Source: Microglena sp. YARC
Lineage: Eukaryota; Chlorophyta; Chlorophyceae; Chlamydomonadales; Chlamydomonadaceae
DNA length: 64,000 nt
Direction: 5' to 3'
Assembly (NCBI GenBank): GCA_022414725.1
Contig: CM039464.1
Span: forward strand, 37,033,609 to 37,097,608
In this document: positions 1 to 64,000 of the stretch, in pieces
Numbering within the stretch: position 1 is the first letter of the stretch
Layout: every line of letters starts with the position of its first letter
Made by a program: the position numbers and the translations under genes
Notes under the pieces: model-generated
What the model was told of the DNA's origin: nothing
What the model saw: only the letters and a program-made list of their open reading frames with translations
Databases searched by the model: none

Positions 1-954
1 AGGACATAATCACGGCTTTCCTTTGTGGGCCACCCCATACTAAATGATCAGGTGCTAAAGATCCACATGGATTCAACTTTTGCATACCGGTAGATAGTCT
101 ATAGCTTTGCTGATTTACTCACTATCTGGGGTGGGGATGCTCCGATTCAAATCGAAAACGAGCCTAAAAGCTTTTAGCGTTCTCAGCACAGGGACTCTTT
201 TCCCATCAGGAGGCGTTGGTACGGACTGACTGACTGACTGCTTGTATTTATTGAAGGTGTGGAAAGACTTCCTTTCCTCCGACCCGGCATCATATGGCTG
301 GCTGTTGTCTGTCCCATACAATCTCAACGCAGTGATTAATTGACGGGCTGGGATTCCAGGTATTGAATAAGGAGAAATTAGTATGCAGCCAATCGTCACT
401 GACATGGTAGGATAATAATTAATAATGGTAGGATAATAATTAACCGCCCCTGCTCGCACCATTATACCTCGCTGGAGAGCGCCTCGGAATTCAAACGAGG
501 CCGAGTTGGAACCGGTGATTCGAATGTTTGGCTGGACGGGCTGCCACTGCACTGTCAACGTGTTCGACCAACTAGGGTAGACTAGGGTAGACTGTAGGGA
601 TGGGCTCCTGGATTGCAGGCCAGCCTTCTGTACCGATGGGGGAGTCGCGCACGAGGGCATGCAGGTATGGCCAATCAGGCACAGGAGTCTATCTGGAGGG
701 AAAGAGAGAGGAATCCAGGAGGCGAGGCTGAAGCGCTAAGGGCGAAATTGTTTTATAATGGATGCTTACAGCCTGTAACTGTTACACCGGGTTACGCGGG
801 GTTAACAATCGGAAACACTCGAAAACCTGTACTTCGCAGCAAAATTTGATGACGTGCCGAGGCGGATCGGGGTAACCCTCACTTCTTGGACCAGCTGATA
901 ATGTTCGTGCTCGGAACCATCGCCCTCGAAGTCACCGTGCCCCCCCCCCTCGGT
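1..954. other. No gene recognised
   Basis: No protein family is recognisable. A 181-codon open frame on the minus strand (115-660) has no known motif and is probably chance. Two small exact duplications are visible: ATGGTAGGATAATAATTAA twice in tandem at about 404-443, and ACTAGGGTAG twice at about 570-590. Confidence 0.5.
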
Positions 955-957
955 TAA

Positions 958-1532
958 GGGCGTGTTTCCAGTGGACCAACAGTTCAACTGTGTATAGTAG
1001 ACCACTCAACCCTACAGTTCAAGTTCGAGTGTTGAGCTGGGCCCTAAAACCTCGAGAAGTGCCTTGTCATCACGGCTGCCCCTGGAGCGCGTTCTGGTCC
1101 CTTGCCCCCCTCGCTGCAAGTGCATGCAGCTTGCTCGAAGTTTCCTCAAATCACCGCATCCACCGCTTACCACCGCCAGTGTGTTATTTCGCTGCGCTCT
1201 TCACTTCCATCTGTTCTCTTGCTCCTCCTGCCCCTTCTGCATCTGCTCCGTCCGGTCGAATGGATCGGGTGGTCAGATTGAGATTTCGGTCGAATCTGTG
1301 GCTCTCGCTATCATCATTCGAACTGCTTAATTCCCGCCTTTCTTTCATGTCTTCGCCCATCCAACTTGAAATTGGTTCCCAATTACTCGCAACTCGGGGC
1401 GTGTTGACAGATCTCGGGGAGAATCTGCGAAGATGCTCGCTGCTGTATCACTTTTGTGATTTTTGTCCAACGCCTCCCTCGAAATTGTCCACCGCCCTCC
1501 CCCAAAATAGTTGAACTGTTGAGCAATCCCGA

Positions 1533-1569
<37 letters not shown>

Positions 1570-1752
1570 CGGATTGCTCAACAGTTGAACTGTTGAGGGG
1601 GGAGGACGACGGACAAACCCTGACGTGGCTGCCCACCTGGCGTGCCACATCGGCGAAAAGTTGAACTGTTGAAGTTGAACTGTGCCCACTGGAAACACTC
1701 GTGCCACGCTGGCGCCCACAGTTGAACTATTTGGTCCACTGGAAACACGCCC
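958..1752. mobile_element. MITE, copy 1 (795 bp, 3-bp TSD)
   Basis: The ends are perfect terminal inverted repeats, GGGCGTGTTTCCAGTGGACC at 958 and its reverse complement ending at 1752. TAA is duplicated on both sides (955-957 and 1753-1755). A near-identical 797-bp copy lies at 32031-32827, so the boundaries are confirmed by two insertions. The interior has no transposase; its open frames look like chance. A palindrome in the middle (arms around 1511-1533 and 1569-1592) has a run of 32 G (1537-1568) in its loop. TIR style and the TAA duplication suggest a PIF/Harbinger-type (Tourist-like) non-autonomous element, but its TIR differs from that of the neighbouring Harbinger element, so that element is not obviously its helper. 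Confidence 0.88.
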
Positions 1753-1755
1753 TAA

Positions 1756-4277
1756 GGGGTAGGTCACACTGCTCTTGCTTTTGGTCGATTTAGCTTTTGC
1801 TTTTGGTCCGATTTTGGTGCGATTTTGGTCCGATTTTGGTGGGGACCAAAAGCGACCAAAAGCGGACCAAAAGCGGACCAAAAGCAAAATCGAAAACAAA
1901 ATCTGGTCTTTGAGACAATTTATTGATCCAATTTTGCTTTTGATTTTGCTTTTGGTCAGGTACTTAAATACAGTAGTATAGCTGATTGTTTTCAAGTCTA
2001 AAAGCTGTAATGTTTTTGAACTGATGACAATTTTTTGACAGCCCCCAAAGTGCCGATGCCTTCAAAAAATGTGCGCTGTCAAAAAAGCGCACTTGCCTTT
2101 GAAAAAGTGCGCTCGCACCAGTTTTTTAATTGGTGCGCTTTTGTTTTTTTTGCAGGACCTGCATGACCTGCAAGGTGCTGGGACCTGGAGGACCTGCAGG
2201 GAGCTGGGAGCAGGGAGCTGGGAGCTGCCCGCAGCAGGGACGATTGTGGCGTTTTTGAGAAGCAGATGGATACAGACTGGGCTGATGTGGCCGAGTCAAC
2301 TATGAGGGGTGATCAGTATGTTCATACACGCTACAAGCAGGCTTTCAGGATGAACAAGGGAACTTTCGAGCTTCTACTTGAGTGAGTAAATTTAATGACC
2401 TGATGCAATGATCTGCTGTAAAGACCTGATGTAATGACCTCGTGTACTGACCTTATGTAATGATCTTCGTGTGCAGGACATGGGGGCACAACTTGGGCAG
2501 AGCTACCACACACTTGAGGACAACAATCCCAGCCCGGAAAAGACTTTGCATCTTCTTGGATTGAATCTGCAATGCTCAACCACATCACTCGCTAGCTCGC
2601 TTGTAAGATGTAAGCAAAACAGTTGTGACTTATATCATCCATGACGCTATTAGCGTCTTATCAGGGTGCATTTTTTCAGACAACGTGAGCTTCCCTAACG
2701 GGATGCTTTCATTGAATGTATGGACGTTTTTGAGAAACTGTGTGGCCTGCCCATGTGTGCGGGCGCCATCGATGGGACCTTTGTTAGGATAGAAAGTCCT
2801 ACAGAAGTTGGCGATGCATACTATTGCTACAAAAAATATCACGCCATCCTTCTGTTTGCATGTGTTGATGCAGCTGGACTATTCACGTACTTGCGACTGG
2901 GTGAGGCAGGGAGTGCAGGGGATGCTGCTACCTTTAATAGGAGTGGTCTAGGCCTGAGAATCCAAGAGTATCTTGGCAATGCCCCAAGGGTCACAGCCTC
3001 TACATATTGATGGGATGGAAGTAATGCCCGTATTTAGTTGGCGATGGTGCCTTTAAGTGACAGAGCACCTCATGAAGTGTTATGAGGTGGGCAACCCTAC
3101 ACCTGCCCAGTTCAACTTCAACTATGCTTTGATTAGAACAAAGCGGGTTGTTGAGTGTGCATTCAATAGACTGAAGGGTCGATTTAGGCTACTGTACAGT
3201 ACACGTCTTCGAGACCCTGTCACTGCGGTCAAGGTTTCTCGGATATGCTGTGCCTTGCACAACTTCTTGGAGCGCAGGCATCCTTATCCTCAAGACATGC
3301 AGATGGAACCTGTTGTTCCCTCTGATATCAACACAGTCAATTGGGAACCAGGTACCATGGGTGCATCTGGTCACAAGAGGAACTTGCTAGCTTCCTACAT
3401 GGAGAGGGTGCTCGGGGTTCAGCCCGTAACCTACACACACGCACAGTTGGGAAACCTTCTTCATGGCCCACTCGGATTTGAGGGATAGCAGGCACCATCC
3501 TCGTTCTGACCTAGAAACTTACCTAGAAACTTACCTACAAACCTAGGCTGCCCAGGCCCCGGTTTCTAGGTTAGTTAGTGCCAGTCCAGGGGTCAGCCTA
3601 TGACATGTCTAGGTCAGTGTATGTGTGACAGTCTAGGGTAAGCCAAATAGGCTGACAGACGTGCCCAACCGTGACAAGAAGTTGCTGAAAGAAAAAGCAT
3701 TGAAAAAAGCTTAGTAGGGTATCAGTTGCTTGACAGCACACCCCTAATGAAGTAATGATCATGTGCAAGCCCAATAGGCTGAAGAGACATCCCCAATAGC
3801 GAGAGAGAGTTGGATGATTTCGTATTTTTTATACAATTAATGTAACATGTTCCTTCTCATTATTTTGCAGCTATTTGGCCATATCTGAACACAATATCAG
3901 CTTGCGACTGTGCCGCACCTCTGAAAAATTTGAAGACTAGAAGCAACAATAATTTAAGAATTGGATAGAAAAGGTATGAGTGAAACAACGAAGATACGGA
4001 AAAGATAACAACAGAAAACGATATAAAGTTCCAGAAAAAAATCCGGACCAAAAGCAAAATCGGGGCAAATGCCCCCCCCCCCCCCCCCCCCCCGCCCCGG
4101 CATTTTGCTTTTGCTCGATTTAGCTTTTGCTTTTGGTCCGATTTTGGTCCTGACCAAAATCGATTCTGGTCAATGTTGTAGTGTGACCACTAAGATTTTG
4201 GTGATAAGCAAAATCGACCAAAATCGGACCAAAATCGGACCAAAATCGTCTGGACCAAGAGCAGTGTGACCTACCCC
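1756..4277 (+). mobile_element. PIF/Harbinger DNA transposon (2.5 kb)
   Basis: A 22-bp perfect inverted repeat starting GGGGTAGGTCACACTGCTCT lies at 1756 and ends, inverted, at 4277. TAA flanks both ends (1753-1755, 4278-4280), the usual target duplication of this superfamily. Inside each end are inverted, internally repetitive stretches built from TTTTGGTC/GATTTTGG words (about 1780-1965 and 4045-4255), probably subterminal transposase-binding repeats. A degraded DDE transposase lies in between (2252-3488). A 22-base poly-C tract (4072-4093) sits between inverted GCAAAAT words near the right end. The left TAA is also the right target duplication of the MITE at 958-1752, so this element inserted at the MITE's edge or the reverse. 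Confidence 0.9.
2252..3488 (+). pseudogene. PIF/Harbinger (HARBI1-like) transposase, broken
   Basis: This is the transposase of the surrounding element; the family cuts and pastes DNA with a DDE nuclease (DDE_Tnp_4). The N-terminal part near 2252-2379 reads into FRMNKGTFELLLE, typical of the family, followed by a donor-like GTGAGT. A second piece after about 2475 contains IPARKRL. The catalytic core begins at about 2720 with CAGAIDGT (first Asp) and continues to GSAGDAATFNRSG (second Asp); the Glu lies in KRVVECAFNRLKGRF near 3150. Frames do not join: shifts are needed near 2695, 3035 and 3055. The last frame stops with TAG at 3486. The copy is either dead or suffers from sequencing indels. 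The second protein these elements usually carry (Myb/SANT type) was not found. Confidence 0.85.
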
Positions 4278-4298
4278 TAAGCGTAACCCCGATCCGCC

Positions 4299-6584
4299 TG
4301 GTCCACGCTGGCACTTTCACTGACCACCACAGAGGTCACTTGCGGCCACAATGTGGAGATGAGCGCGAGAGCTGCAATCTTGTAGATCGCGCAGTCATCT
4401 GCGCGATCCCCTTCAATTTTTCAGAATCTCTGACGCTCACCGCCATGGATTCGTCAGGTCAAGGTCTGTTTTTCAAAGCAGAAGCCAGCATGGGATCATG
4501 GGGAGCATCAACGAGCACCCTACCAACCTGACGAGCAACGCAACTGGTACAGATGCCTCTGCATTTCCAGCTCATAATGGCGTCTCGTCCTATATGTGGA
4601 ATGAGAAGCTTCTGGGACATCTGTCGAATAAATATTCAAACGCTTCCACGCGGTCGAACAACTGGTTTAACGATCACATAACCCAGATTTCAGGGACAAT
4701 CGGAAACACGAAGTTGTACACCGGGGTTACGCGACGGAAGCTAGCTAGAACACGGGTTACGAGTATTTTGCCGCCACTACAGTTTTCCCGAGCATGCCAG
4801 TTCCCGAGCAGCAGTTTCCCGAGCGGTGCATTTTCCCGAGCGTTGCAGTTTTCCCGAGCAGAACTTAAAATTCCCGAGCATTACAGTTCCCGAGCGTGCT
4901 ATGCGTGTCTATTAAGGTGCTAATACATATTTGAAAACGCGGCGCACCCTGGCATGCAGTTGGGTGCACAAGTTTGTGCTTCATGCGATGAGGTCACACA
5001 TTATCATACCTGAAGGTGAGAACACGAAAAAATTGCCTTTGCATGCTCATTCCGGTATTTTATCTTTTGCACTCTGAACATACCGTATATATTATATTAA
5101 CAATACATTTCCCTGTAATTATTTGACGCCGAAGACGGCGAGCCACATTTCTGGCTGCAGCCATGTAACCAAGTCAATGTATTGCAGGGTATATCGCTTG
5201 GATAACACTCCGGAGAGTGGACTTAGTGTGTGGGTGTCAGCACGCCAATCTATAAATTGCGGAGACGAGAATAAAATTACAAAAGATAGTGGAACCATAA
5301 AGGCACACCAGCGAGGAAAGGGGGGCGGTAGCCTGGAACCTGATCAAGGGTACAGCTCAGTTAGCAGCGCGTGTCAGAAGAACCGATGACGCAGTCAACA
5401 GTAAGCTTGACATAAGTACTGTCAGGACCACCGATTAGTTCTAAGGAAGTTACATAATTAAGTAGTCCACCAAGTCATAAAACGCGTGAGAGCACCGCAA
5501 TTCATTGCTGACACAGTATAAAATTGCTAAAATTACTACCCCGGTTACCATGGGGACAGATTGTGAATATAATAGTTAGTTTCCAGCTGAGGCAACATGC
5601 CCTTCACAAAAGGAAAAAAAAGGGGGAAAGGAAAAAATACACTCCTTGCGGACAATCTTCGTGCCGTCTACTGCCAGTCAGCAATGTTTTTAGTTTTCTT
5701 TGCTCTCTCGTAGGCAGCGGGGCGATCAATGGTGACGAAGGGAACTAACGCAGTTGTTACCACGTTGTACAATCGATACTAGAAAGCAGGACTAGCCGGT
5801 TATTAATAGCAGATTGGAACGGCGCTCTGCGTTGGGCCTGCCTCAGGTTACAAAAACACAGGGCCTAACTGGCGGATGGTCTCCGCCAGTAGCTGATCTC
5901 GGCCCAGGGTAATGAACCGGCCGGGCCTACGCGTAGCCGAGGTTAGGTATGGTGCTGACCAATAAGGCGTACCACCTAACAATGTTAGCTTGCTTGGGGT
6001 GGTTCGCGGTTGTATGTAAATTGAGTAACCACAAAGTTAGGGCGCCACCCTGCCGCCCTAACTTTGGTGATTATTTAAAAAATTTTGCATCTGACCATAA
6101 CTGTCGCCGTGTGCCATGCATCGCACGCTGTTCATTTAAAGATACATTCTTGGCTCATTGGCAGTTCATTAAAACCACATTCAATTTCCATTACATTCCA
6201 TTAAATTGCATTGTCTATCAACAGGCTTGCTGGCCCAAGACAAGCCCTGCAGTTAAGAATAGTAGCCGCGAGCGGTGGCATCTCAATGCATACACGGATA
6301 ATGCAGCTCACGCTTCAATGGCTAGGCCCTGGACCTGCCCTGGACTAGTTTGGAAAAGTAAGCAGGGCAACGAAACTAGGGAAAACGTTGCCCAAAGGCC
6401 TTTGGCGATTTTGGGCAGGGGCAGGGGCAGGAGGGCAGGGGGAAAATGGCCCTTGGGAGAGCAAAGTGTTGCGAGCCGGGTTGCCGAGGTCGCGCCCAGG
6501 CAGGGTTGTTCAAATCAGAGGGTTCAAATTCAAATCAAAGCCCTAAGAGATTTACGGTGACACACGACCAGCCCCCCCACCCCG
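4299..6584. other. No recognisable gene
   Basis: Frames such as 4498-4923 and 5949-6560 on the plus strand are open but match no family I know, and they have no clear splice signals. Apart from the TTCCCGAGC repeats at 4793-4897, I see no structure. Confidence 0.4.
4793..4897. repeat. Degenerate repeats of TTCCCGAGC
   Basis: The 9-mer TTCCCGAGC occurs seven times in about 105 bp, spaced 13-20 bp apart and usually followed by a CAGTT-like spacer. Spacing is irregular, so this is a cluster of a short word and not a clean tandem repeat. It could be a decayed minisatellite or a cluster of protein-binding sites. Confidence 0.7.

Positions 6585-6647
<63 letters not shown>
6585..6647. repeat. Poly-C tract, 63 bases
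   Basis: This is the longest homopolymer in the window: 63 C in a row, preceded by a C-rich stretch from about 6571. Confidence 0.95.
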
Positions 6648-6649
<2 letters not shown>

Positions 6650-7631
6650 ATGTGCGTTGAAACATGAAAAACGTCCCTTGTCAAAAATGCGCGTGAAAAC
6701 TCGCATATTCTGGGTAGTTGTGTGGGCTTGTGTTTGATCTTTTGTAACGCAAACACGTACGTTTTGAGCAGAGAGTTCTTCGGTTTTGAGCTACCCTCAC
6801 CTAGTCGCGATTTGTGACGAGGACAACTACCTACAACCGTCTACTACCTACCAGCTTCCGTCAGGGTGAAGATTGGGCGCAGCCCCCTTGGCTTGATTGA
6901 TCTCATTGGATTGAGTGAAGTCGGCTGATTCCCTCCCGGGAATGCCCCGGCCGAACAGCAGGGCACGAAAGTCGTAATGCCTCATTTCTTCCCCACTTTT
7001 CCTGTCATCTCTCTCTGTGCTAACGCGTTGGCATTGCGTACTTCGCCGCACTTGCTGATTTCATTCATATTCTTGCAAGGGTGAAAGCCGATTGGCGGAA
7101 GAGACATGAATCAGCCATCTGCAAAACCTGTTTTCGTTCCTTAGTGACGAGGCCGACTGTCAGCCAACCGAGCTGATGGATCCTTGCGGACATTGCAGCG
7201 GCTTGCTACGCCTAACCCGCCAGATTTTCGTCGATTGGGCAACGAGCAGGCCTGTCCAGAGCCCCAAGGACCTTCGCCTGAGATGTCATACCCATCCCGA
7301 TGAGACCCATCCCGGCAGGCGATGGCCGATGATTTCAACGATTCAAAACGCCCCAGGACTTCAAATGGAGCTTCAGCAAATTTGCAAGTGGAGCAACAGG
7401 CTGACAAGGAGAAGGCTCGGAGGTGCAAGATGAACGATAGGTGGGCCATGACTGCATGTGCGAAACCATCCACACAGCGACCCTTTGCCACCCCTGCCCC
7501 CTGGGCGACCCACACACCCCTCCACACCACATGCCCTCTGTTTCACCCTTGAATCTCACCACCCCAATGCGGCATTCGGCATGTCGAAGTGCCGAATCCT
7601 GCGATGTACCATGAGGCTTACCGTCAGACCG

Positions 7632-7674
<43 letters not shown>

Positions 7675-8000
7675 AACACACACCACACACACTTCGTCGG
7701 CCCGCACCCTCTCAAAAACACAGCCTAAGACCGTCCCACCCACCTTGCATCCTGGTGCTTTGCTCATTCGTGCTCCAGATCGTGGCGCAGCTCTCGCGAC
7801 GTTGCTGTGTGAGAGTGTCGGCAGTGCCATTATCAACATAGCACCGCCAGGCCGCGCCTGTCCTCGGCTCGCATGCCCCCCGTTCCCCTCGGGCTCCCCC
7901 CCCCACCTGGCGCCTTATTCCTTCCTTTTATGTGGGTGACCAGACGTTTTGATGCTGATGCTCAATTGTCGAGTAATGTCGTCTTGCCTGTAATCTCTCT
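6648..8000. other. Unassigned sequence with a poly-C tract
   Basis: No gene is supported. Several overlapping frames on both strands at 7141-7940 are open only because the region is GC-rich; all read through the poly-C tract or lack motifs. A run of 38 C lies at 7635-7672, followed by an (AC)-rich stretch. Confidence 0.5.
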
Positions 8001-9000
8001 NNNNNNNNNNNNNNNNNNNNNNNNNNNNNNNNNNNNNNNNNNNNNNNNNNNNNNNNNNNNNNNNNNNNNNNNNNNNNNNNNNNNNNNNNNNNNNNNNNNN
8101 NNNNNNNNNNNNNNNNNNNNNNNNNNNNNNNNNNNNNNNNNNNNNNNNNNNNNNNNNNNNNNNNNNNNNNNNNNNNNNNNNNNNNNNNNNNNNNNNNNNN
8201 NNNNNNNNNNNNNNNNNNNNNNNNNNNNNNNNNNNNNNNNNNNNNNNNNNNNNNNNNNNNNNNNNNNNNNNNNNNNNNNNNNNNNNNNNNNNNNNNNNNN
8301 NNNNNNNNNNNNNNNNNNNNNNNNNNNNNNNNNNNNNNNNNNNNNNNNNNNNNNNNNNNNNNNNNNNNNNNNNNNNNNNNNNNNNNNNNNNNNNNNNNNN
8401 NNNNNNNNNNNNNNNNNNNNNNNNNNNNNNNNNNNNNNNNNNNNNNNNNNNNNNNNNNNNNNNNNNNNNNNNNNNNNNNNNNNNNNNNNNNNNNNNNNNN
8501 NNNNNNNNNNNNNNNNNNNNNNNNNNNNNNNNNNNNNNNNNNNNNNNNNNNNNNNNNNNNNNNNNNNNNNNNNNNNNNNNNNNNNNNNNNNNNNNNNNNN
8601 NNNNNNNNNNNNNNNNNNNNNNNNNNNNNNNNNNNNNNNNNNNNNNNNNNNNNNNNNNNNNNNNNNNNNNNNNNNNNNNNNNNNNNNNNNNNNNNNNNNN
8701 NNNNNNNNNNNNNNNNNNNNNNNNNNNNNNNNNNNNNNNNNNNNNNNNNNNNNNNNNNNNNNNNNNNNNNNNNNNNNNNNNNNNNNNNNNNNNNNNNNNN
8801 NNNNNNNNNNNNNNNNNNNNNNNNNNNNNNNNNNNNNNNNNNNNNNNNNNNNNNNNNNNNNNNNNNNNNNNNNNNNNNNNNNNNNNNNNNNNNNNNNNNN
8901 NNNNNNNNNNNNNNNNNNNNNNNNNNNNNNNNNNNNNNNNNNNNNNNNNNNNNNNNNNNNNNNNNNNNNNNNNNNNNNNNNNNNNNNNNNNNNNNNNNNN
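8001..9000. other. Assembly gap, 1000 N
   Basis: Exactly 1000 N. This is a scaffold gap of nominal or estimated size; any frame crossing it is meaningless. Confidence 1.
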
Positions 9001-9640
9001 TATGTCGATGCTGTGTGCCCGAGAGGGCGAAAAACCCAATGGCTGGCATATGCCCATTCTTGTGTCAGGGTCCCTCAGGCCCTGCTTCCCCAAGGACAAG
9101 GCAAAGAGATCTATTCGCGAGCGTGAAGGGTGGGGAAGTGCTTAGAAAGATAACAGAAAAGTATAGCTGTATATTTAGTTGCTGAAATTCATTTGAATTT
9201 GAAATTTGGAATGGAGGGCCGAGCACCTTGCCTTTGACCAGAAAAGAAGGTGATCTTAAGTTTTGTTTTTTACTGCAGGTTTACTTTGGATTTTAAATTA
9301 TATTGAATTTTAATTAATATTTGGCAACATTGCGGTGGCTTTGGACAACTATTTTGCCGCGCCCCCCCCCCCCCCTCATCCCCTCGTATTTGGCGCCATC
9401 AGGGGTTGGGAAAGTGCTAGACCGAATAACACCAAAGTAGGACCTGAAGCGTTACCATGGCCAGGACGTTGATCTGAAACCCATCATCCAACACGTTGTC
9501 CCCCCCGCCCGAAGCCGCCACACCCCCCCCCCCCCCGCCCCACACAAACACACACCACACACACCACACACACAACACACACAACGTTCTACACGCCACC
9601 CATTTACACACCACCACCCAAGCCACCCCTTGGAGGAAGC
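9001..9640. other. Unassigned sequence after the gap
   Basis: Unique-looking sequence with an AT-rich middle (9180-9340), a C-run near 9362-9375 and an ACACACC-rich stretch at 9536-9595. No coding evidence. Confidence 0.4.
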
Positions 9641-10380
9641 AATTCAGATCACCTCTTTGAGCCAAGCCACCAGGGCGGCTGGGTCGTTGAGGCATTGGCC
9701 CTTATGGCGTAAGAATCCCCCCCCCCCCACGCCCCCCCCCTTCCACAATTACACCTCCCCCCCCGCCACCTTCTTCAAAAGCTAGGACCTAGAGAACCCC
9801 CAATGCCTTCCCCCCCCTTCCCTTTCAACACTCCCCCCCCTCCCTTCCCCATGCCCTAAATAAGCTAAGAAGCTAGGACCTAGGACTGTCCCCCCTTTCA
9901 CGGCACCCGTTCAAACCCCATCCCTTCCCTTTCCCCTAAAAAGCTGTAGGACCTCCCCCCTCTCCCCTCCCCCTTACCCCTAATTAAGCTAGAAGCTAGG
10001 ATCGTAGGGGACGTCCCCCCCTTCCCCCCCTTCCTTTTCCACCCCCCCCTTCCCCTTAACCCTAAAATAAGGCTGGAACCTAGGATCCTTCCCCCCCCCC
10101 CATTCCCCCCCTTCCCTGTCCCCCCTACCCCTAAAAGAAGCTGGAACCTGGACCCCCGCCCACCACCCCCAGGCACCACCCCTCCCTTCCCCCTCACCCC
10201 TAAAAGAGCTGCCAAACCTAGGGAACCCCCCTCTCCCCCCCTGCCTCCCTCTGCGTCGCCCCCCTAACCCTAAAAAGAAGCTTAACTTAGGACCCCATCT
10301 CCCTCCCTTCCCCCACCCCTAAAAGAAGCTATGAAATAGGACCTCCCCTCCCCCCTTCCTTCCCCCCCTCCCCTTTCCGA
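9640..10380. repeat. C-rich tandem repeats with a CTAAAAGAAGCTGGAACC core
   Basis: Units of about 55-70 bp carry a short conserved core of the type CCCTAAAAGAAGCTAGGACC followed by a C-rich spacer of variable length. About ten copies run from 9770 to 10350. The core has the shape of a splice-acceptor or donor neighbourhood on the minus strand (C-rich tract becomes G-rich there), but no exon can be assigned. At 9640-9710 there is one unit of the type that fills 10390-11600. Confidence 0.7.
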
Positions 10381-10389
10381 CCTGCCCCC

Positions 10390-11610
10390 CATAAAAGAAT
10401 CTTGCAGAAGCACTCCACTTTCGTTGAAGCCCAGCCACCAAGGGCGGTGGGTCGTTCAGCAAGCGCCTTTTGTATGGCGTAGAACCCCCCCCACAGCGCC
10501 AACCCACCCACCCAAGACACCACCACCCACCTCCCCCCTTCCCAAACTCCTGCTAAACAAAGCTGACAGAGTCTTCAGAAACTGGTAAAACTCATCTCTT
10601 CGGAGCCAAGCCACCTAAGGGCGACTGTCGTTTAAGGCACAGGCCTTGATGGTGGAATGACTCCCCCCAGGGCCCCCCCCCCCTGGCCCACCACAACACA
10701 ACCTCTTCCCCCACCACACCACCCTGCCTCCCCACCCTCTCCCACCTACTCCAATCCTCCCTTTGAAAAAACTTGTAGACACCAAGTCCTCTTTAATCAA
10801 AGCAACAGGTGAAGCTTGTTAGTTAGGGCACAGGCTTTGATGGCGGTTAACGACCCCCCCCCCACACCCCTCTCGCCCCCCTTCCAAACCCCCTAAACCC
10901 AAAGGCTTGCCAAGAGTCTTTTGAAAGCTGGTACTCACCTCTTGAGCCAAGGCCACCCAAGCGGCGCCGCCGCACCGGGTCTTAGGTACAGGCCTCCATG
11001 GCGTAAGGAACCTCCACACCCACACCCACCTTCCCCCTCCCCAAAACTTCCTAAACAAAAAGCTTGCAGAGTGCTTTTGAAAAGCTTTGGTACTCACCAT
11101 TCTTGGAAGGCAAAGGCCCACCAAGGGCGGGGGTCGTTAGGCCACAGGGCTTGATGGCGCAAAAGAAACCCCGCCCCACAACACACACACACACGATGCC
11201 CCGCCAATTGAAAATAATATTGCAAGAAGCCACTTCACCGTTTTGGAGCCAAGCCACCAAGGGCGGTGGGTCGTTAGGCACAGGCTTGATGCCCGTTACT
11301 GGAACCCCCTCCCCCCCCCAAAACACACACCAAACCGATGCCCCCCCCTCGCCCCCCGAATGAGAATACTATCGCAGGGAACACTTCCACTTCTTGGAGA
11401 ACAAAAGCACCGAAGGGGCGGTGTGGTCGTTTAGAAACAGGCTTGGATGGGGGCGTAAGACCCCCTTCCCCCCCACCACACACCACATGGCCCCCCCCCG
11501 CCGCCCCGCCGAAGTGATAATACTATCGACAGACAGCCACTCCACTTCTTGGAGCCAAGCACCCAAGGGGGCGTCGTTAGGCCACAGGCTGGATGGCGGC
11601 TAAAGATGAG
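10390..11610. repeat. Minisatellite, ~145-195 bp unit, conserved 70-bp core
   Basis: About eight units, each with a conserved core containing GAGCCAAGCCACCAAGGGCG, then GGTCGTTAGGCACAGGCTTG, then GATGGCGTAAG. A variable C/CA-rich spacer separates them. On the minus strand the core keeps an open frame in most copies and reads approximately KACALNDPPPLVAWLQ, so it may derive from a repeatedly copied exon with its flanking intron. Frames are broken between units. An isolated unit lies at about 9640-9710. Confidence 0.75.
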
Positions 11611-12000
11611 AGCGGGCTGCAGCGGCCTTGGGGACGACAACAATGATCCCAGGGAGGGACCTGGGGCTGGGCGGGGATGGAGAGGCCTGAGGTACTACTA
11701 GGGAGCTCCTGAGAGATTGTTGAACATGCAGCTGCGGTGTGCGCAGGCTGGCATGCTGAGGGAGGCTGATGGGTAGCACCGGGAAAATGGAAGCCTGGTT
11801 ATGTCTGCTGCTGTTTTTTGTCGCTCAGTCGTCTTTTCATCGGTTCGTCGATGGGGTCGGTGGTGATTGATGTGGTCGGTAGAATTAAAGCTGTTGGCTG
11901 AGAGAGATGTTTCCTCTCGAGGCCGTTATGATTCGTGGGCACGAGCGGTGTAGCTCGCTTGATGTGTAGCGTCATCAAACCACATGCAGCCATTGGAGAT
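11611..12000. other. Unassigned sequence
   Basis: GC-rich sequence between two arrays. No gene evidence on either strand. Confidence 0.4.
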
Positions 12001-13290
12001 TTCTGTAGCGGTCAATCAACGACATCTAGCGCTGAACGGTAAATAGCGGTCATTGTAGCTCATCAACATATGTAGCATGGAAGGAATGTAGCATCATCAA
12101 AACCATGTAGCGCTGGAGGCATGACGTCATCAAACACATTGCAAGCGGGGGTTGCAGCCGCTGTAGTTGCAAGCATCAGTCAAAACATATGTACGCTGAG
12201 GCATTAGCATCATCAACAACATCTAGCGACTGGAGGTTGTAGCATCATCAACACATTCTAAGCGCTGGAGGTTGTAGCGTATCAACAGACCGTAAGTCAT
12301 GGACCTCCTGCCTTCGATGGTCTGTAGCGCTGTACAAAGCTGTGGCACTGGGGTTTTGTAGCGCCAGCAAACACATGCGCCAATGAAAAGGTTGTAGCGA
12401 TAAAACAAGCCCTACAGCGCTGGAGTTGTTAGCGCTTGTCAAACAGACTACATCCTTCCACTGCTGTAGCGCTGGGGTACTGTGCGTTCTCCCCAAAGGC
12501 CTGAAGCCATGGAGGTTGTAGCACTGTCCACAGCTGTAGGCGCTGCGTATGTAGGCATATCAAAGCCTTGCCATGGAGTTCTGTAAGCGCTGTACACAGG
12601 CCTGCTAAGCACTTGGAGGTGTGCCTCCAGCGCCAGCAAACACATGCAAGCCTATTTGAAGTTGTAGCCGATAGAAACAAAGCCTGCAGCCGCTGGAGGT
12701 TGTAGCGCTGGTTCAACAACTACATCCTCCACTGCTGTAGCGCTGGTGGTATGAGCGTCACCAAAGCCCTGAAGCCATGGGAGGTTGTAGCACTGCCACA
12801 GCTGAAGGGGCTTTGGCGGTTCGTGTGCAGTCCTTCAAAGCCTGTAGCCATGGAAGGGTTGTAGCGCTGTACACCAACTGTAGCACTGGAAAGTTCATGT
12901 AGCGCCAGCAACACACTGCAGCCATGAAGGTTGTAGGCAATAAACAAAAAGCCCTGCAGCGTGGAGGTTACTTTGTAGTGCTTGTCAACAGCTACCAATC
13001 CTCCACAGCTGAAGCGCTAGGGCGGTTGTGGTCACCAAAAAAGCCAACTGAGCCATGGAAGGTGTTAGCAATGGTCCACCAGCTGCTAGCGCTTGGCGCG
13101 TTGTAGCGGTCATCAAAGCCTGAAGCCATGAGAGGTTGTAGCCACTGTCCCACAGCTGAAGCGCTGGCGGTTCTGTTCCTAGCGTCACCAAAAAAGCCTG
13201 TAGCCATGGAGGTTGTATGTAGCGTGTCCACGGCCTACAACCTTCCGCAGGCTGTTAAAGCAACATGCAGAAATGGAGGTTGTATCGTTT
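12000..13290. repeat. Minisatellite with GTAGCGCTGGAGGTTGTAGC units
   Basis: Degenerate tandem units built from words such as GTAGCGCTGGAGGTTGTAG, CATCAACAACATG and AAGCCATGGAGGTTGTAG, about 35-75 bp each, with small indels between copies. At 12420-13260 a higher-order unit alternates the GCGCTGG word with the GCCATGGAGG word. Open frames on the minus strand are by-products of the repeat. Confidence 0.8.
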
Positions 13291-13299
13291 TGTTGTCTC

Positions 13300-13800
13300 G
13301 GGGGAGATCTAGATTGAGGCCACGTCGGAGAGTCGGGCCCTGATTTTGCATAGAGTTCCCACTCAAGTGTGTGGCCCACCCCTGTTGTCTCCCTCAGTGG
13401 GTGGGGGGAACTGCTTGCTTGGGGTGTGTGGATTTCCAACCAACAGCGCGTTCGTATCTGAGGCGGATGGTGGGCTGGTCGTTATATGTCTTGGCACGAA
13501 GGAGGGAGAGGTGGAGGAGGAAGGGAAGCGTGGTGGTGGTGGAGGGCGCCACATCTTGCATGGGCAATAGGGGGCCATGGGCTGGATATTGTCTAAGGGT
13601 GCTCAAAACTCGCTAGATTGGGACCAAAGCTATGGGGGAATGCGCCTGTGTATTGGGAGGGATTTGGTTTTTGGTTGGTTTGCTGTTTGTTGGATGGGGT
13701 GTGGTTTTGGCACTGCGTTGCATGTGTTTGCGTGGTGTAGGCTGGTGTGGAACACATCCTTAGTGGCAGTGGCCCAGGTGGGGTGGGAGAAGATTAGGTA
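13300..13800. other. Unassigned GC-rich sequence
   Basis: Open frames exist on both strands, but none carries a recognisable motif. Confidence 0.35.
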
Positions 13801-14095
13801 GCCCACTTAATTTGGGGGCTCTAGGGGGGGGGGGGGGGGGGGGGGGGGGGGGTAGTTTGTTTAGGTTTGGGATCAAACGTTTAGGGTTAGGTGGTTTAAG
13901 GTAAGTGGCTTACAGGGTTTGGGTTTAGGTCTAGGTGGCAGTGGGTGGGGAAAGTTAGCCCACTTAAGTTTAGGGGCTTTAGGGGGGGGGGGGGGGGGGC
14001 GGGGGGAGTTGTTTAGGTTTTTGAATACGTTTGGGGTATAGGTGGTTATAGAGGTAAAAGTGGTTTACAGGGTTTGGGGTTAGGGTCTAGGTGGA
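13796..14095. repeat. Two tandem ~150-bp units, each with a poly-G tract
   Basis: Each unit runs from AGCCCACTTAA through GGGGCTNTAG into a G run (29 G at 13824-13852; 18 G at 13982-13999), then GTTTAGGTTT, GGTGGTTTAAGG and TTACAGGGTTTGGG. The G-run lengths differ between copies, which points to slippage in the homopolymer after duplication. Confidence 0.8.
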
Positions 14096-14154
14096 TTTGG
14101 GTTTCGGTAAGTGGGGCTAATTCCGATGTTTGCTGGTGTTTTAACCTGCTAGAT

Positions 14155-14360
14155 GGGGTAGTTGGCGAGTTGGTTTGGGTTGGTTTGAGTGGTTTGAGTT
14201 GGTTTGACTGGTTTGGGCGCTGGTTTGAGTTGGTTTGGGTTGTTGGGTTGGTTTGAGTTGGTTTGAGTTGGTTTGCCATTGGTTTGGTTGGTTTTGGTAG
14301 GCTTGAGTTGTTTGAGCGGTTGGGTTGGTTTGTTGGTTTGGTTGGTTTGGTGGTTTTAGG
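14155..14360. repeat. TTGGTTTGAG short tandem repeats
   Basis: About 20 imperfect copies of a 10-base unit (GGTTTGAGTT and variants). The proline/asparagine/threonine-rich minus-strand frame at 14046-14639 is a product of this repeat. Confidence 0.85.
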
Positions 14361-14729
14361 GGTTTTTGGGGTTGAGGACGCAATGTTGTGTGGGGTAAAC
14401 AGTACGTGCAGTGCAGTAAAAATAAAATAAATGGTAATACGCTGATAAATGTGGCAAATAAAATATTGATAATAGCTGATAATATGTGGGCAAATACATA
14501 ATGGTAATACGGTAATAATGCGGTAAATTAAACAAATTGGTGGGGAGTCCACATTCTCATAGGCCATACCATGAACATAAATGTAAAAATAAATGTGGCG
14601 CACCAACGCGTATGGGGCACACAACAAGCTGCTAGCCAAAGGGTGAACGAGACCATGGCACTCTTACTACTATAATGCTGTTGGATCTGAAGGCAACGAA
14701 TTTCAAGATGAGTGTTGACATGTTTGTTG

Positions 14730-15310
14730 ATGGGTCCACACACCACTCCTGGGTGGCCGCACCATGAGCCTACATGTACTCAAGCTCACGCGCATGATAT
14801 GGGGCGTAATGGGGCGCAAGTGGCAACAAGAGCATGCTAGGCCATAGGAGTTGAACAGACTCCGAGGACGACACCAAACTGCTACCTGCTGTGTGGAGAT
14901 GAACTACGGCATGCAAAATGATGTTACATGTTGTGTGGGTCCACACATTGGGCCGCACGACCATGAGCCTACATGTACAAGCGTAGGGCATGATATGGGG
15001 GCGTATGGGGACCAAGAAGCACAAAACAACTATAGCCATAGGGTGAACAGACCACGACACCAAACTGCTACATGCTGAGTGGAGATGAACAACGGCATGC
15101 AAGAGGCTGTCACGTGCTGTGTGGGTTCACACATGGGCCAGGCTATGAACAAATGTGTGCATGTATGCATGATATGGGGGCGTACGGGGGCACAACAACT
15201 GTAGCCATACTGTTGAGAAGACCTACAACACCAAACTGGTTGATATATGCTGTGTGGAGCTGAACAATGGCATGCAAGATGCTATCACGTGCCGTGTGGG
15301 TTCACACATG
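14730..15310. repeat. Tandem array, ~175-205 bp unit, about 3 copies
   Basis: Units start near 14732, 14937, 15123 and 15298 at GGGTYCACACAYGGGCC. They contain CATGATATGGGGGCGTA, then ACACCAAACTGCTACATGC, then GGCATGCAAGATGCTATCACG. The last unit is cut off by the AT/AC microsatellite. Confidence 0.85.
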
Positions 15311-15324
15311 GGCCATACCATGAA

Positions 15325-15425
15325 TGGTATATAAACATATATATATACATACATATATACATACATACAACATACATACATACATTAATTCTACATACAA
15401 TACATTATATACCATAATATAAATG
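15325..15425. repeat. (ATAC)n/(AT)n microsatellite
   Basis: A run of ATATAC, ACATACAT and related words of about 100 bp. Confidence 0.9.
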
Positions 15426-15439
15426 AACACCACATATGG

Positions 15440-16700
15440 GGGTACCGAAACTGTTTGTCAGAGGGTGAAGCAGGGGGAGGGGAGGGGGGGGGGGGGGGAG
15501 ACACAAGCCCTGCGGCAGGTCTGCGGTTACTTGGTAAAAAATTTGAACAGCGCGATATTGCCGGGCTCACACGAACCCTTTGAAGTGTTTGTTTATTTTC
15601 CAGATCTTGCAAGCGCAAATATTTTTTGGGTGCAAATCTGATAAGAAAAAACAGATTAGAAAAAAAAAATGATTGGAAAACAGATTAGAAAAAAAACAAG
15701 ATTGGGAAAAAATTGCTTCGCAAAATCTGATTAGAAAAACAGGGCAGCATGGGGGGTGGGGGTGGGGGCTGGGGGGGAAGACACAAGCCCTGCGGCAGGT
15801 CTGCGGTACTGGTAAAAAATTGAACAGCGGATATTGCCAGGCCCACATGAACCCTGAAGTGTTTGATTTTACTTTCAGCTCTTGCAAGCACAAATGTTTT
15901 TCGTTTGCAAATCTGATTAGAAAACAGATTAGAAATAAATGATTAGAAAACAGATTAGAAAAACAGATTGGGAAAAAATTGTTTGCGAATCTGATTTAGA
16001 AAAACAGGGGCAGCATGGGGGTGGGGTGGGGGGATAGGGAAGACACAAGCCCTGCGGCAGGTCTGCGGTACCCGTAAAAAAATTAACAGCGGGGGATATT
16101 GCTGGCCACACGAACCCTGAAGTGTTTGATTTTACTTTCAGCTCTTGCAAGCGCAAATGTTTTTTCGGGTTGCAAATCTGATTAGAAAAACAGGGCAGCA
16201 TGGGGGTGGGGGTGGGGGGCTGGGGGGGAAGACACAAGCCCTGCGGCAGGTCTGCAGCGGTACTGGTAAAAAATTGAACAGCGGATATTTGCCAGGCCAC
16301 ATGAACCCTGAAGTGTTTGATTTTACTTTCAGCTCTTGCAAGCACAAATGTTTTTCGTTTGCAAATCTGATTAGAAAACAGATTAGAAATAAATGATTAG
16401 AAAACAGATTAGAAAAACAGATTGGGAAAAATTGTTTGCGAATCTGATTAGAAAAACAGGGGCAGCCATGGGGTGGGGTGGGGGGATAGGGAAGACACAA
16501 GCCCTGCGGCAGGCCTGCGGTACCCGTAAAAAAATTAACAGCGGATATTGCCGGGCCCACACAAACCCTGAAGTGTTTGATTTTACTTTCAGCTCTTGCA
16601 AGCGCAAATGTTTTTCGGTTGCAAATCTGATTAGAAAAACAGATTAGAACAACTTGATCAGAAAAAACAACTGGAAGCAAATCGCTTGCAAATTCTGATT
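15440..16700. repeat. Tandem array carrying repeated splice-acceptor-like sites
   Basis: Five units of about 190-275 bp. Each contains a G-rich block, ACACAAGCCCTGCGGCAGG, CTGCGGTACTGGTAAAAAA, TTGAACAGCGGATATTGCC, then TTTGATTTTACTTTCAG followed by CTCTTGCAAGCGCAAATG, and finally GCAAATCTGATTAGAAAA words. The TTTGATTTTACTTTCAG word has the look of a plus-strand 3' splice site and is conserved in most copies (near 15872, 16133, 16326 and 16586; first copy altered near 15596). No flanking exon was identified, so the splice role is inferred by analogy with the better-supported arrays elsewhere in the window. Confidence 0.75.
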
Positions 16701-17520
16701 ATAAGAACAGGGCAGCCTTCGGCATATTTTTGCCCCCAGGTCGAGTCCTCCATGGCTCAGTGCAGATCGATGCCACCCGATGTACTCCGAGCTTTTGTTC
16801 TTGTGTTGAACCCTTGCGAGTTCAACTATTTGCTATTCGCAAACCTATTTAATCATCGTTAAAAGCGCGGTTCGGGGCATCATTTCGGTCAGGGGTGTAC
16901 CATGAGTCGCAGACTGACAATCTTGGCCCTGGTGCCACCCTGCGCCCTGTGAAGGTTGCAGGGGACTAGCTCGGCCCTGGAACCACCCTTTAGCTAATTT
17001 TATCGGATGTCCTGGGGAATTCTGGCTCGCCCTTCTGTAATAAGCTGAAGGATACCCATGCTATTAGCCTAGACAAGCGGGCCACTTCAGCACACTTCAG
17101 CACGCTTTCCTGGCAAACTACCCGACTTCAACGCAGGGCAGCTGAAGTATCCCCCCCGGTATCCCCCTCGACAGGTAGACGTGACAGCGTCCTATCAGGC
17201 AATTTGCAGCTCTAAGCTCATGACAGTACAAGCAAGTACACGCCGGAGGCAGCATGACCGGTGGCAGCATACCAAACTGGCAGAATATGCAAAAAAACAA
17301 GATCAAGGCTTAACAAATCATCAGAATCCCCAACCAAGTGAGAGTCACCCACGCCCACACCTACACCCATACCCATGCCCCCCACACACCACCCATCTGT
17401 CAGTGTTAGCTGTTCTATGGTCCTTCCTGTCCCGATCTCTGTGACCGTAACCTTAGGGTTTCCGTCCTAGCGCCGTCGCCACTCTTCTGTTAGAGTGCCT
17501 TCCGTCTCTTTGCAACATCC
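16700..17520. other. Unassigned; downstream flank of the minus-strand gene
   Basis: Unique sequence with no coding evidence. The part nearest 17524 would be the 3' UTR and terminator region of the minus-strand acidic repeat gene. Confidence 0.4.
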
Positions 17521-17523
17521 AGA

Positions 17524-20500
17524 TTAATTCCCTCGTTGCTGGTCTTCCCATCGCTTCCCTAACTCTGTCACCATCCACCCACCCCTCCCCCAACACGACA
17601 ACACAAGCGCCAAAGCAGAACAACGCACCGACACGTAATCCTCTCCGTCGCCCAAGGCCTCGCCATTGGTCATATGGACAGAGGACATGTCTCCGCCACT
17701 CATGGCTCCAGCCTCTCCACCGCCATCTCCCTCGTGGTGGCTCACACGCTCTGGTCCCAATCCCTTCATTAGCGAATCATTCAATTCACTGTTGCCTTCC
17801 TCATGGGCATCACTTTCCTCACTCAGCTGATTGGGATGGTCATCCAAGCCCACAGAGGACGCGGTAGCATTCTCATGCGGTTGCAATCTCGACACCTGTT
17901 CTTCATTCATGCCTTCATAGTCACCAGTTGATTCAAAGCCGTCTTGCAAACCCGCAGAGGTTGCAACCTTGCAGGTTCTTACCACCTCCTCTTCATTTTC
18001 GCTTAAAAAGGCACCAAGAGATTCAATACCGTCTTGTGATCCCGCAGATGTTGCCACCTCATCCATTCTCGCCACCTCCTCCCCTTCGTATTCGCTTGAA
18101 AAGGCACCAAGCGATTCCACATCCTCTTGTGAACCTGCCGCGGTGGCCACCTCATCCATTCTCGCCACCTCCTCTCCTTTGTATTCGCTTGAAAAGGCAC
18201 CAAGCGATTCCACATCCTCTTGTGAACCTGCCGCGGTGGCCACCTCATCCATTCTTGCCACCTCCTCCCCTTCGTATTCGCTTGAAAAGGCACCAAGCGA
18301 TTCCACATCCTCTTGTGAACCTGCCGCGGTGGCAACCTCATCCATTCTCGCCACCTCCTCCCCTTCGTATTCGCTTGAAAAGGCACCAAGCGATTCCAAA
18401 CCCTCTTGCACACCCATAGAGGCCGCCACAGCATCCAGCAGTGCATTCAGCTCAATAGCATCTTCCCCAAAGCACGAGTGTTGGATCTGCAAAGAAACTA
18501 GACCAGAGCCTGACACCGGCTGCACAGCGCCACATGTAGCTGAGAAGGGTGTGAACACGTCCTCACTCACCCCGCACTCATCACCCTCTCTGACAACACT
18601 GTTATCATCCTCTCTGAGCTCGCAGTCATCAGCGCCCCCCTTGCTTAGAGACCCAGATCCATCTTGTCCATTTTCAGGCTGTTGGGAAAACCCACCCTCG
18701 TGAGGATTTGCCGCCAAGCTGCTTGATGCTATATCCCCCATGATTTCTGCATTGTTGATCACCTCATCTATGAGAGCGTTCAGCTCGATCGCGTCCTCCC
18801 CAAAGCATGAGTTCTGCATCGGGAGCGAAATGAGCCCACTATCAGAGGATGGCTTCAGCTGGCCCATGGCTGGCCCATCACTGGTAACTAGCCAATGAGG
18901 GGGGGTCCCGCCCTCTGAACCGGCTCTTTCAGGTGGGGAGTGGCTCCCTGCCTCATCAGTCCCTGCTAGTCCCAAGGTCTCCACTTCCATCCCTGATACA
19001 TCAATCCCTGCTTGTCCCAAGGTCTTCACTTCCATCCCTGCCAAGGCACCCAGCCAGTCAGGGAGGGCCCCACCTTGTGAACCAGCTTTTTCAGACGGGT
19101 TAAGGCTCCTAGCTTCATTTGTCTCTGCTTGTCCCAAGATCTTCACATCCGCCCCTGCTTCCTCCGCCCCATGCCCCACCATCTCACTCCCTGCTGGCAC
19201 ATCCACCCCTGCTGCTGCCACTGCCCCATGCCCCTCCACATCCCATACTGCTGCCACATCCGCCCCTGCTTCTTCTGCTACTGCCGCTGCCCCAGACTCC
19301 TCCACCTCACTCAAGCCTTGCACATTCATCCCCGCCTCCGCTAAGGCATCCAGAATCTGCGTCACTTCAATCGCCACCTCCCCAAAACAGGAGTCCTGCA
19401 ATGGGAGGGATCCCAGCCGAGAGATTTGAGCGTCTGCAGGAACCTCACCCATGTCATAACCGAGCTCCCTGTCAGAGCGCGGACCAACATGGCCATCTGC
19501 TAAAGCATCCAGAATCTGCGCCACTTCAATCGCCTCCTCCCCGAAACAGGAGTCCAGCATTGGGAGGGGTTCCAGCCGAGAGATATGCAACTCTGCAGGA
19601 ACCTCATCTCCGTTACTGCTGTGATGTGGGTTCTGCACGAGGTTTGCGAATTCAAAACTGTCAGAGCGCTGACCTTCAGGGCCATCCGCATGATCCTCAT
19701 CCAAGTCAGAACTGCATTTCCCTCCATGGCCCTCTGCACCAAAGGGAGAGGGAGAAACACCAGGAGAGGTGTATGCTGCCGGCTGGGTGTCAAACTCAAA
19801 GCCAGGGTTGCATTCCTCTTCAAAGCCTTGACCCACCTCGTCATCCAGGGGAGGGAGAGAAACACCAGGAGAGGTATATGCTGCCGGCTGGGCATCAAAC
19901 TCAAAGTCAGGGCTGCATTCCTCTTCAGAGCCCCGGCCAACCTCGTCATCCAGGGGAGACAGAGAAACACCAGGAGAGGTATATGCTGCCGGCTGGGTGT
20001 CAAAATCGAAGTCAGGGCTGCATTCCTCCTCAAAGCCTTGTCCCACCTCGTCATCCAGGGGAGGGAGAGAAACACCAGGAGAGGTGTATGCTGCTGGCTG
20101 GGCATCAAACTCAAAGTCAGGGCTGCATTCCTCTTCAGAGCCCCGGCCAACCTCGTCATCCAGGGGAGACAGAGAAACACCAGGAGAGGTATACGCTGCC
20201 GGCTGGGTGTCAAAATCGAAGTCAGGGTCCATTTTGCTAAAAGCAAAGGAATGGCTGGCCTCGTGAACTGGGCTCAGAGGAGCAATGCTTTTCTCTGACA
20301 GATCTCCGATTGTCACGCTGCTGGATGAAGAAAACCTACGGACTGGAAGATCCTCTTCTGCGGATGTGTCTGATGCAAGTCCAAGCACGAGCGCTCCTGA
20401 TCCATACATGCCTGCTCCAGCTCCAGCTCCAGCTTCAGACAAGAAAACTTCTTCTCTTGCTATTGCTTCAGACATGGCATCTCCATCTCCCTCTAATACC

Positions 20501-22728
20501 TCGGACATGCCTGCTCCTGCTCCTGCTAGAGCTTCAAACATGAAAACTTCTTCTCTTGCTATTACTTCGGGCATGGCATCTCCATCTCCCACCAATACCT
20601 CGGATATGGCATCTCCATCTCCAGCTAATACCTCAGACATGCCTGCTCCTGCTCCAGCTCCAGCTTCAGACATGAAAACTTCTTCTCTTGCTAATACTTC
20701 GGGCATGGCATCTCCATTTACCACCAATACCTTGGATATGGCATCTCCATCTCCCGCTAATACCTCGGATATGCCTGCTTCTGCTCCAGCTCCAGCTTCA
20801 GACATGAAAACTTCCTCTCTTGCTATTGCTTCTGACATGGCAACTCCTTCTCCCACAAATACCTCGGACATGGCATCTCCATCCCCCGCTAATACCTCGG
20901 ACATGCCTGCTCCTGCTCCTGTACCTGCTACTGCTCTAGCTTCAGACATGAAAACTTCTTCTCTTGGTATTGCTTCGGACATGGCATCTCCTTCTCCCGC
21001 TAATACCACGGACATTGCATCTCCATCTCCCGCTAACACCTCGGACATGCCTGCTTCTGCTCCAGATCCAGCTTCAGACACGGAAACTTCTTCTCCTGCG
21101 ATTGCTTCAAACAAGGCATCTCCTTCTCTCGCTGGGGGCCTGGCCCAGGGGGTGGAGATGTGAAAAGAGGGCAAGTCACCCAGCGTAGGGGTCGACTCAC
21201 GCTGCCTCTTGGCTTTCTCATTCCAACCCTCACCATGCCCATTTCCACCTCGCTCCTCTTGAGCATGAATGTCATACTGATTCATGGAAGTAGAGACGGG
21301 GGTTTCCCATCTGCCTCCAAAATGAACCATTTCACTAGCTGAAGAGTAGGCAGCATCTGCCATATCTGCAGCTGACACACCTGTTTCATTGAGAACAACA
21401 TGTGCGGGTGTGAAACGTTGGGTTGAATGTGATGGGTATAGGGAAACCGTAAATGTCTGCTTGATGTGTGGCAGATGCACTTGATTGATGGGGGATAGGA
21501 CCAGGTTTGTTAAGTCATATTTGATTAGGTGGGTATGAGAAGGCATATGCAGCGTCCCAAGCGACATGGAAAATTGACGGAGAGTGCTGGCAACGGAACG
21601 ACAGGTGGCAACGATGGAGCTGACTGAAGCCAGTTAGCTATGAGACAGTTGGCTGACGTGTCAGGCTTTGTCTCGGTCCTCGGTCGGACGGTCGGTTGGA
21701 CAGACGGACAACTTGGTGAATCTGGGGGCTCTCGCCCCCCAGGAGGGGGGGCTCCGCCAAAAATGGGTATGGAATGTGATTATATGAATGTGTGATTGTA
21801 CTGGATGAAGAGAAGGCAGCATCTGCTATATCTGCGGCTGACAAACCTGTTTCGTTGAGAACAACTTGTGCGGGTGTGAAACGTTGGGTTGAATAGGATG
21901 GGTATAGGGAAACGGGAAAATGCCTGATCTATACGTGGCTGGCGCTCCTGTTTTGTGGAGGATATAAGCAGGTTTGAAATAAGATGGGGGTGAAGATGGG
22001 TGTAGGGAAAATGGGACATGAGGAATATGAATGCGTGGTTGTACTTGCTTCAGTGTACTCCTTACACCCCACACCCACCCACCCATCCACATGCACTCAG
22101 CCGCTATCCTTCCCACCCAAACACACACACCCCATCACCACCACCACCCGCTATCCCCCGGTACCCGCTACCCCCCACCCACCCCACCCCCACCCCACTA
22201 CCACCCGCTACCGCCCACCGCCCCCCCCACCACCACCACCACCACACACCCACACACACCCACACCCACACACACACATATACTGCTACCACCACCACCA
22301 TCACTCCATTTCCCTCCTCCCCTTTCACGCCCACACCATAACCACCAACACACAAATACATGTAAGACAGTACGAGCCTTCACCCCTGCATTTGCTAACA
22401 CACCTGACGTTTGAGACTGACTATTCATTGACCGAATGAGGGACAACAAGGGCAGGGGGGTTTCGGACATGCTGGCCGCAGCCCCCCCACAGGGGGGGGC
22501 ATATGCAGCAACCTCGGAAGTGGCTGCACCAGCCAATCCGAAGGCCGGCTGGGTGATGCTATCGAGGGTTGAAGCATCAAGGGATGGACCATCACTATAA
22601 TGCTGACTGAGCTGCTTGATGGCACTGATGATGGGGTAGCGTTGACTTGGGCTGTTGCTGGCAGTGCCTGCTACTAATGCTGCTGTGGATGCTGCCGGAT
22701 GGGACATGGATACACGCTCTGTATGCAT
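17524..22728 (-). CDS. Large acidic repeat protein, two exons, function unknown
   Basis: I do not recognise the family. Proposed structure: complement(22404..22728, 17524..21380), 1393 residues, TAA stop. Exon 1 ends in phase 1 at ACGTCAG before gtgtgt; exon 2 begins after AACAG with GTGTGTCAGC, and the phases agree, giving TSGVSAAD across the junction. Exon 2 is also open upstream to 21567, so an alternative start exists. The large exon contains four repeat blocks (residues counted from the alternative start at 21567): about five 45-residue units with SEAGAGAGAGMSEVLAGDGD (155-390); 4-5 units of 35 residues with TQPAAYTSPGVSLSPLDDEV (448-606); four copies of a SCFGEDAIEL..LLDAL motif (near 673, 727, 920, 1031); and about five 31-residue units with ESLGAFSSEYEGEEVARMDE (1058-1210). 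It is very rich in Glu, Asp, Ala, Gly and Ser, probably disordered, with no signal peptide or membrane segment. A donor-like GTGCGT near 17633 could mean the tail differs. Confidence 0.7.
21381..22403 (-). repeat. Intron with duplicated acceptor junctions and CA/CCA microsatellite
   Basis: This is the intron of the acidic repeat gene. The stretch around its acceptor (plus strand: GCTGACACACCTGTTTCATT through AACGTTGGGTTGAATG) recurs at about 21838-21915 almost unchanged and, more diverged, at about 21940-22015. On the minus strand each copy ends in AACAG followed by an exon-like start (GTTTGTCAGCCGC, GAGCGCCAGCC). The two intron ends also share CAGGTGTGTYAGC. From 22070 to 22330 the plus strand is a C/A-only microsatellite (CCACACC words). 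The rest, 21568-21780, is unique. Confidence 0.7.
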
Positions 22729-23342
22729 GCTGATGTATGCTGAATGCTATTGCTGAATGCTAGTGTTGAACGATGGAGAATGGAAGAGTTGCTGGGACTA
22801 CCACTGTGCTGCTGATGTGAATTTCACGCCACCTTGATATGACAGCTCGTGCAAATTGACTTGCAGGTCGAGCGAGTATATGGTTTGACGGATGGATGGA
22901 CCAACGAAAGCAAAGAACTAGGAGCAGCGAAGAAGCTTTTAGGGCAGATGCTTCTATAGCCGAGTACACTCGCGAGTGCCCGCTATGACGTTGCAACGGG
23001 AGAAAGAAGGGATGGATTGGGATGAAATAGAGACAGGAAGAATGAAACGCTGGCTGTTGGAGAGGAAGAAATATAGAAGAAGAAATAATATTGACGAAGT
23101 GGAACGCTTAGTAGCCCCCACTAGCTGCAAATTGGAATGCGCCTTGTTTCCGCAACAGCCAATGCGAGGGGTTATTTTACTCAGAGGGCGCAGCTCGAGG
23201 CCTGTTGTCTTTTTCGGATCTTGGTTTTGAGCGTGCCGCCTAGAAGCGGTGGGAGCAATACAGGGTAGCAGGGTCGGTCCGCGATGACCGGTCGGACTAT
23301 CCAAGACTGACCAACTTGCCTGTGGCTTTTCTTCCACGGCCG
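22729..23342. other. Upstream region of the acidic repeat gene; no gene seen
   Basis: This would hold the promoter and 5' UTR of the minus-strand gene. No TATA box or other site could be assigned. Open frames on both strands have no motifs. Confidence 0.35.
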
Positions 23343-23648
23343 CGGCCATGAAGGTTCGGCCATGAGCTGTACAGCGTCAAATGAGTGATGCTGACAGCGT
23401 AAAGGTGGCGCTGGCAGCTCGGAACCGGCAGCAGCGAATCTAGGAAACTCTTGCTGCCATCCACGCCGCAACGAGCAAGTTGCGAGTAGCCATTTCGATT
23501 CCTCCATGCAGCGCAGCCTGTGGCGTGGATCGTGGATGGCAGCAAGATTGTCTAGATTCGCTGCTGCCGGTTCCGAGATGCCAGCGTCACGGCGTTGGCA
23601 GCGTCACTCATTTGACGCTGTACAGCTCATGACCGGACCTGCATGGCC
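23343..23648. repeat. Fold-back element: ~120-bp imperfect inverted repeat
   Basis: The left arm (23343-about 23470) and right arm (about 23531-23648) are inverted copies. Shared words include ATGAGCTGTACAGCGTCAAA, TGAGTGA, CTCGGAACCGGCAGCAGCGA, ATCTAG and TTGCTGCCATCCACG. The loop is about 60 bp. A transcript would fold into a long hairpin. It carries no ORF and no clear target duplication. It may be a fold-back MITE or a hairpin small-RNA locus. Confidence 0.85.
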
Positions 23649-25900
23649 CGGATATAACTTGACATGAGGGCTTCGTTGCGTCTCCTGGACGGGAATGTAA
23701 GACTGAGCTGGCGGGCAAACCCGGGCAAACACCCAACGGCTTGGAACATGGGTGCCAATCCTATACCAATATACAAAATGTACCTTTCTTACACAATTCA
23801 ATTGGGTTGGGTGCTCTATCAACCAGTTCTGTGCAGGGTTATATTTAACAATTGAAGTGCTCAACTACATACCTTAGTGCTCTGGGCTGCTAAAGCCTTG
23901 GGTTTGCTGTTGTGCTCTGGGCTGTTATGCTCTGAGCTGTTAACGCCTTGGGTTTACTGTTTTGGACCCCCAATGCTGCTAATAGCACCCCGCATGCTGC
24001 TAGGATTGTAGGAGCACCATCGCGGCGTCGCGCTTCGGAAAGACACTGGTTCCTTTCTTTAAAAAAACTGGTTACGGTATGTAGGACGCAATCATTTCTA
24101 AGCATGCAATTAGGACCTCTGCGGCTGAGCTGTAGGTCCCAGAGATATGCTACAGCAGGTGGGATGTATGAGCGGTAGCTGGTGGCCAAATTCGTACAGG
24201 GCTCAGGACGCAGGCTGTAGAATCGGTTAAGTCTCAGGACGCAGATCTGGAGACCTCCTGAAAAAATCAACAAACCTGCTGACGAGTCCTGTGCGCGTGA
24301 GCGCGTCACATAAATTTGACAATCGGAGTGACAGGTGGCACTGGAATCGAGTGCAGAGGATAGAAGCCAGGGTTCAAGATAGGGCCAGGGGGCAGTAATG
24401 TTATTCACCGGGTTTCACCGGCTCACCTAGAGTGACTTAGAGTGCACAGGAATGCCTCCCTGCTGCACTGTACTGTGATGCCGCTGCCAGCTATGGCACG
24501 GACTCTGACGCTGGTACCCTGAGGTGCCGCGCCATCTCAGTACTTCCTCCTAGCGCATTGATTGAATGCTTATCTAACTGTAAAGATCTTATCCTTACCG
24601 TCTTCCCCTCGTCTCTGTGCTCTGCACATACTCCGGAAAACTACAAGTAAGGCCCAGGGTTGGAACGTGCCGGACAAGCAAACAAACCCTAAACCCTAAA
24701 CTGGGACAACAAAAATAATCTCGAGGCCCCATGCCTAAAAATCTTGAAGTTGACCGAGTAGCCTACCAGCACCACCCGGCTCGGGAACCCACTTGGACTC
24801 TTGGAGACCATTATCTCCTCTCACAATACTAATTTGGGGGGGTAAGTAGGGTGCTTATTGTACAGTTTGAAAAGGCCTATCCATTGGTGTTGCTTCCATG
24901 ACCATGCGCCATATGTGGAGCAAACAAAAAAAAATCGGACAATACAATCAGCGTTTGTGGGCACACGGACGAAGCCCCATCATCGCCATCAATGTTACAT
25001 GAGAGGTAGGGCCTGGGTGTACGCCCCCCAGGCCCTCTATACGGTATGCCTTAGCCTATAAAAGTAACATGCTTGGCCTATCTCAAATACATTTCAGCCA
25101 ATGCGAAGCAAATACACAGCCTATACCAATCACATGCCTATAACAACCAATCAACTAGCCAACATGTTTATTTGTCCTAGAGTTTTAGTACCAGTGGGCC
25201 ATGGGTCATCTTCATCAAGGCCACCCTCCTCTACTTCTCCCCCTTCCATTACCTCCCTACTCCAGAACAGTACCGGGCTACCGGCACCTCTTCTAAGGCT
25301 GTCTCAGCCCGCAACAGAAATTTTGCCCCTTGCCCCTTTTGATCACGCTTGTTATGCTCCATGCATGCCAATGACCCCCTCATACTCAGCCACTCTCAGA
25401 GCTTCCTCGTTTTGTACTGCCAGGGTTGGGTTGGGTTAGATGAGGTTTGTTGTTGTTGTTGTCGTTGTTGTTGTTGGGGGAGGGGGGGGGGGGGGGGGGG
25501 GGGCTTCCTAACAGCACCAATTGAATGGCTTCTAGTTGAGGTACGCCCCAGTTCAAGGCCCAGCTCATTCAAAATCCTCGAAGTTCCTCATTTAATTTAA
25601 AATACAGCAATTCCCTTCCCACCACCGACCACCAAACTTGAAAGGCCCACAAGGCCACAACTGTTTTCCAACTGGGCCAGAGTACTGGGCATCGCCCCCC
25701 CCTTTCTAATAACTGCCAAAAAGCGAGCAGCCAAATTGCTGGCTGAAGCTACGAAACCAAATTCAAGTTTGCCAAGTCATTTGCAAATTACATGTGCATA
25801 TACGCGGATATTCGGTATACATTAACAGATCCTGGTTGATCCCGAAATAGGGAGCCACTCACCCGCAGTGGAGTGAAAAAAGAAAAGGACAAAACAGCAT
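23649..25900. other. Unassigned region between hairpin and protease gene
   Basis: No recognisable gene. A small duplication, GTGCTCTGGGCTG..AAAGCCTTGGGTTT.CTGTT, lies at 23877-23962. A plus-strand frame at 25101-25439 is Ser/Pro/Thr-rich and may be chance. A TTG microsatellite followed by 22 G (25482-25503) lies at 25447-25503. The last few hundred bases are probably the protease 3' UTR. Confidence 0.4.
25447..25503. repeat. (TTG)n followed by poly-G
   Basis: About ten TTG/TCG triplets followed by GGGGGAGG and a run reaching 25503, interrupted once by A. Confidence 0.9.
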
Positions 25901-26235
25901 AGTACTGTCACATCTACATCACCATAGACAAGACTTCGTTGACCCAAGACAAGCCCGCCCCAAAGCACCCCGGGATTCTTTCAACCAACCTCAAAATCAC
26001 AAGGTGAGGGTACAAGCAATTAAGTAATGCGTCAATCTGCGTCAAACAAGCAAAATTGTTCCATAGCCACTGGTGTACAGCAATAATAATATACATGCAG
26101 TGTACTGCCTAGCTAATATACAATGAACACGGAGAAAATACAAGTGAATATACCATTTACAACAACCCCGAACAACCATGGGCCACCAGTTGACAGCACA
26201 CATGAAGGGCCATCCGAAAGGGTCCAAGTTCAAGT

Positions 26236-29200
26236 TTATACCACCACCTTGCGGGGAAGAGCCCGGCCTTCGATGAGCTTCATACCACCAAACTTCAACC
26301 TCTCATCGAGAAGCTGGCTCTCCTCTACCTGATCTTCATCGGTGTCAACATCTGATGAAAATGCAGATACAACCTCGTCTTCCTCGGTGTCAAAATCTGA
26401 TGATACCGCAGATACTAAGCTAAAACGCTGAGCCGCATCGCTACCTCTTGAGAAGTCCACCTCGGTATCGGTATCAGAGTCGGACTCTGTGGCCTGGTCT
26501 GAGGGGCCAAAACCCAGGTCCTTAGCTTGGACCCATCCTGATGGAACTCCGAAGTAGCACTCACGCTCGATGCCCATGTTGTACAGGTTGCCCTGACCCT
26601 TAGCATACGCTGAGGTAACGACGCGGGCAAAGCCATCCTCACCCCAGGGCTCTCCCCAGCTGTTCCTCATGATCCAGTACTCAGTACCATCCTCCTCGCC
26701 CCAACCAACGACGCTAATGACATGGTTAGAGTCAGGCTCGTTGGGCAGGTAGTCAGCGAAAATGCCACCTGAACACAGGGCAGAATATAAGTGAGAAGTG
26801 GAAAAGTGCCACTATGCTCCCCCATAATAATACGAATATATGATCCAAACCAATTTCTCAAGGCAAATAATGACTGAAGTTGTGGACTACACAAGATTTT
26901 GTGGGATTCAGGATCAAACTGTATTCCTACCAATTTATTTTTTGAAAACGCGAAGAAAGAATACATGTGCATATCGTATTCGCATGTATCTCCTAGATAC
27001 TTGCGAGTGCTATGTTATGCACAGGTATCTCATATATAATTGTTCACAGTATGCGTGCCTAACTGAAGCGTTCACGAGTCTCACTTTCATATGCATCTAG
27101 GTTGTCAGTGGCGTGGATGCTGCAGCTGATTGGCCCCCTGGCCAGGATCTCAGCCTTCATCTCGAACTCTCCAGTAACCATGCCGTACTCATTGATGGTG
27201 AGACGCTCGTATTCATAGATGGGCTGGCACCCCTCCTCAGGCCAGCAAGTGAAGCACTGCTCCAGATCATGGCACGCCTCATTGTGTGCGACGTACTGGT
27301 TGCAGGTGTCAGGGGGGATTCCCTTCTCAGCAGCATACTTGTAAACCCCATGGTCCCAGCCTGTACAAAAAGGAAGAGTAGGGTAGTGAGCAAGTAAATA
27401 TCTGTATATAGATCATAGGAAGGGAAGTGAGCAACACGATGGTCCAACAAACCCCAATGACCCAGCCTGTACAAAAAGGAAGAGGAGGGCAGTGGGCAAG
27501 GATATATACACGTATATATATAATAGGAAGGGAAGTGAGCAACACGATGGTCCCACACACTCCATGGTCCCAGCCTGTGCAAGAAGGAAGAGGAGGGCAG
27601 CGAGAGAGGGTATATATATAGGAAGGGAATTGAGCGCCACTATGGTCCCATGCGGACTTCATGATTTTAACCTGCACCAAAAAAGCAAAAGGAAAGGAAG
27701 TGAGAGTCAGTATGCTTTTGAAGGCTGCTATCAAATCATCAAACATTATGTGAAGCTCACGCTGCCGCACTTGCTAGAAAACAGCAGAGATACATGCACA
27801 CATACATGCACCCACTGTCAGGGATTTGTTTTTCAAATCTGAAAGTGGGTTTTTTGTAGCTTCATGGTCTTAGGCCTCGTCCAGGGACAGCGTTTTATGG
27901 CTTTTTATAGCTCGTATAGCTTAAGGGCGATTTGGGGCGATTTATAGCCATGTAAGGCAAATACATTTTATTTCTTTATTTTTGTACCGGCAATTTGGGC
28001 CAATACGGGGTCAGAAGTAGCGATCGCTATATATTGAGGGGAATATTCCAGCCCATAAATGCTTGCGAGCTTCGTGTACTCCAGAAGGGGCACTAAATAA
28101 TTAAATACTTAAATCAGCTTAAATAAATAATTAGTACGAGGCCTTTCTACGAGGCGCGAATTTAGGAGGGCCAGCCCGTTTGCTTGCACTGGGGCCAACC
28201 CCAGATGGGGTACTCACAGACCTGCCTAACAGATCATCCTAGCTTGTTGCTTGAAGCCTGCAACATGAAGGAGGGGCTTGCACTTATACCATGAAGAGGC
28301 GGAGGTACACTACATTTGACATAGACTAAGCTCCTCTTCTATCCATCAATACATCTATCCTGCCTATATAAATCCATAGATGCAGCATACAGCATAGGAC
28401 GTGCCGTACCTCCACTGCAGCTTCTAGAATTAAAAAAGCTTAACTAACAGTAGAGCTTTATCTAGCCCCATATATGGGGCCACCCCCTATTTAAATTATA
28501 TACTAGGCTTTGCCCATATAGAGCACAGCTAAAGCTATACACTATTAATTGGGTTGCCCCCTGGGGGCCAAATAGCTTTAGCTATTATGCGTACGCCAAT
28601 TCCAAGTATTATAAGGCCACCTGGGTGCCGTACCTCCATTGCAGCTTCCAGCGCCGCCACATGAGATGACATTCTGGACTGACAGAACAGTCTGGGGGAA
28701 GACACCCTGCACAAAAGCACCAATTTTGGAGATGTTAAAAGCATTGCTACATAATGTAAGGCCAGGTAGACAGGTAGCTAACAGTTATAATCCGTGGCTT
28801 TTTCATCAAGCATGTTCAGTAAATGGGTGGAGGCAACCAGAAGATTCATAATTGTAAAAGCATCCACTTCAGCAAATTCATTCTCTTACTTTTTTTACTA
28901 TTTTAAAATCCAGTTCAACATGATCACCCTTGTGTGTCAGCCTACATCAACACATTCGCTGTCTAGAAATCTACTTCAGCATATTCATTCTCTAAGTTTG
29001 ACCTAGTTCAAATGATCAGCATAACCACCTTTGTGCTTCAGCCAAGCTTAACACATTCACTGTCTTGGCCGAAGGGCCTCAACTGACACATACTACAACT
29101 AACACAAACACTACAACGACAACTCAACTAACTAACAATGCTACAACTTACACTACAACTAATGCAAACATAGAACCATCTTGCACCTTCTTTATAATGT

Positions 29201-31864
29201 TCTGTCGATCAGACAGGGAAGAGGTGGCACCATGCGCCCAGCAAGATCCGCAGTACCTAGTAGTCAGCAGGATGGAGGGAGTCTTGATTGGTGGTGTGGT
29301 GTGTGGTGGGGTGCCACAGTAATGGGGCATACATACATTCGGTGGTTTTGAGGCCCGAGGGATAATGCCTCACAATGTACTATATACTATGTATAATACA
29401 CTATATGCTGTACTATATTCAAGTGGCCCACAAGTCCAACAGGATTCGCAGTACCTAGTAGTCAGCAGGATAAAAGGAGTCTTGATTGGGTTTTAACAAT
29501 ATTCATTTATATGATGCACTCTTATATACAATCTTATATTCAGCCGATTCTGACATGGTTGGTTGCAGTCCAAATGACACTTATGGCGACCCTGGCATGG
29601 AGGGGGGATGTGGGGTACGCCCTGAATGAGTTTGAATGTCATCAATGAGTTAGAATGCCATGAATGATGCAGTAAAAAGGGATCTAGAACATGCAAGCAT
29701 GACGATTTGCGGCAACTGAATGTCAGACAAACTGATAATCGGAGGTAGAAGGACAGTTATCATGTAACGGAGTGCTACACCATGAGGCATGTCAGACTGG
29801 CAACTCGGAGGTAGAAGAACAGTTATGGTGTAACGAAGTGCTACACCATGAGGCATGTCAGACTGGCAACTCGAGACGTCAATATTGAATCGTAGGTAAT
29901 TATACCCAGATATATAGACTAGTACCCAGGTATATAGACTAACTACCTTGCTACATATGTTGACTCACTGGGGGATATGCTGGTTCCTGATGGGACTCAA
30001 GTAATTGACTCCGTTTACCAGGCGCCTAGGGAAAGGGGAAGAGAAAGGGGTTCAGTAAACAAGCTGGGTGACAGTGCTTGTCCTTTGCACTGGGGGGTGC
30101 CAATGACGGGGACGGGGGTGAAATAGCGGGTCAAGCCTTCAAGAAAGTTCTTTGCCCTGGGGTTACCAATGACAAGGATGGGGGGGGAATAGCTTTTGCT
30201 GTGGGGTTTGAGGTTCAGTAAAGCTGGATGACAGTGCGTAGCCTTTGCCCTGGCGTTGCCAATGACAAGGGCAGGGGGGAAATAGCAGGCAATTTCTTTC
30301 AGAAAGTCCTTTCAAACAATGATCAATAATAAATGTATACCAGTATAAACTGCAGAAGTCCTAAGTACTAACGTAACGCAAGACATGTAGAAAACAGATT
30401 ACATCTAGGAACATATAGAATATGTAACAGACAGTGGTGAAAGAATGTGTGCCTTGAATAAGTCCAAATATGTTGAACCCTGTGCACCTTGAACCCGGTT
30501 GCAGTACAATCTACTCCTGGTGCTTTTTGGATCTGGTTGCAGTACACTCTACACCCAGTGCATTTTGAACCCAGTTGCAGTACACTCTACACCTCTCAGC
30601 CCCCCCCCCCCCCCCCCCCCCCCTCCAACATCCCTGCAAGCATTGGTAAGTAGGATTCACAATTCAAGATACATGCGCACAGTACCCAGCAGACAAAGGG
30701 AGTTGCTTCTCACAAGAATAGGATACTCACAGTGCCATCAAATAATAATACGCATACTGCCACAATCAATACCAGGCCCTGAGGGTTGATATAAGAAATT
30801 GAGAAGGGTAGGTTGACGAGGTTGGATTTTTGAACATCCAATAGATGGTAAAGACAACTCCTGTATCCACTTGCCCAATAGATGGTTAAGACAACTCCCC
30901 TGTTTTCGCTTGCTCATGCTTGAGCAAGCTGTACCATCTTCCTTCTAGTTTAACTCTCTTTTCTATTCACCGTCCCACAGGCAGTTTAACTCACCAGTCT
31001 AAGCTCGCAGGCAAGGCCATTCCCTTCATCCTCTCATGAGGTCTGGGGGTAGATCTGCAGAAGGGGAGAAATTGATTTCAAGACTTTCATTCAAATGTCT
31101 TGAATTTTCAAATGCACATGAGGTTGGTTGGTTACAGGTTGGTCGGTGGTTGATGAGACAGATACATGCAGGAGCCACTCACGAAGAAACAAGGCCAAGG
31201 CAGCGCTACCTCTAGAATGGGGATAAAAACGAGCAGAGTGGCCGCAGGGCTTGAGACTAGGCCTGCCTAGGGCTTCGATGATATGCGATCGCCACATGGG
31301 CGCGCTGGGCAGACGCCGACTGAGAGAGAATTCAACTTGCAGCAGTCGATACAGAACGCATGGCAATGCATTCCAGCTCCAAGAGGAACGCCAAAGAGGA
31401 AGAATGAGAGGTTCTAAGGGAGGGGAAAAGGACGAAGGCGACGTCGTAAAACAGATAGAGATATCGTTGGTAAAAAACAGCACACGGTGCGAGCGCGATA
31501 TTGAAAGCGTAATAGCGAATTGGGTGAGTGGAGCTGAATCTAGGAACGGCCTAAGGGGGAGGGGGAAGTTCTGTTAGGTGACCCTAGTTCGAAGGGGTGG
31601 AGGGAGTCGATTTAATTTCTGGGCCGGGCGCGCCCGCGGGCGGATCATGGGTCATTCGAATGCATTCAACGATCAAAAACTGATACATTAAATAGCAGCA
31701 ATCAATTGACGGTCTTACATCAGCTCGGTAGGCTCCCCATCCCGGATGATCGACGTTGCGAACCGACTAGGGCTGTTGTGCTTCTCATGGAGCACTAGAG
31801 CCGCCCGGGATTGGGAAAAGGACAGGCAGATAACTGCCAGAGCCAGCAGGGTGTATCGCGCCAT
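26236..31864 (-). CDS. CTSZ-like: Cathepsin X/Z-type papain-family cysteine protease
   Basis: A complete seven-exon gene: complement(31719..31864, 30995..31054, 29969..30025, 29187..29256, 28634..28706, 27085..27360, 26236..26768), 404 residues plus TAA. All introns are GT..AG and every phase joins. Residues 1-21 ([21 protein letters not shown]) look like a signal peptide; the propeptide is short, about 40 residues. The mature enzyme begins near [22 protein letters not shown] holds the oxyanion Gln, the catalytic Cys and the HIP insertion that marks cathepsin X/Z, a lysosomal carboxypeptidase. The catalytic His is in [11 protein letters not shown] and the Asn in [12 protein letters not shown]. 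After ECYFGVPSG, where animal enzymes end, an extra acidic Ser/Asp/Glu-rich tail of about 100 residues follows. The propeptide Cys known from animal cathepsin X is absent. Expected in endolysosomal or vacuolar protein turnover. A further in-frame ATG upstream (31990) would spoil the signal peptide, so 31864 is chosen. Confidence 0.93.
27361..27690 (-). repeat. Four ~105-bp copies of a protease splice acceptor
   Basis: In the fifth intron of the protease gene, the true acceptor (minus strand: CTTTTTGTACAG before GCTGGGACCATGG) is followed upstream by two clear tandem copies (near 27466 and 27573) and one diverged copy (near 27671). Each copy includes the polypyrimidine tract, the AG and several bases resembling the exon start, then TATATA-rich sequence and AGGAAGGGAAGTGAGC (plus strand). 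Period about 98-107 bp. Confidence 0.88.
28401..28426 (-). repeat. Duplicate of a protease splice donor
   Basis: Plus-strand GTGCCGTACCTCCACTGCAG followed by CTTCTAG is a near copy of 28627-28652, where on the minus strand GGAAGCTGCAATGGAG meets the donor gtacgg. The copy lies about 225 bp into the intron and keeps the GAG/gtacgg junction. Confidence 0.8.
29443..29488 (-). repeat. Duplicate of the acceptor before the catalytic-Cys exon
   Basis: About 45 bp nearly identical to 29245-29290. On the minus strand both contain ATCCTGCTGACTACTAG followed by GTACTGCG. The upstream copy retains the AG and the first exon bases, so it is a possible alternative acceptor. Confidence 0.85.
29725..29875. 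repeat. Two ~74-bp tandem copies in a protease intron
   Basis: Units start at about 29730 and 29804 and share CGGAGGTAGAAG, ACAGTTAT, TGTAACG and GTGCTACACCATGAGGCATG. Intronic (between 29257 and 29968), with no coding role seen. Confidence 0.85.
30050..30310. repeat. Three ~95-bp degenerate units in a protease intron
   Basis: Units share CCTTTGCCCTGG, GTTGCCAATGACAAGG and GGGGGGAAATAGC. The intron (30026-30994) also contains three 55-bp copies of a GGTTGCAGTACACTCTACACC unit at about 30488-30595, followed by 24 C (30600-30623). Confidence 0.8.
31055..31718 (-). other. First intron of the protease gene
   Basis: Donor gtaaga after 31719 and acceptor ctgcag before 31054. It holds open frames on both strands with no motifs; nothing else was seen. 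Confidence 0.7.
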
Positions 31865-32030
31865 CGCAAGGGTTGAGAGGGTTGAAGACCTATCCTCTTT
31901 GCAGGTAGAAATGTTGACTGGCAGGGTGGTAGTGGCTATTATCACCTTGACGCGGACTAGGGTTCTCAGGCTCCTGGTTTTCTTAACCAACTTTCAACCG
32001 CCCCATGTGTGTCATCAGAGGAGTGTCATA

Positions 32031-32827
32031 GGGCGTGTTTCCAGTGGACCAACAGTTCAACTGTGTATAGTAGACCACTCAACCCTACAGTTCAAGTTCG
32101 AGTGCTGAGCTGGGCCCTAAGACCTCAAGAAGTGCCTTGTCATCACGGCTGCCCCTCCAGCGCGTTCTGGTCCCCTGCCCCCCTCGCTGCAAGTGCTTGC
32201 AGCTTGCTCGAAGTTTCCTCAAATCACCGCATCCACCGCTTACCACCGCCAGTGTATTATTTCGCTGCGCTCTTCACTTCCATCTGTTCTCTTGCTCCTC
32301 CTGCCGCTGCCGCTTCTGCATCTGCTCCGTCCGGTCGAATGGATCGGACGGTCAGATTGAGATCTCGGTCGAATCTGTGGCTCTCGCTATCATCATTCGA
32401 ACTGGTTAATTTCCGCCTTTCTTTCATGTCTTCGCCCATCCAACTTGAAATTGGCTCCCAATTACTCGCAACTCGGGGCGTGTTGACAGATCTCGGGGAG
32501 AATCTGCGAAGATGCTCGCTGCTGTATCACTTTTGTGATTTTGTCCAACGCTCTCCCTCGAAATTGTCCACCGCCCTCCCCCCAAAAATAGTTGAACTGT
32601 TGAGCAATCCCGATCAGGGGGGGGGGGGGGGGGGGGGGGGGGTTCGGGATTGCTCAACAGTTGAACTGTTGAGGGGGAGGGCGACGGACAAACCCTGACG
32701 TGGCTGCCCACCTGGCGTGCCACATCGGCGAAAAGTTGAACTGTTGAAGTTGAACTGTGCCCACTGGAAACACTCGTGCCACGCTGGCGCCCACAGTTGA
32801 ACTATTTGGTCCACTGGAAACACGCCC
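32031..32827. mobile_element. MITE, copy 2 (797 bp, 3-bp TSD)
   Basis: Near-identical to the copy at 958-1752, with the same perfect inverted ends (GGGCGTGTTTCCAGTGGACC). The flanking triplet ATA is duplicated (32028-32030, 32828-32830). ATA is not the TAA/TTA expected of PIF/Harbinger, so either target preference is loose or the assignment is wrong. The central palindrome is perfect here (arms GTTGAACTGTTGAGCAATCC and its complement) with 26 G (32617-32642) in the loop, compared with 32 G in copy 1. The insertion lies 167 bp upstream of the protease start codon. Confidence 0.88.
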
Positions 32828-33224
32828 ATAGTCAGCACGCTCCCCGCCTCCCCGCCTCCCCACCTCTGCGTACGCGTATTTCCCATGCAAAAGCTCTGAA
32901 CCTACGTGGCACCAGCCATTAATACCCATCGCCCTCTTCGGCAGTAATATCACGGTCAGAGCATCGCAAAAGGTCTGCTTCAGACCTAAGCCAGCCCCCG
33001 ATGTAACACCCGCCCCATGTGCTGTTCGGCACCCGCTCTCGTCACTCGTCTGTATCCCCCATCTCGCATCCTGACCCTCTTCTCCCGACCTGCGCAAATT
33101 CTGATTTCGGCTGGGCTCCTGCGTACCTCCGAGGCACTGCCCCCTGGGTCCATCCAAGACTGAGTACCACCTCCAACTTGGATTCCTTTCTTGTAATACA
33201 ACCAACGCCTCTCCTTTATTTATC

Positions 33225-34681
33225 TTTTTCACCGCTAGAGCATGTCTGGGCTTCCGCATCTTCCTCTAAAGTTGTTGCTGATATCGTGCTGCGCACTGTT
33301 CGACTAGAATCGCCAATTGGCGAAGTAGCTTCTGTTTGTCGCTCTTGGCATTCTATAATATCGAGCAACCTTGTCGATATCTTAACCCGGAGAAACCATG
33401 GCGGCATGGCCGAATTCCTTGGTCGTGCCGTAGAATGGCAAATTGTATCTGGCTCGTGAACTAGATTCCAGACCAGGATCGTTGCAAGCAGAGATCTGGT
33501 TGCAAGATGCTCACGTGGCCCTCATCGTGGTGGCAGAGAGAGGGGACAAAGAACTGGTTAGACTGCTGCTTTATGCCCCCTAGCACGCCGCCCATGCCGG
33601 CTGCCATAATGGGCAGATTCTGATTCTGACAGAGATTAAAGGCTACATTGAGATAGTGTCCATGTTGCCAAATGCGCCACAGCATGCTGCCCGTGGAGAC
33701 TGCCAGGGTGGGCATGCACTAATGCTAGTAGTTATCAATGGCCACACTGAGATAGTGTCCATGTTGTTAAATGCACCACAGCATGCTGCCCATGCATGCG
33801 CATTCTATACAAGGACTTCCCCTAGTCTTAGCATCACATCGAGGCCACATGGAGAAAGTGCGATTGTTGCTAAACGTTACACACCTCCCGGCCCAGGCCA
33901 ATTTTCAGGATGGATACTCTCTAAGGTTAGCTGCTTAGCATGACCACGCTGAGATAGTGCACATGCTGTTGAATGCGCCGCAGCATACTGCGGACGCTGA
34001 TTGGCATTATGGACGTGCACTGATTCTTGCGGCCCAGCATGGCCATGAAGAGGCAGCACGTATGTTGTTGCATGCCCCACAGCATGCAGCCAGTGCTAAC
34101 TGTCAAGATTGCCGTGCTTTAATCCTAGTGGCACAGCACGGCCGCATCAACATAGTGCGCCTTCCGTTGAATATGCCCGAGCATGCGGCTCGAGCGGATT
34201 GCCATGATTGTCGTGCTCTAGTACTAGCTGCGCAGTTTGGCCACAGCGAGATTGTGTGCATGTTGTTGAGTACCGCACAGAATGCTGCCCATGCAGAATG
34301 TCAAGGAGGACGTGTCTTGCTGTATGCCTCACAGCATGGCCACATGGAGATCCTGCGTATGCTAAAAGCGCCTCATATCATGCTGCACATGCTGACTGCC
34401 AAGATGGTCTGGCTCTTCTAATTGCAGCAAAGGAAGGCCACAGAGACACAAGTCGCATCTTGTTGGATGCCCCAAAGCATGCCACGCATGCTGATTGCCG
34501 AAATAGCCGTGCACTGGTGTTGGCCATTGGGAGTAACCACTGGGACATAATGCAGATGCTAGTCTTAGCACCTCAATATGGCGCCCATTCCTTTGGTTTA
34601 GATACACAACAATTGGTGTCGGCAGCAGAGCGCTCTAACGAGGAGCTAGAGCATGTCTTGCTTGGCGCATATATATATTAA
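33225..34681 (+). pseudogene. F-box-like plus ankyrin-repeat protein, broken
   Basis: The first part (about 33240-33400) reads VCRSWHSIISSNLVDILTRR, similar to the C-terminal half of an F-box, the motif that tethers substrates to SCF ubiquitin ligases. From 33510 to 34580 roughly ten ankyrin-type units follow, of the form GHTEIVSMLLNAPQHAAHAD with a C/Q-rich turn before the next ALILAAQ helix; ankyrin repeats bind proteins. The frame is interrupted by a TGA at about 33457, by TAG at about 33579 and 33938 where related units have CAG, and by shifts near 33800 and 34370. The last unit ends GLDTQQLVSAAERSNEELEH and stops at TAA 34679. Probably a dead member of a gene family, although some indels could be sequencing errors. 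Confidence 0.75.
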
Positions 34682-34849
34682 TGCCAACATGAGAGATAGA
34701 TGAGGGTGTGCTGTTGCACAGCTGGGAGATTGAGTGACGACTATGATAGTAACAGGGCAGCAGTCAATGGAACATAGTATGTATTCTAGTCATGTCCCCT
34801 CGACATGGTGCACATGCCTTTGGTCTGGAAACTGTGACTTGAACTTGAA

Positions 34850-36205
34850 CTTAGTTACCTGGATCCAGCCTTCAAGGCTGCTCGTCGTCTTCTTGGTCTA
34901 GATAGATGCCCAACAACTGGTATATACAGCACTCTGGCCAGGAGCTACATCAACTAGTTATTACATGGCTCCAGCCTTTTAAGCTGATCGCTGTCTTCTT
35001 GGTCTTGATACACAACAACTGGTGTTGACATCACATTACTCTGGCTAGGAGCTACAGCAAGTGGTTACATGGCTCCAGCCTTCAAAGATGATCTCTGTCT
35101 TCTTGGTCTAGGTACACAACAACTGGTGTCGACTGTCGACAGCATAGTGTTCTGACCAGGAGCTAGATCATGGTAGTTACCATACATGGCTCCAGCCTTT
35201 AAGGCTGATCACCGTCTCTGGGTCTAGATACGTACACAACAACTGGTGTGGACATCTCAGCGCTTTGGCCAGGAGCTAAATATAGCAACTTCTTACATGG
35301 CTCCAGCCTTTAAAGCTGATCGCTGTCCTCTTGGTCTAGATACACAACAACTAGTGTCCGCAGCAACCCACTATAACCAGAATCTAGATGAGGTTGGTTA
35401 CATGGCTGCAGCCTTTATTTAAGGCTGCTCGACATGGTGCACGTGCCTTTGGTCTGGAAACTGTGACTTTAACTTGAACTTAGTTACCTGGATCCCGCCT
35501 TCAAGGCTGCTCGTCGTCTTCTTGGTCTAGATACACAACAACTGGTGTCGACAGCACAGCTCTCTGACTAGGAGCTTTATTTTATTATGTTGGTTACATG
35601 GCTGTAGCCATCAAGGCTCCTCGTCGTCTTCTTGGTCTAGATACACAACAACTGGTGTCGACAGCACAGTGCTCTGACAAGGAGCTAGATTATGTTGGTT
35701 ACATGGATCTAGCCTTCAAGGCTGATCGCCGTCTTCTTGGTCTAGGTACGCAACAACTGGTGTCCGCAGCACAGTGCTCTGGCCATGAGCTAGATCATGT
35801 TGGTTACATTGCACCAGCCTTTAAGGCTGATCGCTGTCTTCTTGGTCTCGATACACAACAACTGGTGTATAAAGCACAGTGCTCTGACTAGGAGCTATAT
35901 ATAGCAACTGGTTACATTGCACCAGCCTTCAAGGCTGCTCGTCGTCTTCTTGGTCTAGATACTCCACAACTGGTGTCCGCAGCACAGTGCTCTGACCAGG
36001 AGCTACATCATGTTGGTTACATTGCTCCAGCCTTCAAGGCTGCTCGTCGTCTTCTTGATCTAGATACTCCACAACAGGTGTCCGCAGCACAATGCTCTGA
36101 CCAGAAGCTTGATCATGTTGGTTACATGGCTCTAGCCTATAAGGCTGATCGCCGTGTACTTGGTGTAGGAACACAACAACAGGTGTTGATTGCACAGCGC
36201 TAAAA
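34850..36205 (+). repeat. Array of ~105-110-bp units derived from the ankyrin gene 3' end
   Basis: About twelve units with GGTCTAGATACACAACAACT, GTGTCNGCAGCACAGTGCTC, TGACCAGGAGCTAGATCATG and GGTTACATGGCTCCAGCC. The most regular spacing is 108 bp (35633, 35741, 35849), then about 104 bp. Units keep an open frame in stretches (35598-35891 and 35973-36203) and read AFKADRRLLGLDTQQLVSAA followed by QCSDQELDHVGYMAP. The same peptide ends the ankyrin frame at 34600-34660, so the array seems to be an amplified last coding segment. Three of eleven copies have TAG where others have CAG before GAGCT. Related single units lie near 45345 and 45635. Confidence 0.85.
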
Positions 36206-36507
36206 ATCATGTTTTCTTTTCCATTCAAACTTCAAGTGTGACTCAAAAGGAGAAACCGAGCAGGCCATAGTTGGCTGCAAAACCAGTTACAATCCAATGC
36301 AAGATTGTGGTAGCGTTTATACCACCAAGGTGTAATCTGCCCGCTAATAAGGCCGATAGACTGTGCGAATCAAAACAGATACAAGTTTGACTAAAAGGGT
36401 AACACTAAGCAGCCCAGACTTGGCTGAAAACAAATGTAACAATCCAATCCAATCTTAGGAATCTGCGAGCAAAAAGTTATGAATACAAAAAAACACTCGG
36501 GGGATCA
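36206..36507. other. Short unassigned stretch
   Basis: AT-rich sequence with two loosely similar halves (CAAGTGTGACTCAAAAGGAG..CCGAGCAGGCC and CAAGTTTGACTAAAAGGGTA..CTAAGCAGCCC). No gene. Confidence 0.4.
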
Positions 36508-37149
36508 AACCCGCGACAAAAAAATGCTATGACCCCAAAATTGCATGGCTCCGGCCCGTATACCGTTGGGCGTTACGTCCTGCAGCTCCCTGCCCACCCG
36601 ACCGCTGCCACTTCAGCACATTTTCACGTTATAAACTGGCTAATACTAAAACAATTATAAAGCAGGGGGATGATTCTCGAATTATTTGCAGCGCTATAAC
36701 AAATTTTTGCTGTGCTATCACACTTAACTAGATCTGACACCCTGATTCTTTGAGATTGAAACCCCAAACGCACCATGATCATAATGAGAGTCCTGGCCGC
36801 AGGTACAACTAGTCACTAAGTGGAGGGAAGGTTGCCAACAGGGTTTCTATTTTGGGCTACGCTTGGCTGCTTCTAGGCAGCTCCCTCTCCCCTTCCTTGG
36901 GCCAAACCGGTAGCTAGCTAGTGCGCCTGATTGTCTGACAGCTGGCATGACGGATATTCCACAGCAATAGCAAACTTGGTGCTTCAATGAGTGTCTGTCT
37001 GGCTTGGGGAGCGGACAGGACGTTGTTGCGAGGGGCTAACCAAGGATTCAAGGAACTGTGGTTGCATCCATGGCTCCGCCAGATCTGGCTGGCGCGCGGG
37101 TCAAGAGGATTACCAGCAACCAAATCCAAGGGCTATACTGCGCATTCCA
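36508..37149. repeat. 642-bp direct repeat, left copy
   Basis: Nearly identical (only a few substitutions noticed) to 41743-42384, with a constant offset of 5235 bp. It starts AACCCGCGACAAAAAAATGC and ends around CTATACTGCGC. No TG..CA ends or primer-binding site are evident, so it is not a typical LTR. It looks like a recent duplication that flanks the pogo-like element. Confidence 0.92.
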
Positions 37150-38020
37150 TAATTTTAATGTTGTCTCGAGAACATCTGATAAAAGTGGAACCGTACAGAG
37201 AAGGTTAACATGGCCACTGCGCATGGATTTTCGCTTTTTTTTTTTTCGCTGCCCCAACCAGACCCTTCTAGGGAGAGGGGGCAGATCTCAGTCAGATCAC
37301 ACCCACACAGGTCATGTCTCTCATCTGATAGCCAGCGCATACCTTAGTCATGTGTAGGTATGTCACATTAATACCGTAGGCGCAGGAAGTATTGGCAAAT
37401 GGGTTGGCAAATGACCGGTTATCCAAACCGAATTATAACAGATCTGAGCCACGTGGCTGGGTCGAAAGCTGACTGGCGTTTGCCAAGTTTGTCACACACC
37501 GTCGATTCAAACAAACTATACTCTCTGCAGTACAGCAAAACTTCGCTCATAGTCGAATCCAATTCTTTCACTCCACGCTGAGAATTAGAAGGCCGCCTCT
37601 ATGGAGCCCGACGATTCAAGGAGGCGACGACAGATGCCTGCTCCCGAGCAGAGCAAGGGTCAGAGACTCATAGGCAGTTTATTCAAGCCTGCCACTTCGG
37701 TTGACCAGCAGCGAGAACGGAGTGCTGCTGAAGCGAGGAAGACAACAGAGTTGGCGAGGGAGGCCACCCTGGTTGCCGCGTCAGACCTGGCTTCAGCTGA
37801 GGATGCGGAGCGGGTGGTGATCCGCAAGAGAGGCTATAACTCCTCTCGAGCTCAGAAGACTGAAAAACATCAGGTACGTGCAGCTCTCCTCCGGTCCTGT
37901 CCTTTAATCGGGTCAATTATTGATCTTCTGTTCAACGCCGATTCCATAACGATTCCCGATCATGCATGTTCCCTTCTTCCCTTTCCTGCAGCCTTGCCTT
38001 GGTTTGACCGCTCTCACAGA

Positions 38021-38051
<31 letters not shown>

Positions 38052-38449
38052 CCTCCTCTTTCCTCTTCCTGCAGGTTCAACTATTTGCTGCTCTGGAAGG
38101 AATGGCGGCAGATGAGGCATCAGGAGGAGGAGGAGTGGCCCCTGTCGTCAAAGTACGTGGCACCTATGCGAGGTGGACGCAGCACCATCACGACATTGCC
38201 CTGGACATGCATCGTCGCCAACATGGTGCGACCTGGTACACATCCGGCAAGGGAGCCAAGGGAGCGTCGAGTACTTGGGATGCGCTGCAGCGTGATTACT
38301 TTCGCCTGTTTGACGGGCTGACTGTGAGGACCACAGGCAATTGGGTGATTAAGTGGCTGAAACTAGAGAAAGCCCTAGCAGCGGTGCGTGAAAACCTGCG
38401 TTTGGTAACCAGGGCTGAGAAGAACCTTGCTGCCTGTGGCTCTAATGCA

Positions 38450-39000
38450 ACACCCTCACCCCCCCTCTCCCTCCCCCACCCTCCCTCCCTCTGCACCTCT
38501 CATCACCACAAGTGCCCCCTCTCTCCCGGCAACACAGCCTGCCCCTTCCTCTCTCCCTCAAGGAAGCACAAGCGCCCCTTCCCTCTCTCCCCCCCCTCCC
38601 CCCCCCCCCCCCCCCCCTCTCCCCCCCCTCCTCCCCGTACTTCCCTCTGCCCCCCTCTCCCTCGTGACAGGTGCTCCCTCTCTCCACCTCCCTCCCTCTG
38701 CCCATCTCCTCAACACAACCGCCCCCTCCCTCTCAGCAACACAGCCCCCCCCCTCCTCACTCCCTCAGGGGGGCGCTCACTTCTGCGATCCTCCTCTCCC
38801 CTCCCCCTCCCTCCCTCCCTCGGCCCCTGTCATCAACGCAGGCAATCCATCCCTCTTCCCCTCTCTCCACAGCTTCCCTCCTCGGTGGAGTGGGGATTCT
38901 CCCTCCCTCCCTACAACACAGGTCCTCCCTCCCTCCGTCCCTGCGTGCAACTCCTCTTGTACCTCCCTACCTGCAACAAGGGCGCGTCCCCCCTCCCTCC
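38450..39000. repeat. C/T-rich low-complexity stretch in transposase intron
   Basis: Repeating CCCTCCCTC, CTCTCTCC and CAACACAG words. The strand is almost free of G, and the frames it opens (Pro/Ser-rich on plus, Gly/Arg/Glu-rich on minus) are artefacts of composition. Confidence 0.8.
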
Positions 39001-39269
39001 CTCTTTGGAGCCGTCCCTGATGTCGAGATAGTCCCACCTACGAGAGAGCGTTTGCTCTTTGTACTTGCTGAGGCCAAGGTTGACTTCAACAACGCTACAA
39101 AAGTAGCAGAGACCTTGTCGCAAATCCACAAGAAGCGGCCTGGGCGACCCCAGATTCTTCATCCAGATGTCTACAAAGCTGTGCAAGACTACATCCTGGC
39201 TAGGGTTGACAACGGAGAAATTGTAAGTTGACTGATCACAATGGATGAAGTCATGTTTGAAGGTACCTA

Positions 39270-39520
39270 CAGCCTTTCCTTTGCTGCAGCCTGTCCTTGC
39301 TTGCAGCGTTGCCTATTCTGCAGCATGTCCTTGCTTACAGCCATGTCTTTTCTGCAGCATGTCCTTGCTAACAGTCTTGCATCTGCAGCTTATCCTTGCC
39401 TACAGCCTTGCCTTTTCTGCAGCCTGTCTTTGCCTAGCTGCAATAAGTACATATTACCTAGCCTTCATCCTTGCCTTTCCTCCCTCCCCATGGCACTAAC
39501 TAAATCCCCCTTCTCCACAT
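39270..39520 (+). repeat. ~45-bp tandem units with CTGCAG in the transposase intron
   Basis: About five copies of CTGCAGCATGTCCTTGCTTA plus CAGCCTTGCCTTTT. Each unit has a pyrimidine-rich run ending in CAG, twice per unit, resembling repeated 3' splice sites. The true acceptor appears to be ccacatgcag at 39524. Confidence 0.75.
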
Positions 39521-41742
39521 GCAGATGGCGCCTATTACGCTCAGGGGCCCTATCCGAGATCTAATCAGAGAAGGGCTGGACTCACCTACTTGCTCTGGAT
39601 CCTGGAGAAAGAAACGTGAGCCCAGGGGCTATGCTTGGAATCTTCATGTGCTCGTACCGTTGGATCCAAGTCACATGGCAGAAGCTTGGCCTTGTCCAGC
39701 GGGCAAAGACAACTGAGTCTCAGAAGCTCCCCGGTGATTACCCCGCTCTTGTAGATAAGTTTGTGCACCAGTTGGCATTCCTGTGCAGCCTGCATTGTGT
39801 GCCCCGATCATGCGTGCTCAACATGGACCAGACTGGTCTGAACCTGATGCCGATTTCTAAGTACACAGTTAGCTACAAGGGTCAGAAGCATATCAAAGGC
39901 TTGGGTTTGCATGATAAGAGACAGTTTACTCTGGTCCCAACTATCGCCGCTGATGGTACAACTCTGCCTATGCAGATAGTGATAAAGGGGGCTCATAGTG
40001 TGAATGAGCGGAACTGCGCGTCCCTCCCCCACCCGAGGAATCGCAAGTTCCTAGAGGACATGGGTTTCCACTTCACTAGTACTGAAAATCATTGGGCCAC
40101 ATTGGTGACTATGTTCTCTTGGTTGGAGAATGTATAAGTCCCCTACTTCAAGAAGCAAGAACACCAGAAGAATGGTGGTAAGTGCATCCTTGTGCTTGAT
40201 GGATGGAGGGTACAAATGCAGCCTGCTTTCCGGTCCTATGTTGATCTCCATCACCCTTGGCTGATTTTGAAATTCCTGCCTCCTAACTGCACAAGCGCTA
40301 TGCAACCCATGGATGTTGGGGTGCAAAAACCTTTGAAGGACGCTATGCGCCAGGTTTTTTCTGTGTACTTGAGTGAAGTATCAAGGTTGCAGTTGGCTGC
40401 AGGTGTTCCCAGGGCAGATATCAGGGTAGACTGTAGGTCGTCAGTCATGAAGGCAGTGATGTGTGACGTAGTCAAGGCAGCATATATGCGCCTGGCTGAG
40501 GACCGCCAGCTGGTTATCAAAGCTTGGGCACGGTCAGGGGAGTCAGTGTCGGGTGATGGTGGCTTGCTACGGTGCTTTGACAAAGATGTTCAGTCTGAGG
40601 CCATGCTGAGGCGTGCACGTGGTACACTCAGTCCCCATGACATCATTGGTCCTAACGATGGGAAAGATGACCCAGGCCCCCATGCCGATTGTGACGGGAC
40701 AGTAATCCAGCCCCTTCTTGATATGTTGGCCTCAGTTGTGGCAGATCCTGATCAGCCTCTAGTTGATGATGCAGGGGCGCCCCTACCGGGGGCTGAAATA
40801 GCCAAGAAGCACTCTAGGAGGGCAGTGGGAGTGGAGAAGCAAAGGAAGCATGCAGAGAATATTGGCAAAGGGGCTGCAGCTAGAACCATGGTAGCCTTGG
40901 CAGCAGAAGCTGAAGCTGGCAGAGGCAGAGGGACTGGTAGGAGAGGAAGGGGAAGGGCCACCCCCTCAATCCGAGGTGGTGGCAGAAGGGGAGGAAGAGG
41001 TGGAAGGAGGGCAGGGAGAATTGGGGGAGGCACTGAGCGGAGCAGCGCGGAAGGTCCTATCACTGGTGGCACCCCTAGCCCTAGTACTGATGGTGGCACC
41101 CCTGGCCCCAGCACTGATGGGGGCACTTCAGATGAAGATTCTGAGGGGATCCCAGAGAGGTGTAGTGTGCAGGCTCCTGCGTTAGGGTCTGACACAGACA
41201 CCCCATCTGAGCCAGAGCTCGAGTCATCCAGTGATGAAGAGGACCAAGCCCAAGATGATGGTCTAGGGGCAAATGGTGAGGGTGAAAGCTCGATGCTGGG
41301 TTGCAAGAAATGCAGGTACTCACGACTAGGATGTGAAGCTTGTGGGAGGGACGCTGGTTGCGGGTGGGGTTAATTGCCATACATTTTGTATGGAAATATT
41401 TACTGTGCTGGTAACTACTGGTGTTTATACTGGTACCTTGTTGGTTTTGATGTAAACCCTGAGTGGATCAGTTTTTCAAACAGTTATTTTCAAAGTGTAA
41501 GATGGAATACTCCCCTCTCCCACAAGTTTGTTACATATGAAAAAGTAACATGGCAAATTTCCATTTGCCAAATGTTTTCCAGGTCTCAACCTGAGTCAGA
41601 ATTCCCAGGTCAAGGAAAATTCACGTTTGCCAAGTTATTTTTGCCACTTTATTTCGAGACATCAAAAATGGATAAACAGGCCATTTGCCAACTCTTAATC
41701 TTGCCAATTAATACTGCGCCTACGGTATGCATTACGATAGCG

Positions 41743-42384
41743 AACCCGCGACAAAAAAATGCTATGACCCCAAAATTGCATGGCTCCGGCCCGTATACCG
41801 TTGGGCGTTACGTCCTGCAGCTCCCTGCCCACCCGACCGCTGCCACTTCAGCACATTTTCACGTTATAAACTGGCTAATACTAAAACAATTATAAAGCAG
41901 GGGGATGATTCTCGAATTATTTGCAGCGCTATAACAAATTTTTGCTGTGCTATCGCACTTAACTAGATCTGACACCCTGATTCTTTGAGATTGAAACCCC
42001 AAACGCACCATGATCATAATGAGAGTCCTGGCCGCAGGTACAACTAGTCACTAAGTGGAGGGAAGGTTGCCAACAGGGTTTCTATTTTGGGCTACGCTTG
42101 GCTGCTTCTAGGCAGCTCCCTCTCCCCTTCCTTGGGCCAAACCGGTAGCTAGCTAGTGCGCCTGATTGTCTGGCAGCTGGCATGACGGATATTCCACAGC
42201 AATAGCAAACTTGGTGCTTCAATGAGTGTCTGTCTGGCTTGGGGAGCGGACAGGACGTTGTTGCGAGGGGCTAACCAAGGATTCAAGGAACTGTGGTTGC
42301 ATCCATGGCTCCGCCAGATCTGGCTGGCGCGCGGGTCAAGAGGATTACCAGCAACCAAATCCAAGGGCTATACTGCGCTTTCCA
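41743..42384. repeat. 642-bp direct repeat, right copy
   Basis: Right-hand partner of 36508-37149. Between them the only sequence other than the pogo-like element is about 240 bp. Confidence 0.92.
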
Positions 42385-43085
42385 ATTATGATAATATGTC
42401 TGATAATCTGTAGAAATTATAAGTAAGGCCGTGCCGGCATGCGTAGTCCGCCATCGAAGCTATTTTCATTTTTGCTCCTGCAGCGCTTCAATTAAATCAG
42501 GCAGCATCTCGTCGCCATTCTATAGCTGCTTGGTGCGAGTATCCCAGCTCTGCGACTGCCCAGAGGTGGGTGCCTTCGAAACCAGGCAGGCCGCGACTCC
42601 AGATGCCGCGCTCTCACTCGTCTTGCTCCTGCAGCCCTTCAAAATATTTTTGCAGCATCTCCAAGCCATGCTCCCACCAATTGCGAATTAAGAGCAGGTG
42701 AGCGAAAGTTCATGGGTGGTTGCCTCGGTTAGACGGGCCCGAGCTCCAGCTACCGTTTGCACTCGTTTTCTGAAATGCTCGCAGCCACAGTTGCGCCTGC
42801 TTCACTTTGGAAATCGCTCGTAGCCACATAGGCCATGCTTCCGCCGATTCCTAATTATAACCTGCTCCTGCGCCTGCCTACAGGTTGCTACCGTTTTCTT
42901 TCGTTTTCTTCCTGCTTCTTCAGAATATAGAAGCAATGCTTTCGCGAGCTGCCAAATTCGACTGCATGTCGCCGACTCCCCAGTCGTTATTGCCTCGGAA
43001 TCAAGGGAGCGGGCGGGCCCGAGCTCTAACTGCTGCTCGCTCTTAATTGCGCTCGCTTTGCTCCTGCTAAACTTTGATGCGAATA
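42385..43085. other. Unassigned; two loose ~155-bp units
   Basis: TTGCTCCTGCAGCGCTTCAA at about 42472 recurs as CTTGCTCCTGCAGCCCTTCA at about 42624, each followed by a GCAGCATCTC word. Otherwise no structure and no gene. Confidence 0.4.
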
Positions 43086-43089
43086 AATG

Positions 43090-44085
43090 GTAGCATGAAC
43101 GTACCGCCAACACCTTCAACATCTACAAACACATGCATGCATGTAATCCAAGTCCATATACCAACACATGCATTAGTGTGTTCCAACAACCTCAACGTCC
43201 ACCAACAGGGGGGTGGGGAGGGTGATTGGGACAGCACACTTGCATTTACGTAACCCAACACCTTCAACACCCACGACCACATGGCATGCATGAAAGTAAC
43301 CCAACACCTTCAACACCCACGTCCACATGACATGCATGAAAGTAACCCAACACCTTCAACACCCGCGTCCACATGGCATGCATGAAAGTGACCCAACACC
43401 TTCAACATTCACGACCACGACCACATGCATGAATGTAATCCAACACCTTCAACATCCACAACCACGACCACATGCATGAATGTAATCCAACACCTTCAAC
43501 ATCTACGACCACATGCATGAATGTAATCCTACACTACAACATTCCACGACCACGACCACATGCATGAATGTAATCCAACACCTTCAAAATCCAAAAACAC
43601 GACCACATGCATGGATGTAATCCAACACCTTCAACAGCCACGACCACATGCATGAATGTAATCCAGCACCTTCAACATCCACGACCACGACCACATGCAT
43701 GAATGTAATACAACATCTTCAACATCCACGACCGCATGAATGAAAGTAATCCAACACCTTCAACATCCACGACCACATAAATGAAATTAATCCAACACCT
43801 TCAACATCTACGACCACATGCATGAATGTAATCCAACATCTTCAACATCCACGACCATGACCACATGCATGAATCTAATCCAACACCTTCAACATCCATG
43901 ACTACATGCATGAATCTAATCCGACACCTTCAACATACATGACCACATGCATGATTGTTAACCAGCACATTTAACATCCACTTCCATGACCACATGCATG
44001 AAAGTGACCCAACACCTTCAACATCCACAGCCACATGCATGAATGTTGCCCAGCCCTTTCAATATCCACAAACACATGCATCAAA
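43090..44085. repeat. Minisatellite, 43-60-bp unit, about 20 copies
   Basis: Unit CATGCATGAATGTAATCCAA, CACCTTCAACATCCACGACC, ACGACCA, with the ACGACC part present once or twice per copy. It ends at a run of 33 C (44090-44122). Confidence 0.92.
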
Positions 44086-44089
44086 GTAG

Positions 44090-44122
<33 letters not shown>
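44090..44122. repeat. Poly-C tract, 33 bases
   Basis: Pure C run exactly between two unrelated tandem arrays. Confidence 0.95.
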
Positions 44123-44124
44123 TA

Positions 44125-44690
44125 GGCTCACCCATATATAAATAAATACCTACTAGTGCTCATGACCACTAGTGACAGTGCTGCCATGTTGTGGCCAGTG
44201 AAGTGCCTCCTCCCCCCCCCAATAAATAAATAATACGTACCCACCTATGCTCATGACCACTAGTGACAGTGCTTCCATGTTGTGGCCAGTGAAGTGCCTC
44301 CTCCACACCCAATAAATAAATATATTCATACCCACCTGTGCTCATGACCACTAGTGACAGTGCTGTCATGTTGTGGCCAGTGAAGTGCCTCCTCCACACC
44401 CAATAAATATATATATATATATGCATACCCACTTGTGCTCATGACCACTAGTGACAGTGCTGCCATGTTGTGGCCAGTGAAGTGCCTCCCCCCCCCAAAT
44501 AAATATATATATATGCATACCCACTTGTGCTCATGACCACTAGTGACAGTGCTGCCATGTTGTGGCCAGTGAAGTGCCTCCTCCCCCCCCAATAAATAAA
44601 TTGATACCAACCCACCTGTGCTCATGACCACTAGTGACAGTGCTGCCAGGTAGTGGCCAGTGAAGTGCCTCCTCCCACCCAATAAAACTT
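44125..44690. repeat. Tandem array, ~95-115-bp unit, six copies
   Basis: Unit CTCATGACCACTAGTGACAG, TGCTGCCATGTTGTGGCCAG, TGAAGTGCCTCCTCC, then a C-run, AATAAATA words and ATACCCACCTGTG. A seventh, diverged copy stands alone at about 44988-45065. Minus-strand frames reading HFTGHNMAALSLVVMST are by-products. Confidence 0.92.
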
Positions 44691-45130
44691 GATCTGCAGA
44701 GCAGAGCAGGTCCCTGGCGAGGAGGGAGGCTGGGAGTTTCGAAAGTAGTAGAGGAAGTAGCTACTCGTAGCGGAATAAGCTACAGAACATTGAACAACTT
44801 TTGCGAAGGATCTTGGCCACTGCGATGCTGGTAACTCTAGTCATGCACACTCCAACTACGAACGAACTTCTTGGGTGCGGAGGTGCCGGGATCGTTCAAT
44901 CGCCTGCATCGACGGAGAGACGGCGGGGAGACGGAGACACGAGTGGAATTTTGCCCGGAACTCTGGGCTGGGGTTCCACAGGCAGGGGGATACATACCCA
45001 CCTGTGCCCATGGCCTCTAGTTGCAGTGTTGCCAAGTAGTGGCCAGTGGAGTGACTCCCCCATTACAAGATGTCCAGAAGCACACGTAGCCTGTAAAGTT
45101 CAACATTGTAGTTTGATATGTTTTTAGGTT
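44691..45130. other. Unassigned sequence with one stray array unit
   Basis: A plus-strand frame (44801-45127) is open but has no known motif, and it includes the stray unit of the preceding array at 44988-45065. Confidence 0.35.
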
Positions 45131-45815
45131 GTTTGAGGCAATATAGTTATATAGTAGACATGTTGGATGTTCTTTATTCCAATCTCTTCAGCAACATTTG
45201 TATCACAAGTTATGAAAACCTGGCTGAAAGAAACAATATCAGATATGTCGCTAACCCGAATAGAAACCTAGCTAAAATTAATAAGGGGCGGGTCATTGGA
45301 GCTTGCAGCTACACACCTACCTACTAACTTGAACTTGAACTTGAACTTGGTTACATGGCTTCTGCATTTAAGACTGCTCGCCGTCTATACCAGTAACCTC
45401 CCGGTAATCACTCAGAATTATTATCAACATGTATTTGATCCAATCACTACAGCACAATCTGTAACATCGATTGTAAAAAAACTGGCTGTAAGAGAACTAT
45501 CACATCTGAGAAGCCAGATCTGCTGCAAATCCGAGAGGAAACATGATTGAAAGAAAAAAGGGGCGGGTCATTGGAGCTTCCAGCTACCCACTCAAAGACC
45601 CGCCCACTGACTCGCCCTTGAACTTGGTTACATGGCTCCTGCCTTTAAGGCTGCTCGCCGTTTTCGGTAGCAACCTACTGGTAATCACTTACAATCAAAG
45701 CATTCTTATCAACATATATTTGATCCAATCTCTTCAGCACAATCTTTAAGTCTTTAACACAAGTTATGAAAAACTGGCTGAAAGAGACAAAATCAGATTA
45801 CCGGTATGGGACATG
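45130..45815. repeat. ~300-bp tandem duplication, about 2.3 copies
   Basis: Units share TTTGATCCAATCNCTNCAGC, ACAAGTTATGAAAACTGGCTG, GGGGCGGGTCATTGGAGCTT, ACTTGGTTACATGGCTYCTG, and TAAGRCTGCTCGCCGT. The GGTTACATGGCTCCTGCCTT core is the same as in the 34850-36205 array. Confidence 0.85.
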
Positions 45816-45820
45816 CTAAT

Positions 45821-45860
<40 letters not shown>
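45821..45860. repeat. Poly-G tract, 40 bases
   Basis: Pure G run; the sequences on either side are unrelated. Confidence 0.95.
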
Positions 45861-45862
<2 letters not shown>

Positions 45863-46735
45863 AGGGGCTCGACAGCATTAACATAGCACTGTGGTGCTCC
45901 CAGGCGGTGGACGCCTGGACGGCTGGATAGACCATCACAACTTCTCATTGCTTCCAACTGCCCAACTGACAAACACCCCACAAGATCATTCCCCATTTCC
46001 CCCCAACGGTCAAACTTCCATCTGCCCCTCATCAAGCCCTTAGCCCCCCCCGGCTTGTAACCACAAACCCAAAGCGCAGCTTTTTTATCACCTGCCCTCC
46101 CCCCTTCCAACAACACCGCACCCCTCCCTGCACCCCTCAACCGCACCCCTAATCCCGCACCCCTCCCTGCCCCATCCTCGCATATTTCAAATACAGCAGC
46201 CTGGGCATCACGTGACACACTGGGCCTTCCAACAGCAAGCCTGCTGGGTCTTCCAACGGATCTGCAGTGCTATATCAGATTGTTGCTGTGCTATCACACT
46301 CAACTGGGGAGGGTATGGGTGGGTATGGTGGGTAACTGGGTATGAGTGAATGTGTATGGTGATGGGTTCCAAAGTATTGTCTGCAAATCCCAAGATGTAT
46401 ACGGTATATGGAACAAGCTCTCAGACACAACTGAGGGAGGGAGACGCAAGGGAGGGTCGAAGCTTCAGTGGACCTTAGGCCCAGGAGGTACCTGAGGTGA
46501 CAGCCCTGACGCGTCTACACCCCACACGAACTGCCATATTGCCGGGTCTAGAGGTACTGCCGTGCGTGCGACCAACATCTCAACAGCATGTGCGACAGGT
46601 CCTGTGAAAACAACCTTAACACCCAAAACACCATTAGCAGCCTTAAAACCACCCAAGGAACTTGGGTGTTGGTAGCATCACATTATTCTCAGGGCCGACC
46701 AACGTGGGCAACAAAGCGTTCCCGACCGACTTATA
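45861..46735. other. No certain gene; possible minus-strand terminal exon
   Basis: On the minus strand, a good acceptor (TTGTTTTCACAG) near 46600 precedes a 45-codon open stretch reading GPVAHAVEMLVARTAVPLDP and ending with a stop at 46465. It could be the last exon of a minus-strand gene, with the Tc1-like element sitting in its upstream intron. I do not recognise the peptide. The rest shows no structure. Confidence 0.3.
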
Positions 46736-47573
46736 GCAATTCAGGGGATGATTTGGACAAAGCGCTTCGTACTTCGTACTTCGTACTTGGTTCTCAGGCC
46801 AAATGTTGAGAATTCTCGTGAGAATTCTCAGGACTCAATTCACGATATTTGAAAGTTTGATCAGAATTCTCGCGACAATTTTGACCCGACACTATTTCAA
46901 CTATGCCGGTTCGGAATAACTGTTACCCTCTGCATACGAGGCAAACCGTTATAGTCCAGTATTTCGAACATGGAAGAACCTCCCGCGGGATAGCAGACTC
47001 TTTTCAGGGGCACCCATGCAAATCTACTGTCCGAAACATTGTGAACGAGTACCTAGCGGATCCGCAGAATGGTCTAATCAAATTAGGGAAGTCGGGCAGT
47101 AGGCACCTCAGTCGAATGCTAACTGAATTTGCCGCAGAAGAACTCCTAAGCATGATCGAAGAGCACGAGGGTGCTAGCCTTCACGAAATAGCTGACGAGC
47201 TACAGAACGGAACCGGCTGCATTCCACCGTGGAGCAGGGAATCTGTGTACGTAGCCTTGAACGAGCTCGGATATTCCTTCGTGAGGGTTACCTCAGGGCT
47301 GCAGAAGGGGATGAATTGATCCGTGAAGCCTTCTCCAGCTTCTGTATTGACAACCCATAATTCTCAGATATGAAGCTCGAAACCGAGATATCTGAGTTGA
47401 AATTGTCGAGAATTGTCGAGAATTTCGAGAAAAAAATCTCAGAATTCTCGATTCCCTCGATCAAAATTGTCGAGAATTCTCAGATTTCCAGGCCAAAATT
47501 CTCGATTTCAAGTACGAAGTACGAAGTACGAGTTTTCGCGGAAACGTTATGTCCAATTCATCCCCTGAATTGC
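46736..47573 (+). mobile_element. Tc1-like element, internally deleted (838 bp)
   Basis: Inverted ends GCAATTCAGGGGATGA at 46736 and the complement ending at 47573, flanked by TATA on both sides (TA or TATA duplication). Inside the ends, three tandem copies of TACTTCG face each other (46768-46790 and 47513-47535). Many GAGAATTCTCG/AGAATTGTCGAG words follow on both sides (46805-46895 and 47362-47500), likely transposase-binding repeats. The ORF at 46903-47319 encodes only the DNA-binding part of a transposase. It is joined almost directly to the right-hand repeats, so the catalytic part has been deleted. Confidence 0.85.
46903..47319 (+). CDS. Transposase N-terminal HTH protein (138 aa), no DDE domain
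   Basis: Two helix-turn-helix-like segments. The first, about residues 12-50, has the paired/Tc1 pattern of RQTVIVQYFEHGRTSRGIAD and STVRNIVNEYL. The second, residues 75-125, has EELLSMIEEHEGASLHEIAD and SVYVALNELGYSF. In full-length Tc1-like transposases this is the TIR-binding half, and a DDE catalytic domain follows. Here the frame ends in TGA at 47317. A shift would continue with DELIREAFSSFCIDNP, a family-typical linker, before running into terminal repeats at about 47360. The start ATG at 46903 lies just after the subterminal repeats. If expressed, it could bind element ends without cutting; that is inference. Confidence 0.75.
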   Translation: MPVRNNCYPLHTRQTVIVQYFEHGRTSRGIADSFQGHPCKSTVRNIVNEYLADPQNGLIKLGKSGSRHLSRMLTEFAAEELLSMIEEHEGASLHEIADELQNGTGCIPPWSRESVYVALNELGYSFVRVTSGLQKGMN

Positions 47574-48536
47574 TATAACGAACCGCTGGACTGACCCATT
47601 GTACGATTGTACGACTCTGGATCATGTGACTGACTGATGACTGACACGACCACACAAGATTTGCGATTCCAGGTTCGGAATCACGCGTCTTCTGACCGTC
47701 CGACTGGAAGCAATTAGGTACATGGCATGGTAAAATGGCGATGGATGGATGCCCACACTCAATCTGAGCTCGGGACAGAAACCTCGTGGCCACCCAAGGG
47801 CAAGGGTTTGCCCCTGCCCCTGTCCCTCGTACCCCCAGCTCTTTTGGCCAGCTTTCGCCACACGCCATGGCAGTACCCGAAGACAAGATGTTAGCTACGC
47901 AAATTGCATCACGGTTGCTTTTGGACTCCTGGGAGATGACGAGAAAGCACGTTATGTCGCGTTATGTCAACGAATCAATTTCTGTTGTGGTATCAGGGGG
48001 GGTTACCGCCGTATCAGGGGGGGGGGAACACGTGACGGGGGCGGGGGGAACACGCCAACGGTACACGCCAATGGTAAGGGAGGCCTTGGTTATACTCTCG
48101 GTTTATCCCTTGCGAGAGCGTAGTCGCGTTCGCACAAGCAGCCCCCTTTCTTAGCTCAATCCCTCGGATATGAACCCCATGCTAGCGTGAACGCGCAACC
48201 GGGTTAGGTCTAGCAGGTTTATGTTCGTGTTTGTCAAGAACTCCAGACAGCTCCTATCCAATTTACCGTTCTCTTAGCTCTCGCTTTCTGCCTGATTTTA
48301 GTCGCTAATTGCACGTATGGGGGGACCGAGGAGATGATACACGCCAACTTCGACCCCATGTCATCCAGACCTGCAAAGCGAAAGAAGCGGACTGATGCTA
48401 TTTGAAAGCACCTGCCTGATGCAATTCAAGATACGCATGCTGGTGTCAATCGAAAGAAGCAGAGCTTCTGCAGTCGCATGAGCATTGGCTTGGACTTGGC
48501 TTGGCTTGGACTTGGCTTGGACTGGCTCTTAGACTC
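47574..48536. other. No recognisable gene
   Basis: Several overlapping frames (47461-48154) are open on both strands without motifs. GTATCAGGGGGGG is duplicated near 47988-48022. The direct repeats of CTTGGCTTGGACTTGG at 48485-48525 lie just before the start codon proposed for the next gene. Confidence 0.35.
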
Positions 48537-51500
48537 ATGGGTTGCCTTTCAAGCAAAGCCGTTGAAGTGAAGATTGCCAGCCACAAGGAACACCAGAGGA
48601 TCCACTTCAGTAGACCAGGGCATGCTTACATCCCCGAGGCTGATCATGCCGAGCTAGAGAATCAGCTGCTAGCAAAGACCAGGGCCAAGCAGGTGGGGAG
48701 GAGTGCCAAGAAGGCACCACCAGATTATCATCAATCTTCTAGAAGGATTTTTCATTGCATTACAAAGGTGGATGTGGTTGTGGATGTAGAGGAAAGCATG
48801 CATTGCAAATGTGGATGTGGATGTGGATGGTGATGAAAGCATGCATGGGAAATGTGAGGTGAAGGTTCATGGGTGTGGAAAATGTGGGTGTGGTTGTGGA
48901 TGGGGATGTGGATGTGGATGAAAGCGTGCATGGCAAATGTGGATGGTGATGAAAGCATGAATTGCAAATGTGGATGTGGATGGAGATGGAAGCATGCATG
49001 GGAAATGTGAGGTGAAGGTTCATGGGTGTGGAAAATGTGGATGTGGTTGTGGATGGGGATGTGGATGTGGATGAAAGCGTGCATGGCAAATGTGGATGGT
49101 GATGAAAGCATGAATTGTGAATGTGGATGTGGATGGAGATGGAAGCATGCATGGGAAATGTGAGGTGAAGGTTCATGGGTGTGGAAAATGTGGATGTGGT
49201 TGTGGATGGGGATGTGGATGAAAGCGTGCATGGCAAATGTGGATGGTGATGAAAGCATGAATTGTGAATGTGGATGTGGATGGAGATGGAAGCATGCATG
49301 GGAAATGTGAGGTGAAGGTTCATGGGTGTGGAAAATGTGGATGTGGATGTGGATGTGGATGTGGATGAAAGCGTGCATGGCAAATGTGGATGGTGATGAA
49401 AGCATGAATTGTGAATGTGGATGTGGATGGAGATGGAAGCATGCATGGGAAATGTGAGGTGAAGGTTCATGGGTGTGGAAAATGTGGATGTGGTTGTGGA
49501 TGGGGATGTGGATGTGGATGAAAGCGTGCATGGCAAATGTGGATGGTGATGAAAGCATGAATTGTGAATGTGGATGTGGATGGAGATGGAAGCATGCATG
49601 GGAAATGTGAGGTGAAGGTTCATTAGTGTGGAAAATGTGGATGGGGATAAACATGTGGATGGTGATAAAGCATGCATGGGAAATGTGAGGTGAAGGTTCA
49701 TGAGTGTGGAAAATGTGGATTTCGATGGGGATGGGGATGGGGATGGGGATGGGGATGAGAGCGTGCATGGCAAATGTGGATGGAGATAAATACGCGGATG
49801 GGGATAAATATGTGGATGGCAAATGTGGATATAGATGGTGATGAAAGCATGCATGGGAAATGTGGAGGGGATGAAGTGTGCATTTGTGCATCGTGAATGT
49901 GAATGTGGATGAAAGCATGCATGGGAAATGTGAGGTGAAGGTTCATGGGTGTGGAAAATGTGGATGTGGATGTGGATGGGGATGAAAGTGTAAATGGCAA
50001 ATGTAGATGTGGATGGGGATGACAGCATGCATGGGAAAGGTGAGGTGAAGGTTAATGGGTGTGCAAAATGTAGATGTGGATAAAAGCGCGCATGGCAAAT
50101 GTAGATGGGGATAAATACGTGGACGGAAAATGTGGATGGGGATAAATATGCTGATTGGGATGAAAGAATGCATGGGACATGTGAGGTGAATGGTTATGGG
50201 TGTGGAAATTTAGGATGGGGATAAATATGCTAATGGGGATGAAAGTGTGAATGGTAGATGTGGATGTGGATGAGGATGGGGATGGGGATGAAAGTGTGCA
50301 TGGGAAATGTGGATGTGGATGGGGATGGTGATGAAAGCATGCATGGGAAATGTGAGGTGAAGGTTCATGGGTGTGGCAAATGTGGATGGTCATGAAAGCG
50401 TGCGTGGCAAATGCGGATTGGGATAAATATGTGGATGGGGATGAAAGTGTGCATGGCTCATGTGGATGTGGATGTGGATGGAGATGAAAGCATGCGTGGG
50501 GAATGTGAGGTGAAGGTTCATGGGTGTGCAAATAGGGATGGGGATGAAACCGTGCATGGCAAATGCAGATGGGGATAAATATGTGGATGGGGATGAAAGT
50601 GTGCATGGCTCATGTGGATGTGGATGTGCATGGAGATGAAAGCATGCGTGGGGAATGCGAGGTGAACGTTCATGAGTGTGGAAATGTGGATGGGGATGGG
50701 GATGAAAGCGTGCGTATGGCAAATGTGGATGGGATGAAAGTGTGCGTTGCAAGTGTGGATGTGTATGATGATTAAAGAATGCATGAGAAATGTGAGGTGA
50801 AGGTTCATGGGTGTGGAAATAGGGATGGGGATGAAACCGTGCATGGCAAATGTGGATGAGGCTAAGTATGTGGATGGGGATGTGTGAATGGCAAATGTGG
50901 ATGGCGATGTGGATGGTGATAAAAGCATGCATGGGAAAGGTGAGGTGAAGGTTCATGGGTGTGGCAAATTGTCGGATGGGGATAAATAGCGGTGCGTGGC
51001 AAATGAGGATGGGGATACATATGTGGATGTTGATAAAAGCTTGCACGGCAAATGTAGATGTAAATGGTCATAGGCATGGCAATAGGAGATGGGGACATAA
51101 ATGTGTATGGGAATGTGGATAGAAGTATGTATGGGAATGTGGATGTCAAATTGCGTGGCACGGGGATGTGGATATAAATGTGGATGTGTATGTGGATTAG
51201 GAGTGGGATGTGGAATGTGGATGTGTATGTGGATGTGTATGGTGTGATGTGTATTGGATGTGGATGAGAGTAGGTATGGGAAATGTGGATGTGTATGTTA
51301 CAGGCCTGGCAAACGGGGATGGGAATACAAATGCGGATGGGGATGTTTATGCTAACAGGCATGGTGAAGGGGTATGGGAATACATATGTGGATGGGGATG
51401 TTTATGCTAACAGGCATGGTGAAGGGGTATGGGAATACATATGCGGATGGGGATGTTTATACTAACAGGCATGGTGCAGGGGTATGGGAATACTTATGCG

Positions 51501-54500
51501 GATGGGGATGTTTGCGCTAACAGGCATGGTGAAGGGGTATGGGAATACATATGCGGATGGGGATGTTTATGCTAACAGGCATGGTGAAGGGGTATGGGAA
51601 TACATATACGGATGGGGATGTTTATACTAACAGGCATGGTGAAGGGGCATGGGAATACATATGCGGATGGGGATGTTTATGCTAACAGGCATGGTGAAGG
51701 GGCATGGGAATACATATGCGGATGGGGATGTTTATACTAATAGGCATGGTGAAGGGGGATGGGAATACATATGCGGATGGGGATGTTTATACTAACAGGC
51801 ATGGTGCAGGGGTATGGGAATACATATGCGGATGGGGATGTTTATGCTAACAGGCATGGTGAAGGGGGATGGGAATACATATGCGGATGGGGATGTTTAT
51901 GCTAACAGGCATGGTGAAGGGGTATGGGAATACATATGCAGATTGGGATGAAAGCGTGCATGGGAAAGGTGGATGTAAATGGTCGTGGGCATGGCAGATG
52001 GAGATGGGATGTGCGTGTGTGGATGGGGATGAGAGTAATGTATGGGAATGGGAATGTGGATGTTTGTGTGAACAAGCATGGCGAAGGGGTACCAGAATAT
52101 AGATGTGGATAGGGATAGGGATGGGGATGAGAGCGTGCATGGCAAATGTGGATGGGTTATAAATTCGTGGGTGGGGATAAATATGTGGATGACAAATGTG
52201 GATGTGGATGGTGATGAAAGCATGCATGGGAAATGTGGAGGGGATGAAAGTGTGCATTGTGCATGTGAATGTGGATGAAAGCATGCATGGGAAATGTGAG
52301 GTGAAGGTTCATGGGTGTGGCAAAATATGGGATGTGGATGTGATGGGGATGAAAGTGTAAATGGCAAATACAGATGTGGATGGGGAAGAAAGTGTAAATG
52401 GCAAATACAGATGTGGATGGGGAATGTGGCTGTAAACTTTTACGAGCATGGCAAATAGGCCTGGGCTAGGTGAAGTCCTATGCTAGGTGAAAATTGGCGG
52501 AGAGTGTTGGCTAATCAGAGCGACAAGCCGAAGGGGGCACTGAAATCGGGGACAAGCGGATCAAAGCCACGATGTAAAAACGTTGCAAGCCTTGCAACAG
52601 GCATTCGCTTTGAACCTCCCCCCCTCCCCCCTCCCCCACACACAGACCTCCACCCTCCTGTCCCTGCAAGAAGGCTCCTGTTATCCCACGCCTGAAGCAC
52701 AGGCACCTTTCAACGGTCTGGCCGCTTTGAATGGCCCTCCAACTGACGCCCCTCCCTCCCCCCCACAAGCACACACACCTCACACCACTCACAACCCCCT
52801 CCACCTTCGCTGTCCCCCTGGGGCCAGAACGGCTCCTGTTATCGCCCACGCCTGAAGCACAGGCATCCCTTTCAACGGTCCTGGGCCCTTGAAATTTGGC
52901 TTGCCACTGAAACGCCCCCCCCGCCTACACACACACAAACATACACACACACACACACCTTCCATTTTCCACCCTCCCTGTTCCCCCTGCAAGAAAGGCT
53001 CCTGTTTATCCCCAACGCCCCTGGAAAGCAAACAGGCACCGTTTCACGGTCTTGGCCTTTTGAAAATGTGTTCCCACCTGACCCCCCCCCACACGCCACA
53101 ACGCCACACCCACAAAACCGCACAGCACGCCACACCCCCTCCACCCTCCTGTCCCCTGCAAGAAGGCTCCTGTTATCCCACTGAAGCACAGGCACCTTAA
53201 CGGTCCTGCCCTTTTGGATGGCCCTCCACTGCCCCCCCCCCCCACCCCCCCCACCCCCCTCTCCAACACACACCACACACACAACCCTCATTCACCCGCT
53301 TCCCTGTCCCCTGCAGAAGGCTTACTGTTATCCCCACGCTGAAGCACAGGCACGCTTCAACGTCTGGCCTTGAATGGCCTTCCAACTGAAACCCCCCCCC
53401 GCCCCCCACACACACCCACACCCACCAAACCCACAAACCCCACACCCCCTCCACCCTCCTGTTCCCCCTGCAGAAGGGCTCCTGTTATCCCAACGCCTGA
53501 AAGCACAGGCACCTTTCAACGGTCTGGCCCCTTGATGGCCTTCCACTGACCCACCCCCCGCCCCCCACACACAACACACAACACCACACCTCACCCACAC
53601 CCCTCCACCAGCCTTCCCTGGCCTGTCCCCTGCAGAAGGCTCCTGTTTATCCTCACGCCTGAAGCAACAGGCACCTTTTCAACGGTCTGGCCCTTGATGG
53701 CTTCCACGCTGACCCACCGGCCCCCCCCCCCGCCCCCCCCCGCCCGCCCACAACACACACCCCCACACCCCCTCCACCGCCTCCCTGTCCCTGGGCAGAA
53801 GGCTACTGTTTATCGCCACGCTGAAGCAACAGGCACCTTTTCAACGGTCTGGCCGCTTGGAATGGCCTTCCACTGACCCCCCCCCCCTCCCCCCCCCCCC
53901 CCACACACACACACCAACGCTCGCACCCACCCTCCACCTTCCATGTGCCCTTGCAGAAGGCTCCCCGTTATCCCCACGCCTGAAAGCACAAGGCCACCTT
54001 TCAACGGTCCTGGCCCTTGAATTGCAGCTTCCACTGAACCCCCTCACCACCCCCCCCCCCACACACAGTCAAACACCACACCCTCCACCCCTCCCTGTCC
54101 CGCCTGCAGAAGCTCCTGTTAATCCCCACGCCTGAAGCACAGGAACGCTTTCAAGTCTGGCCTTGATGGCCTTCCATGACCCCCCCCCGCCCCACACACC
54201 ACACCAACACCACACGCCGACCCCTCCACGGCCCTACCTGTCCCCTCCTCTGTTTATTCCCACGCCCTGAGCAAGTGCACCTTTCAACGGTGGCCCTTTT
54301 GATGCGCTTCACTGCCCCCCCCCCCCCCCACACACCCACAACACATCCTTCCACCTCCTATCCCCTGCAAGAAGGCTTCCTGTTAGTTCCCCACGCCTGA
54401 AGGCAGCAGGCACTTTCCAACGGTCTGGCCCTTGATGCTTCACTGACCTTCACTGACCCCCCCCCCCCCCCCCCCCCCACACACACACACAACACCACAC

Positions 54501-57500
54501 CCTCCACCCCTCCCTGTCCCCCTGCAGAAGGCTCCTGTTATCCCCACGCCTGAAGCACAGGCACCTTTCAACGGTCTGGCCCTTGATGGCCTTCCACTGA
54601 CCCCCCCCACGACACCCACACCCACACACCCACACACCCACACCCACACCCCCTCCACCCTCCCCTGTCCCCCTGGCAGAAGGCTCTGTTATCCCCACGC
54701 CTGAAGCACAGCACCTTTCAACGGTCTGGCCTTGATGGCCTTCCACTGACCACCCCCCCCCCCCCCCCCCCCCCCCAACACACACACACCCACACCCCCC
54801 ACCCCTCCCTGTCCCCTGCAGAAGGCTCCTGTTATCCCCCACGCCTGAAGCACAGGCACCTTTCAACGGTCTGGCCTTGATGGCCTTCCACTGACCCCAC
54901 CCCCACCACACCACCACTACTACCACCCCCCACCTACCACTTACCCCCCCCCTACCTACCTCCTTGTACCCCCTCCCCCCCCAACCTACCACCCCCCACC
55001 TACCACCTACCCCCCCCTACCTACCTCCTTGTACCCCCCTCCCTCCTCCCTGCTCCATCCCCCCATCCCCTCTCCCTACCTTCCTGTCCCCCTGCAGAAG
55101 GCTCCTGTTATCCCACGCCTCCAGCACACACACCTTTCAACGTTCTGGCACTTGCGGCCCTCCTCTGACACTGCCCCCCCCCCCCCCACCCCCTCCCCTC
55201 TCCCTCCCTCCCTGTACCCCTGCAGAAGGCCCCGGTTGTACCCACGCCTTTGAAGCACATACACCTTTCAACGGTTCTGGCCCTTGGCGCCCCTCCATTA
55301 CACTGCACACACCCACACACACACACACACACACTCTCCCTTCTCGGACACTGCCCCCTCTTGACCCCTGCCCTTCTGACACTGCCCCCCCCCCCCCCCC
55401 CCCCTCCCCCCTCCTCCCTCCTCCCTGTACCCCTGCAGAGCCCGGTTGTACCACGCCTGAAGCACACACACCTTTCAACGGTCTGGCACTTGGGGGCCCT
55501 CCTCTGACACTGCCCCTCCTTATCTTCACCTGCATTCCTTTGAATGCTGACTTGGTCACTGTCATCACCATGGCAAGAGAAGATGGGCTAGACTATGCAT
55601 GGGCACTTGCCAAGTCCCTGCAATCTTGGCTGGTTTGTGTTCTCTCGAACAAGGTAGGTTGGGGTTGGGGAATTAAGCCATTCCGGTGGTGGCGGCTTGT
55701 AGTGGTGGTGGTGGTACTGGGGGTGGTGGTGTGGTGTGTGTGGGGGGGGTGTTCGTAGTGGTGGTGGTGGGTGTGGTGGTGGTGGTAGTAGTGTGGTGTG
55801 TGTTGGTAGTGGTGGTAGTGGTTGGTGGTGGTGGTGGTTTCACGTCATCACCATGGCTAAGAGGAGATGGGCTAGACTATGCATGGGCACTTGCCAAGTC
55901 CTTGCAATCTTGGCTGGTTTGTGTTCTCTCGAACAAAGTGAATTGTGGTCAGTGGACGAAGCCATGGTTGTGTTGGTGGTAGTGGGTGTTGGTAGTGGTA
56001 GTGTGTTCTGTTAGTGGTGTTTGTAGTGCTGGTGTAGTGGTATAGTGGTGGTGATGGTGGTGTGGAGTGGTGGTGGTGGTATTGGTGGAGGCGGTGGTAA
56101 TAGTAATATAATGTAATTATAATTTAATGTTATGTTATGTAGCTATAATGTCATGTCATGTAATATAATATAATGTAATACAATATAAACAAAGTATAGA
56201 GTTATATGTTGTAATGTAATTTAATGTAACTATAATGTAATTAAATGTAATACAATATGATATAATATAATGTAATGTAATAAAATATATAATGCAGCGT
56301 AAAATAATACATTGTAATGTAGTTTAATGTAACTATAATGTAGTGTAATGTAATGTTCACCTTTATGTATCCCTGCACCGTTGTGTCTCCAGGTCCGAAC
56401 GAGTGATTGGGTGCTGATGCAATGTAATATAATGCAATGCAAATATAACATTCCGTACATAATATATTGCTACTTCAATATGATGTAATGTAATGTCCAC
56501 CTTAATGCATCCCTGCACCGTTGTGTCTCCAGGTCCGAACGAGTGATTGGTGCTGCATGCAATGTAATATAATGCAATACAATATAAAATTCCGTACATA
56601 ATATATTGGGGAGGGTTACTTCAATATAATGTAATGTAATGTCCACCTTAATGCATCCCTTCACCATTTTGTCTCCAGGTCCGAACGAGTGATTGGTGCT
56701 GCATGCAATGTAATATAATGCAATACAATATAACATTCCGTACATAATATATTGCTACTTCAATATAATGTAATGTAATGTCCACCTTAATGCATTGCAA
56801 CCCATTTTGTCTCCAGGTCCGAACGAGGGATTGGTGCTGCATGCAATGTAATATAATGCGTGCAATTACAATATAACATTCCGTACATAATATATTGCTA
56901 CTTCAATATAATGTAATGTAATGTCCACCTTAATGCATCCCTGCACCATTTTGTCTCCAGGTCCGAACACGTGATTGGTGCTGCATGCAATGTAATATAA
57001 TGCAATACAATATAAACATACGCATACAATCAATGTAATTTAATTAAATTTAATGTAATGTAAACTGTCCACCTTAATGCATCCCTGCACCATTTTTGTC
57101 TCCAGGTCCGTACACGTGATTGTTGCTGCATGCAGTGTAATATAATATAAAGAAAACAGTATAATGGCTGATTATAGCAACAAATCATTTATAATATTGC
57201 AACAGGATGGTAATGCACTTCGGACCGTCTATATTAATGTAAATTAGTAATTGACAACTCTGCGCACTTCCACCCCTCCACACTCATATACGTAGGTGTA
57301 CGACTCCCTCCAACCATTGTGGTCTCCAGGTCTCTGTCTGTAAATCACGTGTAGAGAATTTGGTGCTGTGCCCCAGTGTAATATAATATAAAATACACTA
57401 ATGCAATCCACAATCGGCTCGAGTAACAACAAAATCATCATTTTAGTTTTGGCTAATGCCCTTAACTAATGTAATGTATTTAAGTTAATGTAATGTAATG

Positions 57501-58691
57501 TCCACCCTCATTGTATCCCTCCATATTGTGTCTCTCCAGGTCCGTACACGTGATTGGTGGCTGGCATGCAGTGTAATATAATAAAAAAACATAATGCAAT
57601 ACAATATAATGGCTGAGTATACAACAAAATCATTTAGTGGTAATGCACCTATAATGTAATGTAATTTAAGTTAATGTATGCCTAATGTCCACCCTCATGT
57701 ATCCGCTCCCACCATTGTGTTTCTCCCAGGTCCGTCACGTGATTGGGTTGCTGCATGCAGTGTAATATAATATAAAAACATAATGCAATACAATATAATG
57801 GCTGAGTATACAACAAAATCATTTAGTGTAATGCACCTATAATGTAATGTAATTTAAGTTAATGTAATGTAATGTCCACCCTCATGTATCCCTCCACCAT
57901 TGTGTCTCCAGGTCCGTACACGTGATTGGTGCTGCATGCAGTGTAATATAATATAAAAACATAATGCAATACAATATAATGGCTGAGTATACAACAAAAT
58001 CATTTAGTGTAATGCACCTATAATGTAATGTAATTTGATTTAATGTAATGTAATGTCCACCCTCATGTATCCCTCCACCATTGTGTCTCCAGGTCCGTAC
58101 ACGTGATTGGTGCTGCAAGCAGTGTAATGATAATAATAAAAAACATAATGCAATAAATATAATGGCTGAGTATACAACCAAAATCATTTAGTGTAATGCA
58201 CCTATAATGTACATGGTTAATGTCCCACCTCATGGTATCCCCCACCATTGTGTCTCCAGGTCCGTACACGTGATTGGTGCTGCATGCAGTGTAATATAAT
58301 ATAAAAACATAATGCAATACAATATAATGGAGTATACAACAAAATCATTTAGTGTAATGCACCTATAATGTAATGTAATTTAAGTTAATGTAATGTAATG
58401 TCTACCCTAATGTGTCCCTGCACCATTGTGTCTCCAGGTCCGTACAAGTGACTGTTGCTGCATACAGCTTGGACTGCTGATCTGTCAGGTGTCCAAGGGG
58501 GACCGGACACCACCCACCCACACCCACCCCCACCACCCCCACCATTGTGTCTCCAGGTTCGTACAAGTGACTGGTGCTGCATACAGCTTGGACTGCTGAT
58601 CTGTCAGGTGTCGAAGTCTATCCAGTGCTTAGACAAGGAAGCTTTGAGAAGGCTGAATGGCTTCTCCGTCTTCACAGAGGAACTAAGGATG
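48537..58691 (+). CDS. Unknown gene with array-filled introns (partial model)
   Basis: I do not recognise the protein. Supported pieces: a first exon from ATG 48537, MGCLSSKAVEV, to about 48692 (KTRAKQ before gtgggg), whose MGCxSSK start fits N-myristoylation plus palmitoylation; an exon at 55439-55653 ending TMAREDGLDYAWALAKSLQS then WLVCVLSNK, donor gtaggt; and an exon at 58557-58691 (45 codons) beginning VRTSDWCCIQLGLLICQVSK and ending FTEELRM, donor gtgcgt. The last two join in phase 0. A possible exon lies at 52490-52610. No exon can be placed within 48770-52440. Linking 48537 to the later exons rests only on strand and absence of other genes. The gene continues past the window end, because the last donor is followed by more intron. 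Confidence 0.5.
48765..51310. repeat. Minisatellite of GGATGTGGATG words, 120-185-bp higher-order unit
   Basis: Units contain AAAGCATGCATGGGAAATGT, GAGGTGAAGGTTCATGGGTG, TGGAAAATGTGGATGTGG, GATGAAAGCGTGCATGGCAA and ATGTGGATGGTGATGAAAGC. The most regular higher-order units (48830-49630) are about 174-186 bp; further right the order decays. On the minus strand this opens frames of up to 422 codons reading HLTFPMHASISIHIHIH; these are by-products of a stop-free repeat and not a gene. Confidence 0.92.
51310..51945. repeat. 55-bp tandem repeat, about 11 copies
   Basis: Very regular unit GGGAATACATATGCGGATGG, GGATGTTTATGCTAACAGGC, ATGGTGAAGGGGTAT. Copies differ by single bases. Confidence 0.95.
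51946..52440. repeat. Return of the GGATGTGGATG minisatellite
   Basis: Same word set as at 48765-51310, ending with two copies of GGGGAAGAAAGTGTAAATGG-type words and AAATACAGATGTGGATGG. Confidence 0.88.
52640..55438 (+). repeat. ~120-190-bp array repeating a splice acceptor and exon start
   Basis: About 18-20 units. Each has a C-run (up to 24 C), a CACACA stretch, CTCCACCCTCCCTGTCCCC, TGCAG, then AAGGCTCCTGTTATCCCCAC, GCCTGAAGCACAGGCACCTT, TCAACGGTCTGGCCCTTGAT and GGCCTTCCACTGAC. The last unit (acceptor cctgcag before 55439) is continuous with a long open exon, which shows what the unit is: the 3' end of an intron plus the first ~75 bases of the exon. The exon part stays open (PEAQAPFNGLAL) in many copies. 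Flanking frames on the minus strand rich in Gly are by-products. Confidence 0.88.
55654..56100 (+). repeat. GGT/GTG microsatellite with a duplicated exon end
   Basis: GGTGGTGGTGTGGTAGTGG words on both sides of 55840-55945. That stretch is a second copy of 55562-55660 (CGTCATCACCATGGC, GATGGGCTAGACTATGCATG, TTCTCTCGAACAA), but its junction reads CAAAGTGAATT instead of CAAGGTAGGTT, so the copied donor is damaged. Confidence 0.88.
56100..56345. repeat. TAATGTAAT-rich low-complexity stretch
   Basis: Degenerate TAATGTAATG/TATAATG words leading into the following array. Confidence 0.85.
56345..58556 (+). repeat. ~140-190-bp array repeating an intron 3' end
   Basis: About 14 copies of a unit containing TAATGTAATGTCCACCYTHATG, ATCCCTGCACCATTGTGTCT, CCAG, then GTCCGTACACGTGATTGGTG, CTGCATGCAGTGTAATATAA and an AT-rich spacer. 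The final copy (acceptor TGTCTCCAG before 58557) runs into the open exon VRTSDWCCIQ. The internal copies keep TCTCCAG and about 30 exon-like bases and then turn into AT-rich sequence. The unit is about 140 bp in the first half and about 180 bp in the second, differing by an insert with GGCTGAGTATACAACAAAAT. Confidence 0.92.
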
Positions 58692-59040
58692 GTGCGTTTT
58701 AAACATAATAAATGTATACATATATTAATATATAGAGTTAAGCCTATCCATTGCTTAGACAAGGAAGCTTTGAGAAGGCTGAATGGCTTCTCTGTCTACA
58801 CAGAGGAACTAAGGATGGTGCGTTTTAAATACAATAAATGTTCAAATGTATTAAAATATTTAATTTAGTCTATCCAGTGATTAGACAAGGAATGATTCGT
58901 TTTTTAATGAATAAATAATAAGTCTATCCAGTGCTTATATCAGGATGCCTTGAGAAGGCTGAATGGGGTCTCTGACTACACAGAGGAACTAAGGATGGTG
59001 CGTTTCATATACAATAAATATAGGGCGGCAAATAGATCTA
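58692..59040 (+). repeat. Long-unit copies of an exon end and its donor
   Basis: After the exon ending at 58691, the exon 3' part (CTATCCAGTGCTTAGACAAG, GAAGCTTTGAGAAGGCTGAA, CAGAGGAACTAAGGATG) plus donor GTGCGTTTTAAA is repeated three times with decay: near 58743-58845 (good), 58868-58910 (partial) and 58922-59020 (altered donor context GTGCGTTTCATA). Confidence 0.9.
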
Positions 59041-59045
59041 TATTG

Positions 59046-59046
59046 C

Positions 59047-59077
<31 letters not shown>

Positions 59078-59078
59078 A
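59046..59078. repeat. Poly-C (22) followed by poly-A (11)
   Basis: Twenty-two C (59046-59067) and then 11 A. It lies at or near the junction between the donor repeats and the LINE fragment. Confidence 0.9.
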
Positions 59079-59099
59079 TTATAATATATATATTACATT

Positions 59100-61285
59100 A
59101 CATGTAAAAATCTACTTGACACCGCGAGGTGGTATGAGACTCTGTGCTTTAAACAAAAAGAAAAAAGCACCCACAAAGCAAAAAACCCCATTACATCAGG
59201 GGTGTGTCGAGGACAAAACAAACCAAACTCCCAACGCAGTCCGTTTTGGTGGCGTAGGTATTAAACCCCTTAGAGCAGGACCCAGATCTCAAACCACTTA
59301 CAGTGGCGGAGGTAAAGAAGCTTAACAAATGAGAAGTCTCAAGAAGAAAAAAAAGGGATAATAAATTACGGTGCCACTAAGCAGTCCAGGGCTTCCTGTC
59401 TTGCTCTTCTACAAGTAGAAAGATAGTCGGCTAGGTTGCTCCCAAAAAGACTTAGTGCCATTTCCATTCATAAAAGGTTCTGAATGTGGAATCGCAGAAT
59501 TCCACATTCCATACGGTTAAGTCGGTATCCTCATGGACATGCCTATAAATATCTGTAAACAGATTCTGGTAGCGGAGGCGAATATCATTATAAAAAAGGC
59601 ACTCAAACATATGCATTTTCATCCTCAGTTTTTTTGGAACCCACCACACATTTGACAGTGTCTCATTGAGCGAGGGATGTGTGCTCTATCCACCACCCTC
59701 ATTCTTTCTGTGGTTCAGCCAATGGGAACCCATTCTAAACTGTGGGGCTATAGAACGAATCTGATCCTGCTTATGTAAGGCGGATGTAAAAGGAATCAAG
59801 CCATTCTTCATTCATTGCTGTTGGCTGCGAACCATTTTTTGGTATCGGAGGCGTTTAAAAGCCAACCCTTCTCTCATCAGGGGATGTCTCTAACTGCATT
59901 GGTGTCACTTGGGTACTTAAACCTCCATGACTCAAAAACTTCAGACATAATACCTTCGACATCGACAGCCTCCAAAATGTTGATGTTTTTACTGGGTATC
60001 CTAAAGCTTGTGGAGAGCACAACGCAAGTCATGAACCCAGCCAGTGTTGGAGTCAAAAAAGATTCCTCAAGAGCCATTCTAATGAGATCCTCAGGTTCTT
60101 TATGTATGGTCTTGTTCCAGAAGCGCAAAGCTTGTTTAAGCCAAGCAAAACACAACGGGGTTCTACCCAGCTCTTCCATGATAATATTAGATGTAGTAGA
60201 TTGGCAAACACCCAACATTTGTTTAAGTATACCTCTATGCCATTTCTCACAAGCATGGTCATTTGAGATAAGTGTGTTGTTCAGAATAGAAGGAGCCCAC
60301 ACCTCACAGCCAAAATCAGGATAGGTTGTACAAGAGAATCAAACAGGTGGGTGAGAATATCAATATTGTATATCTCCATAGTATGGCATCGCCTACGAAG
60401 CATGTGGTGTGCCTTTTGGGCTTAGTGAGCATCCTAGAAAAAGCAGCTTTTGCACGATTGCTTGAGTCACCATCCACAAAGAGGGATCCCAAGTAGATAA
60501 AAGATAACTTTGTAGAAAGTTGTGCTCCATCATAGACAAATTTGTAATCAGGATCCATGCGGGCCTCATCACAGAATTGTTTGTTGAAAACGACAATCTC
60601 AGTTTTCTTTATATTCACAGCCATCTTAGTAGCTCGCAGAAAATCTCTCAGGCAGTCAAGCATCGCTTGCATATCTGCCGGGGATTCTGCCATTATAGCT
60701 AGGTCATCAGCATAAAGTAACAGTTGCAGAATCTTTCCCCTAAGCTCAGCCCCTACATTGGGAGCTTGGATTTGGAGGAACGATTCAATTCTATCAATGA
60801 ACAGACCGAATAGGAGTGGGGATAGGGGTCTCCTTGTTTAACTCCTACAAGGGATGGAAAGGAGGATCCAATGTCCCCATGTAGGCGAACTTGGAAAAAC
60901 AACATGATTATACATGGACTTCAGAATACTGAGATAGGGGTCCTTGACTCCTAGCCTTGCTAAGCAATCCCATAGCAAGTCTCTGTTGACCCAATCATAA
61001 GCCTTCTTGAAATCAACAAAAGCACAAAGAGTGGTTTTTTCTTTTCTCTATATTTATCTACAATATGGTTAAGAATGAATGATGCATCTGCAGTACCCCT
61101 ACCACTTCTAAATCGATATTGGCCAGCGGCTCTGAGGTTGAATTCTTCTGACCAATCATCTAGTCTACGTAGCATGCAAAGGGAGAAGATCTTTCCTATG
61201 GAGTTGCTCACCGCAAGACCTCGATAGTTGTCCTTGTCATACACACTGCCTTTGGATTTGGGTACGGGTACCAAGGCAGAATATA
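59100..61285 (-). mobile_element. 5'-truncated LINE-type retrotransposon fragment
   Basis: The minus strand carries the C-terminal two-thirds of a non-LTR reverse transcriptase, see the pseudogene entry. It begins abruptly at about 61281 and splits the donor-junction array of the surrounding intron into a left part (58692-59040) and a right part (61560-64000). That placement shows it inserted after the array had started to form. 5' truncation is typical of LINE integration. The exact 3' end (59068-59450) and the target duplication could not be determined. Confidence 0.8.
59452..61281 (-). pseudogene. LINE reverse transcriptase, truncated and frameshifted
   Basis: In order on the minus strand: PVPKSKGSVYDKDNYRGLAV (start of the RT palm; 61270-61210), AGQYRFRSGRGTADASFILN (about 61125-61065), FVDFKKAYDWVNRDLLWDCL with the first catalytic Asp (about 61020-60965), a shifted GVKQGDP stretch near 60835, then LLLYADDLAIMAESPADMQ with the YADD catalytic box near 60700. 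The connection domain follows: LKQMLGVCQSTTSNIIMEEL and GRTPLCFAWLKQALRFWNKT (about 60220-60115), and a C-terminal MHMFECLFYNDIRLRYQNLF (about 59610-59555). Frames change near 61035, 60850 and 60330-60300. No endonuclease domain is present. This identifies a LINE-class element; its clade was not determined. Confidence 0.88.
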
Positions 61286-61555
61286 TATAGCAAATATATC
61301 TATTGTGTATATCTACAACATATGCAGTTACATCAGATAGACACCGGAAAATCCAGTCAAAGCGCCTGCAATATGATATGGTGCCCTATGCCATAATTGT
61401 AAAACCAGATTTTGATTTTTGCAAGGTGCCCTATGCCATTTTTCAAAAATCCAGCTTCGCCAATATCGCTTATATAGATCTATATAGATCTATCTCTGTA
61501 TATATCGATGCCTCTCCCTAAATAAATATGATAAATATATTAAATTACATTAAAA
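61286..61555. other. AT-rich intron sequence between LINE and array
   Basis: TATATAGATC words and a duplicated GGTGCCCTATGCCAT..TT at about 61379 and 61426. No gene. Confidence 0.5.
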
Positions 61556-64000
61556 TATACAAACACAGAGGAACTAAGGATGGTGCGTTTTAAACAATAA
61601 GTATGATAAATGTGAAAATATATTGAAATATACAAACACAGAGGAACTAAGGATGGTGCGTTTTAAATACAATAAATGTGATAAATGTATATATTGAAAT
61701 ATCAAACACAGAGGAACTAAGGATGGTGCGTTTTAAATACAATAAATGTGATAAATGTAAAAAATATATTGAAATATGCAAACACAGAGGAACTAAGGAT
61801 GGTGCGTTTTAAATACAATAAATGTGATAAATGTAAAAAATATATAGAAATATGCAAACACAGAGGAACTAAGGATGGTGCGTTTTAAATACAATAAATG
61901 TGATAAATGTAAAAAATATATTGAAATATGCAAACACAGAGGAACTAAGGATGGTGCGTTTTAAATACAATAAATTGATAAATGTAAAAATATATATTGA
62001 AATATGCAAAACACAGAGGAACTAAGGATGGTACGTTTTAAATACAATAAATGTGATAAATGTAAAAAAATATATAGAAATATGCAAACACAGAGGAACT
62101 AAGGATGGTGCGTTTTAAATACAATAAATGTGATAAATGTAAAAAATATATTGAAATATGCAAACACAGAGGAACTAAGGATGGTACGTTTTAAATACAA
62201 TAAATGTGATAAATGTAAAAAATATATAGAAATATGCAAACACAGAGGAACTAAGGATGGTGCGTTTTAAATACAATAAATGTGATAAATGTAAAAAATA
62301 TATTGAAATATGCAAACACAGAGGAACTAAGGATGGTGCGTTTTAAATACAATAAATGTGATAAATGTAAAAATATATAGAAATATGCAAACACAGAGGA
62401 ACTAAGGATGGTGCGTTTTAAATACAATAAATGTGATAAATGTAAAAAATATATAGAAATATGCAAACACAGAGGAACTAAGGATGGTGCGTTTTAAATA
62501 CAATAAATGTGAAAATGTAAAAAAATAAATATAGAAATATGCAAACACAGAGGAAACTAAGGATAAAAATACAATAAATGTGATAAATGTAAAAAATATA
62601 TATGAAATATGCAAAACACAGAGGAACTAAGGATGGTGCGTTTTAAATACAATAAATGTGATAAATGTAAAAAATATATTGAAATATGCAAACACAGAGG
62701 AACTAAGGATGGTGCGTTTTAAATACAATAAATGTGATAAATGTAAAAAATATAATATAAACACAGAGGAACTATGCAAACACAGAGGAAACTAAGGATG
62801 GTGCGTTTTAAATACAATAAATGTGATAAATGTAAAAAATATATAGAAAATATGCAAACACAGAGGAACTAAGGATGGTGCGTTTTAAATACAATAAATG
62901 TGATAAATGGTAAAAAATATATTGAAATATGCAAAACACAGAGGAACTAAGGATGGTGCGTTTTTAAATACAATAAATGTGATAAATGTAAAAAATATAT
63001 TGAAATATGCAAACACAGAGGAACTAAGGATGGTGCGTTTTAAATACAATAAATGTTGATAAATGTAAAAAATATATGAAATATGCAAACACAGAGGAAC
63101 TAAGGATGGTGCGTTTTTTAAATACAATAAATGTGATAAATGTAAAAAATATATAGAAATATGCAAACACAGAGGAACTAAGGATGGTGCGTTTAAATAC
63201 AATAAAATGTGATAAAATGTAAAAAATATATTGAAATATGCAAACACAGAGGAACTAAGGATGGTGCGTTTTAAATACAATAAATGTGATAAATGTAAAA
63301 AATATATTGAAATATGCAAACACAGAGGAACTAAGGATGGTGCGTTTTAAATACAATAAATGTGATAAATGTAAAAAATATATTGAAATATGCAAACACA
63401 GAGGAACTAAGGGATGGTGCGTTTTAAATACAATAATGTGATAAATGTAAAAAATATATTGAAATATGCAAACACAGAGGAACTAAGGATGGTGCGTTTT
63501 AAATACAATAAATGTGATAAATGTAAAAATATATTGAAATATGCAAACACAGAGGAACTAAGGATGGTGCGTTTTAAATACAATAAATGTGATTAAATGT
63601 CAAACACAGAGGAACTAAGGATGGTGCGTTTTAAATACAATAAATGTGATAAATGTAAAAAATATATTGAAATATGCAAACACAGAGGAACTAAGGATGG
63701 TGCGTTTTAAAATACAATAAATGTGATAAATGTAAAAATATATATTGAAAATATGCAAACACAGAGGAACTAAGGATGGTGCGTTTAAATACATAAATGT
63801 GATAAATGTAAAAAATATATTGAAAAATATGCAAACACAGAGGAACTAAGGATGGTGCGTTTTAAATACAATAATGTGATAATGTAAAATATATTGAAAA
63901 TATGCAAACACAGAGGAACTAAGGATGGTGCGTTTTAAATACAATAACATGTGCAAACACAGAGGAACTAAGGATGGTGCGTTTAAATACAATAAATGTG
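61556..64000 (+). repeat. ~73-bp array, ~34 copies of an exon end plus splice donor
   Basis: Unit ACACAGAGGAACTAAGGATG, then GTGCGTTTTAAATACAATAA, ATGTGATAAATGTAAAAAAT, ATATTGAAATATGCAA. The first 20 bases are the end of the exon at 58557-58691 (TEELRM) and the next are its 5' splice site and intron start. Nearly every copy keeps ATG/GTGCGTTTTAAA. Copies differ mainly by one-base indels in A/T runs, which may be partly sequencing error. The array runs off the window end. Frames on both strands are by-products. Confidence 0.95.

What the first reader, a model, noticed from the sequence alone, without database searches (positions are those of the whole stretch)
48537..64000. Introns built from tandem copies of their own splice junctions
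In one plus-strand gene, three successive introns are filled with arrays whose unit spans an exon-intron boundary: acceptor plus exon start (52640-55438), acceptor plus exon start (56345-58556), and exon end plus donor (58692-59040 and 61556-64000). In each case the copy adjacent to the array continues into an open exon and the two best exons join in phase. The same pattern recurs in the protease and acidic-protein genes of this window. This points to a genome-wide process of intron growth by junction-centred tandem duplication. Tandem duplication of AGGT-containing exon sequence is a known proposed route of intron gain; amplification to dozens of junction copies is not something I know to be described.
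Basis: partly seen in the sequence, partly recalled or inferred. Interest (0 to 1): 0.88.

Follow-up and report, generated by a model that had tools for sequence, protein, structure and literature searches.

The report
Introns filled with their splice-junction copies
In this green-alga genome many introns appear to have grown by tandem duplication of stretches that run across their own exon edges, so one intron can hold several to dozens of extra copies of its own splice site, which points to a concrete way long introns can arise and gives a natural test of how cells choose the right splice site.

Summary
In detail: three arrays in the window gene repeat a splice junction (17 and 14 acceptor copies, 35 donor copies, functional ones included). 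That gene has no detected homologue, so I tested genes with known exons. In 13 dynein heavy-chain loci I kept 33 of 48 homology-modelled introns; 26 of 33 hold extra copies of their own exon end or start, against 0 of 33 for reverse-strand probes. With all 48 it is 31. Copies keep GT (41 of 46) or AG (48 of 49). The same occurs in cathepsin Z in this window and in two chaperonin (CCT) genes. No array lay wholly inside 14.8 kb of modelled dynein exon.

Intron growth by junction-crossing duplication is real and recurrent. 'Junction-centred' is unproven: uniformly placed duplication, with exon-internal copies rejected, gives nearly the same share of introns if they began at 150-250 bp. An excess in long-unit arrays (23 of 27) is matched only by ancestral introns near 100-150 bp. 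The acidic-protein arrays are in-frame coding repeats. No RNA was available.

The parts
52640..55438 (+). Array A: acceptor (cctgcag) plus about 72 nt of exon start, 17 copies found, unit about 150-160 bp; functional (last) acceptor AG at 55437-55438
   Evidence: identity to the functional exon start falls with distance (rho -0.42)
55439..55653 (+). Proposed exon 2 (begins inside a codon, then PGCTTPEAHTPFNG...WLVCVLSNK), ends phase 0 before gtaggt
   Evidence: read; open frame; no homologue (only part of it was in those queries)
56345..58556 (+). Array B: acceptor (gtctccag) plus about 30 nt of exon start, 14 copies including the functional one; AG at 58555-58556
   Evidence: rho -0.62 with distance
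58557..58691 (+). Proposed exon 3 (VRTSDWCCIQ...EELRM, 45 codons)
   Evidence: read; no homologue
58692..59040 (+). Array C, first part: exon end plus donor (GGATG|gtgcgttt), longer exonic parts
60319..61385 (-). Reverse-transcriptase (RVT_1) pieces of a retroelement lying between the two parts of array C
   Evidence: Pfam RVT_1 E 4.2e-12 and 0.013, the second below cut-off
61556..64000 (+). Array C, second part: 32 units of 76 bp by TRF, each about 19-20 nt of exon end plus donor; runs to the window end, then 5,000 N
27361..28633 (-). Cathepsin Z/X intron between ...[17 protein letters not shown] and [13 protein letters not shown]
   Evidence: downstream exon by homology; upstream exon read and recalled cathepsin X sequence
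28410..28427 (-). Extra copy of cathepsin Z exon end, followed by donor gtacggcac
27343..27604 (-). 108-bp array of cathepsin Z acceptor plus about 15 nt of exon start; functional exon starts at 27360
44134..44686 (-). Array resembling exon end plus donor (gagcacag|gtgggtat), 6 units of 91 bp; gene not established (CFAP46_N Pfam hit E 0.0011, below cut-off; no PDB match)
17524..21633 (-). Acidic-protein ORF with in-frame coding repeats; NOT junction arrays

Best explanation
Introns of this green alga grow by repeated tandem duplication of segments of roughly 50-300 bp. A duplication inside an exon changes the protein and is removed. One that straddles a splice junction leaves a complete junction at the outer edge of the array (first donor copy, last acceptor copy), so the mRNA can stay unchanged and the copied exon piece becomes intron. 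Repeats of this, plus unequal exchange within arrays, fill introns with copies of their own junctions. Shown from sequence: the copies, their geometry, retained AG/GT, absence of arrays from modelled dynein exons, decline of identity with distance from the junction, and differences between paralogues at the same intron. Inferred: that duplication is by slippage or unequal exchange, that newer copies arise next to the functional junction, that the outer copy is the one spliced, and that exon definition makes this tolerable.
For: 26 of 33 homology-modelled dynein introns contain copies of their own exon edges, against 0 of 33 for reverse-complement probes and 3 of 992 and 10 of 992 in introns of other dynein loci; 31 of 48 if all modelled introns are kept, reverse control 0 of 48. 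Introns with exonic copies fall from 17/33 (end) and 15/32 (start) at the junction to none from 135 nt on. 41 of 46 and 48 of 49 copies keep GT or AG. No array (period 20 or more) wholly in 14,789 bp of modelled exon, against 59 arrays in 35,425 bp of intron. Changes seen in one copy only are 10/8/10 by codon position, so copies are not constrained as coding. Identity to the functional exon falls with distance in 13 of 15 arrays (sign test 0.007). Paralogues sharing an intron carry different arrays. Family searches show rows of partial exon copies in PF08393 and PF12774; CCT-alpha and a second CCT gene each have exon-end copies. A neutral simulation reproduces the share of introns affected.
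Against: No RNA: which copies are spliced is not observed. Most data are from one gene family (13 loci; L037 and L039 needed 6 and 5 frameshifts in the model and may be pseudogenes or error-rich). 15 of 48 modelled introns were dropped by hand, and only 5 of those 15 have copies. Sites that vary among copies do show a third-position excess (18/18/37), which I read as copies made from different past versions of the exon, but coding constraint or conversion is not excluded. The light-harvesting search (129 rows) showed only two candidate partial-copy groups by eye and the CCT search two (72 rows), so genes differ or short fragments escape. Long-unit arrays are junction-derived more often than uniform placement predicts unless ancestral introns were near 100-150 bp. 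The simulation drew its periods from the observed arrays and made about twice as many long-unit arrays as observed (about 60 against 27), so it is only a rough guide.
Confidence: 0.75

Rival explanations
1. Junction-targeted duplication: breaks, R-loops, nucleosome edges or recombination at exon boundaries make the junction itself a preferred duplication site, so introns grow from their ends.
For: 23 of 27 arrays with period 100 or more, and 12 of 12 of those with 90% or higher TRF match, are junction-derived, against 7.5 and 3.6 expected for uniform placement at the intron length before that array. Simulations give 0.75 at 150 bp ancestral length and 0.59 at 250 bp, and 0.41-0.54 at 150-300 bp if 40% of growth steps are other insertions. 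Twelve of 12 has P 0.03 at 0.75 and 0.12 at 0.84. Relatives have median introns of 198-343 bp (PMC8226300). Different junction arrays at introns shared by paralogues.
Against: With ancestral introns of 100 bp uniform placement gives 0.84. Intron interiors are as duplicated as their ends. Judged by TRF intervals alone there is no excess (16 of 59, 15.1 expected). Counts are not independent: shared paralogue arrays and split arrays reduce 23/27 to about 19/23 by my own hand count, P 0.28 at 0.75 and 0.015 at 0.59. Homogenisation can make old arrays look young.
Confidence: 0.25
2. Assembly artefact: long-read assembly errors create or inflate the tandem copies.
For: Array A copies carry many small indels; N stretches occur in and next to the window.
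Against: Two paralogous loci share array features that their exons lack, such as the unit joint (by eye); several arrays have a constant exonic breakpoint; identity is graded along arrays.
Confidence: 0.05
3. Introner-like or other mobile element that inserts at splice junctions.
For: Recurrence at many junctions.
Against: Arrays carry their own gene's exon sequence; exon probes match introns of other dynein loci in only 13 of 1,984 comparisons; exonic extents differ between arrays.
Confidence: 0.03
4. Function: arrays of splice-site copies are kept because they tune splicing, for example as decoys or to reinforce exon definition.
For: GT/AG kept in 89 of 95 copies; AG/GT columns match in 0.91-1.00 of copies against means of 0.80-0.85 for the other near-junction intron sites.
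Against: Exonic parts of copies are 0.92-0.94 identical to the functional exon, so high retention needs no selection; changes in single copies show no codon bias.
Confidence: 0.07

Closest known systems
[quoted passage not shown] abstract and introduction read)
   Same: A tandem duplication crosses an existing intron-exon boundary and exon sequence becomes intronic.
   Different: One duplication in one gene, and it created a new intron; here existing introns are lengthened, with up to 12 extra copies in a dynein intron and 35 copies in the window, in several gene families.
Rogers/AGGT tandem-duplication model and fission-yeast 24-bp AGGT arrays with an intron across four duplicates (cited in the PMC4974935 introduction)
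   Same: Tandem copies of exon sequence that end up spliced out.
   Different: There both splice sites come from the exonic repeat; here units carry exon plus intron and the old junction persists at the array edge.
Internal tandem repeats at human exon-intron boundaries, 27 intron modifications (PMC2812944; results part 1, one section and passages read)
   Same: Minisatellites lying on exon-intron boundaries alter intron structure.
   Different: Recent segmental-duplication paralogues, repeats often also retained in exons; here 26 of 33 introns of conserved dynein genes.
[quoted passage not shown] 1995; title seen as a reference; that it is the human gene 6-16/IFI6 with short units is recalled)
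   Same: Tandem units each carrying a donor site.
   Different: A single locus with short units (recalled).
[quoted passage not shown] 2007; title seen as a reference, paper not held)
   Same: Introns derived from tandem arrays, by its title.
   Different: Content not read; the title concerns origin of introns, not growth by junction copies.
Long introns of Chlamydomonas and relatives (PMC8226300; passages read)
   Same: Green-algal introns that are conspicuously long, with the driving mechanism left open.
   Different: No tandem junction arrays are mentioned in the passages I saw.

Membership tests
Minisatellite (internal tandem repeat) at an exon-intron boundary | Tandem array whose unit overlaps a real exon-intron boundary | tested here: met
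   24 of 40 arrays with period 45 or more in 33 dynein introns carry exon-edge sequence; cathepsin Z; CCT-alpha, one extra copy
Minisatellite (internal tandem repeat) at an exon-intron boundary | Repeat is removed from or alters the transcript | not testable with these tools
   no RNA data
Intron gain by AGGT exon duplication (Rogers model) | Both splice sites come from a duplicated exonic segment; a new intron appears | tested here: not met
   Copies continue into the intron flank with the existing site; two intron positions are shared by two and four paralogues that differ in arrays, so those introns predate the arrays that differ
Introner-like elements | Near-identical intron sequences dispersed among unrelated genes | tested here: not met
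   Exon probes match other dynein loci's introns in 13 of 1,984 comparisons; this tests the exonic part of units only, within one gene family
Tandem exon duplication | Copies contain a whole exon with both splice sites | tested here: not met
   The 24 junction-derived dynein arrays class as end-type 13, start-type 11, both 0; a downstream locus shows a unit that looks like a whole exon, not verified
Junction-targeted duplication process | Junction-derived arrays exceed uniform placement | tested here: inconclusive
   23 of 27 against 0.41-0.84 by assumed ancestral intron length, mutation and other growth; 16 of 59 against 15.1 by intervals

The most novel reading that the evidence does not exclude
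A genome-wide, ongoing, junction-preferring duplication process: new tandem copies are repeatedly made from the exon-intron boundary itself, so introns grow from their splice sites and keep a graded fossil record of earlier exon versions.
Probability: 0.25. Interest if true: 0.85.

Novelty: new variant of a known kind. Interest (0 to 1): 0.66.

Why it matters
How introns become long is usually put down to transposons (general knowledge), and for green algae the source of long introns has been left open (PMC8226300). Here a concrete source is visible: tandem duplications that cross exon edges. It also sets a natural experiment for splice-site choice. In a dynein intron with 12 extra acceptor copies the cell must use the last acceptor, and in donor arrays the first donor, as exon definition would predict. 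Gene finders, long-read assemblers and studies that look for exon remnants in introns should expect such copies.

Tried and rejected
Considered and rejected: an introner or mobile-element origin; assembly error as the main cause; the acidic-protein arrays as junction arrays; coding function of the copies (with the 18/18/37 caveat given above). The first count, 26 of 33, looked like proof of a junction-centred process; simulations showed that uniform placement gives nearly the same, so I withdrew that reading. The pooled third-position excess of mismatches (41/31/102) looked like coding constraint, but it counts one exon change many times and single-copy changes show none. In one search array class was judged by TRF interval (16 of 59 spanning, 15.1 expected); by exon sequence in the unit (24 of 40, 10.1 expected). 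Both are reported; I prefer the second because several arrays stop just short of the functional copy.

Led nowhere: homologues of the window gene; CFAP46 identity of the 44 kb array; a plasmid look-up; naming the alga by assembly size; spaced 10-kb stretches as a source of exons (few clear exons, not pursued). Kinesin (PF00225) and the own-genome protein search did not complete. The extent script was capped at 150 nt and gave zero or negative values where a copy's window overlapped the functional junction.
Full report
WHAT IS THERE. It is a photosynthetic flagellate: 129 chlorophyll-binding matches, a CP29 protein whose best PDB matches are CP29 chains, and a dynein AAA1 exon that differs at two of 106 residues from a chain of entry 8glv. 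That 8glv and 6kac are Chlamydomonas entries is recalled. I take it to be a green alga; the species is not known. Tandem repeats with period 25 or more cover 29% of the window and 0-79% of each of 20 further stretches, four of them downstream and 16 spaced over three contigs.

THE THREE ARRAYS. Array A repeats a polypyrimidine-AG acceptor plus about 72 nt of exon start (17 copies found), array B another acceptor plus about 30 nt (14), array C an exon end plus donor (35), functional copies included. A retroelement reverse transcriptase, minus strand, splits array C. The gene has no detected homologue, so its exons stay unproven.

HOMOLOGY-ANCHORED TEST. In the same window a cathepsin Z/X gene (PDB 1deu, E 2.9e-18) has an intron between ...SCNGG and WDHGVYKY.... 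It contains an extra copy of the exon end with its donor and two clear extra copies of the acceptor with the exon start. A search of the whole genome with the dynein domain PF08393 returned 67 matches in which partial exon copies stand in rows: four copies within positions 313-346 before the full exon 314-385 on C1 at 29.81 Mb, five copies within 226-259 after exon 167-259 on C3 at 56.95 Mb, and others. PF12774 (69 matches) gave the same, for example seven exon-end copies after the P-loop exon at C1 61.04 Mb (sequence).

I fetched the dynein loci and wrote a spliced protein-to-DNA aligner. It modelled 48 introns in 13 loci. From that listing I dropped 15 whose splice sites or alignment looked doubtful, before the copy count, though after seeing the tblastn listing of repeated fragments. 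Of the remaining 33, 17 contain extra copies of the upstream exon's last 30 nt, 15 of the downstream exon's first 30 nt, and 26 either; reverse-complement probes gave 0. Of all 48, 31 have copies, and of the 15 dropped, 5; the reverse control stays 0 of 48. 12 of 13 loci are affected. Exon probes against introns of other loci matched in 3 and 10 of 992. Copies keep GT in 41 of 46 and AG in 48 of 49; 57 of the 95 spacings lie in 105-175 bp by my count, with extremes of 65 and 552. The homology of copies reaches a median of 79 nt into the exon (quartiles 30 and 99, 88 copies, capped at 150), with a constant breakpoint in several arrays (for example 102-103 nt in nine copies of L039, 77-79 in 11 of L040) and a varying one in others (32-132 in L029).

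CHAPERONINS. PF00118 returned 72 matches with two partial-copy groups by eye. In CCT-alpha (PDB match E 1.5e-33) about 170 nt of exon end with donor and intron start recur about 330 bp downstream. A second gene of this family shows a short and a long exon-end copy. In the light-harvesting family I saw only two candidate groups by eye. So the pattern is recurrent but not equally visible in all genes; short fragments would be missed in these searches.

HOW IT WORKS. (i) No array (period 20 or more, score 50 or more) lies wholly within 14,789 bp of modelled dynein exon, against 59 (period 20 or more, score 80 or more) in 35,425 bp of intron. (ii) Exon sequence is found in the intron in 17/33 and 15/32 cases next to the junction, 7/32 and 8/31 at 60 nt, and none from 135 nt on; windows inside introns are duplicated in about half to 86% of introns at all depths tested (lowest 5/17 when low-complexity windows are left out). 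(iii) Changes seen in one copy only fall evenly on codon positions (10/8/10); differences shared by all copies are mostly third-position (3/0/9), as expected from change in the living exon; sites varying among copies are 18/18/37, which fits copies made at different times from a changing exon but does not exclude other causes. (iv) In 13 of 15 arrays with three or more extra copies (three of them from the window) identity to the functional exon edge falls with distance (P 0.007). (v) L029 and L031, 85% identical over 192 residues, share introns but not all arrays: at alignment column 362 L031 has three exon-end copies that L029 lacks; at column 450 L029 has two exon-end copies that L031 and L039 lack, and L042 has no copies. 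Another array, on the P-loop exon, looks to have the same breakpoint in both paralogues (by eye). Arrays therefore seem to arise, persist and turn over.

IS THE JUNCTION SPECIAL? By sequence content 24 of 40 arrays (period 45 or more) are junction-derived against 10.1 expected for uniform placement on collapsed introns, 23 of 27 for period 100 or more against 7.5, and 12 of 12 for 90% match or better against 3.6, at intron lengths before the array. By TRF intervals alone there is no excess (16 of 59, 15.1 expected). Forward simulations with uniform placement and rejection of exon-internal events give exon-edge copies in 31.5, 29.5, 28.3 and 25.1 of 32 introns for ancestral lengths of 100, 150, 200 and 250 bp, and junction fractions of long-unit arrays of 0.84, 0.75, 0.68 and 0.59; with 40% of growth steps from other insertions 0.41-0.54 at 150-300 bp. 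The observed 0.85 fits 100-150 bp, is marginal at 200 (P 0.04) and unlikely at 250 (P 0.003); collapsing related arrays by hand to 19 of 23 weakens this (0.10 and 0.015). The simulations use the observed periods and make about twice as many arrays as observed. Median introns of Chlamydomonas relatives are 198-343 bp. A junction preference is thus suggested, not shown.

KNOWN OR NEW. Single cases of junction-crossing duplication and boundary minisatellites are in print (PMC4974935, PMC2812944; Turri 1995 and Zhuo 2007 seen as titles in reference lists). A tandem-duplication route to novel introns in Drosophila is in an abstract I read (PMC2891723). My searches of the open library listed no title or abstract start reporting introns of conserved genes widely filled with copies of their own junctions; subscription journals are mostly not held. 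I call it a new variant of a known kind.

LIMITS.

Noticed in passing
L009-L012 (C3:37097609-37137608, downstream of window): Further arrays that look like acceptor plus exon start (for example ...GTACAG|GGTGTGCCTGGCATG) and one unit with what looks like acceptor, whole short exon and donor; exons not verified.
   Followed up: partly
C1:29822600-29824200 (L045) and C1:61042900-61045000 (L044): Two dynein paralogues share an exon-end array on the P-loop exon with what looks like the same breakpoint, each apparently homogenised within its own gene (by eye); one late L045 copy is closer to the living exon than the copies before it, as if by gene conversion.
   Followed up: partly
17524-21633 (-): Acidic 1369-aa ORF with five in-frame coding repeat arrays (periods 93, 45, 57, 210, 132).
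   Followed up: partly
37160-37246 (+): U6 spliceosomal RNA match just above the gathering score (44.9 bits, cut-off 44).
   Followed up: no
33939-34418 (+) and 34855-36201: Ankyrin-repeat ORF followed by arrays of about 105 bp (35-residue units); not clear whether coding or intronic.
   Followed up: no
C2:53.99-54.17 Mb: Cluster of many light-harvesting-family matches close together.
   Followed up: no
40138-41370 (+): DDE superfamily endonuclease (transposase-like) ORF, Pfam DDE_1 E 1.2e-7.
   Followed up: no
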